Shown: piece after piece, positions 1 through 47,987 of the stretch
Layout: each line of letters opens with the position of its first letter
Position numbering within the stretch: the stretch's first letter is position 1
From: an uncultured Flavobacteriales bacterium
GTDB taxonomy: Bacteria; Bacteroidota; Bacteroidia; Flavobacteriales_D; Parvicellaceae
Direction: 5' to 3'
NCBI GenBank assembly: GCA_913030835.1
Contig: CAJWDP010000021.1
Location: 1 to 47,987 of the forward strand
Length of the DNA: 47,987 bases
The notes under the pieces: generated by a model
What the model was told of the DNA's origin: nothing
Seen by the model: the letters and a program-made list of their open reading frames with translations, nothing else
Databases searched by the model: none
Position numbers and translations under genes: made by a program

Positions 1-2127
1 GTGCGCTTGTGTTTGTTCAGAGAGCCAAATGTTAATGTTACCGGATTCAATTCATTGATATGTAACGGCAATGGTGACCCATCAGGACTTCCGTTGCAAA
101 TCTCCAAAAACTGGCACACTACTACTTCACAGTTGTTCTCAGGCAGCTGGATCAATGAGTACACAGAAATTATTTTACCAGGGAATACCACCATGAATTT
201 TCAGTATAAGTCAACCGGAGCAAAATGGGGGGAGACCTACAGTGCATCTTCGCATCAGCTTTCTGTTGCCGGCGTTGGAATTGCAAGGGGAGGTTGGCTC
301 GAGGCGGCGTTGGGCACTTTTGGCGAGAGCATAACACATTCGCCGGATTACGAATTTGGGAAAACAAATGGCGCTGATGTTCGACCATTTTTGGTCACCA
401 ATCAGGCGTATGGCGGAACTTCCAGTCAATGTGGCTGGACCGGAAATGTAGGTGGCATCGACATGTGGGTGTATTATGACGGAAGCAATGTTCGTCGGTA
501 TCAAAGCCAGGTAAAAACAGATTTCAAAAAGTACTCTCCGAATCTTACAGAGACATCCGTCTCAGCGATCTCTTCTGATGAGAAACTGAAGCTGGACTAT
601 ACGTTTCATCTCAATCGTTCGGATGATTATAATCGCATCTATTACAGAGTCAAGATCAAAGCACTTGACAATACCGCTTTCAATCGATTTGATATTTTTC
701 AGCTGGGGGGAGACATTTACAACATACATAATACCCAGCAAGTTGCCTACGGAAATGACACGGGTAGGGTAGCGCAATTTGTCCCAACCAATGATGGCTC
801 AAATGATTATACTACAGTTGCCATGGCTTTGGAAGGGAGTGATCCATGGATATGGGCAGGAGACGGACTGAATTATACGGGAGCAACCTCGGGTATTGAT
901 ATTGATTGCAATAATGGATTGATCATTCGGGACTATAAGGGAGTTTTTAATGGAGTACCCAATGATACGCCCTACTTCCGTGAACGATCCAGCAGTCAGG
1001 GTTTTTCTTCAAGTCATGGGACGAATCCAACGTCGTATTGTTTGGTTCCTCCTCCCGGTGTTACTTCTTTTTCCACGGGCGATAGCATAGAGTTTTTGGC
1101 GGAAGTGGTCATTTTGCCCAAACAGGCAGTTGACTATTATGGAACGAATCAGAATTTCACGAATGCATTAACAGCATTCGGTAATTCCTTCGAATTGTTG
1201 TTGCGTGAGGTGAAGAACAATCAAATCAAAGCTGCATCTCCAACACATGCATTCGACTCTATTTATCCACTTTCCGTGCAAACTTCGAATGATGAAGCAC
1301 TACTTGATCTGCATGGTGGAGTTGGGTATGTGCCCGTAGTTTTCACGGAATTGACCGAGGTAGACGACCCGAACCTATGGGTAGCTGAGGACAGCTGCTG
1401 GCAATTGGTAGACCAATCTGTTCATGGGAAAGATTACTGGCAAGCTGAATACAATGAAAATACGGGACTGTTTGATCTTATTTACAATGTAAATCAAGAC
1501 AGAGTAGGAGATAGCTTGGCGAAAACCCGATATTATCTGGGGGATACTCCTCCGGTACCGGAATTAGTCACCCAATCAATGATCTCTGGTCAGCCTGTTT
1601 CAGATTCGTCGGAGGTTCTCGTTCATCCGGGTGTGGATAGCCTGACGCTTTCACCTCAGGTTTCTATTTTGGGAGTCGTTGATTCCAACGCAATTGGATC
1701 ATGGTCCTGGACAGGTCCGAGTGGATTTACAAGCACAGGGAGAGAGCTGAATTTTTATCCCGTTATCTTGTCTGATTCGGGAACTTACACAGTTACGTAT
1801 GTAGCTCATGGTTGTTCGACTTCAGTATCTTTTCATATCGTCCCGCAGCTACCAACGGATGATCTTTCCTTGATCGGAAGGGTTCATGATGTAGTGTTGT
1901 ACCCGAATCCCGCAGCCGATCAAGTAGCAATTGAGTTTTCTAAAATCCAGGAGTTTGCACAAATAGATTTGTTTGACAATTTGGGACGCTTGTTGTTGAA
2001 AAAGGACATTGAATCTATCCAAACTACTCAATTGTTCTTCAAACAACTCAGTAGGGGTAGATACACCATTCGAATCAAAACTGAACAGGGCACCTCAATG
2101 CACCATTTAATCATTCAGAATGAATGA
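1..2127 (+). CDS. Secreted T9SS type A sorting-domain protein, 5' truncated
   Basis: The reading frame is open from the first base and has no signal peptide, so the true start lies outside the window; the GTG at position 1 is only the edge. About 708 residues are visible. Residues ~1-520 form a large beta-rich domain I cannot assign to a family. It is rich in Trp, Tyr, Gly and Asn, as in carbohydrate-active or adhesive extracellular proteins. An Ig-like/PKD-like segment follows at ~545-620 (WSWTGPSGF, then SDSGTYTVTYV). The last ~75 residues are a T9SS type A sorting domain (VVLYPNPAADQV, then LFDNLGRLLL and a final beta-strand pair). Such domains route a protein through the T9SS to the cell surface or medium and are usually cleaved. 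The gene converges with the CDGSH gene 32 bp downstream, and no clear terminator hairpin lies between them. The sorting domain is certain; the function is unknown. Confidence 0.85.
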   Translation: MRLCLFREPNVNVTGFNSLICNGNGDPSGLPLQISKNWHTTTSQLFSGSWINEYTEIILPGNTTMNFQYKSTGAKWGETYSASSHQLSVAGVGIARGGWLEAALGTFGESITHSPDYEFGKTNGADVRPFLVTNQAYGGTSSQCGWTGNVGGIDMWVYYDGSNVRRYQSQVKTDFKKYSPNLTETSVSAISSDEKLKLDYTFHLNRSDDYNRIYYRVKIKALDNTAFNRFDIFQLGGDIYNIHNTQQVAYGNDTGRVAQFVPTNDGSNDYTTVAMALEGSDPWIWAGDGLNYTGATSGIDIDCNNGLIIRDYKGVFNGVPNDTPYFRERSSSQGFSSSHGTNPTSYCLVPPPGVTSFSTGDSIEFLAEVVILPKQAVDYYGTNQNFTNALTAFGNSFELLLREVKNNQIKAASPTHAFDSIYPLSVQTSNDEALLDLHGGVGYVPVVFTELTEVDDPNLWVAEDSCWQLVDQSVHGKDYWQAEYNENTGLFDLIYNVNQDRVGDSLAKTRYYLGDTPPVPELVTQSMISGQPVSDSSEVLVHPGVDSLTLSPQVSILGVVDSNAIGSWSWTGPSGFTSTGRELNFYPVILSDSGTYTVTYVAHGCSTSVSFHIVPQLPTDDLSLIGRVHDVVLYPNPAADQVAIEFSKIQEFAQIDLFDNLGRLLLKKDIESIQTTQLFFKQLSRGRYTIRIKTEQGTSMHHLIIQNE

Positions 2128-2159
2128 GATTTCCAATGAAGGTAAGTTTAAATCGAAAA

Positions 2160-2399
2160 TTATAAATTGTTGTGAGTACCGTCACAATACGGAGGTGTAC
2201 TCGTTTGTTTACATGTGCAAAGTGCTGCCATTTTCGTTTCCTTTGATTCAAAAACAGTTGGTGTAAAGTCAGTCCCTTGATGTGCACCATTGCACCAGGG
2301 TTGATTTTCTGATTTTCCACATGAGCACCAAGCATATGTTTTACTTGATTCTAGCTGCTCCATAATAGGTGCCTTACCTGCAATTTTTGGATTTTCCAT
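2160..2399 (-). CDS. Double CDGSH iron-sulfur domain protein
   Basis: This 79-residue protein carries two CDGSH-type [2Fe-2S] motifs. The first has C25-x-C27, C36 and H40 (PWCNGAH); the second has C61-x-C63, C72 and H76 (PYCDGTH). Each supplies the three Cys and one His that hold a 2Fe-2S cluster in the mitoNEET/CISD family. The tandem layout resembles CISD3 (MiNT) and bacterial two-motif proteins. The first motif has Asn where the canonical sequence has Asp. There is no signal peptide or membrane anchor, so it should be cytosolic, with a redox or cluster-transfer role. It is the last gene of a minus-strand run, 79 bp after the Crp-like regulator. The ATG start at 2399 is the only reasonable choice. 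Family assignment is firm; its partner is unknown. Confidence 0.9.
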   Translation of the reverse strand: MENPKIAGKAPIMEQLESSKTYAWCSCGKSENQPWCNGAHQGTDFTPTVFESKETKMAALCTCKQTSTPPYCDGTHNNL

Positions 2400-2478
2400 A
2401 GTTCTTAGATTTTGATCAGTTCAAAAATCTCATTCTTCAGAACCAATGGCATTCATCTAGATTAATTAATCCCAATGA

Positions 2479-3018
2479 TTAATTCTTCCCGACCATTTCT
2501 CTGCGAATGGTGCTTAATGCCTGAGGAGTAATTCCAAGATACGATGCGATCATGTGTTGTGGAACCCGATTGGGCAAATCGGGGTATGTGGCCAAAAAGC
2601 TGTTGTACCGCTCTTTCGCAGAGGAGCTCATGAGCAGCAGCACTCTTCTTTGCAAAACCGCTATCCTTCTGGACATAAGTCGTATTTCATCTTTTCGCTG
2701 TTCATCCGACAATTTGGCTTCCACAAGGCATTTTCGATCAAAAACAATTAGCTCAGAATTTTCCAGGCATTCAATGAACAATTCTGTGGGTGTGTTGAAC
2801 TCCTGGGATTCTATGTCCGCCATAATCCAACCTTCAGAAGCGAAAATAAAAACGTGTTCTTTTCCTTTCCCGTCAATACTGTAGCTTCTTAGTAGTCCTT
2901 TTTTAACATAATAGGCCAAAGATGTAATTGTACCAGCGTATTGGAGGATTTCTCCTTTTTTACAAGATATTTCCTTGGAGCTCTTGTCAATTTTTATTAT
3001 TTCCTGTAAATAATTCAC
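2479..3018 (-). CDS. Crp/Fnr-family transcriptional regulator
   Basis: This 179-residue protein has an N-terminal cyclic-nucleotide-binding-type beta barrel (residues ~10-115; KKGEILQYAG, VKKGLLRSYSIDGKG) and a short C-terminal helix-turn-helix (~150-178; HMIASYLGITPQALSTIRRE). No Cys cluster of the Fnr type is visible, so it is probably not an oxygen-sensing Fe-S regulator. It resembles the many short Crp-like regulators of Bacteroidota, whose effectors are mostly unknown. The start codon is GTG; no better in-frame ATG lies nearby. It begins 7 bp after the ABM monooxygenase stop and so is probably co-transcribed with it. It may control its own operon (inference). The residues that contact cAMP phosphate in E. 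coli Crp are not clearly conserved. Confidence 0.88.
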   Translation of the reverse strand: MNYLQEIIKIDKSSKEISCKKGEILQYAGTITSLAYYVKKGLLRSYSIDGKGKEHVFIFASEGWIMADIESQEFNTPTELFIECLENSELIVFDRKCLVEAKLSDEQRKDEIRLMSRRIAVLQRRVLLLMSSSAKERYNSFLATYPDLPNRVPQHMIASYLGITPQALSTIRREMVGKN

Positions 3019-3025
3019 CGGCCAA

Positions 3026-3328
3026 TTAATTTTTCAATAGGTCATCTACTACTTCCGCTACGTGGAGTGTTTCAATAGAATCACACGATTCTTGCATCAT
3101 AGTACTGAATTGATTCGACGTTTCGGGTAATTTGCTGAACCCAGTTTCCCTGGTTTCATTATCCGGCCATTGAGCATAGGCAATGTAGGTGGAGTCGTCC
3201 TCTTTGTGAAGTCGAGAACCAAGACTATTCGCATGATTATAAAATAGATGTGTCAATTCTCTCCATGATTGTTCAAAGATGAGCTCTTTGCCTGATTTTA
3301 CTTTGAATCTATAAATAACAGCTATCAT
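3026..3328 (-). CDS. Antibiotic biosynthesis monooxygenase (ABM)-domain protein
   Basis: This 100-residue protein has the size and pattern of a single ABM domain (dimeric alpha-beta barrel, ferredoxin-like). An opening strand, MIAVIYRFKVKSGKE, is followed by a helix with a Trp (FEQSWRELTHLFYNH), a strand pair around DDSTYIAYAQWPD, and a closing helix. Family members include quinol and polyketide monooxygenases (YgiN, ActVA-Orf6) and many uncharacterised stress proteins. It sits between the SDR-DUF2867 gene (61 bp upstream) and the Crp-like regulator (7 bp downstream). It is probably cytosolic. The substrate cannot be inferred. Fold confidence is good; catalytic activity is not shown. Confidence 0.75.
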   Translation of the reverse strand: MIAVIYRFKVKSGKELIFEQSWRELTHLFYNHANSLGSRLHKEDDSTYIAYAQWPDNETRETGFSKLPETSNQFSTMMQESCDSIETLHVAEVVDDLLKN

Positions 3329-3389
3329 AATTTTAACTCAATGCTTTAACTACACTTTAATTTCCATGGTTTGATTCCGTCAAGTGAAT

Positions 3390-4814
3390 TTACGATTCTG
3401 TTTTGGTTATGTTCCTTAGCATGCCGCGAAAAATAAGTCCATGAAAAGGAAGAACAGAATACCAATAAAGTCTTCCTAACAATCCAAGGGGTCTAAACGT
3501 GGCTGTTTGCTCCAACTTCTCATCGACAATCTTGAATTCTAACCAAGCTTCTCCTGGCAACTTCATTTCAGCAAATAAAAGCAAACGCCCCTCGGTTTTC
3601 TCTGCGTACAATACGCGCCAGAAGTCAACAGAGTCACCCGTATTGATTGTGTCAACATTTGTTCTGCCTCTTCGCAGGCCTACACCTCCAACCAGTTTAT
3701 CTAAAAATCCTCTGACCCTCCATAATGCATTACCATAATAGTATCCTGTTTCACCCCCAATACTCCAAATTTTACTCAGACACTCCTCCTTATTTTCAAT
3801 TGAGCTGCTTCTCTTATCGATGAAACAACCAAAAGTTGGAACTTCAATAAAGTCTGAAACTTCAAAGTCGATCCCGCTGCTTGAATAGGAATCCTTCCAA
3901 CTCGAAACAATTGCATTATTTTCAATTTTATTGAACGCTTTTTCAATGGAAGCTTCATAACCGGCCGGTACAATTCCGAGTATTGAATTAAGACGGTTAT
4001 CTCTGCACACTACTTCAACCTTCATGCTATTCACCAACGAAACCGCTAGTTTATAAGAAGTAGAGGTGACAAAATACAACCAATAGGAGGATAATCTTGG
4101 CGTCATTACTGGAACAATCAGAATTGTACGCTTTAAATTTCTGCATTTTGCAAAGCCAAGTAACATTTGTTTGTAGGTTAAAACTTCTGGGCCGCCAATG
4201 TCAAAATTCTGATTGAATGTATCAACGTTGAATAAGGTTTTGAGCAAAAATTCGATAACGTCAGCGACACCGATGGGTTGACACTTGGTATTTAACCATT
4301 TTGGCGTAATCATAACGGGCAGTTTTTCAACAATGTCCCGTATAATTTCAAATGAGGCGCTTCCAGAACCAATAATAATTCCTGCTCGTAATGTAGTCAA
4401 GTTGTAGTCCCCTTTTTCCAATTCGAGTTCAACTTCTTTCCTTGACATCAAGTGTTTAGACAACTTTGATTCATTGATTATCCCACTCAAGTATATGACC
4501 TGTTCAGTGCTTGTATTTTTAATCGCTTCTCTGAAATTGATCGCTGACAATTTTTCTAATTCCTGGTAGTTTTTTGAGGATGACATGGAATGAACCAAAT
4601 AATAGGCAGCATCGATATCTTTTGGAATAGACTTTAGTGTTTCTTTCTTAAGCAAATCAATTTCCAGGGTGGAAATTTTGTCTTTGATCGATTGTGGCGG
4701 ATTAAATCGCTGTTTATCGCGAACACAACATACTACCTCATGGCCAGCTTCTACTAAGACGGGGAGTAAACGTTTTCCAATATACCCAGTTGCACCAGTT
4801 AGCAGTATTTTCAT
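3390..4814 (-). CDS. SDR-family NAD(P)-binding protein with C-terminal DUF2867
   Basis: This 474-residue protein opens with an atypical/extended short-chain dehydrogenase Rossmann fold: GATGYIGKRLLP at residues 7-18 is the dinucleotide-binding loop, followed by VVCCVRD. A YYLVHSMSSS stretch follows, and no standard YxxxK catalytic pair is obvious. The second half (~320-474) matches DUF2867 (GGETGYYYGNALWRVRGFLD, and near the end a Trp/Tyr-rich WLEFKIVDEKLEQTATFRP). This fusion is common in Bacteroidota and Actinobacteria and resembles YbjT-like NAD(P)-binding proteins; its reaction is not established. It is the first gene of the minus-strand run that continues with ABM, Crp and CDGSH genes, which suggests a redox or stress role (inference). 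Confidence 0.88.
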   Translation of the reverse strand: MKILLTGATGYIGKRLLPVLVEAGHEVVCCVRDKQRFNPPQSIKDKISTLEIDLLKKETLKSIPKDIDAAYYLVHSMSSSKNYQELEKLSAINFREAIKNTSTEQVIYLSGIINESKLSKHLMSRKEVELELEKGDYNLTTLRAGIIIGSGSASFEIIRDIVEKLPVMITPKWLNTKCQPIGVADVIEFLLKTLFNVDTFNQNFDIGGPEVLTYKQMLLGFAKCRNLKRTILIVPVMTPRLSSYWLYFVTSTSYKLAVSLVNSMKVEVVCRDNRLNSILGIVPAGYEASIEKAFNKIENNAIVSSWKDSYSSSGIDFEVSDFIEVPTFGCFIDKRSSSIENKEECLSKIWSIGGETGYYYGNALWRVRGFLDKLVGGVGLRRGRTNVDTINTGDSVDFWRVLYAEKTEGRLLLFAEMKLPGEAWLEFKIVDEKLEQTATFRPLGLLGRLYWYSVLPFHGLIFRGMLRNITKTES

Positions 4815-4887
4815 TCTGAGAATTGTGAAAAATAAAAATAAGGTATAATTCAGAATTATTGAGAATCGGAATGAGCTAGTGACACAA

Positions 4888-4905
4888 TTTTACAAGGATG
4901 TAAAA
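4888..4905 (-). terminator. Hairpin just after the PhyH-like gene, possible weak terminator
   Basis: A perfect inverted repeat has 7-bp arms TTTTACA (4888-4894) and TGTAAAA (4899-4905) and a four-base loop AGGA. It begins 3 bp after the stop codon of the dioxygenase-like gene on the minus strand. The stem is AT-rich and not followed by a long T run, so it is at best a weak terminator; it could also protect the 3' end of the message. Confidence 0.4.
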
Positions 4906-4908
4906 AAC

Positions 4909-5871
4909 TCAAGGAATAATTGCCGGACGCTGTGTGATTTCGTGATATCGAATAACGTCTTTTGCAAAATAATGCAGCACGGTGCTCTTTCTGGTCAGTT
5001 TCGGATTCAAGATTTTGCTGCCACCATGGATCAAATTGGCATGCCACAACAAGACATCGCCCTTTTTTGCCAGAAATTCAGTTCTCTTAAAGTCATTTTT
5101 TTGGATGACCTCTTCAATTGCAGTTTCGTATTTCGAATAAGCATTCTTTCCTAATAGAAAATAATTATCGCCGGCATCTATTTCTTCGGTTAGAACATAA
5201 TCCAGCCGATGGCTGCCGGGGTAGATGAATAGGGGGCCTTGGTCCGGGCCTATATCTTCCAAGGCAATCCAAACACCGATGAGATAACCGAGGGGGAATG
5301 TGGTCATGTGAATGCTGTCTGCATGTGCTTTTTGTTCGCTTCCATCAATAAAGTTGATGCTTTGGAACAAATCCACTTCTTTACCCAAAAGCATGCTAAG
5401 AACCGGTTTTAATTGCTCGATGGGCAGCAGCTTGGCGATCTTTTCGTTTTCATGAACCAAATTCATCAGCCGTCTGCTATGGGGGTATTTCCAAGAAACG
5501 GTTCCTGAATCGATTAATTGATCAATTTCCAGGTTGATTGCATCAACGATTTTTGCGTTCAGGTATTCTTGGAGAACGGCATAACCGTTATATGACCAAT
5601 CCAGTAATGATTCTTTTTGTTGATCAGAGATCTCAGAAAAGAATGGATGCTCTTTCAATCTTTCTCTGGAATTTTCCGAGTTAACATCGAGCCAGGGTGG
5701 AGTAGAGCTAACCTGATTGAAATCGGAATGCTTTACCCCCGATGCTTTGCTTTTCTTTAAGCCATATTTTCGGTATAGTTCCTGATCGTTGGCTAGTTTG
5801 TTGTAATTGACCAAGTTATTGGCAACATGCAACGGCTTAATTCGTTTGAAAATATTTCTGATCAGCCCCAT
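4909..5871 (-). CDS. Phytanoyl-CoA dioxygenase-like Fe(II)/2-oxoglutarate oxygenase
   Basis: Taking the ATG at 5871 gives 320 residues and a TAATG overlap in which the last A of the upstream PorP stop is the first base of this start. A longer in-frame start at 5946 would run deep into the PorP gene and is rejected. The iron-binding facial triad is visible: H183 and D185 (KAHADSIHMT) and H282 (IHGGS). R294 is in place for the 2-oxoglutarate carboxylate (KLTRKSTVLHYF). The FPLGYLIGVWIALEDIGPDQ and FIYPGSHRL stretches are typical of PhyH proteins. There is no signal peptide, so it is cytosolic. PhyH-family enzymes hydroxylate many small molecules and the substrate here is not predictable. Its coupling to a T9SS outer-membrane gene is unusual. 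Confidence 0.9.
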   Translation of the reverse strand: MGLIRNIFKRIKPLHVANNLVNYNKLANDQELYRKYGLKKSKASGVKHSDFNQVSSTPPWLDVNSENSRERLKEHPFFSEISDQQKESLLDWSYNGYAVLQEYLNAKIVDAINLEIDQLIDSGTVSWKYPHSRRLMNLVHENEKIAKLLPIEQLKPVLSMLLGKEVDLFQSINFIDGSEQKAHADSIHMTTFPLGYLIGVWIALEDIGPDQGPLFIYPGSHRLDYVLTEEIDAGDNYFLLGKNAYSKYETAIEEVIQKNDFKRTEFLAKKGDVLLWHANLIHGGSKILNPKLTRKSTVLHYFAKDVIRYHEITQRPAIIP

Positions 5872-6941
5872 TATGCACCCGGTCCTGGCTTTTTGAAGCC
5901 TTTGGAGTTGTGGCTTTTGAATAAGGCCGTATTTAGGTTCGCCCATTGAAGAGAGATCTCGAAACCACCCATGTATCGTGAAGCTTCTGTAAAGCTCAGA
6001 TTCATGTCGTATGACAAGCCAACTTTAAATGCATCCAATTCAAGGAAAAATTCGGGTATAACCGCATCATTTACCCTGTATTTGGCTCCGAATGAAATAT
6101 AGGATTCTGTATAAATACCGGTGTATTTTGTTCCGGATTTAATTTCGATCTTCAATAAAGCGCCATACAGCTGCTCTGAGAAAGGACCTTGTTTGAAGTA
6201 AGCAAAATTGGGTTCAACAGCAAGCTTTGATCCGGGTATGTTGACTAAAACATCCCCATGTAGTACCAGCTTAGAGTCCATTCTGGTTCTTGCCCCGCCA
6301 AAGTCAATTGTGGGCTTCGTTAAGTGAAACAAAGCGATTCCCGCATGAGCTCTTCTTAGGATTTCGGCACGTCCAAAACTCACATTATGATTCCTGTAAC
6401 GATATACAGCTCCCATGCCCATATCGAAATAAAAATTCGATGCAATACCAACCGGCTCACCGACGGTAATTGAATTGTCAAATGCCCCATCGGTTGAATT
6501 GAATTGGGAGGCCCAGGTCAGGTTATCGTAATTCACCTTTTGCTGACCGCTTCCGAACTGCATTCCTGCGGCGACAGTATGTTTGTCTGCCAGAGGAACA
6601 ATTGCAGAAACATTAAGACTTCCTGTGGTTACCCCGAATTTCGAATCTCCTGCTACATCACTGTAGAAGTTAATGCCTGCTCCAAGATAGGCCTTGTCGT
6701 GTTTTTCGGGTTTTCCAATGTTAAGTTCGAAACTTCCGTTGGTTGTGACATAAGGAGACTGAACAGATGACCATTGCTGACGATGATTCAAAATAACGCG
6801 TTCCCATCCCATAAAAAGGCCTGTATTTGCAGGATTGATGAGTATCGGTATTTGAGCCGATTGAGCGAAATGGATGTCCTGTGCGTTGCCGGTCGCACAA
6901 GCACAGAAAATCAACAATATGATCAGCTTTCTTCTTATCAT
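5871..6941 (-). CDS. PorP/SprF-family type IX secretion outer-membrane protein
   Basis: This 356-residue protein has an N-terminal signal peptide (MIRRKLIILLIFCACATGNAQ) and then the family hallmark AQDIHFAQSAQIPILINPANTG. Alternating beta strands fill the rest, as expected of an outer-membrane barrel (GAGINFYSDVAGDSKFGV, FGAKYRVNDAVIPEFFLELD). PorP/SprF proteins are commonly encoded next to T9SS substrates with type B C-terminal domains and are needed for their secretion or attachment, as in SprF with SprB of Flavobacterium. That pattern is seen here: the start overlaps the stop of the CotH-like type B substrate gene by four bases (ATGA), and the stop overlaps the start of the PhyH-like gene. 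It is therefore the likely dedicated partner of the CotH-like protein. Confidence 0.93.
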   Translation of the reverse strand: MIRRKLIILLIFCACATGNAQDIHFAQSAQIPILINPANTGLFMGWERVILNHRQQWSSVQSPYVTTNGSFELNIGKPEKHDKAYLGAGINFYSDVAGDSKFGVTTGSLNVSAIVPLADKHTVAAGMQFGSGQQKVNYDNLTWASQFNSTDGAFDNSITVGEPVGIASNFYFDMGMGAVYRYRNHNVSFGRAEILRRAHAGIALFHLTKPTIDFGGARTRMDSKLVLHGDVLVNIPGSKLAVEPNFAYFKQGPFSEQLYGALLKIEIKSGTKYTGIYTESYISFGAKYRVNDAVIPEFFLELDAFKVGLSYDMNLSFTEASRYMGGFEISLQWANLNTALFKSHNSKGFKKPGPGA

Positions 6942-9448
6942 CGTACAAGGGTAATGTTTCCTCCTCGAATCTCTTCAGTTCCATCGGTTTTTTCCATTCC
7001 AAGAATGTACGTATATACACCGTTAGGACAAGGCTGTCCTTTAAATTGTCCATCCCAGAATAAACCGGCTTGCTCACTTTCAAATAGCAGCTGTCCCCAT
7101 CGATTGTAGATGCTCAGCTTGAATTTGGCAATATCGTAACCGACAAAATATTCGAGCTGATCGTGCAGTCCATTGTTGTCGGGAGAAAATGCATTGGGCA
7201 CGTGAAAACCTTCAAAGGTCGACGGAATAACAGGAGTAGTGCCATCTTCTGCAAAATGAGCAATAATGTCATCAGGTCCGGTGGCCTGAAATCGAACACC
7301 TGCAGAGTCAATGGATGGAGTAGGAACATGTGATCCGAATTCCCAGTAAGCAAACTGATACCCCGGGTTGGCCTGAGCCTGTAATATGATGTCGATGCCT
7401 CCGTAATAATTACCGCTGAATATATACGAGGGCAGCCACAAAGAATTGACCTTAATGGAACCCGCTCCAGCGGGTTGAACATCATAGGTAAGGTTAAATG
7501 GTCCGCTCAGCTCATAACAATCGATCATGCCTTGTTCTAGCTCAGTACAGCGTGTTGTGATCCAGTTTCGCCAGGCTTGCACGTTTGCTTCCCATCCGGC
7601 ACGGCTACCTCCCCATCGGGTGAACTGACGGTCCATTTCGGGGTCGATCAGCGCAATCAGACTGTCAAGGTGAGCAATCATGGTGTCACAATTGAATACG
7701 CTGTTGAACAGGTCTATGTATCTGGACACGTAGTACTGCTGAAAGGTGTCGTTTTCCATGAGCTTGTTGAGGATCGGTACGTGTCCTTGACCACCCGGAT
7801 CGGATAATGCTTCGGGATTGCATGGATCTGCCGTTGCTCCTTGGTCAGGAACGCCCGTGTAGTTGATGTAATGGCCAAAGGCAGCGTCGTTGTCCCAAAG
7901 CGCATAGCGCCATTTCTTTTTCTGACCCAGAGGATCCATTCCACGCCACCAGGCGGTATTCCAGTTGAGCCAGTCTGCTGAAACGATGACTGAGTTCAAT
8001 ACCATATAGTCCACTAATGATTGCCACTTGTATTGGGATTTCATCGTATTCCAGTTGGCCGGAATGGTCATGTCGTTGGCTGCTACCCAGGCTTTGAAGG
8101 TGTCCCAGTCGGAAATAGCGGTGCCACCTGCGTCATACTCAGCCCAGGTTCCACCCCAAGTTTTTAGGAACTGAAGATCGTACTGTCCCTGCTGATAATA
8201 ATGTCCTGTAAAATCGTGATCGTCTACCTTTTCTCTTAGTTCATAAACCCCCCAGTATGTTCCGTTTACATATAATATGCAGGGTTCATAGGAACGCTCG
8301 TCCATGAGCAGCTTTCCCTTTTGCGACAGTGAATGAACATAGGCATCTCGCATATGACATCCTCCGGGTTCAAACGGATAGTTATCATTCGCAGCAGCTT
8401 TGACGATCAACTTTTGAAATTCGTTACGACTGGTTTTCTCTCTGAAAATATAATCGTGTAGCGCGTTATTATATCCGTATTCATCTTCCAGAACAATATC
8501 GATTCCTCTTTGGTCATAGGCCCAGGAGTCGTTTCCATGTTTGTTGGTAATTCCTGTTCCCTCGTCGATCTGGGTTAGATTGCTTTCGAAGTATTCAATG
8601 GTGCAGTCGAAATTATCAGAAAAAGCGTCCCAGTGGGTGTCTTCAATGAACTCGGTCACTTCATCACCGGCTATGGATACCACTTTAACGGTATGCGACT
8701 CATCAATAAAATAGGTGTTGGTTTCAACAAAGCTAACGGGCACCCCCGGGGTTGAACTAAACCCCCTTGCTCGCAGCACAGTAGTGCTTGAGATGGCAAT
8801 TGGCCCTGAAGCAATGGCGGAAGTAGCAGTCGGTGTGGAACCATCTGTGGTATAGCGGACCGTCGCAGTTGCATCTGTTGATGTAATGGTAACGTTCACA
8901 CTTCCGGTATATCCACCGGCAGGCTGGTCCATCGCCGGTTTAGCGGTGTATTCTTCTATTGCTCCCGAATTTACTGCATTCGGTGTTGGAGCGCTAAACA
9001 ATTTCCAGGTTGCTGATCCATCCGTTTCTCTTCCCCTTGAATGTCCGTACTGACAAGGTTGTAGGGTTAAGCTGTCTATTATTGTGCCCGTAGCATCTGA
9101 TAGAATGATCTTTTCCGGGTTGTAGGCCTGCCTTAACTTAAAATTGGTGTGGTATTCTGTGCCCACGGTTGTGTTTCTTCTCGTGCAGTAGAACATCACT
9201 TTCTGTCCTGCATTGATTGTGACAGCCGGAATGGCATATTTTAACGGATTCCCCGCCTTATCACTCAGAAAGTAGCCCGTAAGATCGACCGACCCTGCAC
9301 CTGAATTGTGTAGCTCGATCCAGTCGGGTGTTTTTCCATAAGAATCGGTTAACGAATTGTTCGCCGCACAGTATTCGTTAATCACTATCTGGCCATGAGA
9401 TACTAGCGACATCAGAGTCACAACAAACAGTGTAGAAAACAGCTTCAT
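6938..9448 (-). CDS. Secreted CotH-like kinase with lamin-tail domain and T9SS type B C-terminus
   Basis: This 836-residue protein begins with a signal peptide (MKLFSTLFVVTLMSLVSHGQ). Domains in order: a lamin-tail domain (~20-130; IVINEYCAANN, DWIELHNSGAGSVDLTGY); a chitobiase/hexosaminidase C-terminal-type beta domain (~170-250; VRYTTDGSTPT); a CotH kinase domain (~255-590); a short beta segment like InlB/Flg_new repeats (~655-710); and a gliding-motility-associated (CHU_C, type B) sorting domain (~745-836; VPNAFSPDNNGLHD, YNRWGQLLFES, NGVYTYILG). The CotH motifs are YWGVYELREKVDD near residue 400 and WDNDAAFG near 518, the latter carrying the metal-binding acidic residues. CotH of Bacillus is an atypical protein kinase of spore coat proteins. 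Extracellular CotH proteins in Bacteroidota have no settled substrate. The gene heads a coupled operon with porP and phyH. Confidence 0.92.
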   Translation of the reverse strand: MKLFSTLFVVTLMSLVSHGQIVINEYCAANNSLTDSYGKTPDWIELHNSGAGSVDLTGYFLSDKAGNPLKYAIPAVTINAGQKVMFYCTRRNTTVGTEYHTNFKLRQAYNPEKIILSDATGTIIDSLTLQPCQYGHSRGRETDGSATWKLFSAPTPNAVNSGAIEEYTAKPAMDQPAGGYTGSVNVTITSTDATATVRYTTDGSTPTATSAIASGPIAISSTTVLRARGFSSTPGVPVSFVETNTYFIDESHTVKVVSIAGDEVTEFIEDTHWDAFSDNFDCTIEYFESNLTQIDEGTGITNKHGNDSWAYDQRGIDIVLEDEYGYNNALHDYIFREKTSRNEFQKLIVKAAANDNYPFEPGGCHMRDAYVHSLSQKGKLLMDERSYEPCILYVNGTYWGVYELREKVDDHDFTGHYYQQGQYDLQFLKTWGGTWAEYDAGGTAISDWDTFKAWVAANDMTIPANWNTMKSQYKWQSLVDYMVLNSVIVSADWLNWNTAWWRGMDPLGQKKKWRYALWDNDAAFGHYINYTGVPDQGATADPCNPEALSDPGGQGHVPILNKLMENDTFQQYYVSRYIDLFNSVFNCDTMIAHLDSLIALIDPEMDRQFTRWGGSRAGWEANVQAWRNWITTRCTELEQGMIDCYELSGPFNLTYDVQPAGAGSIKVNSLWLPSYIFSGNYYGGIDIILQAQANPGYQFAYWEFGSHVPTPSIDSAGVRFQATGPDDIIAHFAEDGTTPVIPSTFEGFHVPNAFSPDNNGLHDQLEYFVGYDIAKFKLSIYNRWGQLLFESEQAGLFWDGQFKGQPCPNGVYTYILGMEKTDGTEEIRGGNITLVR

Positions 9449-9526
9449 GATATAAGAAGTTTATACTAAGATTGGCGAAATCCGCAATATAGGTAATAAA
9501 GTTTTGTAAGAACCGAAAGTCAAGAG

Positions 9527-9538
9527 AAGATTAATCTT
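9527..9538. promoter_or_regulatory. 12-base palindrome, possible operator
   Basis: AAGATTAATCTT is its own reverse complement. It lies 79 bp upstream of the CotH-like start codon, between divergent genes. A dimeric regulator could bind here. Short AT-rich palindromes also arise by chance, and no second copy was seen in the window. Confidence 0.25.
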
Positions 9539-9620
9539 GGAATGCTATTATTCGAATTCTCTAGAAAATGAATTCTTCGAGAAAACAAGGTGAGAAGTGC
9601 AGGCACAGATAATTTTACAC

Positions 9621-9628
9621 TACCTTTG
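9621..9628 (+). promoter_or_regulatory. Possible Bacteroidota -7 promoter element
   Basis: TACCTTTG is an exact match to the TAnnTTTG consensus used by the Bacteroidota primary sigma factor. It would give a ~135-base leader for the saccharopine dehydrogenase-like gene starting at 9770. No TTG is seen at the expected -33 position, so support is partial. Confidence 0.33.
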
Positions 9629-9769
9629 TATCATGTTCTTACCGACAGTACAGAAATTGAGTAAAATGCCTTGGGTTTTGATCCCGGGATTGTAATTCCT
9701 GCTCGTTTCTTCGAAAAATACCCTGTCGCTACTCTCTTTATTTTTTAAAATTTTATAACCAATTCTATC

Positions 9770-10933
9770 ATGAATAAGATCATTGTATTAGGCGGAGGCA
9801 TGGTTGGAAGTGCCATGGCCATCGACCTTGCTAAAAAACACCACGTATTGCTCACCGATGTGGATCCATCCGCATTGGAAAAAGCAAAGGAGAAATGTGA
9901 AGAGCTCAATACATTGCAGCTGGATGTAACCGATGTAAAAACGATGACAGAAACAATAACAAATTTTGATCTGGTTGTTTCTGCCGTACCCGGATTTTTA
10001 GGTTACCAGACCTTGGAGAACATCATCAACGCCGAAATGAACGTGGTGGATATTTCCTTTTTTCCCGAGAATTCGCTTGACCTGAATAAGCTGGCTATTG
10101 AAAAAGGAGTTACTGCAATCGTGGATTGTGGTGTAGCACCGGGAATGGACAATGTGATCTTGGGTTATTACAACGAAACCCACAAGCTCACCGATTTTGA
10201 ATGTCTGGTGGGTGGATTGCCTAAAGTTAAAAAATGGCCATTCTGCTACAAGGCACCATTTTCTCCTATAGATGTTATTGAAGAATATACCCGACCGGCA
10301 AGGTATGTAGAGCACGGAGAGGTCGTGGTTCGGGAGCCATTAACCGATTGCGAATTTGTTGAATTTGATGGAGTAGGGACATTGGAATCGTTCAATTCTG
10401 ATGGATTGCGATCAATCATATATACGATGCCTCACATTCCGAATATGAAGGAAAAGACGCTCAGATATCCGGGCCATGTAGAATATGTAAGGGTGTTAAA
10501 GGAAAGTGGCTTTTTCGGTGATGAATCGATCGAGGTGAATGGCACATCCGTTAACAAACTCGATTTTACAAGTAAAATACTTTTTAATGAGTGGAAACTG
10601 GGCGAGGAAGAAGAGGAACTTACGGTAATGCGTGTGAGCTTAAAAGGAGAAAACGCATCGGGAGAAACGGAAGAGATCGTTTACGATCTTCACGATGAAT
10701 ATTGTCCGGAAACGAAAACGTCTTCCATGGCCAGAACAACCGGATACACGGCAACGGCAGCAGCCAATCTGTTTTTGGAAGGTGTTTTTCAAGAAAAGGG
10801 AGTATTCCCTCCGGAGCTGGTGGGTAAGCACAAAGCCTGCTTTGATTATTTTATGAGTTACCTGGAAGAGAGGAATATTCACTACAGAAAACGTGTGAAT
10901 ACATCTGTGAATAAGGCGATCGAGACGAGGTAA
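9770..10933 (+). CDS. Saccharopine dehydrogenase-family (lysine dehydrogenase-like) oxidoreductase
   Basis: This 387-residue cytosolic protein starts with a Rossmann NAD(P) motif (IIVLGGGMVGSAMAIDLAKK, residues 4-23) and an acidic residue at the end of the second strand (VLLTDVD). The body matches the saccharopine dehydrogenase fold: FDLVVSAVPGFLGYQTLENI, DCGVAPGMDNVILGYY, and the substrate-domain segment LVGGLPKVKKWPFCYKAPFS. The GGLP..P..YKAPFSP signature occurs in Lys9-like saccharopine reductases and L-lysine 6-dehydrogenases, which act in lysine turnover. The length and single-domain form fit these better than the bifunctional LKR/SDH. No other lysine gene is nearby, so the exact reaction is left open. 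The ATG at 9770 is clear. Confidence 0.87.
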   Translation: MNKIIVLGGGMVGSAMAIDLAKKHHVLLTDVDPSALEKAKEKCEELNTLQLDVTDVKTMTETITNFDLVVSAVPGFLGYQTLENIINAEMNVVDISFFPENSLDLNKLAIEKGVTAIVDCGVAPGMDNVILGYYNETHKLTDFECLVGGLPKVKKWPFCYKAPFSPIDVIEEYTRPARYVEHGEVVVREPLTDCEFVEFDGVGTLESFNSDGLRSIIYTMPHIPNMKEKTLRYPGHVEYVRVLKESGFFGDESIEVNGTSVNKLDFTSKILFNEWKLGEEEEELTVMRVSLKGENASGETEEIVYDLHDEYCPETKTSSMARTTGYTATAAANLFLEGVFQEKGVFPPELVGKHKACFDYFMSYLEERNIHYRKRVNTSVNKAIETR

Positions 10934-10975
10934 GCTTATCGCATTCGTAATGAATAATTTCACTAAGCCTTTCGA

Positions 10976-11383
10976 TTACTCAGGGTAAGTAAAGGAAACA
11001 TTTTTGATCATATCATCGGATAAGCTCCTGTGAACTGGACAATTTAGTGCGGAACGCTGCAATATGTTTCTTGTTTTAGTATCGAAATTCTTAGTGAAAA
11101 TAATGTTCACCGAAATTTGTGCTATCCGCCTAGGATCATTGCCCATTGTTTTTTCAGCCATGATTTTAGTCCCGGTTATATCAACTCCGTTTTTCTCTAC
11201 TGCAATTGCCATAATGGTCAGCATACAGCTGGCTAGAGCAGTGCACACCATATCCGTAGGTGAAAATGTTTCTCCCAAACCATGGTTGTCTTTGGGAGCA
11301 TCGGTGTAGATAACTTCTCCTGAGTCTAGATGCTTGGCGGCAGTTCTCAAGTTTCCTGTATATTCAATTTCATAGGTGTTCAT
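10976..11383 (-). CDS. OsmC-family peroxiredoxin-like protein
   Basis: This 135-residue protein matches the OsmC/Ohr fold in length and motifs. The two redox-active cysteines are C53 (TALASCMLTIMAIAVEKNG) and C115 (SALNCPVHRSL). The first lies at the start of the long central helix, the second in the typical NCPVHRSL loop, which points to the OsmC rather than the Ohr branch. OsmC proteins reduce organic hydroperoxides in the cytosol. The HGLGETFSPTDMV loop before the helix is also typical. The gene converges with the saccharopine dehydrogenase-like gene (42 bp apart) and appears monocistronic. Confidence 0.92.
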   Translation of the reverse strand: MNTYEIEYTGNLRTAAKHLDSGEVIYTDAPKDNHGLGETFSPTDMVCTALASCMLTIMAIAVEKNGVDITGTKIMAEKTMGNDPRRIAQISVNIIFTKNFDTKTRNILQRSALNCPVHRSLSDDMIKNVSFTYPE

Positions 11384-11590
11384 CGTAATATGTCTGAATA
11401 AGTAAACACGAAATTAATCCTTTTTAGATGACACCATTGCTATTTGAGAGGATGTACATTTTCTACGTAACAAATGTGAGTGAAGTAAAGTGTGTTTTCA
11501 GGAGGTTGCAGGCTTTAGACAATTGTTGTTGGCTTCCTCTTTTGGTCAACTCCAACATTAAAACTTTAGTTGTCGTAATTTTAGGTGAAT

Positions 11591-11622
11591 TGCCAGTACA
11601 TCATTATAGGAGTATACTGGCA
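11591..11622 (-). terminator. Inverted repeat downstream of the CAP gene
   Basis: The arms TGCCAGTA (11591-11598) and TACTGGCA (11615-11622) are perfect 8-bp complements around a 16-base loop. On the minus strand this hairpin lies about 22 bases after the CAP-protein stop, where a terminator would be expected. No strong T run follows, so it may be factor-dependent or only a 3' stabiliser. The rest of 11384-11644 shows no convincing gene. Confidence 0.38.
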
Positions 11623-11644
11623 GTAAGAAGTATAATGAGGTTTT

Positions 11645-12376
11645 TCATGGTCTCGTTTTTTTGTGATTTAATCGTTTATATTCCGGGTAATAATAGGTTA
11701 GAGTGTCTTTGCTGATGGGATTGAAGTTATTATGTGATCCGTAAACGAACACCCTGCGAAACGCTTTTACTCTATCGGGAGACCAATTCTTCATAGCCTC
11801 GGCCAATTCCCTGTGGTATTTATCTTTCATTTCTTCTGTGTATCCTATATTCGACCTTGTTTCGGATGTAAAGTTGTCCGATTCAGCATATACTGTTAGG
11901 GTGCAAAAAACCCACTTATACCTACCTGTTTCATCCCAGGAATATGTATCACCTTTTTTACAACTTATTGCCCCTACATTAGCTCCGTTTGGGTTGAGTA
12001 ATACGTCATTGTGTGTTGGTGATTCTCTCCATAGTTGGAAAATATGACTAGCAATGTATTCTTCTGAATAACCAGAAGCACAAACCACCGCACAATTCTC
12101 GCCGGAATAGAGCCAATTGATCCCGTACAAGTCCAATCGTGATGTAGGGGTGGGTGTTTTGCTGTTTTCATCGTGTCCCATTGTACCAGACTTTACTTGA
12201 TAGTTGGTATGGTGTTCGGCAGGTTCAAAAGCTTTGTCTGACCAGGCCCATCTTTTTAAACCGTTGGCGGCTCTATAATTGTTGCATTTTTCGAACAACA
12301 AGTGATCCAAAGAAGTTTGGGATATTGCACCTAAACTAGTTCCAATCAGAGCTCCTATTAGACATAATTTTTTCAT
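11645..12376 (-). CDS. Secreted CAP-domain (SCP/PR-1-like) protein
   Basis: This 243-residue protein has a signal peptide (MKKLCLIGALIGTSLGAISQ) and a CAP domain at ~20-170. The family's metal-binding His/Glu set is recognisable: H55 (EPAEHHTNYQ), E93 in the GEN motif (SGENCAVVCA), E118 and H122 (LWRESPTHNDVLLNPNG), and the closing GANVGAISC and WVFCTLTVY strands. Bacterial CAP proteins are secreted and are thought to bind lipids, metals or cell-wall ligands, with no general catalytic role proven. A ~70-residue C-terminal extension of unknown type follows. No T9SS domain is seen. It starts 6 bp after the stop of the caspase-fold candidate and is the last of four secreted-protein genes in a row. 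Confidence 0.9.
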   Translation of the reverse strand: MKKLCLIGALIGTSLGAISQTSLDHLLFEKCNNYRAANGLKRWAWSDKAFEPAEHHTNYQVKSGTMGHDENSKTPTPTSRLDLYGINWLYSGENCAVVCASGYSEEYIASHIFQLWRESPTHNDVLLNPNGANVGAISCKKGDTYSWDETGRYKWVFCTLTVYAESDNFTSETRSNIGYTEEMKDKYHRELAEAMKNWSPDRVKAFRRVFVYGSHNNFNPISKDTLTYYYPEYKRLNHKKTRP

Positions 12377-12382
12377 CGAATT

Positions 12383-13249
12383 TTATTTTTTCTGAACAGC
12401 TAAAAATGACCTGTGTTTTCGTGAGTTATTGATTAGGTCCCGAAACGTGTAATCACTGGGTGCTACAAATGCTATTGAATAACTTTTCGCTGGGGGAAGT
12501 GTCTCGGTTGTACTTCTTCCATTGATTGTCGTGGTTATTTTTCTCTTTTCCCCGCTGTAATGACTACTTACTCCTGCGACAATACCTTTGTCGTATCTGC
12601 AGATCTTTTCTATCGTTTGATGGTACCTTTCGGTAGTTTCCCGATACAGATCATAAACGTTTTTCTGTTCAATTAATAATTTCCGAAACAATGCAATGTC
12701 TGATCCACAAAAATTATTTGCAAAATACATTCCGGCACCGTTATTGACATAGGGTCGTGCATTAAGAAATACACGGTCACGAGCGGTAGTGTAGGAAATG
12801 CTCTGGCGATCACCTGCTGAACTACCAGCCCCGGTGCAAACATGATTATACATTACCACCGCATTCGGCGCTAGTTGGATCTTTTCTTCTAATTCAAGAT
12901 TGTACATGTGTCTATCCTCCAGACAGATTACACCAGAGGTGTTTCCGTGGCCTTTGTAGACGAAAATATTAGCGGATTTGCTTGCTTTAATTACATTATC
13001 GCTTGTGGAGTTAGGAGGGTACAGCTCTTTTACCTTAATTCCCAGAGACCGGAGGAATTCTGCAAATTCTTTAGAAGCAGGTACAAATCTATCGCAGCTT
13101 TCATCCCCTACGATAATAACAGCCTTTAATGCTCCGTATGCCTTTTTGAGGCTGTCGGGAACAACATTGGATGATTGAGCACAAATGGATTGACATATAA
13201 AGAATACTACTCCAAGTAGCAGGCTGACTTTTTTTATTTTCGATTTCAT
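12383..13249 (-). CDS. Secreted putative caspase-fold (clan CD-like) cysteine peptidase
   Basis: This 288-residue protein has a signal peptide (cleavage near ICAQ, residue ~25). The following region reads like a caspase-hemoglobinase fold. Strand 1 is LKAVIIVGDE (41-50), then a helix (VPASKEFAEFLRSLG), strand 2 (IKVKELYPPN), strand 3 ending in His (NIFVYKGHGN, H101), a helix, and strand 4 ending in Cys (NAVVMYNHVCTGAG, C138). A GAGMYFANNF segment and a helix follow, as in gingipain-like proteins. The order, GHG motif and spacing fit a clan CD His-Cys dyad. This assignment comes from visual motif reading only. If right, it would be a compact secreted peptidase without T9SS tail or propeptide. 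It lies between the transglutaminase-like and CAP genes on the same strand, 47 and 6 bp from them. Confidence 0.6.
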   Translation of the reverse strand: MKSKIKKVSLLLGVVFFICQSICAQSSNVVPDSLKKAYGALKAVIIVGDESCDRFVPASKEFAEFLRSLGIKVKELYPPNSTSDNVIKASKSANIFVYKGHGNTSGVICLEDRHMYNLELEEKIQLAPNAVVMYNHVCTGAGSSAGDRQSISYTTARDRVFLNARPYVNNGAGMYFANNFCGSDIALFRKLLIEQKNVYDLYRETTERYHQTIEKICRYDKGIVAGVSSHYSGEKRKITTTINGRSTTETLPPAKSYSIAFVAPSDYTFRDLINNSRKHRSFLAVQKK

Positions 13250-13296
13250 AAGCAGTTGTTTTTAAATGGAGTAGCATTGTTTCATAGGCGATTGTA

Positions 13297-14985
13297 TTAT
13301 TGGTTTGATTCTTCTTCTGATGCGAGATCAACTCCGATTAGATTGAGCTTTTTGAGCACCACCTTGTGTTTCTTTTGTTCAAATTCGAACTGCAAACGAT
13401 TCGTGATTTGAAACAGGTCTCTATAAGTTCCGGGCTCAGGTTGGTTGATCATTTCTTTTGTTGGGACCGTATTAAATTCCCGAACCCATTCCGACAATTT
13501 GCCGTCCCAGGTCTTCACTTCTTCAATTATTTCTTTTGAAAATATATAGTGCCCTTCTTCGTCAAAGAAAACTGAGCAGGTGTCAGAGGTTAGCTCAGCT
13601 AGGCGCTCGTGATCGTCAAGATAAATGGCTGAAATTATTCCCAAGGCAAATCGTTCTTTGAGCTGATTGGATGCGGTTTCGCTATAATGCCTCATCAGAT
13701 CTTCAAAGGATCCTTTTATGGCTTTGTAAAATACTTTGGTTGAATTGTCGATGTTAAAAACCAGCGGCGTAACGGTTTTTTTGAGAGCAACATACACGTG
13801 TGTGGAATCAGCTGTTCGAATAGTTTTGGCCGTTTTCACATCAGAATAGGATCGATATGTAATATTTCCCGGATCTCCCACGTATGGAGTCAAAAACACA
13901 TCGCTCGACACTTTACTCGTACGAATGGTCCGATGACCCGGAAAGGCAATATGAAACAGGGAATCGCAGAATACCGTTCCCTTGTTTTTAGAAAAATCCG
14001 GCGATGAAATAGAGTCCATGGGTAGAGCTACGGGTAGCTGCTTGAATTGATCAAAAGTAATTGGATGTTCAAGAAGCTGATCTTCGGAATTGTCTGGAAA
14101 ATGCGAATAGATCATCAATGAAGGATCTACGTCTATCCATTGGTCGTCACCACCATCGGCCCACGTTACATCAAACAACCTGGGTTTGTCGTCGATCCAG
14201 ATCTTGTTCCATGCGTGGTATTCTCCGTTTCTACCGATGTGTGACAACCCGTTTCTGCTGAAGCCCAGTATTGTTTCACATTGCAAACCGGCCAATGTTG
14301 CCAGCTCTTCAAATACGAGGGAATACCCTTCACAAACTGCAAGCTGGGTCTCAAACAAGATGCGTTTGGTGTCATTTTGAGGACAAGCGTGAATTTTGGT
14401 TGTTAGAAATGCTCTGTCGTAACTGATCGATTCAGTAATGAAATGAACGATTTTCATTGCTTTTTCCTCATCTGTAACAGCGCCTTCCAGAATTAGCTCT
14501 ACCACTTTTTCTAAATCTGCCTCGGCCCATCCTTTTTCCGAGCGAACCGACACATTTTTTTTGGGATGCATATAAAACGGCTTCACGTAATCTTGATCCG
14601 TTGTGGTTCGGAAGGTGGTCTTTCGTTTTCTAAAAAGTGCTCTCCATACATTACGATAGAGATGATGGTTGATGCGAAATGGTCGATCGTAGTAGTAGCT
14701 GTCGAAATGCTCTCCCTCCGGCCGGTAGAGCGTCAATTTGGATTGGGTCTGACGATATTCACCAGTATTCCTTTTCACTTTGCAATCTGAAATTCCTCGG
14801 TAATCGCAGTGGTATCTGAGGTGCTCGTAGGTTTGATTTTGATACAGACGAACGAGCTCGAAGGAAGAGGCGGTATTTCTTTTGTGAAACACGGCAATAG
14901 GTGTTTCAGTTTGTGCGGTTGCGTGTGGAATAGACAACAAGAGAGCTCCAAGCAGCAACCCGTATCGTATTACGGTAGTTTTCAT
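13297..14985 (-). CDS. Secreted transglutaminase-like (papain-fold) protein
   Basis: This 562-residue protein has a signal peptide (cleavage near HATAQ, residue ~25), a basic, Tyr-rich N-terminal domain (~30-150), and a transglutaminase-core domain (~155-285). The catalytic triad is visible: C218 (TQLAVCEGYSLVFEELA), H257 (GEYHAWNKIWID) and D272 (RLFDVTWADGG). These match microbial transglutaminase-core proteins, most of which are probably cysteine proteases or peptide-modifying enzymes. Residues ~290-562 are unassigned. The C-terminal ~40 residues (EQKKHKVVLKKLNLIG) resemble part of the lipoprotein encoded just upstream. The gene is second in a minus-strand series of four secreted proteins. 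Confidence 0.85.
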   Translation of the reverse strand: MKTTVIRYGLLLGALLLSIPHATAQTETPIAVFHKRNTASSFELVRLYQNQTYEHLRYHCDYRGISDCKVKRNTGEYRQTQSKLTLYRPEGEHFDSYYYDRPFRINHHLYRNVWRALFRKRKTTFRTTTDQDYVKPFYMHPKKNVSVRSEKGWAEADLEKVVELILEGAVTDEEKAMKIVHFITESISYDRAFLTTKIHACPQNDTKRILFETQLAVCEGYSLVFEELATLAGLQCETILGFSRNGLSHIGRNGEYHAWNKIWIDDKPRLFDVTWADGGDDQWIDVDPSLMIYSHFPDNSEDQLLEHPITFDQFKQLPVALPMDSISSPDFSKNKGTVFCDSLFHIAFPGHRTIRTSKVSSDVFLTPYVGDPGNITYRSYSDVKTAKTIRTADSTHVYVALKKTVTPLVFNIDNSTKVFYKAIKGSFEDLMRHYSETASNQLKERFALGIISAIYLDDHERLAELTSDTCSVFFDEEGHYIFSKEIIEEVKTWDGKLSEWVREFNTVPTKEMINQPEPGTYRDLFQITNRLQFEFEQKKHKVVLKKLNLIGVDLASEEESNQ

Positions 14986-15091
14986 TCGATCTGGTTTTTC
15001 GGATGGAGGCTGACAGAAAGCGGGGCTTACTTATACAACACTATTATTCAGAAATGGTACAGCTTTCTCAAAATAGATGAAGTTGGATCAC

Positions 15092-15601
15092 CTATTTTGA
15101 TTCGCATTGAGATTGATAATCCCGATGCTGAAACTGCACCCAGAACTCCTGGAGCCCTTCGGGAGTGATCTTTTCGATCAATTGCAAGTTCTGCTTGTTC
15201 CGGAAGGTATGTCGAACACCCGATTCTTTGATCTTATGTCCCCAACCTCCGCGATGGTCGAAGGAGGTAAAGGCTTCACAAGGATCCGATACCGACTCAA
15301 AGGGAATTTTCAGAGAGTAGGTCACATCTCCGATGAAATTCATTCCTTTGGTGGTCATTTGTATTTCTTTGAGCACCACCCTTGTGTATTTCTTTTGCCT
15401 ATAGAGTTCTTTCAGCTCTTCGCCCACACGTCGTGCCATATGATTCGAAAACTGGTGAGCCACATCCGATCCGTTAACAAATTCCGGTCCGATGTAGGTA
15501 CCTGAACATCCATTTTCGGTGCAGGTTATATCGTATTCTGGTTCAGAATGGGTGCAGCTTAAAAATGCAGCCAGAAGCAGTAAAGTTGCAAATTGGGTCA
15601 T
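15092..15601 (-). CDS. Putative lipoprotein of unknown function
   Basis: This 169-residue protein opens with a short hydrophobic leader ending in a lipobox-like AAFLSC (Cys16). An acidic stretch (HSEPEYD) follows, as in surface-exported Bacteroidota lipoproteins. The mature part has several Cys (CTENGC, DPCEAF, a final C) that could form disulfides, and a helix-strand segment ELYRQKKYTRVVLKEI (66-80). I do not recognise a family. That segment resembles the C-terminus of the transglutaminase-like protein encoded 106 bp downstream, in both protein and DNA, so part of the two genes may share an origin. It is the first gene of the four-gene secreted set. Confidence 0.68.
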   Translation of the reverse strand: MTQFATLLLLAAFLSCTHSEPEYDITCTENGCSGTYIGPEFVNGSDVAHQFSNHMARRVGEELKELYRQKKYTRVVLKEIQMTTKGMNFIGDVTYSLKIPFESVSDPCEAFTSFDHRGGWGHKIKESGVRHTFRNKQNLQLIEKITPEGLQEFWVQFQHRDYQSQCESK

Positions 15602-15620
15602 GGGAATTACAAATCAATTA

Positions 15621-15641
15621 ACGTTATCATTTAGATAACGT
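15621..15641. promoter_or_regulatory. Strong dyad symmetry between divergent genes
   Basis: The arms ACGTTATC (15621-15628) and GATAACGT (15634-15641) are perfect 8-bp complements around ATTTA. Flanking AAATC (15611-15615) and GATTT (15642-15646) extend the dyad after a bulge. It lies 20 bp upstream of the lipoprotein start, in the 239-bp gap before the 1773-residue TPR gene. It could be an operator for the divergent pair or a 5' leader hairpin. Confidence 0.4.
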
Positions 15642-15840
15642 GATTTAGGCCTTAGGTTACAAAACACGCAACCATAACTAACGGTTTACTAATTATTGAA
15701 CTTATGTCCCGTTGACGCGTACAGTGGTATGTTGTTTGAAGAAATTCATACTCCTATCGTTGTAACTTATTCGTTTTCGGTCATTATCCTATACGAAAAC
15801 CTATATTTTCACGATATTTGTAATTAGCCCGAACAAAACC

Positions 15841-18800
15841 ATGGTAAAAATGTGCCGCGTAGTGTTGCTGTTTCTGGCCATCTCATTGGTGGCTACTGGT
15901 CAATTTGTTGCCCAGGATGATCCGGTAATGGTACTGACCGTTGGAAAAAAAGGAATCAGTGATAAGTTCGGAAGAAAGGTAGATGGCGCAACCATAAGCA
16001 TCAAACAGGACGGAAAAGCCTTCAAGACCGTAACTACAGCTAGTAACGGGAAGTACGAAGACGTTACAATGCCCTATGATCATGTCTATGAAATCACCAT
16101 AAGCAAAGGTGGTTTTGTTAAAAAAGTTACGATCATAGATGGAAAGAAGGGCTATTTTCCGGAAGACGTAAAGGAAAAAAAGACGGAAATTACTTTTGTC
16201 CCGGAAATGGTCACGAAGCAACCTGGGGTCGATTACTCGATAATTACCAATGCGCCCGTTGCAAAAGCAAGAATTGACCCTTCGACCGGACAAATGAACT
16301 ACGATATGGGTTTCATTTCCAGAAGAAGCAAGGAGATCCAGAAGTTCATGGAGGGAGTGGCGAACAAGGAAAAGGCGAATGAGGCTGAGTTCAATACAAA
16401 GCTGGCAGCAGCAAATAAAGCATATAGCTCGAAAGACTATCAAACAGCGATAGATAAATACAAAGAAGCCAAGGCACTAAAGCCGGATCATCCGGGGCTG
16501 GACGATAAGATTGCTCAGGCAAAGGCCAAAATGGAAGAGAACGCAGCGAATGCAGAGCTTTTGGCAAAATTCAATGCTAAGATAAAAGAGGGCGACGATC
16601 TGGTGCATACTCAAAAATGGGATGAGGGAATAAAAAAATACGAAGAAGCCAAATCGATGAAGCCGGGAGATCCAATACCGGATAAAAAGATCGCTTTGGC
16701 AAATAAGAAGAAGGCAGAAGCCGAGGACGCAGCGAAAAATCAGCAATACGCGGCCAAATTAAAAGAAGCCAAGGTTGCCTTCGATAGCAAGAACTACGAA
16801 AATGCGAAAACGCTGTATCAGGAGGCATTGGGCATTCGACCAAATGAGCGATTCCCATCGGATAAGATCAAAGAGATCGACGGAATCATGGCGAATAAGG
16901 CTAAATATGATGCCTTAATTAAGGCGGCTGACAGTCAGTTTGCTGCGAAAGAATGGAAGGCATCCAAGCTAAAGTATCAGGAGGCATTAAGAATCATACA
17001 CGACAGTTATCCTAGCGCTCAGATCGCAAAGATCGATGCCGAGCTTCAGAAGTTAATGCTTGAGCAGGAGCAGCGAGAAAAATACGATGCCCTGATCGCA
17101 AAGGCGAATACAGATTTCGGAAGCAAGAAATACGAGCTGGCAAAATCGAATTACCAAGAGGCACTTAAGCTCTATGAGAATGAAGCTTATCCAAAGGAGC
17201 AGCTGGCAAAGATCGATGATCTCATGAAAGAGAAGGAGGAAGAAAAGAAGAAGCGGGAGGAATTCAATGTGCTGATGGCCGAGGCTCAGAAACACTATGT
17301 GAACAACGATTGGGAACAGGCAAGAGCGTCGTACAAATCTGCACAACAGCTAATCGATGATCCAATGATCGCGCAAAAGCTGAGCTTGATCGACAAAAAG
17401 GAACAGGAAGAAAAAGATGCTGCGGAAGCCGCTGAGCGTCAAAAGCAAAAAGAAGAGGAATACAAACAAATTCTTGCAAGAGCTCAAGGGCAATTCGATG
17501 CCAAAAATTGGGAAGAGGCAAAGAAAACCTACAATGATGCGCTCGAAATATTCGATAGAAAAGAGGTTAGGGATAAACTCGCGGCGATCAATACCAACAT
17601 TCAAAGAGAAGCCAACTTGGCAAAAGTAGAGGAAGAAAAAAAGCAAAAGGAAGCGGAGTATACTGATTTGATGAGCAAGGCAAAAGCAGCCTTTGATGCA
17701 AAAAACTGGAGCGATTCCAGAACGCTATACAGCTCAGCATTGAAACTTTTTGATCGTCCTGAGCCAAAACAAGCGATCGCCTCTATAGCAGCTAAAATTC
17801 AGGAAGAAAATGCCGCGAAAGCGAAGGACGAAGCGGAAAAAGCAAAACGTGCAAAATACGATCAGCTTATTGCTAAGGCAGACAATCAATTCACGGCTAA
17901 AGATTGGGTCAATGCAAAAGCATCCTACAACAGGGCGCTATCCATGTATTCAGAAGATTATCCTAGGCAACAGCTTGCCAAGATCAAAACAGAAGAGGAA
18001 AATGAGCGAAATGCGCTGGCTGAAAAAGATAAAGAAGCCAAACTACTTGCTCAGTACAATGCAAAGATCAAGCAGGCGGATGCCGCTCGTAATGTTGCTA
18101 AGGATGGCCCTGGAATAAATGCCGCAATTGCATTGTATCGTGAAGCCAATGCAATTAAGAATGACGAAACATATCCAGCGCAGGAAGTAGCCAAGCTCCA
18201 GGAGAAGCTAGATGCACTAGCCGGTGCGCAAAAAGCGTACGACAAATTGATTGGGGTAGCGGATCAGAAATTTGCAGATGGAGATTATGAGAAGGCAAAA
18301 GAGCTGTATGCCCGTGCGCAGGGGATGCATCCTGAAGACGATTACCCTCCTAAAAAGATTATGGAGATCGAACGCAAGATCAAAGAGGAAAAAGATAAGG
18401 CGGCATTGGAGGCCAGAGAAAAAGAAAAACGTGATAAATACGACGCATTTATTCAGTCCGGGGATGCGAGCATGACGGCAGAAAAATGGACAGATGCACG
18501 AACCTCCTACACAGAAGCTTTGAAGTTGTTTCAAGAGGAGTATCCAAAACAACAGCTTGCCTTGATTGCCAAAAAGATCCGGGAGCAACAAAATGCTTCA
18601 GCAGCCGAAGCCGCTGAAAAAGAAAAACGGGAAAAATACAATGGTCTAATATCCAGAGCTGATGCGAGTTTCAAAGCAAAAAAATGGGATCAGGCCAAGT
18701 CAGTATATCGTGCGGCTCTCAATCTTTACGATGAGGCGTATCCAAAAGAACAGCTTGGGAAAATAGATGAGGAGATACAAAACGAAAAGGATGCGAATCT

Positions 18801-21162
18801 GGCCAAGGCTGAAGAAGCAAAAATTATGGCAGCTTACAGGGCGAAGATCAAGGAAGCAAATGCGGCGAGGGATCAGGCAACCGACGGAAATAAGATTCAG
18901 CGAGCAATTAATTTATACCGAGAGGCAAATGAAATTAAAAATGACGAAACCTACCCGGCAGAAGAGGTCGCTAAATTGCAGGACAGATTGGACAAGATCA
19001 ACGATGGGGCGGCTGCCTATCAGAAATTGATCGATGTAGCGGATAAAAAGTTTGCCGAAGAAAACTACAAAAAGGCAAAGGACCTTTACAATAGAGCGCG
19101 AGGAATTCGCCCAACAGACAGTCATCCTCCGAGTCAGATTAGAAAGATCAACGCAATACTTAAGGAAAAAGAAGCTGAGCTGGCAAAACAAGCCAAGTAC
19201 GAAAAGCTGATCGCTACCGGTGATGCCAATTATGGGTCGGAAAAGTACGTTGAAGCACTCAAATCATTCAAAGCAGCTCTGGCGCTCAAACCGCAAGAAA
19301 GCTATCCTGCCGAGCAGATCTCCAAGATTAAAAGATGGATGGCGGAAAATAATGTGGCAAGCAGTGAAACAAGTAGTGGGCCTAATAGAACCTATACGGC
19401 AAGTGATATGTATGGAGAAGACATCACAGGCCAATATACTGAGGAGGGTTTAACCGAGCTGTTCAGTGATAACAAAGTTCAAAGTGAAAATTGGAGAGAT
19501 AAAGAGGTAGACAGAATCAAGGCCTCTGAAAATGAATTCCATAGAAATTTAGAGCTCAATTCCGAATTGAAATCAAATACCAATTTTCAGGAATACGAAA
19601 CGTACAAGCAAGATCTTCAAGATGAGGATGTAGCTAGGGATTACAAGCGATACACGGTCATTTCGGAAATGGAAGAGGCAGATGAAGAGCGGTCAGCAGA
19701 GTATTTAGCGAAACAAATGGAGTCAACTGAGAGGACGTACGAGTCCTATAAAGATGGGGCAGCAAGGGTAGAACGAGAAGCACATAAGCTGGAGGAAATC
19801 AACCGTGGCAAGGAATTGAATGCAGAAGCGTTTGAAAAATTTAAAGACAATCACAGCTTCTGGGATGAAGCCAACAAAGAAAATGCGTTGACGAGAACAG
19901 AATTCGAACATGCACACAAAGAAAGCTTGCTGTCTAAAACAGCTGTTGACACGGAAGAGGGAATTAAGCGAAGAGAACTCACTGCAGAGTATCAATTGGA
20001 AAAAAACCTGAGTGTTAGTGAATTGAATCAAGATCTGCAGCAAAGAGACCAAGACAGGGATTATCTGCAAAGCGTGTATCGGGAGGGGTTAAAAGATCAG
20101 ATTGACGTAGATGCAAATATTGGCGATGAAAGAAGGTCAGGGTTTATCAACAAAATGGAAGAGTTTAAAAACGAGGAAAGGGAGCTGTATAAAGATCGAT
20201 TGGACCAAAATATAGACAGAAGCTACGCAAATCATCAGAGCATTGATGATAAGCTGGGAGAATTGGAAGAGGTACAAATAGAAATGGAGCAGCCAAGATT
20301 GAAATATGTAGATGCATACGATACCTACAAGGACGACATGTCTAAATGGAGTGAGGGTATGAGCCAGGATGGGGAGTACAAAACGTACGAAAAGCACAAT
20401 TTCATAGAAAATTTTAAAGTTGGTGCGGACAATTATAAAGACGATCTGGATATTCAGCGGCAAAAGAATGTTTCAGCAGTGGAGAATACGAAAGATAAAT
20501 TTGACAATGCTCATATCGATGATGACTTAGATAGCAAAGAATCCACATACAACCGACACCTTAAAACGGAAGAATTTGTCAAAAAGAATGAAGACATGTT
20601 CAAGTATTCGGATGACCAACGACAATCTAAGGTGAGAGAGCTCGAACTGGTACAAGACAGTTTTGAAGAGGGAAGAAGGGACCAGCAAGATGTATCAAAG
20701 AATAAGAATTTCAATCAGCAAAAGGCGTTGGATGATTTTGCAACAGCCAATGACAATATGTTGGCCGATGCGGATTTGCCGCGACAAAAATCGGTAAATA
20801 ACATGACAGATTATACCGATAAGTTATTGAATGACAAGGCTGCCAAGGCAGAAGATATGCAAGAAGCTTTGGACAATAGAAGACTCAAATACGAGGAAAA
20901 AGGGGCTGAAACAGTGGAGTCCAGTGATCTCAGCAATCAGCTGGCCGAGCAATACGATCAGGGAGTTACTGAAAAAGTATATCAGCAAAAAGATGCACGA
21001 GGTAACGTTAAAGAGATCACGGTAATTCGAGTTGTTGTGGAAGGAAACAAAGGTCACGAATACAAAATGGTGAAATCCAGATTCTCGGAGCGGTATTTTA
21101 AGGATGGGAATGCAATTTCCGAAACAGTTTGGGATACCGAAACAACCGTCCCCTCCGAATAA
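15841..21162 (+). CDS. Giant exported TPR-like repeat and coiled-coil protein
   Basis: This 1773-residue protein starts with a signal peptide (hydrophobic VVLLFLAISLVATG; the ATG at 15850 is an alternative start). Residues ~30-120 form a carboxypeptidase-regulatory-like beta domain (VDGATISIKQDG, SNGKYEDVTMPYDHVYEITI). Residues 184-1171 are 16 TPR-like modules of 52-67 residues. Residues ~1190-1690 are a highly charged helical region with its own weak repeats. The C-terminal ~60 residues form a compact beta segment (VTEKVYQQKD, VIRVVVEGNKGHEYKMV, RYFKDGNAISE). There is no other membrane segment and no T9SS domain, so it is probably periplasmic. TPR arrays are protein-binding scaffolds. The C-terminal segment looks like one I associate with other Bacteroidota repeat proteins, but this is from memory only. 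A GT2 gene starts 11 bp downstream. Confidence 0.85.
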   Translation: MVKMCRVVLLFLAISLVATGQFVAQDDPVMVLTVGKKGISDKFGRKVDGATISIKQDGKAFKTVTTASNGKYEDVTMPYDHVYEITISKGGFVKKVTIIDGKKGYFPEDVKEKKTEITFVPEMVTKQPGVDYSIITNAPVAKARIDPSTGQMNYDMGFISRRSKEIQKFMEGVANKEKANEAEFNTKLAAANKAYSSKDYQTAIDKYKEAKALKPDHPGLDDKIAQAKAKMEENAANAELLAKFNAKIKEGDDLVHTQKWDEGIKKYEEAKSMKPGDPIPDKKIALANKKKAEAEDAAKNQQYAAKLKEAKVAFDSKNYENAKTLYQEALGIRPNERFPSDKIKEIDGIMANKAKYDALIKAADSQFAAKEWKASKLKYQEALRIIHDSYPSAQIAKIDAELQKLMLEQEQREKYDALIAKANTDFGSKKYELAKSNYQEALKLYENEAYPKEQLAKIDDLMKEKEEEKKKREEFNVLMAEAQKHYVNNDWEQARASYKSAQQLIDDPMIAQKLSLIDKKEQEEKDAAEAAERQKQKEEEYKQILARAQGQFDAKNWEEAKKTYNDALEIFDRKEVRDKLAAINTNIQREANLAKVEEEKKQKEAEYTDLMSKAKAAFDAKNWSDSRTLYSSALKLFDRPEPKQAIASIAAKIQEENAAKAKDEAEKAKRAKYDQLIAKADNQFTAKDWVNAKASYNRALSMYSEDYPRQQLAKIKTEEENERNALAEKDKEAKLLAQYNAKIKQADAARNVAKDGPGINAAIALYREANAIKNDETYPAQEVAKLQEKLDALAGAQKAYDKLIGVADQKFADGDYEKAKELYARAQGMHPEDDYPPKKIMEIERKIKEEKDKAALEAREKEKRDKYDAFIQSGDASMTAEKWTDARTSYTEALKLFQEEYPKQQLALIAKKIREQQNASAAEAAEKEKREKYNGLISRADASFKAKKWDQAKSVYRAALNLYDEAYPKEQLGKIDEEIQNEKDANLAKAEEAKIMAAYRAKIKEANAARDQATDGNKIQRAINLYREANEIKNDETYPAEEVAKLQDRLDKINDGAAAYQKLIDVADKKFAEENYKKAKDLYNRARGIRPTDSHPPSQIRKINAILKEKEAELAKQAKYEKLIATGDANYGSEKYVEALKSFKAALALKPQESYPAEQISKIKRWMAENNVASSETSSGPNRTYTASDMYGEDITGQYTEEGLTELFSDNKVQSENWRDKEVDRIKASENEFHRNLELNSELKSNTNFQEYETYKQDLQDEDVARDYKRYTVISEMEEADEERSAEYLAKQMESTERTYESYKDGAARVEREAHKLEEINRGKELNAEAFEKFKDNHSFWDEANKENALTRTEFEHAHKESLLSKTAVDTEEGIKRRELTAEYQLEKNLSVSELNQDLQQRDQDRDYLQSVYREGLKDQIDVDANIGDERRSGFINKMEEFKNEERELYKDRLDQNIDRSYANHQSIDDKLGELEEVQIEMEQPRLKYVDAYDTYKDDMSKWSEGMSQDGEYKTYEKHNFIENFKVGADNYKDDLDIQRQKNVSAVENTKDKFDNAHIDDDLDSKESTYNRHLKTEEFVKKNEDMFKYSDDQRQSKVRELELVQDSFEEGRRDQQDVSKNKNFNQQKALDDFATANDNMLADADLPRQKSVNNMTDYTDKLLNDKAAKAEDMQEALDNRRLKYEEKGAETVESSDLSNQLAEQYDQGVTEKVYQQKDARGNVKEITVIRVVVEGNKGHEYKMVKSRFSERYFKDGNAISETVWDTETTVPSE
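16390..19353 (+). repeat. Array of 16 TPR-like modules inside the giant protein gene
   Basis: Sixteen modules of 52-67 residues follow the pattern [YF]xxLIxxAdxxFxxKxWxxAkxxYxxALxxYxxexYPxxqlakI, then a charged linker. Each begins with Tyr or Phe. Modules start near residues 184, 673 (17857), 739 (18055), 800 (18238), 867 (18439), 933 (18637), 999 (18835), 1060 (19018) and 1120 (19198), among others. The helix pair (LIxxADxxFxxKxWxxAKxxYxxAL) is the TPR-like core; the linker is rich in Lys and Glu. Confidence 0.85.
17857..19353 (+). repeat. Tandem duplication of a four-module block within the array
   Basis: Modules starting at 17857, 18055, 18238 and 18439 are mirrored in order by modules at 18637, 18835, 19018 and 19198. 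The second member of each block (18055-18237 and 18835-19017) is exactly 183 bp. Both carry a special insertion and shared text (YREAN, IKNDETYPA, EVAKLQ) found in no other module. First members are both 198 bp. The block appears to have been copied as a unit. Confidence 0.75.
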
Positions 21163-21173
21163 TTCATTCATTA

Positions 21174-21902
21174 ATGCTCAGACAATCCGTCGAACTATCC
21201 GTAGTGATACCATGTTACAATGAAGGGGAACTCTTGAACGGAAACTTCAATAGATTGTATCATGAGCTGTTGAGCGTTGGGAAAACATTTGAAATTGTTT
21301 TTGTAGACGATTGTAGCCAGGACGAAACCGTGCAAACCATTACTGAAATTTGTGCTGAATTTGATTGTTGTAAATCGATTTTCAACCATTCAAATTTAGG
21401 TAGGGGTGCAACTTTTATGATCGGGGCAGACCAGTCTGAAGGCGGTATAGTGGGCTTTCTTGATATTGACTTAGAAGTATCCGAGGTCTATCTTCGGGAT
21501 GTGCTTCATGAATTGGACAAAGGAGCTGAAGTTGTTTCGGTGTACCGCACGTACAAACTGAAATGGAATCCTATGTTTTTGATTCGTGCTTTTCTTAGCA
21601 ATTCGTACAAGGTTTTGGTTCGGAGCTATTTGAAAGTGCCGCTTAAGGATACGGAAAGTGGTTTTAAATTTTTTAAAAGCGATGTGTATCATGAATTGCG
21701 TAAGCTGTGCAAAAGCAACCATTGGTTCTGGGATACAGAAGTTATGGCACATGCGTATTGGGAAGGTTATGATGTGCGAGAAGTAAAAGGAGAATTCATC
21801 AAGAATAAGAACAAACGCTCTACGGTCAGGATCGTTCCGGATACACTCGAGTATTTAAAAGAGATAAAACACTTCAAGCGAAGAATAAAAAATCGAAAGT
21901 GA
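21174..21902 (+). CDS. GT2-family glycosyltransferase (dolichyl-phosphate-mannose synthase-like)
   Basis: The ATG at 21174 gives 242 residues and begins 11 bp after the giant gene's stop; a longer start at 21129 inside that gene is unlikely. The GT-A fold is clear: ELSVVIPCYNEGELL, EIVFVDDCSQDET, SNLGRGATFMIGADQSEG, the metal-binding D97-I-D99 (GFLDIDLEVS) and DTESGFKFFKSDVY. There is no membrane segment, so it resembles the catalytic domain of DPM1-type enzymes, which move a sugar from a nucleotide donor to polyprenyl phosphate. The GTGA overlap with the next gene implies coupled translation. Donor and acceptor are not predictable from the sequence. Confidence 0.9.
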   Translation: MLRQSVELSVVIPCYNEGELLNGNFNRLYHELLSVGKTFEIVFVDDCSQDETVQTITEICAEFDCCKSIFNHSNLGRGATFMIGADQSEGGIVGFLDIDLEVSEVYLRDVLHELDKGAEVVSVYRTYKLKWNPMFLIRAFLSNSYKVLVRSYLKVPLKDTESGFKFFKSDVYHELRKLCKSNHWFWDTEVMAHAYWEGYDVREVKGEFIKNKNKRSTVRIVPDTLEYLKEIKHFKRRIKNRK

Positions 21903-22483
21903 AGAGTCCCATCTACCATAGCATTGAAACCTATCGGTTTACCATGAAGAGACTATACGGGAACCGGTTTGAAAACAGATATGAAAACCTAATAAAGTAC
22001 ATTCCTCCTTCGAAATCAATCACGGAGCTGTGTCCGGGCGATGGATATTTCTTTGAATTCTATTTAAAAGACTCCAACCCCGATTACAAGGCAATGGAAT
22101 GGAATACCAAATTCTCTTTGTATTTAAGAGAGCTGGGGGCAGAAGTGATTGAAGGAGATGTGAATAATGTTAATATCCCTTCTGCTGACGTGGTGTTTAT
22201 GCAAGGGAGCCTGTACCAATTCAAAGATTATCGTTCTGTTTTAAACAACATGTATGAGGCTGCCCGAGAATTGCTGATCGTATCAGAACCTGTCAAGAAC
22301 ATGTCACAAAGTGAGAACAAGATCATTTCAGAGATTGCCGCCCATTTAAGTAATCCAGGTGATGGCCCAAAGCATTTTCGATTTACTCGAAATACATTGC
22401 TGGAAGCAGCAGATGGATTGCCACAACCTGAGGTGGTACACAATCCTATGGATAAAGAGATCATTCTCATTTTTCGGAAATAA
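21899..22483 (+). CDS. Class I SAM-dependent methyltransferase
   Basis: The 194-residue product starts at GTG 21899, overlapping the GT2 stop by four bases (GTGA). An internal ATG (residue 16) is the alternative. Motif I is ITELCPGDGYFFEFYL (E-x-x-x-G-x-G). Then come an acidic position in VEGDVNNVNIP-type text (here VIEGDVNNVNIP), ADVVFMQGSLYQF (motif II region) and a helix ELLIVSEPVKNM. It is small and soluble. The neighbour suggests action on a glycan or lipid precursor (inference). Its 3' end overlaps the convergent membrane-protein gene by 17 bp. Confidence 0.82.
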   Translation: MKSPIYHSIETYRFTMKRLYGNRFENRYENLIKYIPPSKSITELCPGDGYFFEFYLKDSNPDYKAMEWNTKFSLYLRELGAEVIEGDVNNVNIPSADVVFMQGSLYQFKDYRSVLNNMYEAARELLIVSEPVKNMSQSENKIISEIAAHLSNPGDGPKHFRFTRNTLLEAADGLPQPEVVHNPMDKEIILIFRK

Positions 22484-24449
22484 TGGCTAGTGTTTCACCG
22501 GAAACGGGATCTGTGATCGCCTCAATAATTCGATTTCTTACTTCCTCATCAATTTCAACACCTTTTTCGTACATATACAATCGAGCATTTATTCGGTCAA
22601 TGAATTGAATTTTGGTATTAAGAGAGTTGCCGGAATGGAGCAGTTCCTGGCTAAGAATGGAAATTGGAGCAAGCTTCAATAATTTTTCTTCATGGAGCTT
22701 TCCAACATACGATTTGGGCTTAGTGGTCAATGCGTCAAGACTATAGATCTCGTCCTTGCCATCGAGCATATACCAATAAGCTCCGCAAAGAGTAGAGCTG
22801 AAAAATGGATCACGGCTCGATGCTGATCTTTCGTACGTGTTTCTGGACAGGGAAACCACCTTAACCGGATTGTTCAATTCTTGATTGATTCTTTGTGCTT
22901 CAGCAATGTATGATGCTGAATATTGCTTCGTGGAAACCGTTTCAGAAGTAATTAGTTGGGTTATTGTCAGGGTCGACAAAAGAAGCAAGAAAAGGGATGT
23001 GAGAAGCCTAACGGGAAGAGAATCGCTGGAGAACCAATTCACACAAATTAACCAGATAGTGGTATTAAAACAGGCAACCGAAGCGAGTACAAAAAATTGG
23101 TAAGAATCCTGTCCGAGAAAGCGTAACGTTACCCAGGATAATAGTCCGAACAGCCATACCATCCCAGCAATTGAAATGATCTTGAGGATTTTTCTATTTA
23201 TTCTGCTTTTTAAGAAAATCCGTAACCCCAGAATGAACACAATCGGCACGCTGTAAACCAATAGCGTGGATACACTTATGTTTTTCATTAAATAGAACCA
23301 ATCGGCTCGGTAGGATGACTGCTTCAAATAGTCAGCAAATCCAATTCCATTATTGGATAGTAGTTCCGAGGATATTGAATTCCCTAAAACTACATAAGCG
23401 GTTGGAATAGAGATCAATAGTATTCCGGAGCTTATTATCCACTTAACCGAAGTCTTCCAGTTTATTTTTTTGAAAATCAGAGCTGAAAAAATAAGACTTG
23501 GTATGGTCAAGGCGATCGAAGGGAAAGAGGAAATGTTAACCACCGGGAGCAGACACAATACAAGCAAGGCTTCCCATTTGTGGTTTTTTAAATAGAGTAG
23601 TGCTGTCATTAAAATCACCAAATAAATGGGGAGTGATTTATAATACATGCCGTGCTCCATTGGGTTATAGGCAAGCAATCCAACATATTGATAATCGGCT
23701 GAATCCAACAGGTCAATCGGAAAGTAAGTTTGAACCAACACTCCCGATATTCCGATTAACAAAATTTGATAGGATTTTGCATTAGGATTCAGCTTACGCG
23801 CTATTGCCATGAATCCTGCACTCACCACTATTGCGAAAGCGGGAACGGTTATAAGGAGGTAGCTCAACGTAGGATTCGTCCCGAATAGGCCATAAATCAG
23901 AGAATTGAACCATTCAATAAAATAATGGTACGGAACCATGTCTGAAAGCTGCTCCGTGAGCTCAGAACCATAGAAATAGTTGTTTTCAATTCCGGTTTCC
24001 CAAAGCGTTTCAGAAAGCGATGCGTAATACAATATATCCTGATTCGGAATTAGCAATTCCACCTCTTGAAAAGAAACAAATTGGATTACTGAGAGGGCCA
24101 CTACAAAAATCAGTAGAGAGCTGATCACAAAAAGTCCTTTTAATACGTTTTTTTTGTTAGGCAATGGCAGGCCTGATTTCAATCGAAAACGGATTGATTG
24201 TTTATTTGCGATTGCGATGAGAAATGCGAAGACTACAAGTATTATATGTATCGTTTGGCCACCTGTTTTTATCAAGGACGCTACCAACACAACAATTGCA
24301 AGTCCGGTAAAACCATAAACGAACAACTTTTCTTCTACACTGGCATCATATGCATCTAGAGTTGATTTGATCGATGAACGGCCCACAAATACAACGATCA
24401 GTATGGACAGCAATGCCAATATGAAATAGGATGTGGTGGTGAGGGCCAT
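22467..24449 (-). CDS. Large polytopic membrane protein, possible GT-C-type glycosyltransferase
   Basis: This 660-residue protein has about 13 predicted hydrophobic spans from the first residues (TTTSYFILALLSILIVVFVG) to about residue 500, then a ~150-residue soluble C-terminal domain (RSASSRDPFFSSTLCGAYWY, VGKLHEEKLLKLAPISILSQ). After the fourth or fifth span there is an Asp-containing loop (LIPNQDILYYASLSETLWE), and later WFNSLIYGLFGTNPTLSYLL. This layout resembles GT-C enzymes, which use lipid-linked sugars and have an acidic residue in the first large outer loop, but I cannot name a family. Its position next to a DPM-like GT2 gene fits that idea, although it is on the other strand. Confidence 0.7.
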   Translation of the reverse strand: MALTTTSYFILALLSILIVVFVGRSSIKSTLDAYDASVEEKLFVYGFTGLAIVVLVASLIKTGGQTIHIILVVFAFLIAIANKQSIRFRLKSGLPLPNKKNVLKGLFVISSLLIFVVALSVIQFVSFQEVELLIPNQDILYYASLSETLWETGIENNYFYGSELTEQLSDMVPYHYFIEWFNSLIYGLFGTNPTLSYLLITVPAFAIVVSAGFMAIARKLNPNAKSYQILLIGISGVLVQTYFPIDLLDSADYQYVGLLAYNPMEHGMYYKSLPIYLVILMTALLYLKNHKWEALLVLCLLPVVNISSFPSIALTIPSLIFSALIFKKINWKTSVKWIISSGILLISIPTAYVVLGNSISSELLSNNGIGFADYLKQSSYRADWFYLMKNISVSTLLVYSVPIVFILGLRIFLKSRINRKILKIISIAGMVWLFGLLSWVTLRFLGQDSYQFFVLASVACFNTTIWLICVNWFSSDSLPVRLLTSLFLLLLSTLTITQLITSETVSTKQYSASYIAEAQRINQELNNPVKVVSLSRNTYERSASSRDPFFSSTLCGAYWYMLDGKDEIYSLDALTTKPKSYVGKLHEEKLLKLAPISILSQELLHSGNSLNTKIQFIDRINARLYMYEKGVEIDEEVRNRIIEAITDPVSGETLAIISEK

Positions 24450-24486
24450 TTTCCCTGAGTATTATCGTGTTGACGTAAGGTACAAC

Positions 24487-25323
24487 TTATGTATCCAACA
24501 GTCGAATTCCGTCTTTCTCAATTTTGATCTTTCGATCTTTGTAAAGCGATCCAATGGTCTTTTTGAACGTCTTTTTGCTCATTCCCAACGTTTGTGCAAT
24601 CAAATCCGGATCACTTTTGTCATTTAGCGGTAGAAACCCATTGTTGTCGCGCAATTTGTCCAAAATGCCGGCTGTATTTGATTTGACATTGGAGTAGCCT
24701 TGCTGTTGCAAACTGATGTCTATTTTGTTGTCGGGCCGGATCAGTTTAACATATCCTTTTGTGCGATCCCCCATCTTGATTTCCTCAAATACTTCATTGC
24801 TGTAGATCAGCCCATGATGCTTTCCATTGACGATCACTTTGGTTCCAAGATCCGTTTTGCTCCAAATGATGATGTCTACTTGATCTCCTTTCTTCAGTTC
24901 GTGCTTGGCGTTATTCAAATACTTGGATATCTTATTAGAGCCCACGAGTCGATTGGTTTCTTCGTCTAAATACAGGTAAATGAGGTAATAGTACCCTTCC
25001 TTCATTTCCTTGTTCTGTTCCCGAAATGGTACCAAAAGATCTTTTGACAGCCCCCAATTCATAAATGTGCCGTATCGCGTATTACCAACCGCCTTTAGCA
25101 TAGCAAAGTCATTGAGTTCAATAAGCGGAGCTTCCGTTGTTGCCACAGGTCGGTCTTCCGAATCGTTGTAAACAAAAACGGTCATTTCGTCATCGACTTT
25201 CAATTCCGGAGTTAAATACCTCTTGGGTAGCAAAATACTGTTCGCTTTCTCATCCTCCAGGTAGGCACCTTGTTCCAAGATTCTATCGACCCGCAATTTG
25301 TTTTGTTCTCCAATTTTGATCAT
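24487..25323 (-). CDS. cvfB: CvfB/YitL-like S1-domain RNA-binding protein
   Basis: This 278-residue protein matches CvfB (YitL). It has tandem S1-like OB folds: IKIGEQNKLRVDRILEQGAY with LPKRYLTPELKVDDEMTVFV, then FMNWGLSKDLLVPFREQNKE, then LIYSNEVFEEIKMGDRTKGY. A C-terminal winged helix follows (NNGFLPLNDKSDPDLIAQTL, LGMSKKTFKKTIGSLYKDRK). CvfB binds RNA and affects virulence-factor expression in Staphylococcus. In Bacteroidota the role is untested. It starts 3 bp after the stop of a DEAD-box helicase gene, so the two are almost surely co-transcribed, consistent with a shared RNA function. Confidence 0.92.
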   Translation of the reverse strand: MIKIGEQNKLRVDRILEQGAYLEDEKANSILLPKRYLTPELKVDDEMTVFVYNDSEDRPVATTEAPLIELNDFAMLKAVGNTRYGTFMNWGLSKDLLVPFREQNKEMKEGYYYLIYLYLDEETNRLVGSNKISKYLNNAKHELKKGDQVDIIIWSKTDLGTKVIVNGKHHGLIYSNEVFEEIKMGDRTKGYVKLIRPDNKIDISLQQQGYSNVKSNTAGILDKLRDNNGFLPLNDKSDPDLIAQTLGMSKKTFKKTIGSLYKDRKIKIEKDGIRLLDT

Positions 25324-25326
25324 AGA

Positions 25327-26445
25327 TTACGGATAAGGAATAGTATATACTGAAGATTCAATAAGTTTTTCAATGCGTTTGAACCAGCCGCGTTCTTTTG
25401 AGTTGACAAAGGTTAGAGCTACGCCTGTTGTATTCGCTCGAGCTGTTCTTCCGATTCTGTGCACATAATCTTCAGGAGCCTGAGGAACGTTGTAATTGAT
25501 CACCAGATTGATCCCTTTTATGTCTATTCCTCGGCTAATTACATCTGTCGCGACCAGAATTCGGAAATTTTTAGATTTAAAATTCCGCAGTACCTCTTCA
25601 CGATCTGTTTGTTCGAGGTCCGATGAAATACCCCGAACCGACAATTGGTTTCTAGTTAGACTTGACTCCAGCTTTTTTACGGCTTTTTTAGTTGAAGCAA
25701 AGATGATGATACTTTCATAGCTTTCTTTTTTGCTAATCAGTGAATTGACCAGCTCCACTTTATGCTCATCCTCAACATGATAAGCGGCTTGAAGAACCCC
25801 TTCTGCAGGTTTTGAAACTGCCATTGATACTTCTTGCGGATTATTTAGAATACGTTTGGCAAAACTTCTGATCTTCGGTGGCATTGTTGCACTAAACATC
25901 AGGTTTTGTCTTTCTTTCGGAAGAAAAGAAAGTATGCGGAGAATGTCGTCGTGAAAACCAATGTCCAGCATTCTGTCTGCTTCGTCTAATACTAGATGAG
26001 TGAGACCGGAGAGGTCTGCATGTCCCATCTGCAGGTGAGACAAGAGTTTACCGGGTGTTGCAATCAAAACGTCGACACCTTGTTCCAGGTTTTTTTTGGT
26101 TTGCACCCATTCATCTCCACCGGTTCCTCCGTACAGTGCCATGGAAGAAACATTTGTCGTATAGGAGAACCCATCCATTTGCTGATCAATTTGAATTGCC
26201 AATTCTCGGGTTGGAACAACAATCAATACTTTTGTTCCAGTGGTATTTTGTTGCATTACCGAATTGATAATCGGCAATAAGAATGCACCTGTTTTTCCTG
26301 TGCCGGTTTGAGCACATCCAATCAAGTCATTTCCTTCCATGACAATCGGGATTGCGCTTTCCTGAATCGGGGTGGCCTCTTTGAATCCCATATAATCCAA
26401 TGATTCCAGTAATCCTTCCTCGAAATCAAATTCGGTAAATTTCAT
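25327..26445 (-). CDS. DEAD-box ATP-dependent RNA helicase (RhlE/DeaD-like)
   Basis: From the ATG at 26445 the product is 372 residues; a start at 26481 would add an unconserved 12-residue N-terminus and is less likely. The helicase motifs are complete: Q motif (FKEATPIQESAIP), I (AQTGTGKT, 45-52), Ia (PTRELA), GG, TPGK, II (DEAD, 154-157), III (SAT, 175-177), IIFASTKK, VATDVISRGIDI (V), and VI (HRIGRTAR, 339-346). There is no long basic C-terminal tail, so it is a minimal two-RecA-domain helicase of the RhlE/CsdA group. Such enzymes remodel RNA in ribosome assembly, mRNA decay or cold response. It precedes cvfB by 3 bp. Confidence 0.94.
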   Translation of the reverse strand: MKFTEFDFEEGLLESLDYMGFKEATPIQESAIPIVMEGNDLIGCAQTGTGKTGAFLLPIINSVMQQNTTGTKVLIVVPTRELAIQIDQQMDGFSYTTNVSSMALYGGTGGDEWVQTKKNLEQGVDVLIATPGKLLSHLQMGHADLSGLTHLVLDEADRMLDIGFHDDILRILSFLPKERQNLMFSATMPPKIRSFAKRILNNPQEVSMAVSKPAEGVLQAAYHVEDEHKVELVNSLISKKESYESIIIFASTKKAVKKLESSLTRNQLSVRGISSDLEQTDREEVLRNFKSKNFRILVATDVISRGIDIKGINLVINYNVPQAPEDYVHRIGRTARANTTGVALTFVNSKERGWFKRIEKLIESSVYTIPYP

Positions 26446-26588
26446 TCTGCACTTTTCGTGGACCAAGTTACAACTATCCAAAGAATCTCAATCAATTTCT
26501 TCAGAAAGGTGAAAAATGGTTTATTTTCTTAATCGCATGTGTTATGAGTCTCGGGTAAAAGAAGATTTCTTTTTAGTCAAAAATTCAA

Positions 26589-29441
26589 TCATTCAATCAT
26601 CAACTGTTTTATGACTGGATCCTTTCCATCCAATTTGATCACTATGATATAACTGCCTGCGGCAAAATGATCTATATCCAATCGTGCTCTTCCATTTATT
26701 AGCGATTCAGCCAATATCAATCTCCCGAAATTATCGTACAGCTCAGCTGATCCCAAGAAATGCGATTGGGCTACAATTGTAACGTTTTGTGCCGCCGGGT
26801 TTGGGTAGATATATGCGTTATTTTGATCATGTTCATTCAGGTTCACCAAAACATTTACGATAGCTGTATCCATCAGCTGGCAACCATTGCTATCCGTGAT
26901 GGTAATGATATAGGTGTTTGCACATAAGTTATTTATTTCCAAAGTTGTATCGGGCAATATTGACCAGCTGATTGTGTATGGGCGTGTACCTCCAATAGGG
27001 TCGGCCGTAATAGACCCTTCGCAATTACCCAGACTATCTTGCTCGATGACGAATGTGTTCGTTATTTCCGTCGGAGAATTAATTGTGATAATTGGAGTTT
27101 CTATAGCGCATCCCATAGAATCTGTCACTAATGCTTGATAATCACCGGTAGGTATATAAAGCAAATTGCTTAAAGAATCTCCATGATTCCATAGGTAGGT
27201 GTAAGGTGCTGATCCCCCTGTAACAGATAGGCTAATACTACTATTCGAATCCTTAAAGCAAATGAAATCAGTACTCGTATAGCTCACCATAAGGCTATCC
27301 GGTGCGGTTATTTGAAAGGTATCTAGTTCTGCACAACCACGAATCGTATCGATTAATTCAACTGTGTAAGTTGTGTCGACTAAACTGTCAAGATAAGCTG
27401 CACCTGATCCTGTGCTCCAAGATACAAGCGTATTGTTACTATCGCTTAGGTATAGGATAATGCTGCCATCGTTAATTCCGTAGTTTACGCAGCTGATATT
27501 GGAGACACTTGCTGAATCCAAGACAGGTGATGGTTCCGGAACGAATACGGAATCCACCGTTACACAGCCATCCATGTGTGTTATCGTCACTGCATGCCAT
27601 CCGGCCCAAAGTCCGGTAGCTAATTTGGTTGAGTCTCCATTGGTCCAATCGAACATGCATGTGCTGAACATACATGGACAACCGGAAGAACTGACTGACA
27701 CTTGAGACGTGCTGTCGTCAGGGCATACTAGAGGAGGCATCGAGCTGAAAGAAATGACATAAGGATCGCTAATGGTAAACGATTGGTTGCCCAAGCAGCC
27801 TACCGAGTCTACTACAACTACATTGTAGGTGCCCGGAGAAAGATTTTGAATAGTGTCAACAATATCCCCCGTGGACCAAGTGCAGGTATAGGGAGCGACT
27901 CCACCAACAGGGTTTATATAGGCGTAGCCATCGTCGAATTCATTGCAGCTAATCTGTGCAAAGAAGAGGTTCGGATTGGTAGTGCCACAATTTGAGGCCA
28001 ATAGGTTGTACTGTCCATCAAAATTAGACCCCATATAGCTTCCCCAAGCAATTCCAACTCCCGGTATCGTAATAGATGTTTCCAATCGATTCACTTTAAA
28101 TCCATTTGGGTTCATCGGGTTAACACTGTCCGCTCTAAATGCATAAACGAAATCAACATAACCGTTACTATCAAGGTCGCACAACAATGGAGTAGAAGCA
28201 ATATTTACACCCGCTTGAGGAGAATAAATGGAATGCACAGAATCCGATTGAAAGTCAATACTCAGGAGTTCATGAATAAAATGGCTACCTGTATGCGTAT
28301 TTAATGAAACAATAACTTCATCTCGTCCATTGAGATCCATGTCAAGTGCATTTGCAGAGGCAAAATGCATATCCGCTATACTATCTTTCCACATTACATC
28401 TCCGGTTGATCCATCGATCATTACCTGATAATGATCAAAAAACGAAGGAGCCGACCCTTTACCAAGCACGGCAAATACATCAGGAGTAATCGTTCCAATA
28501 AAGTTGCCAATAACGGGCGCAGCACTTGATTCAGTTCCAGGATGAATAGATTCCCATAGCAAGCTTAAAGAATTCCCATCAAAGGCTCGGAGCGTGCCAT
28601 CATAGGCCTGGTTCACAATGTCCAGGGTTCCATCAAAATTGAGGTCAGCAAGACTTGTCGGAGCAATAAAACCTTTGTCAGGATCCGTTGCCAGAACTAC
28701 GGATGTGCTGATATCATTAGCCATGAGATCGGTAAGGTTGACCATATATAAGTTTCCTCCATCGTCTTCTCCTCCTGACCCGTAGATGATCTTAAGCTCT
28801 CCGGACCCTGACAAATCCGCAACAACTGCAGAGCAATATGTTTCTTCTCCATCCGGCATGGTATCCTTTGCAAGCACATTCCCGGTAACGGCATCTATCA
28901 CCAGTAGCATTCCAGGTTCTCTCAAGGTGTCAAAAGAAGGTAAAGCATGATTGCCTCCATTGGCAACAAGAATATCTTCAATTCCGTCAGAATTTTGATC
29001 CGGAATAAACTGTGGCGTGTAAAAATTAAACCAGCCGCTATCAACCGCTTCAGAGACAGGATGTGGGAAAAATTCCCATATCATTGCTCCCGTTGCTCCA
29101 TTAATAGCATAAAATTCCGCATAACGTCCACCTATAAAAACATCTTGAATGTTGTCTCCTGTAATATCCAAAAATTGCGCACTTCCAAACATTTCTTCAT
29201 CCGTTGCAAAATTCCAGATTTGACTTCCTGTAGCACCGTCTAGTGCGACCACTCCTCTTGATTCAGGACTCCCATCCAATCCTCCTCCAATAACAATATC
29301 GAGTATGTGATCGCTGTTCAGATGAACCGGCCTCGGGGAGGAAAATGTCGTTGACGTATCTACATGCTCACTCCAGACGAGGGTTTGGGCATAGGTAGTA
29401 ACGGATGCGATAAGCACGCTTATGACAAAAATAAATTTCAT
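26589..29441 (-). CDS. Secreted propeller protein with SprB-type repeats and T9SS type A domain
   Basis: This 950-residue protein has a signal peptide (MKFIFVISVLIASVTTYAQ). Residues ~20-480 resemble an FG-GAP/PQQ-type beta propeller (DGATGSQIWNFAT, repeated DxxxDGxxD-like calcium loops such as NSDGIEDILVANGG and NFDGTLDIV). Next come about five SprB/Ig-like repeats, some with the canonical GGxxPYTxxWSTGD and YNVVVVDSVGC text, and spaced Cys. The C-terminal ~75 residues are a type A T9SS sorting domain (AYIYPNPAAQNVTIV, LYDNFGRLIL). Propellers and SprB repeats suggest an adhesive or surface-recognition role; no catalytic motif is seen. The gene stands alone, divergent from the MBL gene. Confidence 0.9.
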   Translation of the reverse strand: MKFIFVISVLIASVTTYAQTLVWSEHVDTSTTFSSPRPVHLNSDHILDIVIGGGLDGSPESRGVVALDGATGSQIWNFATDEEMFGSAQFLDITGDNIQDVFIGGRYAEFYAINGATGAMIWEFFPHPVSEAVDSGWFNFYTPQFIPDQNSDGIEDILVANGGNHALPSFDTLREPGMLLVIDAVTGNVLAKDTMPDGEETYCSAVVADLSGSGELKIIYGSGGEDDGGNLYMVNLTDLMANDISTSVVLATDPDKGFIAPTSLADLNFDGTLDIVNQAYDGTLRAFDGNSLSLLWESIHPGTESSAAPVIGNFIGTITPDVFAVLGKGSAPSFFDHYQVMIDGSTGDVMWKDSIADMHFASANALDMDLNGRDEVIVSLNTHTGSHFIHELLSIDFQSDSVHSIYSPQAGVNIASTPLLCDLDSNGYVDFVYAFRADSVNPMNPNGFKVNRLETSITIPGVGIAWGSYMGSNFDGQYNLLASNCGTTNPNLFFAQISCNEFDDGYAYINPVGGVAPYTCTWSTGDIVDTIQNLSPGTYNVVVVDSVGCLGNQSFTISDPYVISFSSMPPLVCPDDSTSQVSVSSSGCPCMFSTCMFDWTNGDSTKLATGLWAGWHAVTITHMDGCVTVDSVFVPEPSPVLDSASVSNISCVNYGINDGSIILYLSDSNNTLVSWSTGSGAAYLDSLVDTTYTVELIDTIRGCAELDTFQITAPDSLMVSYTSTDFICFKDSNSSISLSVTGGSAPYTYLWNHGDSLSNLLYIPTGDYQALVTDSMGCAIETPIITINSPTEITNTFVIEQDSLGNCEGSITADPIGGTRPYTISWSILPDTTLEINNLCANTYIITITDSNGCQLMDTAIVNVLVNLNEHDQNNAYIYPNPAAQNVTIVAQSHFLGSAELYDNFGRLILAESLINGRARLDIDHFAAGSYIIVIKLDGKDPVIKQLMIE

Positions 29442-29487
29442 GTAGGTGTAATTCTTTAATGCGATTGGTAAAATACGGTTATTGTTT

Positions 29488-29509
29488 TTAATATTAAAGT
29501 CAATATTAA
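29488..29509. promoter_or_regulatory. 8-6-8 AT inverted repeat between divergent genes
   Basis: The arms TTAATATT (29488-29495) and AATATTAA (29502-29509) flank AAAGTC. It lies midway between the divergent starts of the T9SS propeller gene and the MBL gene. It may be an operator, but its AT-only composition makes a chance origin likely. Confidence 0.25.
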
Positions 29510-29578
29510 CTCTAAGTGGGATTCTTTACTTGAATTGAAAAGAAATAAAGCTTGGATTCAAACCCGCCGAATTGAAAT

Positions 29579-30553
29579 ATGGAAGCATCGAAATCAATGA
29601 AGGTCCAAGTAATGTATAATCTCTCTCAACTGTATTGGTTTTTCGGATCCTTACTTCTCTTTGTTACGCTATCTTCCGCTCATGGACAAGAAACAACGAA
29701 GCCCCATGTGATCGTGTTGGGTGTTGCACAGGACGGAGGATACCCTCACATAGGATGTGAAAAGAAGTGTTGCATGAGGGCTCATCATTCCAAGGATTCA
29801 TCAAGATTTGTAGTTTCAATTGCATTGGTTGATCCGAAGGAACAAAAATGGTGGCTATTTGAAGCAACGCCCGATATGGCTGATCAATTGCGTTTGTTCA
29901 GAGAGATCACTAAGGGAATATACCCGTATTTGCCGGAAGGAATTTTTGTGACTCATGCTCATATTGGCCATTATACAGGACTGATGGAGCTGGGGCGGGA
30001 GGCACTCGGGTCAAACAAGGTTCACGTCCATGCTTTACCAGGAATGTGCAAATTCTTACAATCAAATGGGCCTTGGAGTCAGTTAGTTGAGCTCAATAAC
30101 ATCGTTTTGATGAAGTGTGAAACGAATGCACCTGTGACTCTCTCAGAATCCGTAATGGTAACTCCATTTGCAGTTCCGCACAGAGATGAATTTTCGGAGA
30201 CAGCCGGTTTTAGGATTGAAACCAGAGGAAGAAACTATTTGTTCATTCCTGACATTGACAAATGGGAAAAATGGGAAAAGAACATTGTTAAAGAAGTTGA
30301 TTTGGTGGATGTTGCCTTTCTGGATGCCACATTTTGGTCCATTACAGAACTGCCATTCAGAAATATAAAAATGATACCGCATCCTTTGGTCTCAGAAACA
30401 ATTGAACATTTTAAAGATTCCGACTCGGACTTAAAGAGAAAGGTAACCTTTATACATTTCAATCACACCAATAAAATGATGTGGGATAAAGGTGCTCGAC
30501 AAGAAATTGAAGAGAGTGGTTTTTCCATAGCCATTCAAGGAGCTACGTATTGA
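29579..30553 (+). CDS. Exported PqqB-like metallo-beta-lactamase-fold hydrolase
   Basis: This 324-residue protein has a hydrophobic signal near residues 14-36 (YWFFGSLLLFVTLSSAHG); the starts at 29597 and 29612 are alternatives. The mature N-terminus has the PqqB-family signature VIVLGVAQDGGYPHIGC with a following CEKKCC cluster. The metal motif is H126-A-H128-I-G130-H131 (THAHIGHYTGL), where the canonical HxHxDH has Gly instead of Asp. Later ligands are plausible (FIPDIDKW, FIHFNHTN). PqqB is a hydroxylase-type MBL protein in PQQ synthesis, but no other pqq gene is present here and this protein is exported, so a PQQ role is unlikely. The substrate is unknown. Confidence 0.85.
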   Translation: MEASKSMKVQVMYNLSQLYWFFGSLLLFVTLSSAHGQETTKPHVIVLGVAQDGGYPHIGCEKKCCMRAHHSKDSSRFVVSIALVDPKEQKWWLFEATPDMADQLRLFREITKGIYPYLPEGIFVTHAHIGHYTGLMELGREALGSNKVHVHALPGMCKFLQSNGPWSQLVELNNIVLMKCETNAPVTLSESVMVTPFAVPHRDEFSETAGFRIETRGRNYLFIPDIDKWEKWEKNIVKEVDLVDVAFLDATFWSITELPFRNIKMIPHPLVSETIEHFKDSDSDLKRKVTFIHFNHTNKMMWDKGARQEIEESGFSIAIQGATY

Positions 30554-30563
30554 GAGAATTCAA

Positions 30564-31211
30564 TCAGTAATCAAGAGGAAAAGTGTATTTCCCGCCCGTT
30601 TTAGCAATCAGATTTCCATTTTTCAAGTCATAAATGTGTCCTTGGTATCTCTTTTTACCGTTTTCTCCACCCCAAAATCGAAATATGTGTAGCTCAAAAC
30701 CAGCTTCTCTTGAGTAGTCATTCCAGGGGCTGTTAAAGTAAAAAAAGACTCGCCAATCATCGGGCTCTCCCTTGAACTTGTTCTCTTTCGCAAGGTTGAA
30801 AATCCGATTATACGGTATTAGATCACATTGTTGGTTTTTATACAGCTTAACTTCCTGACTGAATCGCGGGTGAACAGGGTTATGGTCGGTGTCGATTTCC
30901 ACGGCTACTTCTGTTTTAAGATTTCTAGCCGTGTCTAATGTAATTACATAGAAAAATCGATAGGCCTCAATCTTGTTGCTATCAACCAGGTCGTCCCAAT
31001 GTTTAAATCGACCTTGAGAGTGAATGATCTGAGCATTCTTAATGTCCATCGTAATGTATCTCTCAAAAAAACAGGAGTCAAAATGGGATTTGATGATTGA
31101 ATCTGCGGTGCCTTCAACCTGTCTTAGATAATGCATCAATGTTGCCTGCGAAGTTACTTCATATGAAACAAGCAATAAAATGATCCCGATTACGAACCTT
31201 ACCATTATCAT
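30564..31211 (-). CDS. Small exported protein of unknown function
   Basis: This 215-residue protein has a signal peptide (MVRFVIGIILLLVSYEVTSQ, starting at the ATG at 31205 or 31211). The mature part is mixed alpha-beta with many aromatic residues (FYFNSPWNDYSREAGFELHI, YRFFYVITLDTARNL) and ends in a short strand (GGKYTFPLDY). It has no lipobox, no T9SS domain and no enzyme motif. I do not recognise its family. It converges with the MBL gene (10 bp apart) and is divergent from the RlmI-like gene. Confidence 0.72.
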   Translation of the reverse strand: MIMVRFVIGIILLLVSYEVTSQATLMHYLRQVEGTADSIIKSHFDSCFFERYITMDIKNAQIIHSQGRFKHWDDLVDSNKIEAYRFFYVITLDTARNLKTEVAVEIDTDHNPVHPRFSQEVKLYKNQQCDLIPYNRIFNLAKENKFKGEPDDWRVFFYFNSPWNDYSREAGFELHIFRFWGGENGKKRYQGHIYDLKNGNLIAKTGGKYTFPLDY

Positions 31212-31261
31212 AAATATAATGTTAGTTTCTTATTCAAGCAATATAATTTATAATTGCAACA

Positions 31262-32485
31262 ATGAAACGGTTACCCGACTTAAAAACGAAACGCATTGCG
31301 ATCAAATTGAGACCTTCTGCTGAAAAGCAGGTTAAGAAGGGGCACCCATGGGTTTTCTCAGATAGTTTAGTAAAAGGAGACATAGATGGAAATGCAGGAG
31401 ACGTCGCAGTTATTTTTGATTCCAAGAGCAACAAATTCTTGGCTTGTGGTTTATATGATCCGTATTCTCCGATTCGAATAAAGATCTTGCAGCACCACGT
31501 TGCAAAAGAGATCAATTACGACTGGTTCTATGATAGGATAAAGACAGCAAGGAATCTTCGGCTAAAGCATTTTGATAAAGAAACGACTAGCTTGCGTCTT
31601 GTTTTTGGTGAGAACGATGGTTTGCCCGGTCTAATTGTGGATCAGTACGAAAATGTTTTAGTCGTTAAATTGTATAGCCTGATCTGGGCGCCTTATCTGG
31701 ATTTTGTCCTTCAATGTTTAATTGAATTGTCCGATTGTCGTTCGATTGTATTGAGGTTAGGCCGAAATACGGTGAAAGGCTATCGCAGTCTTGGTTTACA
31801 CGACGGCCAGGTCATACATGGTAACCTGAACAATGAAGATGTGTTATTCAAAGAGCATGGGCTTACCTTTCAAGCGAACGTAATTGATGGTCACAAAACC
31901 GGTTTCTTTTTAGATCACCGCCACAATAGAAAAAGAGTGGGGGACCTTGCGAAGAACAAGCGAGTGCTTGACGTTTTTTGCTATGCAGGGGGATTTTCGG
32001 TCCATGCAATGAATGGTGGTGCCCGAGAGGTTGCAAGTATTGATGTAAGTGAACAGGCGCTAGAATTGGCGAAACGGAATATGACTTTAAATGGTTTGGG
32101 CGATAATGGAAAGCACAAAACAATAGTTGGAGACGCGTTTCGAGAGCTTGATAAGTTGATTAGTAATAAGAGAAAATACGATCTTGTTGTCATAGATCCA
32201 CCTTCGTTTGCGAAAAGCCAGAAGGAGATCAGAAAGGCATTGTTTCAGTACGAACGCTTAGCAAAGATGGGCGAACAATTAACAGCACCTAACGGTGTCC
32301 TTGTTCTTGCATCCTGCTCGTCTAGGATAAGTGCTCATGATTTTTACGAGGTGAACATGCAAGTAATTTCAGCCTCTGGTAGATTCGTTCAGCTAATTGA
32401 TCAGACTCAGCATGATGTAGATCACCCTATCGGATTTGAGGAGGGCGCTTATTTGAAATGTGGCTATTATCAATTTTTTGACTGA
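31262..32485 (+). CDS. rlmI: RlmI-like 23S rRNA (cytosine-C5) methyltransferase
   Basis: This 407-residue cytosolic protein has an N-terminal PUA domain (IKLRPSAEKQVKKGHPWVFS, DVAVIFDSKSNKFLACGLYD), a linking EEHI-type region (LRLVFGENDGLPGLIVDQYE), and a SAM methyltransferase domain. Motif I is LDVFCYAGGFSVHAMNGGA. The ASIDVSEQALELAKRN motif and the catalytic-loop LVVIDPPSFAKSQKE follow, with VLASCSSRIS near the end. This is the COG1092 (RlmI/YccW) layout. E. coli RlmI methylates C1962 of 23S rRNA; the site here is inferred by homology. It is monocistronic, with an ATG start preceded by an AT-rich spacer, and converges with the TerC gene. Confidence 0.92.
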   Translation: MKRLPDLKTKRIAIKLRPSAEKQVKKGHPWVFSDSLVKGDIDGNAGDVAVIFDSKSNKFLACGLYDPYSPIRIKILQHHVAKEINYDWFYDRIKTARNLRLKHFDKETTSLRLVFGENDGLPGLIVDQYENVLVVKLYSLIWAPYLDFVLQCLIELSDCRSIVLRLGRNTVKGYRSLGLHDGQVIHGNLNNEDVLFKEHGLTFQANVIDGHKTGFFLDHRHNRKRVGDLAKNKRVLDVFCYAGGFSVHAMNGGAREVASIDVSEQALELAKRNMTLNGLGDNGKHKTIVGDAFRELDKLISNKRKYDLVVIDPPSFAKSQKEIRKALFQYERLAKMGEQLTAPNGVLVLASCSSRISAHDFYEVNMQVISASGRFVQLIDQTQHDVDHPIGFEEGAYLKCGYYQFFD

Positions 32486-32497
32486 CCCAAAACAATT

Positions 32498-33328
32498 TCA
32501 TTCGGTTTTTGATCCATTCATTTCTTCAGCCTGCTCTAATTTGATGATCTTTTTTTGGTACCGACTTTGGATTATATCAATCAGTACCAAAATCACAATA
32601 ACGAAATAAAAAGTCGTTTTGCTCATCGGAACAATTTCCTCTCCAAATAGCTTAATATGAGCCAAGTGACCTCCTTCCGTTAAAAGCATAATGCCCACGA
32701 TAAAAAGAATAAATAAACCCAGGACCTCATACATTCTGTTTTTAGCCAAAAAGCGTGATACACGATCCGCCAATACAATCATTAGAATACCGCTTACAAC
32801 AATTGCCACGCACATAAGGGTCATTTCAACCCAATGCTGACCGATATCACTGGTGAGCGCAATAGCGCTAAGTACTGAATCAAAAGAAAATACGACGTTC
32901 ATTACAACAATCATTGTGATCACTCTGCCGGCAGAGCGCTTGCTTCCTTGTGCTCCTTTCTCCTCGTCAAGATTCTCATGCGAAATCATGTGCCATATTT
33001 CCTTTATTGCCGTATAAATTATGAAACCTCCACCAAACAAAACGATCAGGCTATGACCGGTGAATTTTGATTGAATCCAGTCCTTGTAATTGATCGAAAA
33101 TAGCGTGTCCTGAAAAAGTCCTATCAACGAGACCAGCAAGAATAATAGTCCAATTCGCAGTGCGATTGCCAAAGAAATTCCTAATCTTCTAGAGAATTGT
33201 TGTTTTTCCGGAGGTGCCTTTTTGGATTCAAGCGATATGTACAACAAGTTATCAAATCCGAGCACTGCCTGCAATAGGATTAACATCAGAAGGGTAGTCA
33301 TGTTACCCCATGTAAAAAGATCACTCAT
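32498..33328 (-). CDS. TerC-family integral membrane protein
   Basis: From the ATG at 33328 the protein is 276 residues with about seven transmembrane segments. Two conserved acidic motifs identify TerC: LLQAVLGFDNLLYISLESKK near residue 20 and VVFSFDSVLSAIALTSDIG mid-protein. A charged loop (HENLDEEKGAQGSKR) sits between. TerC-family proteins export metal ions such as manganese, often loading exported enzymes. That role is possible here but not shown. The last ~15 residues form a basic, coiled tail. The gene is 12 bp from the convergent RlmI-like gene. Confidence 0.88.
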   Translation of the reverse strand: MSDLFTWGNMTTLLMLILLQAVLGFDNLLYISLESKKAPPEKQQFSRRLGISLAIALRIGLLFLLVSLIGLFQDTLFSINYKDWIQSKFTGHSLIVLFGGGFIIYTAIKEIWHMISHENLDEEKGAQGSKRSAGRVITMIVVMNVVFSFDSVLSAIALTSDIGQHWVEMTLMCVAIVVSGILMIVLADRVSRFLAKNRMYEVLGLFILFIVGIMLLTEGGHLAHIKLFGEEIVPMSKTTFYFVIVILVLIDIIQSRYQKKIIKLEQAEEMNGSKTE

Positions 33329-33413
33329 GGAAAATAGTATCAAATTTTCTCAAAAATAATACATGTTTCGAATCAGGGATGATAGCGATGATCAAATGAT
33401 AGATATTGAGCAA

Positions 33414-36400
33414 TTATAGGCCCGCCTGGTTACTGTTTTCCAGAATTAATCTGTCGAAATTTATCATGTCTCCTGTTCTCACTTTGAGAATGTAAACACC
33501 GTCAGGTAGGTTCGATAAATTTACGCGGGTCAATCCGCTAATTTGTTGGCTAAATACGAGTTTTCCTTGCATATCAATAATCTCAAGCTCACTATTGGAA
33601 TATTCATCGGCATTAACTGAGATCATCCCAGATGATGGATTCGGAGCGAAGAGATACGGTAAGTCAAATGTGACAGCACGAATCGACGAGTGAGTTGTTT
33701 TTCCATCGTCATTTACTTGCTTAAGTCTGTAATAGGAAACGCCATGATGTGGATTCCTGTCTTCTGTTGAATATCTTATTTCAGAAACACTTGTTCCAGC
33801 CCCCTGAACCTCAATGATTTCTTCCCAATCCCGACCATCTTTTGATCGTTGAATGATGAAATGGTCATTGTTCGTTTCGGATAAAGTAGCCCAGCTAATA
33901 TCTACCTGCTTTGAGCGATCATCAGCTTCGGCTTCGAAGAATAACAATTCAACTGGGAATGGATTGGGAAGAACGATCAATGTTGTTTCGTCAGTGCTTC
34001 TGCATCCTGTAAGCACATCTGTTGTTTCTAAGCTGTAGGTTGTCGTATATACCGGGTGGAGCGAGGGGTTTGAAATGTTTCCGTCAGTTAGTGTAGATGC
34101 CGGAGTCCATGAAAAATCATAGTTATTCAAATCTACTACCACATCACAGGTTCTAAATTTTGTAACGGGTCTTTTATCACTTGCAGTATAGCTAGTAGCG
34201 TTACATGCAACAGCACCATCACTTCTATAATACAATACGGAATTGTAGCCCGTAGTTTCGTAAGGCGTGTAGGAATTATAGGTGTATCCCAAGGAGAGAT
34301 TGTTGAAGCAAATTTCCACTACCAGATTCGAGCTGCCGTCCCAATCGTAAGCATTGGTCAGTGTATGCATGTTGTAACCAGTAGTTACGTTCACAGCCTG
34401 AGGAGTAAAAACAGTTTCTAGGCCTGATTCCCAATCAGTTAACGCCATTGAGCTGGTTGTGCCCATCCGGATCGTGAAGTCATTGTACACAGTAGTTCCG
34501 TTTACCTGAGTTATTTCCCAACCAATTTCAGTTATTTTTCCGCCCATAAAACCCATTGTATTCAATTCATCAGCAGTATACAAAAACTGATGTTTTGCAT
34601 TTTTGTACCAATTCCCATATGGGGCAGGGTAGGATGTTACCGAGTTGGTGCTAACCGAAGTTCCGATTGTAACGTCAGCACCTGTTCCACCACATGTGTT
34701 GCTGCTACTGAGCCCTGAAATAGATGGAATACCCGATCCGACCTCTACGATTGTTGCTACTGTATCTCCGATATGTATGGTGTCGTTCGTTAAGGTTATA
34801 CTCACTTCAGGTGATTCCTCTGTCGAGACCAAAAGAACTATAGTATCCATTTTGGTGCAACCATAACTGTTTTGAATAGAAACGACATGATTCACAATTC
34901 CGGCAGCAGTGGCATGAACCGTTGGATTGCCAGAAGTAGGATCGTCGATAAAGGTAGCAGGTGACCAGCTGTAGGAATAAACTCCTCCAGATGGAACGGA
35001 TGTGCTGTAGTTCAACGTTTCATTTAAACATACTGTGTCACGATTCGGCGTAACACTGTGGTTAAATGTCGGAACTACGTCAACCGTAATCGTATCCATT
35101 GCAGAACATCCTATTATCCCTGTGTTATTAACCAATTGGTATGTGCTTGAGCTATTTGGTGAAACCAGTGTAGAGGCGCAGTTCGTGCAGGATATATTCG
35201 TTCCAACTACCAAAGGATCGCCTGATATCAAATTCCAGGTAAAATCAGTACCTCCTGATGCTGTTAACGTAACTTCGTCGCCCTCGCAAAGTGTTTGGTC
35301 TGCACCTGCAGATGTGTTTTCAACAAAAGTCACTTGCTTGGTATAGTAGCTAATCCCTTCAATAGGGCATGCATTATCGCTAATTTCGATGCTAAAAACA
35401 TTCACGCTTGGAACACCTGAAACCGCAGTCCAACATACAGTTGCTGTTGCTGAGTTCCCTGAACTTACCCAGCTAAACGTTGCTCCTGGAAGAACAGTTT
35501 CTACGTTCGAAGTAAGTGATACCACATCGATAGGGTCCGGGTCTGTAAAAGTCAAGTCAAAACAGAAACTAGATCCTTCACAGATCTGTATGTTGTTGTC
35601 GGAGTCAAGACTAGCATCTCCGGTAACTCCTGATATAAGTAAAGCTGAATAATCTCCTATCGTATTTGAACAATTCTGGACAACAAACTGCATGTCTCTG
35701 AACACGGTTCCAATGTAATCTCCACCATTGTCGTATTCTGTTATGCTCATAACAACAACATAGTAACCTACTGTAGTTGGTGTAAATTGAATTTCTCCTG
35801 TAAGGGAATCCACTACAATTCCGTCTATAGGAGATGCTCCTGAAAAGCCGGTTTCATAAGGAGCAGCTGATGATGGAGCTGAACGCGCATCGATCAAGCT
35901 ATACACTAGGTTGTCTCCGTCTGATTCCAAAATACCATAGTTGTAGGATACGGGTTGATTCACGCAAACATATGGAATTGGATGAGCAGTGAATCTGGGA
36001 GAGTTATTACAAACAGCATTAGAATTGTTCAGTGTTGCCTCAAAATAAGGGCTTACCTGACCAATTAAATTGTTGCTCGAGTTTCTGCAGCATACACCCC
36101 AGCTAAAACGAAAGCTATCGCACGTCTGAGTGAGAGTTACGGTAACTTCATAAGTATATTTCTGCATGCCGGGTAAAGAGCCACCGTAGCAAGTATTGTT
36201 TAGACTATCTGCTAGACACAACTGTGAAACATTAGTAAAGTTCTCTCCTGTTATAGAGTTGGTTACCAAAGTAGCCGTTAAAGTTTGAGAAGGGTAGCCA
36301 CAATCATTATTGACGTCAATGGTTTGTGTTGTGCCCATGGAAATACCACTGCAATCACGATACAGATTGAGTGTTATTCTGTATTGTCCGCTGCCTAAAC

Positions 36401-36509
36401 ATGTATAGGAGATATCACCACCAGAAATGTGGCTTGCCTGGACGGCGGATTGAGTCATCAGCGCGGCCAGCAATAAAAATGTATGCAGTGTTATGGTTCG
36501 GAATAGCAT
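33414..36509 (-). CDS. Large secreted multi-domain T9SS type A protein
   Basis: The ATG at 36509 gives 1031 residues and a good signal peptide (TFLLLAALMTQSAVQA). The mature N-terminus, SHISGGDISYTCLGSGQYRI, opens a beta domain seen often at the start of Bacteroidota surface proteins. Many Ig-like/PKD-like beta domains follow, several with paired Cys (CEGDEVTLTASGGTDFTW, CSAMDTITVDVVP, CTKMDTIVLLVS). A fibronectin-like module lies at ~865-955 (VELLFFEAEADDRSKQVDIS, YYRLKQVNDDGKTT). The last ~75 residues are the type A sorting domain (LFAPNPSSGMISV, GVYILKVRTGDM). No catalytic site was recognised; it is probably an adhesin or structural surface protein. Confidence 0.88.
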   Translation of the reverse strand: MLFRTITLHTFLLLAALMTQSAVQASHISGGDISYTCLGSGQYRITLNLYRDCSGISMGTTQTIDVNNDCGYPSQTLTATLVTNSITGENFTNVSQLCLADSLNNTCYGGSLPGMQKYTYEVTVTLTQTCDSFRFSWGVCCRNSSNNLIGQVSPYFEATLNNSNAVCNNSPRFTAHPIPYVCVNQPVSYNYGILESDGDNLVYSLIDARSAPSSAAPYETGFSGASPIDGIVVDSLTGEIQFTPTTVGYYVVVMSITEYDNGGDYIGTVFRDMQFVVQNCSNTIGDYSALLISGVTGDASLDSDNNIQICEGSSFCFDLTFTDPDPIDVVSLTSNVETVLPGATFSWVSSGNSATATVCWTAVSGVPSVNVFSIEISDNACPIEGISYYTKQVTFVENTSAGADQTLCEGDEVTLTASGGTDFTWNLISGDPLVVGTNISCTNCASTLVSPNSSSTYQLVNNTGIIGCSAMDTITVDVVPTFNHSVTPNRDTVCLNETLNYSTSVPSGGVYSYSWSPATFIDDPTSGNPTVHATAAGIVNHVVSIQNSYGCTKMDTIVLLVSTEESPEVSITLTNDTIHIGDTVATIVEVGSGIPSISGLSSSNTCGGTGADVTIGTSVSTNSVTSYPAPYGNWYKNAKHQFLYTADELNTMGFMGGKITEIGWEITQVNGTTVYNDFTIRMGTTSSMALTDWESGLETVFTPQAVNVTTGYNMHTLTNAYDWDGSSNLVVEICFNNLSLGYTYNSYTPYETTGYNSVLYYRSDGAVACNATSYTASDKRPVTKFRTCDVVVDLNNYDFSWTPASTLTDGNISNPSLHPVYTTTYSLETTDVLTGCRSTDETTLIVLPNPFPVELLFFEAEADDRSKQVDISWATLSETNNDHFIIQRSKDGRDWEEIIEVQGAGTSVSEIRYSTEDRNPHHGVSYYRLKQVNDDGKTTHSSIRAVTFDLPYLFAPNPSSGMISVNADEYSNSELEIIDMQGKLVFSQQISGLTRVNLSNLPDGVYILKVRTGDMINFDRLILENSNQAGL

Positions 36510-36600
36510 AATTACATCTTCATCTAGCAATGGACCTAAATCACATATAGTACCACTATCGCTAAAATGTCATAAAACACAGTAATATAGGTAGTTACAT

Positions 36601-36608
36601 TATTTTTG
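36601..36608 (+). promoter_or_regulatory. Possible -7 promoter element upstream of the T9SS esterase
   Basis: TATTTTTG matches the TAnnTTTG consensus exactly, but it lies 183 bp from the start codon at 36791 and lacks a clear TTG at -33. Low support. Confidence 0.25.
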
Positions 36609-36652
36609 CTGCGTGCCAAAGAATGCTTATAGTGTCATATAGGGACTTAAAT

Positions 36653-36665
36653 TCCCATTATGGGA
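36653..36665. promoter_or_regulatory. 13-base palindrome in the divergent intergenic region
   Basis: TCCCATTATGGGA has perfect 6-bp arms around one central base, in the 281-bp gap between the divergent T9SS protein and T9SS esterase genes. A 9-base direct repeat, ATTATATCG, also occurs nearby (36683 and 36752). It may be an operator; no second copy of the palindrome was noticed. Confidence 0.28.
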
Positions 36666-36790
36666 TATTTATTTAATATTGGATTATATCGCAATCAATC
36701 TAAATATGAGACAACTCAAACGAAATTTTTACAATATCCTAAGAACCATAAATTATATCGTATACAGATTATTCAATACATTTACTGAGT

Positions 36791-38254
36791 ATGAAAAACC
36801 TCATTATTACTGTATTGTTTGCTGTTTCGGTGACTAGTCCATGTGCTCAATCCTGCTCTAACTTGAGGTATGTAGACTCTCTATTTGATGTGACAACTAC
36901 CTATAATGTAGAATATCAACAAGCCAAACCATATGGTTCTTTGATCAACCTGCCATATCACCTTGATATTTACCAACCTGCTTCCGATACGCTCGCTTAT
37001 CGTCCATTGGTCATATTTCAATTCGGTGGGGGATTTTTAATAGGAGATAAACTAAATCCTCCTGCAAATGCGTATTGCAGCTATTGGGCGCAACACGGTT
37101 ACGTTTGTGTTTCCATCAACTACAGGCTTGGGTTCAATACGTTACTATCCGGTAGTGCAGAAAGAGCCGTATACCGAGCAGTTCAGGACTTGCAAGCGGC
37201 CCTTCGATTCCTGGTAGATGAGCGAACTACGTATGGAATAGATACGAGCAACATTATTGTCAGCGGAAACAGCGCCGGGGCGATATCGACCATGCACAGT
37301 GCATATATGGATGTGGATCAGGTCCCGGCATCCGTTAGTGGATTTGGGTTTGGCCTTGATTCAGACGATTTAGGAGATCCGTTTTCCTCAGGAAATACAA
37401 ATTTTGGAAATCAAGAAGTGATGGCAGACGGACTGATTGCCTGCTGGGGTGGAATGTTGGATACCAATCTGGTTGGTGACAGAACGGATGATTATGTGCC
37501 GATTATTTTATTTCATGGTGAAGATGATACAGCTGTGATGTATACCTCGGGACATCCATTCAGCTATCCGGCATTTCCCATTCTCTATGGAAGCTTGCCG
37601 CTAAAAACCAGAATGGACAACCAGGGTATTACGAGCAAGCTGGTTCCGTTTCCCGGAGCTGGCCATGAACCCGAACTTTTAAATCCTGCATATCTGGATA
37701 CCATTTTGGACGAATCCTCAAAATTTATGTACCAAGAGGTTCTGAAACCCATAATTACAGGAGTTTCAGGAGAAACCATGCCTTTTTTGAATAGCACAGA
37801 AGTCTACACTGTTTCTGCAAATGACCCCATAAGCGAGCTTTGCGTAACTTCTTCGACTGGTATTGTAATTGGACAATCCGGAAATCAGGTAACCGTTGAG
37901 TGGCCGGTTGCTGGACCAGACACGCTTCGGATTATAGCTGTCAATCACATTTTGGCAAATGATACAACGGTATTACCTATTGAGGTATCCGCATCGACCA
38001 GTCTGGAAGAACGGTTAATTACCAATTCGTCTATTTACCCCAATCCGGGCAATGGAATTGCCTTTTTGGACAATCCAAATGGATCAACCACCACCGTTAC
38101 TGTATATGCAGCCGACGGAAAATTGATCAAAGAGATTACAAGTAGTGCAAAGAAAATCGAAATAGACATTCGATCTTTTCCCTCAGGAATGTACTTAATT
38201 AGGAAATCAAATCAGGAAAGTAATCCGGATCAACAGCTGTTCATTTCAAACTAG
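36791..38254 (+). CDS. Secreted alpha/beta-hydrolase (esterase-like) with T9SS type A domain
   Basis: This 487-residue protein has a signal peptide (MKNLIITVLFAVSVTSPCAQ), a carboxylesterase-type catalytic domain at ~45-310, and a type A sorting domain at ~410-487 (SIYPNPGNGIAFLD, MYLIRKSNQESN). The catalytic residues are visible: nucleophile S161 in SGNSAGA, D245/D246 in LFHGEDDTAVM, and H292 in FPGAGHEPE. The oxyanion loop reads FQFGGGFLIG, with Phe where the usual HGGG has His. The closest groups are BD-FAE/carbohydrate esterase-like hydrolases, which cut acyl groups from polymers. It acts outside the cell. Substrate unknown. Confidence 0.88.
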   Translation: MKNLIITVLFAVSVTSPCAQSCSNLRYVDSLFDVTTTYNVEYQQAKPYGSLINLPYHLDIYQPASDTLAYRPLVIFQFGGGFLIGDKLNPPANAYCSYWAQHGYVCVSINYRLGFNTLLSGSAERAVYRAVQDLQAALRFLVDERTTYGIDTSNIIVSGNSAGAISTMHSAYMDVDQVPASVSGFGFGLDSDDLGDPFSSGNTNFGNQEVMADGLIACWGGMLDTNLVGDRTDDYVPIILFHGEDDTAVMYTSGHPFSYPAFPILYGSLPLKTRMDNQGITSKLVPFPGAGHEPELLNPAYLDTILDESSKFMYQEVLKPIITGVSGETMPFLNSTEVYTVSANDPISELCVTSSTGIVIGQSGNQVTVEWPVAGPDTLRIIAVNHILANDTTVLPIEVSASTSLEERLITNSSIYPNPGNGIAFLDNPNGSTTTVTVYAADGKLIKEITSSAKKIEIDIRSFPSGMYLIRKSNQESNPDQQLFISN

Positions 38255-38270
38255 ACAAAAGAACAATTGC

Positions 38271-38879
38271 CTAATCCTTTATGGATTGGAATGCGGGGTC
38301 ATTGGGGAAAAGATCCTTGGCAAATTTTACTAGCTCCTTTCTTTTATCGGGATCAAAAGCAACATAGTACATGGCTTCTCTGCGTTCAAAAGCCCATATA
38401 TTACAATTGAAGCAAAGCAGCACATAGAACCGCTCATACCCATTGTAAAATTTAATGCCTGCGCCGGGATCAAACGTACATCCTGATTTTACTTCTGATT
38501 CTGCCTTTTCCGAACCGGATAGAAATTCCAATAGACGTTTTAACTCTTCAACAGTAATTGATCTGTTAGAGCTATGATCATAATCCATACGGTTGCCATT
38601 ATCAGCAAATGACTCGTTGATATCGGGAAACGGAATTTCTTCAGAGAGCCTGCTGATGGATTCCTCTTCGATCATACGGTCGGGTAGTGCAGTAGGGTAA
38701 ATAGGCTGTTCAGCCATGGTCTCGAGTCGAAATAGCTTAACGGAGTCGGCATTGGACATCATAGCCAGTTCATCTGCGGTGTAGGCCTTGGTTTTGCTCT
38801 GTGCAACTCCGATGAATGAAAATGCAATAAGAACGACTGCAAGTGCAGCTTGTTCAAGAAAACGGGGCTTATGGAACAT
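38271..38879 (-). CDS. Exported protein of unknown function
   Basis: This 202-residue protein has a signal peptide (AALAVVLIAFSFIGVAQ, cleavage near residue 27). The N-terminal mature part is polar and likely disordered (~30-105). The C-terminal half is compact with Cys residues (SGCTFDPGAGIKFYNG, VLLCFNCNIWAFERREAMYY). The CFNC pair could bind a metal or form a disulfide. I do not recognise a family. It converges with the T9SS esterase (16 bp apart) and is divergent from phoD. Confidence 0.7.
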   Translation of the reverse strand: MFHKPRFLEQAALAVVLIAFSFIGVAQSKTKAYTADELAMMSNADSVKLFRLETMAEQPIYPTALPDRMIEEESISRLSEEIPFPDINESFADNGNRMDYDHSSNRSITVEELKRLLEFLSGSEKAESEVKSGCTFDPGAGIKFYNGYERFYVLLCFNCNIWAFERREAMYYVAFDPDKRKELVKFAKDLFPNDPAFQSIKD

Positions 38880-38894
38880 AGTTCTCTTTTTTCA

Positions 38895-38930
38895 CAAAAG
38901 ATAGTGAAATTATAATTCTGTTGAATCCAA
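38895..38930 (-). promoter_or_regulatory. Possible promoter for the exported unknown protein
   Basis: On the minus strand, TTG (38930-38928) and TATCTTTTG (38903-38895) resemble the Bacteroidota TTG/TAnnTTTG pair, with one extra base in the -7 box and a spacer of about 24. It lies 16 bp upstream of the start codon at 38879, which is close for a start site. Low support. Confidence 0.25.
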
Positions 38931-39015
38931 AAATTAATGCTCTCCTTATAAATTAAAAGGAAGGACTGTACCCCAGTAACGTTAGAATTGTAACTTCAAT
39001 CAAAAAAATCGGAAT

Positions 39016-40542
39016 ATGCGTTTAATGATGTATTTGGCTTTACTGACAGCTCACTTTTCCTATGCTCAGGAAAACATCAATCCTTCGAGAGATTCGTTAC
39101 AAATAGACCCTCTTTTGATTCCTCTAATCGATACTGCATTAGCACCATTTTATCACGGTGTTGCATCAGGCGATCCGACCAATAATTCCGTGATCATATG
39201 GACACGAATCACACCAGAAAAAGAGCTGGAAGAGCTGCCAGTTATGTGGGAGATTTCGGAAAATCGATTTTTTGACCCTATTATCAAAAGGGGGAGCAGT
39301 AGTACAGGTAAGTTTAGAGATTACACGGTTAAAGTAGATGTTACGGGAGTTGAATCAGGGAAACGCTATTTCTATCGATTTAGCTACGACGGCAAATTCT
39401 CATCTACCGGTACAACAAAAACTCTCCCCGAAAATCCGCAAAAGATGAATATCGCATTTGCTTCCTGCAGTAATTATGAATGGGGATATTTCAATGCCTA
39501 TGGAATTATGGCCAAAGACACTACCCTGGACTTGGTCGTTCATTTGGGCGATTACATTTACGAATACGGGGTAGGGAAATACGGAGACACCACTATAGGT
39601 AGATTGAATGTGCCATCCAAAGAAATCGTTTCTTTACAGGATTATCGCACGCGCTACTCTTTGTATCGATTGGATAAAGACCTGAATAAGGTCCATGAAA
39701 GCCTTCCGTTTGTCACCACTTGGGACGACCACGAAATTGCCAATAATTCGTACATGCATGGAGCGGAAAACCATCAGAGTGCTACTGAAGGCAATTGGAC
39801 CGATAGAAGAGCTGCCGGCACAAAAGCCTATTATGAATGGCTTCCAATTCGAGAGCCATCCGATGCTTTGTACCGGTCTTTTGGAATAGGGAACCTGATC
39901 AATCTGGTAATTTTGGACACCCGTATTACGGGCAGAACTGAGCAGATTTACGACCACACGGATGAAGCGTACGAAAACGAATCCAGGACCATTCTCGGGC
40001 AAAGACAGCTGGAATGGCTCAAAACGGAGCTGCAATCCCATCATTACTGGAAAATTATAGGAAATCAGGTTCCGGTTGGTCCGATGATCGTTCCAACTCG
40101 TGAAGGGAAACATCCTTATATGGACGGTTGGGACGGTTATCCTGCAGAAAGAAATCGCGTTTTACACTACATAAAAAACAAACAGATCAAGAATGTGGCA
40201 ATTGTAACCGGCGACTATCACAGTGCTTTTGCCATGGAAACACCATTTTCAGATACATCCGTAGCAGTAGAATTTGTTGTGCCAAGCATCAATTCTTCAA
40301 ACTACGATGAGCATACAGACAGTGCTACGGTTGTTCAGGCCAAAAATGCTTATCTGGCATACAATCCTCACATCAGCTATTGTAACCTGCAAGATCACGG
40401 GTATGTGAAGCTCAAGATCAATAAAGAAAGCATACTATCAGAGTTTGTTTACATAACTACGAAAACGGAACCGGATCATTCGGTCAAAAGCACAAATCGA
40501 TTTGAGGTATTATCCAATAGCAATAAAATTAGTGAACAATAA
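39016..40542 (+). CDS. PhoD-like alkaline phosphatase
   Basis: This 508-residue protein has a short signal peptide (MMYLALLTAHFSYAQ). An N-terminal beta domain (FYHGVASGDPTNNSVIIWTR) is typical of PhoD. The metallophosphatase core has FASCSNYEWG, the metal motif LVVHLGDYIYEYG, TTWDDHEIANNS, a KIIGNQVPVG segment and a C-terminal TGDYHSAFAME. PhoD enzymes cut phosphate mono- and diesters at the surface, with Ca/Fe in the site. No T9SS domain is seen, so it is probably periplasmic or soluble-secreted. It may help scavenge phosphate; no pho box was identified. Confidence 0.9.
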   Translation: MRLMMYLALLTAHFSYAQENINPSRDSLQIDPLLIPLIDTALAPFYHGVASGDPTNNSVIIWTRITPEKELEELPVMWEISENRFFDPIIKRGSSSTGKFRDYTVKVDVTGVESGKRYFYRFSYDGKFSSTGTTKTLPENPQKMNIAFASCSNYEWGYFNAYGIMAKDTTLDLVVHLGDYIYEYGVGKYGDTTIGRLNVPSKEIVSLQDYRTRYSLYRLDKDLNKVHESLPFVTTWDDHEIANNSYMHGAENHQSATEGNWTDRRAAGTKAYYEWLPIREPSDALYRSFGIGNLINLVILDTRITGRTEQIYDHTDEAYENESRTILGQRQLEWLKTELQSHHYWKIIGNQVPVGPMIVPTREGKHPYMDGWDGYPAERNRVLHYIKNKQIKNVAIVTGDYHSAFAMETPFSDTSVAVEFVVPSINSSNYDEHTDSATVVQAKNAYLAYNPHISYCNLQDHGYVKLKINKESILSEFVYITTKTEPDHSVKSTNRFEVLSNSNKISEQ

Positions 40543-40596
40543 AGGAGTACTCTATTCCAAGCTGTATACAACCGCTAGTTCAGTCTAGATAATTTT

Positions 40597-42126
40597 TCAC
40601 TCTATCATTTCAACACCCGCTGAATTGTGCATAACAATTGGGTTTGATTTGTTGTCTCCTTTGACTTGAATGGATTGAAGCTTCACCTCTTTTGCATCGT
40701 CGAAAACAAATGCAGGTCGATAGTCAGCTGTTTTGAGTTTGAGTGTAACATTCTTCATTTCTAATCCTGCTACATGCCTAATATAGAAACCCCATGCCGG
40801 CAATTCACCAAACATGGAAAACTCCGGATAATCACTTTCCTTTTCAGGTACGTTGTCCAAACGTGAAATCGGTGCGTTAGCATATCCCGGATGCCCTCCT
40901 CCAGGATAGGTAATACAAATGTTTTCCAACAGCACATCTTTTACCGGATAACCCGGAATCCCGGCAATGGATGACGGAAACGGATTGTGAAAATAGGGCA
41001 GTGCCGGCCCCTTATAAATGTAGTCTTTATCCGGACGGCCTGAAGCAATAGCAACCTTAACATCTCGGATCGTAACATTTCTCACCTTTCCAACTCGCTC
41101 ATCCTGAAAACGTTTTCCTAATCGAATGAAAATTGCATTACCCGTGTTTTTGGCTTTTACGTTTTGAATCAGCACATTTTCTAAAATTCCGTTGTGATAA
41201 GACTCCAATGCTATAGCTGATCGGTACGTATCGAACACCTTGATGTTTTCAATCGTTACATTTTTGAAGCCACTATTCGATGCAGTACCAAATTTTATTG
41301 CACTCGCACTGGAACGAACAGTGCATCCTCCTATGTATATGCTGTCGCAGAAGGTGGTCTTGTCCCTGGGATGGTTATAGGACTTAAGGCAAATTCCATC
41401 ATCCGAGCAATTAAAGTAGGAATTAGATATGCGAACCTGTTTACAATCAATAATGTCGATTCCATCGTTGTTCCAATAGGAGTCACTTTCAACCCGAATT
41501 CCTTCTACCTCTAGATTTCTGCATTGCAAATACGACTGAACCCAGCTTGCAGCATTTCTAATGGTCACTCCGGTCACTTTTATATCTCGGCAGTTTACGA
41601 ATTCTATGATTTGAGGACGAACGGTTACTTTCGGGCGTTTATCACCAAAATTGTAGTTGGCACTGTCCACCTTACCCGCATAGAACAAGCTATCGACATG
41701 CAGTGCCAGCTGTAATCCCTGACCATCGATCTCACCATTTCCGGTAATTGCAATATTCCTGGATTTGTCAGCCATAATAAGCGCCAACCATCTATTCAAA
41801 CGTATATAGTCTGCAGGATTGGTGCTGCCTAAAAGTTTGGCTTTTTTATCCAGATGAAGCTCTACACCCGACTTAAGAATTATGCTTCCTGATAAGTACA
41901 CACCTTTTGAGATCACAACTTTGCCTCCGCCTGCCTTATGAGCTGCATCAATTGCTTTTTGAATTGCCCGGGTGCACATTGTCTTACCGTCGGAAACAGC
42001 GCCATAATCCAAAACGTTGTATTCATTAGAAAGTGCCGAAAATTGACCCGCCAAAGCCAAGGCGAATAGAACAGCGAATCGATGGATAACTTTAATCAAA
42101 TACAACAGTTTATGTTTACAAAGCAA
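40597..42126 (-). CDS. GH28-like right-handed beta-helix glycosidase, atypical active site
   Basis: No in-frame ATG precedes the signal peptide. Candidate TTG starts lie at 42126 (509 residues), 42105 and 42099, and an in-frame stop lies just before 42126. The signal-like stretch HRFAVLFALALAGQFSALS precedes YNVLDYGAVSDGKT, the standard N-terminus of GH28 proteins. A parallel beta-helix follows (residues ~60-440). Two GH28 motifs are visible: NND (219-221) with D224, and SDDG (D242-D243). The usual GHG histidine is replaced by a SSASAIKFG segment, and RIK by IRLGKR. GH28 enzymes cut polygalacturonan or rhamnogalacturonan. The missing histidine makes a changed or lost activity possible. Divergent from the next gene. 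Confidence 0.82.
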   Translation of the reverse strand: MLCKHKLLYLIKVIHRFAVLFALALAGQFSALSNEYNVLDYGAVSDGKTMCTRAIQKAIDAAHKAGGGKVVISKGVYLSGSIILKSGVELHLDKKAKLLGSTNPADYIRLNRWLALIMADKSRNIAITGNGEIDGQGLQLALHVDSLFYAGKVDSANYNFGDKRPKVTVRPQIIEFVNCRDIKVTGVTIRNAASWVQSYLQCRNLEVEGIRVESDSYWNNDGIDIIDCKQVRISNSYFNCSDDGICLKSYNHPRDKTTFCDSIYIGGCTVRSSASAIKFGTASNSGFKNVTIENIKVFDTYRSAIALESYHNGILENVLIQNVKAKNTGNAIFIRLGKRFQDERVGKVRNVTIRDVKVAIASGRPDKDYIYKGPALPYFHNPFPSSIAGIPGYPVKDVLLENICITYPGGGHPGYANAPISRLDNVPEKESDYPEFSMFGELPAWGFYIRHVAGLEMKNVTLKLKTADYRPAFVFDDAKEVKLQSIQVKGDNKSNPIVMHNSAGVEMIE

Positions 42127-42130
42127 TTAT

Positions 42131-42146
42131 AAGGAACATTTTCCTT
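42131..42146 (-). promoter_or_regulatory. Hairpin directly upstream of the GH28-like start
   Basis: AAGGAA (42131-42136) and TTCCTT (42141-42146) are perfect 6-bp arms around CATT, ending 4 bp from the earliest TTG start of the GH28-like gene. It could form in the leader and affect initiation, or be an operator for the divergent pair. Confidence 0.35.
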
Positions 42147-42209
42147 GTCGACAGCACCAGTTGTTGTGATTTATTAGCTTTGAGTGTTGTAACACCAAGT
42201 CGCTTAAAG

Positions 42210-43196
42210 ATGCTTTCAAGAATCGTGTATTGTTTATCTTTTGTTCTGTTGAGTGCACAATGTGTGTCCCCATCAAAACAGCATGAATTTGATAGCATAG
42301 GAGCTCCTTGTTCGTCTGAAACTGACTCGGACAGGTCCATCAACGGGGCGCTTTTAGCGAGTAGGATCGAGACGTTGGACGAGCTGAAATCAGTAATCGA
42401 TATTTTTTATTTCATTGATTCGGCATCTTTAACAGATAGTCTTGAGGTCAACTCAACAGTTGTGCTCCGACATTGCAGCCATGGAAAAGAAGTGGTAAGC
42501 GAATTGAGTTCCGGCATCAGCCAGGACGATATTGCCAAAGCACGAGACGGTGATTATGGAGATCAGCTAGCATTAGCTATTTCCGCACCTTATGCAGTGG
42601 CAAACCGCATGGACTTAAATAAGGTATATACCTTGTCAAGATGGAAGCCAAATCTTTTCGGCGAGGGAGATGTTGCCTTTTATGATTTGGCCAAACAATC
42701 AGTCGGGAATATCAGTACGCCTGATCGGGCATATCTGAATGAACGAGACAGTAGTGAAAAGGGGTATATTAATTCATTCAATCACATCACTGGACAAGCC
42801 ATTGTTACCACTTGTTTCTCTGAGGAAATGGCCGACTTTATTGCGGATGTGCATGAATTGCACAACATGTCTGAGCTGACTTCCGGCAATTTTTCAATCG
42901 ACCAGCTGAATGATGTGAACAACAATCCGGTTGATAATTATGTCGATATGATCAACAATGAATGGGGGCAGGAGCTAGGCAAAAAGCTAAAAGTAAGATA
43001 CAGTATTACAAATAAAACAGAATGGACTCCTGAATTACTGGCAAATTATTTGAATGACATTCAAAGCTATTATAGCTGGGCATTTCGAATCGGCTTCAGA
43101 CCTTTTACCATTGACGATGACGTAATCAAGAAATTCTCTAATAAGATCAATCAGGTTTTAGGGGGTGTCATTCCGATAGAAAAGAGTACCACCTAG
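42210..43196 (+). CDS. Putative lipoprotein with DUF6973-like motif
   Basis: The ATG at 42210 gives 328 residues; a TTG start at 42180 is less likely. The leader MLSRIVYCLSFVLLSAQC ends in Cys18, but with Gln before it, so lipoprotein processing is uncertain. Near residue 188 the text INSFNHITGQAIVTTCFSEE, then DFIADVHELHN, and later VDMINNEWGQELG, recalls the DUF6973 pattern (NAFRH, HE, D..NN..G..G). That is a motif-level reading only. In known members the His/Asn/Glu residues may be an enzymatic site. The stop overlaps the convergent pentapeptide gene by 4 bp. Function unknown. Confidence 0.68.
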   Translation: MLSRIVYCLSFVLLSAQCVSPSKQHEFDSIGAPCSSETDSDRSINGALLASRIETLDELKSVIDIFYFIDSASLTDSLEVNSTVVLRHCSHGKEVVSELSSGISQDDIAKARDGDYGDQLALAISAPYAVANRMDLNKVYTLSRWKPNLFGEGDVAFYDLAKQSVGNISTPDRAYLNERDSSEKGYINSFNHITGQAIVTTCFSEEMADFIADVHELHNMSELTSGNFSIDQLNDVNNNPVDNYVDMINNEWGQELGKKLKVRYSITNKTEWTPELLANYLNDIQSYYSWAFRIGFRPFTIDDDVIKKFSNKINQVLGGVIPIEKSTT

Positions 43197-44476
43197 TCTA
43201 ATCCTTTTTTTATCAGCTCATAAATGGATGTTTCTTGTCCGGCAGGAGTTACATCTTTGATTCTATGATTTTCCTGAATGACTTTTCTACCAATCACGTT
43301 CCATTCATTTAATTTTTCAAGCCAATCTTTTTCGACATCTGCGTGATTTAATTTCGAACCGTCAAGAATGGCATCGGTAAAATTTGCCCGTCTCAATAAG
43401 CTTTCGATAAACACTCCATCGGATAAATTAGCCCGGGTAAGGTTCGCGCCGAAGAGCTCTGATCCGTGGCAATTCGAATTTAATAATAGGGCTCCGGACA
43501 TATCCGTCCATCGCAACTTAGTGCTTCTTAGTTGTGCATTGGTGATTTGAGCAGTGCAAAGCGATGAACCATTGAGGTTAGCCGAATTTAAATTAATGCT
43601 ATTCATTTCTGTCCAGCTTAAATTGCAGCGTTTTGCACTTGAATGAGAAAGGTCTGCGTCCGTTAAATTAGCGCCCCAAAATGAGGCCCCGTTCAAGTTC
43701 GAATGGCTCAGGTTTACACCATCTAAAAAGGCATTTGACAGATCCGCTCCTCCTAAATCGATTTCACTCAGGTCCAATCCGCTTAGCTCAGAACCCCTTA
43801 GATCGGCGCCTTGAAAAGTGGCTTTAGTTTTGATCTGCCTAAATGACACAGAATCGATGTCCAAAGCGCAAAGAAGTCTTAGCAGCTGACCTCTTTCCGG
43901 ACTTCTGGGAATCGATGACAGGCTATCTCCTTCCATCATTTGGTAGGGATTTAGAGAACTGCTCAGAACAGCGATACTGTTTATCGTTGTGCTATTGAGT
44001 GAACGATTAACGTTAAGAGTTAAATCGTTTTCAACTAGTCGAATGGCATTGCTGATCAGGTTTCCAGCGTCTCTGTTTTGAAGTTCACGAATTAATCTTG
44101 CCTGTTCCTGTATGATCGTAGTTTGATTGTTGTGTTGAATTTCCGCCGACGTTTTGTCGTAATCAAAAAGGACCGCACTGAATATCCATCCCATCAGCAC
44201 AAGTAGTATCGTGATTACACCAATGATTCGGTACGTTCGTTTCATAGAACTCACTCCCTCTGCGGTTCCATGTTTACCGATCAGCTTAATTAAGAGTTCG
44301 TACTTGTTCCAAACAATCAGCAGTGCAACAAGTAGCACAATTAAAGCTAGGCACGATATAAATCCTACCCAAAACGACTGGTTTTCTTCCACATAAGGAA
44401 GCCTGAGAAAACCAACTGCCCATCCAACGGCGACACACATTAAGATTATAATCAGTCTGCGTACATTTCGCTTCAT
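43193..44476 (-). CDS. Membrane-anchored pentapeptide-repeat protein
   Basis: This 427-residue protein has three predicted transmembrane spans in the first ~120 residues (IILMCVAVGWAVGFL, FISCLALIVLLVALLIVW, IIGVITILLVLMGWIFSAVL). A linker (~125-225) follows, then a pentapeptide-repeat domain at ~220-380 with A(D/N)LSx units such as GADLRGSELSGLDLSEIDL and GASFWGANLTDADLSH. These repeats fold into a right-handed square helix that typically mediates protein contacts. A short basic, charged C-terminus follows. The function is unknown. It overlaps the 3' end of the convergent lipoprotein gene by four bases. Confidence 0.88.
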   Translation of the reverse strand: MKRNVRRLIIILMCVAVGWAVGFLRLPYVEENQSFWVGFISCLALIVLLVALLIVWNKYELLIKLIGKHGTAEGVSSMKRTYRIIGVITILLVLMGWIFSAVLFDYDKTSAEIQHNNQTTIIQEQARLIRELQNRDAGNLISNAIRLVENDLTLNVNRSLNSTTINSIAVLSSSLNPYQMMEGDSLSSIPRSPERGQLLRLLCALDIDSVSFRQIKTKATFQGADLRGSELSGLDLSEIDLGGADLSNAFLDGVNLSHSNLNGASFWGANLTDADLSHSSAKRCNLSWTEMNSINLNSANLNGSSLCTAQITNAQLRSTKLRWTDMSGALLLNSNCHGSELFGANLTRANLSDGVFIESLLRRANFTDAILDGSKLNHADVEKDWLEKLNEWNVIGRKVIQENHRIKDVTPAGQETSIYELIKKGLD

Positions 44477-44584
44477 AAAGTAAATATATGCTTCTTGTAC
44501 AATAGAAAGAGTAAAAATGTCAACTCAAAAAGATTGATCGAATTAAAATTGCACATTCACTTTTCGATTGTTTATTTTGACTCA

Positions 44585-46600
44585 ATGAAACAGCTGTCAC
44601 TCATTCTTTTCGTAATTGTTTCTCTTGTTTTTGTGGTTTTTCCTTCTTGTGAAAATTCGGAAGTCTACGAAGCCGAGGAAGCACAGCAGCTTTCATTCTA
44701 TCCATCATCTAAGCCATGCACAAGGTGGTGGTGGTTCGCTACCGATATAAATGAGGAAGACATCAAGCATCAGCTCGATTGGGCTAAGGAACATAATTTC
44801 GGTGGAGTAGAGGTAGCATGGGTTTACCCGTTGTATCGTTATCAGCGCATGTATGCCAGAAGTTATGGTAGAAACTATCAAAAGGACACTTCTGCTCAGG
44901 AATGGCTTAGTCCAGAATGGTCTGAGATCGTTGCGTTTACCAAAGCCTATTCGGATTCAATTGGATTATCCTGTGATTTTACGTTTGGAAGTGCCTGGCC
45001 AGTTGCGGGAAGCAACATAACTGAGGAGCACACATCCAAGATCTATGGCGATTCAATGTTTCGTCAAACCCTGACATTTGCCTGGTGCTGGCCAGACACC
45101 CAAATGGTGATCAACCATTTGGATAGTAACGCCTTCCGATTGTTTTCTGAGCCGGTTGGAAATGCATTGCAAGAAGCACTGAAAGGAAGCAAGTCTGCTT
45201 TGTTCACGGATTCGTGGGAGATTAAGTTGAATGCAACAAATAAGATCTGGACACCAGGGTTTGATACTGTATTCCTAAACAAATTTGGCTATGACATTAT
45301 TCCCTATATGGAAGCAGGTCTGGACTCCTTCCCGGACGTTCGTTACGATTACATGCTCTTATTGGATGAATATGTAACCGAGGGCTTTTACAAACCCTAC
45401 GTAAGAAAATGCAAGGAGCTTGGTGCGTGGTCTAGAGTGCAATGCCTGGCATCGCCTACAGATGTGATGACTACTTATGGATTAGTTGATATTCCCGAAA
45501 CAGAGTCGATGCTAAACAATCCGAATTATTCGCTGGTAGTCAGTTCTGCGGCTTGTCTGGCATCAAAACCCATTGTATCTAGCGAAACCTTTACGTGTAT
45601 GTACGGATTTCCAGCTACTTACCTTCGTCAGGAACAAACTGCTGATCTGAAAATGGTGGCCGATGCGATGTTTGCTCAAGGAGTAAATCATCATGTGTAT
45701 CATGGCATGCCTTACAATCCTAAGGGCGTTGACAGTATTGATTTTTTTGCAACTACCTATTTTGGACCTGGAGGCAGTCTGGAAAATGAACTCGGCGCTT
45801 TTAATTCGTACATGGAAAAGGTGAGTGGTCACATGCAAAAAGGTCGATCATACAGTGACGTTGCCGTATATATTCCATATGAAGACGGAGTAATGAAAGG
45901 AGCATATCCGCCGGAACGTCAGAGAGTCTGGGTTTGGGGAGAGTATGAATTGCGGTATATCTTTCCGCCGGAAGAATTAATAGGGTACCAGCCGCTTTGG
46001 ATCAACAGGCACTATCTAAGCAGATCAAAATTGGAGAATGGAAAGCTACTAATTGGTGATGCAGCATTTTCCAGTTTGTATGTGGATGTTGAATACATGG
46101 ATTATAGGGCCTTACAGAAAGTACTGGAGCTGGCTCAGCAAGGATTCCCAATTTGTTTCAAAAACTTGCCCAGCCAGCCGGGAAAATTAAAAATGGAAGG
46201 ATATCAGGATATGGTCAGGAAAATCATAGCATTGCCCAATGTTTCTGACCAATGGGATCAGGTGTCGGTGCAACCACCCATTATTTCGGGAGATTCAATT
46301 CCAGACTTTTGGTGCCGGGTAACTGAAGATGGGGATTATTTGATCTTTCTTGCACAACCGTTGGCAAAGGGATTGGAATACCCAGTTTATTCAGGCCAAT
46401 CGAAAATGGAGAGAAGTGTATTTCGCACGCTGGAATTCAATTTCAATGGTAAAAAAGAGAAAAAGAATATTGAGTTCAAACCCTATCAGTCTGTACTTTT
46501 GAAACTCTCATCGAAGGGTGAAATTGAGGAAGTGGATATACAGTTTGTTCCGGAAGATCCGATCGTTCGTGAACGGATGCCTCAACGGATGCATTTTTGA
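44585..46600 (+). CDS. Surface lipoprotein glycoside hydrolase, GH106/alpha-L-rhamnosidase-like
   Basis: The ATG at 44585 gives 671 residues. The leader (LSLILFVIVSLVFVVFPSC) ends in a lipobox-type Cys22 followed by acidic residues (ENSEVYEAEE), as in surface lipoproteins. The catalytic domain opens with KPCTRWWWFATDI, then HNFGGVEVAWVYP, CDFTFGSAWPVAGSN, and SETFTCMYGFPATYLRQ. The RWWWF, GGVEV and FGSxWP signature is typical of GH106 alpha-L-rhamnosidases and relatives. The length is shorter than most GH106 proteins, so it may be a related subfamily. It probably removes side-chain sugars from a plant or algal polysaccharide, acting at the surface. Confidence 0.78.
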   Translation: MKQLSLILFVIVSLVFVVFPSCENSEVYEAEEAQQLSFYPSSKPCTRWWWFATDINEEDIKHQLDWAKEHNFGGVEVAWVYPLYRYQRMYARSYGRNYQKDTSAQEWLSPEWSEIVAFTKAYSDSIGLSCDFTFGSAWPVAGSNITEEHTSKIYGDSMFRQTLTFAWCWPDTQMVINHLDSNAFRLFSEPVGNALQEALKGSKSALFTDSWEIKLNATNKIWTPGFDTVFLNKFGYDIIPYMEAGLDSFPDVRYDYMLLLDEYVTEGFYKPYVRKCKELGAWSRVQCLASPTDVMTTYGLVDIPETESMLNNPNYSLVVSSAACLASKPIVSSETFTCMYGFPATYLRQEQTADLKMVADAMFAQGVNHHVYHGMPYNPKGVDSIDFFATTYFGPGGSLENELGAFNSYMEKVSGHMQKGRSYSDVAVYIPYEDGVMKGAYPPERQRVWVWGEYELRYIFPPEELIGYQPLWINRHYLSRSKLENGKLLIGDAAFSSLYVDVEYMDYRALQKVLELAQQGFPICFKNLPSQPGKLKMEGYQDMVRKIIALPNVSDQWDQVSVQPPIISGDSIPDFWCRVTEDGDYLIFLAQPLAKGLEYPVYSGQSKMERSVFRTLEFNFNGKKEKKNIEFKPYQSVLLKLSSKGEIEEVDIQFVPEDPIVRERMPQRMHF

Positions 46601-46620
46601 ATCTTATATGTTACCTATGA

Positions 46621-46668
46621 AGGCCGGGAGAGCGGATGAGGCAACAGTCCGAAAACTGAATGTGGCCT
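46621..46668 (+). ncRNA. Possible structured RNA element in intergenic region
   Basis: Between the GH106-like and T9SS hydrolase genes lies a GC-richer patch. AGGCC (46621-46625) can pair with GGCCT (46664-46668), enclosing CGGA (46633-46636) with TCCG (46648-46651), or alternatively CAGT (46645-46648) with ACTG (46655-46658). Two exclusive inner stems inside one closing stem suggest a switch-like element. It matches no riboswitch class I can name. Stems are short, so support is modest. Confidence 0.3.
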
Positions 46669-46693
46669 GCATCTTTGGTTCTTAACACAAGGT

Positions 46694-46716
46694 AATAATC
46701 GTGACGATTGTTTTTT
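46694..46716 (+). terminator. Intrinsic-terminator-like hairpin with T tract
   Basis: The arms AATAATCG (46694-46701) and CGATTGTT (46705-46712) pair (one G-T wobble) around TGA. The outer bases merge into a run of six T (46711-46716). It is the clearest intrinsic-type terminator seen in the window. It could end the GH106-like transcript or the RNA element at 46621-46668. Confidence 0.5.
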
Positions 46717-46751
46717 GTATCTATGTAGGCAAACGATAAATTCAATTGCAT

Positions 46752-47933
46752 ATGAAAATAAGGTTTCTTCTAGTTTTTGTTCTTCTTAGTGCCGTGGTAG
46801 CTTTGGGACAATCGTATCCGATCGGGCACACAACCATCACATTCAATGATCCTACAAGGACGGGAGGATTTGGCTCGGGTGGCGGGTCAGGAAGGCAAAT
46901 ACAATCGGAGATCTACTATCCAGGAACTTCTGCTGGAGAGGATGTTCCTGTCGAAACGGGGAGCTTCCCCGTGGTAGTTTTTGGTCATGGATTTGTTATG
47001 GCCTGGGATGCCTACGAAAACGTTTGGGGGGCATTGGTTCCAGAAGGGTATATTGTAGTATTTCCAAGAACTGAAGGGGGCCTTTCGCCCAGTCATTTGG
47101 ACTTCGGAATGGATTTATCCGTTTGTGAAAACAAAATGCAGCTGGAAGGTTCGAACAGTGGATCTTTGTTTTTCAATCATGTGGAAAACTCAACAGCTAT
47201 TATAGGGCATTCCATGGGAGGTGGTGCAACAGTTTTGGGGGCAGCATCATCAGCTGCTGTTAAGACAATAGTAGGTTTGGCTCCTGCCGAAACCAACCCG
47301 TCAGCGATTGATTCTTCTGCACTAATTACTATTCCCGCTTTGGTTTTTTCAGGAAGTTCCGACGGAGTAACTCCACCGTCTGATCATCATATACCAATCT
47401 ACAATGGAATAAATGCTGCCTGCAAATATTTTATTAGTGTTACCGGTGGGGCACACTGTTATTTTGCAAATTCAAATTTCAATTGTGATTTCGGAGAAGC
47501 AACTGCATCTTCCGGAATAACGGTCACGAGAACCGAGCAGCAAACCATCATGAATGATTATTTGATCAAATGGTTGGATTATCAGCTCAAATCAGACCTT
47601 TCAGCCAAAGTAGCTTTTGATGCACTCTTGGTATCAGACACACGAATAACCTATCAAGACGATTGCTTGGCTACATCCGTAACAGAAAGAGATAATTCCA
47701 AGTTCAGAGTTTACCCGAATCCAACTAGTGGAATAGTTCAATTAGATTTTAACGATATGGATGGAGAATTAACTGTACAAGTGTTTAGTATTGATGGAAG
47801 GGTAATTGAAAACCTTAGTAGTATTAATTCTAATAATCTAAAAGTTGACTTGAGCTATCATCCTAATGGAATATATTTCTTTAATGTTCGGTCTGGTCAA
47901 GATTATAAAACATTTAAAGTATTAAAGTATTAA
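46752..47933 (+). CDS. Secreted polyester hydrolase/dienelactone hydrolase-like protein with T9SS domain
   Basis: The ATG at 46752 gives 393 residues; a TTG two codons earlier is not needed. Signal peptide: MKIRFLLVFVLLSAVVALGQ. The alpha/beta-hydrolase domain (~22-300) has the oxyanion loop VVVFGHGFVMAWDAY, nucleophile S154 in IIGHSMGGGATVLG, D204 in FSGSSDGVTPP, and H235 in VTGGAHCYFAN. GHSMGGG, with the GHGF loop and the Gly-rich N-terminus, recalls cutinase/polyester-hydrolase and chlorophyllase-like proteins. The last ~80 residues are a type A T9SS sorting domain (FRVYPNPTSGIVQLD, GIYFFNVRSGQD). It acts outside the cell; the substrate is unproven. Confidence 0.88.
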   Translation: MKIRFLLVFVLLSAVVALGQSYPIGHTTITFNDPTRTGGFGSGGGSGRQIQSEIYYPGTSAGEDVPVETGSFPVVVFGHGFVMAWDAYENVWGALVPEGYIVVFPRTEGGLSPSHLDFGMDLSVCENKMQLEGSNSGSLFFNHVENSTAIIGHSMGGGATVLGAASSAAVKTIVGLAPAETNPSAIDSSALITIPALVFSGSSDGVTPPSDHHIPIYNGINAACKYFISVTGGAHCYFANSNFNCDFGEATASSGITVTRTEQQTIMNDYLIKWLDYQLKSDLSAKVAFDALLVSDTRITYQDDCLATSVTERDNSKFRVYPNPTSGIVQLDFNDMDGELTVQVFSIDGRVIENLSSINSNNLKVDLSYHPNGIYFFNVRSGQDYKTFKVLKY

Positions 47934-47956
47934 ACTGATACTTTCAAAGATTTCTC

Positions 47957-47987
47957 ATGAAAAGGATGGTAAAGAGTTCGTATTTGC
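47957..47987 (+). CDS. Possible start of a further gene, cut by the window edge
   Basis: An ATG at 47957 opens a frame reading MKRMVKSSYL to the last base. The basic start fits a signal peptide, and no stop interrupts it, but only ten residues are visible. Low support. Confidence 0.3.
   Translation, partial: MKRMVKSSYL

Follow-up and report, generated by a model that had tools for sequence, protein, structure and literature searches.

A compact, exported-type caspase-like protein family in Bacteroidota: a candidate clan CD cysteine hydrolase

Introduction

Stand-alone bacterial metacaspases with what is probably a signal peptide are already known: an excerpt of a 2012 study (PMC3501461) counts 46 stand-alone bacterial C14 sequences with one N-terminal helix that is possibly a signal peptide. 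For the metacaspases of Bacteroidetes, a role in the degradation of phytoplankton polymers has been suggested (PMC4933709, in excerpt), and legumain is described as exported and active as a monomer in the excerpt available from PMC4357240.

The window analysed here is a stretch of 47,987 nucleotides (contig CAJWDP010000021.1) from an uncultured Flavobacteriales bacterium (GCA_913030835.1), and it encodes a caspase-like protein whose features are collected in Table 1. From sequence comparison and a predicted structure, we consider it likely that this protein is a compact cysteine hydrolase of clan CD that is exported by Sec, most plausibly an endopeptidase. The best reading of its family is a clan CD subfamily without a name, nearest to CHAT and C14.

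The likeness to CHAT proteins (PF12770; SAVED-CHAT and Csx29/TPR-CHAT) lies in the best fold match (8tl0), the best profile match and the alignment of both His and Cys. The caspase-like protein differs from these in being of exported type and stand-alone, with no TPR or SAVED partner domain, and after the Cys the family mostly reads GGAGSS..D whereas the aligned CHAT proteins read ETG. C14 metacaspases and orthocaspases (PF00656) share with the family an aligned YxGHG motif and catalytic Cys, and one member (L030) passes the Pfam cut-off; the window protein, however, has neither a C14 match nor a DxC before the nucleophile, and carries a conserved C-terminal strand set with NG and KxYxIAYVG motifs. 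Gingipains (C25, PF01364) are alike in caspase-type fold (Z 12.4), GHG motif, export and phylum, but the caspase-like protein is far smaller, has no sizable propeptide or T9SS tail and gives a weaker profile match. Legumain (C13), caspases (C14A) and separase (C50) are alike in fold (Z about 10.5-11), whereas neither the caspase-like protein nor its alignments gave a sequence-level match to them in the PDB, and no added C-terminal LSAM-type domain or interdomain linker is apparent in the alignment or the model.

The new element is a distinct subfamily marked by a signature of its own. It would add a compact, exported and apparently intact branch to the caspase-type peptidases, one without its own model in the searched libraries, and leaves the overall picture of clan CD unchanged. 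With about 264 mature residues and no obvious propeptide or partner domain, the protein may offer a simple model for caspase-type control outside the cytoplasm, and exported transglutaminase-like and CAP proteins are marked as its possible partners.

Table 1. Positions of the caspase-like gene, its main features and its two same-strand neighbours in the window
Feature	Position	Strand	Remarks
Caspase-like gene, stop codon included	12383..13249	-	288 aa, ATG start
Signal peptide, residues 1-24	13178..13249	-	Cleavage before Q25 placed by eye, Q-rule type
H101 codon in YKGHG	12947..12949	-	Pairs with the catalytic His in C14, CHAT and C25
C138-D147 (CTGAGSSAGD)	12809..12838	-	Candidate catalytic Cys and family signature
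Residues 171-179 (GAGMYFANN)	12713..12739	-	Core strand 5, then an invariant Asn
Residues 212-263, five consecutive beta-strands in the C-terminal part	12461..12616	-	N243, Y257 and A260 nearly invariant
Transglutaminase-like protein, upstream neighbour	13297..14985	-	562 aa; Pfam Transglut_core E 3e-11; exported-type N-terminus
CAP-domain (SCP/PR-1) protein, downstream neighbour	11645..12376	-	243 aa; E 1.3e-6; exported-type N-terminus

Relatives and distribution

A tblastn scan of genome_contigs with the single protein found no relative. An alignment-based scan of the same collection returned 36 related loci, all from Bacteroidota MAGs assigned to Crocinitomicaceae, other Flavobacteriales, Chitinophagales, Saprospiraceae, Lewinellaceae, Prolixibacteraceae, Bacteroidales or just Bacteroidetes. 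By protein search, a caspase-like match was present in 9 of 199 related genomes, the bacterium's own included. Matches numbered 3/395 genomes in a phylum sample searched with the early alignment A1 (the own genome and two marginal partial matches) and 4/395, own included, in a class sample searched with alignment A2. Judged by these searches, the family is a small, patchily spread Bacteroidota group that is rare in wider samples.

Alignment A2 consists of 37 rows, the window protein and its relatives. Locus L011, with a broken reading frame and a second match in G178, and the partial matches L013 and L014 (E 4.8e-4 and 9.7e-4) were left out before counting. A 113-aa contig-edge fragment (L050) took part in the locus clustering and was excluded from A2; L053 was found later and lies outside it, and L051 and L052 were not added beside L019 and L031. 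Among loci L002-L010, eight have counterparts in genome_contigs and were not doubled in A2, and L009, without a counterpart, was added. The alignment holds near-identical pairs such as L039/L040 and L021/L024, and its rows thus amount to fewer than 37 independent observations. In the tree, the window protein pairs with the L015 protein (support 100/100), and these two group, less surely, with L016/L020/L021/L024 (90/90).

Searches of viral_contigs gave no relative of the caspase-like protein, and neither did a search of plasmids with the L019 protein as query. Phage or plasmid cargo was rejected as an explanation on these results. A cysteine desulfurase model matched 4/37 members (best E 3.7e-4) and looks unrelated. 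The best matches in the open-licence literature contained no description of the family. On the sequence evidence, it is a distinct subfamily without its own model in the libraries searched, and its signature in A2 reads Y.GHG ... C..(A/S)G.S..D...I....A..R ... A..Y.(A).N.

Export signal

The leader is basic and hydrophobic and, read by eye, ends in ...ICQSICA before Q25. The signal peptide claimed in the earlier note is therefore borne out, as a hydrophobic N-terminus followed by SICA and then Q25. According to an excerpt of PMC5837995, most signal-peptidase-I substrates of Bacteroidetes have Gln as their new N-terminal residue once the signal peptide has been cleaved off. A loose pattern, [AGS] followed by Q within the first ~34 residues, was matched by 24 of the 30 Met-starting alignment rows; one of the six misses is a contig-edge fragment, and seven further rows have, as cut, no Met start. 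The Sec/SPI assignment was made by this pattern and by eye.

Removal of the signal peptide would leave a mature protein of about 264 residues. In the predicted structure only about 17 residues lie between the signal peptide and the first strand, which argues against a large propeptide. No T9SS tail (PF18962/CHU_C, TIGR04183, TIGR04131) is among the families with a listed match, at E up to 1, in the 37 members, whereas TIGR04183 was matched 131 times in this genome at E up to 1e-3. The short stretch before the first strand and the lack of a listed sorting domain agree with the earlier description of a protein without the T9SS tail and propeptide usual for gingipains.

Predicted fold

The AF2 model built with A2 (37 sequences) had a mean pLDDT of 90.5 and a pTM of 0.88, with pLDDT below 50 in the last nine residues and one other; a single-sequence model (pLDDT 32.6) was discarded. 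The predicted core runs from strand 42-47 through a helix, strand 72-76, a second helix and strand 93-99 to H101 and a further helix, and continues with strand 126-135, C138, a long helix, strand 174-178, two helices and five strands. The order of strand, His, strand and Cys that had been proposed from the sequence is thus reproduced, with strand 93-99 leading to H101 and strand 126-135 to C138, and the GAGMYF segment noted after the Cys falls within GAGMYFANN (171-179), which holds the next strand (174-178). The fold and the alignments lead one to expect that H101 and C138 lie near each other in a single active site.

Foldseek against the PDB gave only four matches at E up to 0.001, all of them chains of the SAVED-CHAT filament 8tl0 (5.8e-5 to 2.3e-4). 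Next came Craspase TPR-CHAT and separase at E 2e-3 to 5e-3, and from about 5e-3 clan CD entries were mixed with unrelated proteins (methyltransferases, flavodoxin, SelA); TM-scores were about 0.4. Foldseek's candidates were re-examined with VIA-align 2, for which the best Z without a clear match is typically 7 to 8. The highest score was that of 8tl0 (Z 14.1, 167 residues aligned, rmsd 2.8), followed by DdvA (Z 13.8), with the gingipain RgpB in the fourth-ranked row (Z 12.4, 180 residues, rmsd 3.9) and caspases, legumains and separases at Z about 10 to 11. Apart from two DdvA rows and GSU0716, the best 50 rows consist entirely of CHAT, gingipain, separase, caspase, legumain-type or GPI-transamidase entries, some of them by presumed identity or clan membership. 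The caspase-like fold claimed earlier is thus upheld at the level of a predicted structure, with Z up to 14.1.

The DdvA match covers residues 799-991 of 8rot/8rw5, part of a transmembrane anti-sigma factor. It may hint that caspase-fold domains also act in envelope signalling. The best literature matches included nothing on the DdvA structure.

Relationship to known peptidase families

Taken alone, the caspase-like protein had no meaningful Pfam or NCBIfam match and matched no C14, CHAT or C25 model, and when PDB sequences were searched, neither it nor the L032 protein nor either alignment found a caspase or anything usable. Among the 37 members, Pfam Peptidase_C14 (PF00656) was matched by five at E up to 1; L030 passes the cut-off narrowly (21.7 against 21.4 bits), and on rescoring L032 (19.0 bits) and L035 (16.5 bits) fall below it. 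Pfam CHAT (PF12770) gave matches in three members within the E limit of 1, the best at E 0.0099, and two rescored members, at 15.8 and 14.9 bits, did not reach its cut-off of 24 bits. With Pfam C25 (PF01364), none of the 37 members matched, again at E up to 1.

The family profile was compared by hhalign with sets from related genomes that held 19 of 20 listed loci for C14 (without L068), 18 of 20 for CHAT (without L084 and L093) and 20 of 20 for C25. Probabilities were modest throughout. The strongest match was to CHAT (E 5.1e-5, probability 67%), followed by C14 (E 3.2e-4, 39%) and C25 (E 0.004, 8.5%). On the same scale, C14 matched CHAT at E 1.7e-4 (49%) and C25 at E 0.11. Reversed-alignment controls for C14, CHAT and C25 gave E 0.11, 0.32 and 0.36, and twelve alignments of neighbour-gene families, small at three to seven sequences each, gave E 0.12 to 0.57 as negative controls. 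The family's Y.GHG pairs with Y.GHG in C14, with the ATHG-type motif in CHAT and with YIGHG in C25. C138 pairs with DAC in C14 and with SACETG in CHAT; the alignment to C25 does not extend as far as the Cys. GAGMYFANN aligns with the CHAT segment preceding 'SLW'.

Membership of clan CD, as proposed in the earlier note, is therefore supported by the family profiles and the predicted fold, although the window protein by itself matches no clan CD model. None of the three outcomes that the earlier note named as refuting the proposal came about. The accompanying suggestion of a short exported member is supported too, with the qualification that the protein is not a small gingipain, since its profiles fit CHAT and C14 better than C25. 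That it might be a truncated or short gingipain is suggested by the rank of RgpB among the fold matches and by the paired GHG motifs in the C25 profile alignment. This explanation has a negligible probability, given that C25 is the weakest of the three profile matches and ends before the Cys, that no member matches the C25 Pfam model, and that the genome has, among the matches listed, two C25 proteins of its own, encoded elsewhere by open frames of 1286 and 1744 aa; the gingipain-fragment reading was rejected on the ranking of the profiles and the two distinct C25 proteins.

Conservation of the candidate dyad

H101 was kept in 36/36 A2 rows with a letter at that position, and C138 in all 37, as were G142, S144, D147, I151, A156, R159, A172, Y175 and N179; near-duplicate rows mean that these counts overstate the number of independent observations. 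The conservation of both residues in homologues, on which the peptidase proposal depended, is thus found throughout. Compared with its orthologue in the same genus (L015, 69% aa identity), the window gene has pN 0.19 and pS 0.81 (saturated), and 171 of the 283 base differences fall at third codon positions. These values indicate a conserved protein-coding gene under constraint.

A catalytically dead caspase-fold protein, acting as a binding or regulatory domain, has precedents in the pseudo-caspase CHAT1 domain of Csx29 (excerpt of PMC10028731) and in bacterial pseudo-orthocaspases (excerpt of PMC6426788). We regard this as very unlikely for the present family, because every row with a letter at the position keeps the dyad residue there, which would be unlikely without catalysis.

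Enzymes of the clostripain and metacaspase type that prefer a basic P1 residue have an acidic residue two places before the Cys. At this position the window protein has H and 28/37 rows have S, and the acid is absent, so basic-P1 specificity cannot be claimed. Caspases carry S1 residues directly after the fifth strand. The invariant N179, directly after the fifth strand, is our guess for an S1 residue.

Genomic neighbourhood

The caspase-like gene is flanked on the same strand by the transglutaminase-like gene, 47 bases upstream, and the CAP gene, 6 bases downstream. The N-termini of these two neighbours are of the same start type (TAQ and AISQ, respectively). Spacing and strand suggest that the three genes probably form one transcription unit. 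Promoter-like sites (8) were no commoner than in shuffles (11.6), and terminator-like sites (9) were commoner (4.1 in shuffles, sd 2.0), with eight on the + strand; the sole - strand site lies at 15641-15621, and none on that strand lies between the three genes.

A transglutaminase-like gene also adjoins the caspase-like gene in L015, where it is an orthologue (61% identical), and in L025, where it encodes a transglutaminase-core protein (Pfam E 2e-16) with only weak similarity to that of the window (phmmer 3.2e-9; the whole-genome search, with an E limit of 1e-6, does not list it). Beyond these two, phmmer found a transglutaminase-like neighbour in none of the 36 loci, several of which end at contig edges. 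Neither gene had a match in G001, a 96% complete genome and the third of the genus, and in the window's genome no more than two transglutaminase-core proteins score above the cut-off.

In L025 (4285-4420), the caspase-like frame begins across the stop codon of the upstream transglutaminase gene, in another frame. It has no signal peptide and no ATG, GTG or TTG before the first strand, an arrangement that suggests coupled translation or a frameshift-interrupted fusion.

The CAP neighbour was found by phmmer beside none of the relatives in the 36 loci. The place of a third partner is taken by CAP in the window, by an M54-like metallopeptidase in L015 and by a C92 permuted papain-like cysteine amidase in L016, the gene of which overlaps the caspase-like gene by 4 bases. 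A Pfam scan of neighbours covered 21 of the 36 relatives' loci, a few proteins each. Besides L015, L016 and L025, these loci include 18 others, in which the scanned neighbours were diverse, among them transporters, other enzymes, a sigma factor and unknowns. As the neighbours are varied and mostly unshared across the family, the caspase-like family does not depend on one operon.

A possible but doubtful proposal is that the caspase-like and exported transglutaminase-like proteins form a coupled envelope-processing system. The protease would activate, trim or limit the cross-linker, or the reverse, and CAP, M54-like or C92 proteins would be interchangeable as the third exported partner. The adjacency in the window, L015 and L025, the joint lack of a match in G001, the small number of transglutaminase-core proteins in the genome and the overlapping frames of L025 are in its favour. 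However, the L025 transglutaminase is weakly similar, the window and L015 count as one inherited case, and phmmer found such a neighbour in no other of the 36 loci.

The same fold and dyad could instead serve transpeptidation, ligation or de-amidation, for example in joining or trimming envelope peptides with the transglutaminase-like partner. An asparaginyl endopeptidase that can be converted to a ligase, according to the title of entry 6l4w, is among the fold matches. We take that enzyme to be from a plant. The Cys, His and Asp motifs of the transglutaminase-like neighbour look intact by eye. Hydrolysis is nevertheless the rule in clan CD, and no sequence feature points specifically to ligation, so we consider this alternative unlikely.

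We give a similarly low probability to an antagonistic or signalling effector, that is, an exported protease directed against competitors or released under stress, with the neighbouring products as co-effectors. This would be consistent with the patchy distribution among related genomes (9/199, own included), with the varying partner slot (CAP, M54-like in L015, C92 in L016) and with PADLOC matches, in which BovA matched 2/37 members (best E 9.5e-4) and three other models one member each. PADLOC gave no match for the 288-aa caspase-like protein itself, though, and the matches among members look like chance and unrelated; there was also no relative in viral_contigs or, with the L019 query, in plasmids, and no T9SS tail in the 37 members.

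Proposed mechanism

For the preferred reading of an exported endopeptidase, the protein would be exported by Sec and matured by signal peptidase I, and the mature form (~264 aa) would fold as a single caspase-type domain. H101 would activate C138, which would attack the peptide bond. With no T9SS tail, the enzyme would probably stay in the periplasm, or leave by another route. The cutting of extracellular or periplasmic proteins, as put forward in the earlier note, is plausible in this setting, and the enzyme may process a limited set of envelope or exported proteins. Its probable co-production with the transglutaminase-like protein and a third exported protein would make these candidates for a substrate or regulator. 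Since there is neither a propeptide nor a partner domain, any control would have to be exerted by an ion, by pH, by a partner protein or through access to the substrate.

Other genes at the loci

Locus L025 also encodes, downstream of the compact caspase-like gene, a 1144-aa protein (5823-9257) with a C-terminal Peptidase_C14 domain (E 1.4e-17). One gene, of the DJ-1/PfpI family, lies between the two, and the locus thus has two caspase-fold proteins.

In the window, a 169-aa protein (15092-15601) is encoded on the same strand upstream of the transglutaminase-like gene, and its N-terminus, ...LLLAAFLSCTHS, resembles a lipoprotein signal. It had no Pfam match at E up to 10 and, by phmmer, no relative in the 36 loci. 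Next to the putative operon, on the opposite strand, is a 1773-aa protein with many TPR repeats (15841-21162), which has a below-cut-off Pfam match to a carboxypeptidase-regulatory-like domain near its N-terminus.

A PorP/SprF gene (5871-6941, -) adjoins a gene for a CotH-kinase-domain protein with a CHU_C tail (6938-9448, -). Five T9SS proteins with a Por_Secre_tail are encoded in the 48-kb window (1-2127, 26589-29441, 33414-36530, 36791-38254 and 46746-47933). The last of these tailed proteins is a PET-hydrolase-like alpha/beta hydrolase, which matches Pfam PETase at E 4.5e-19.
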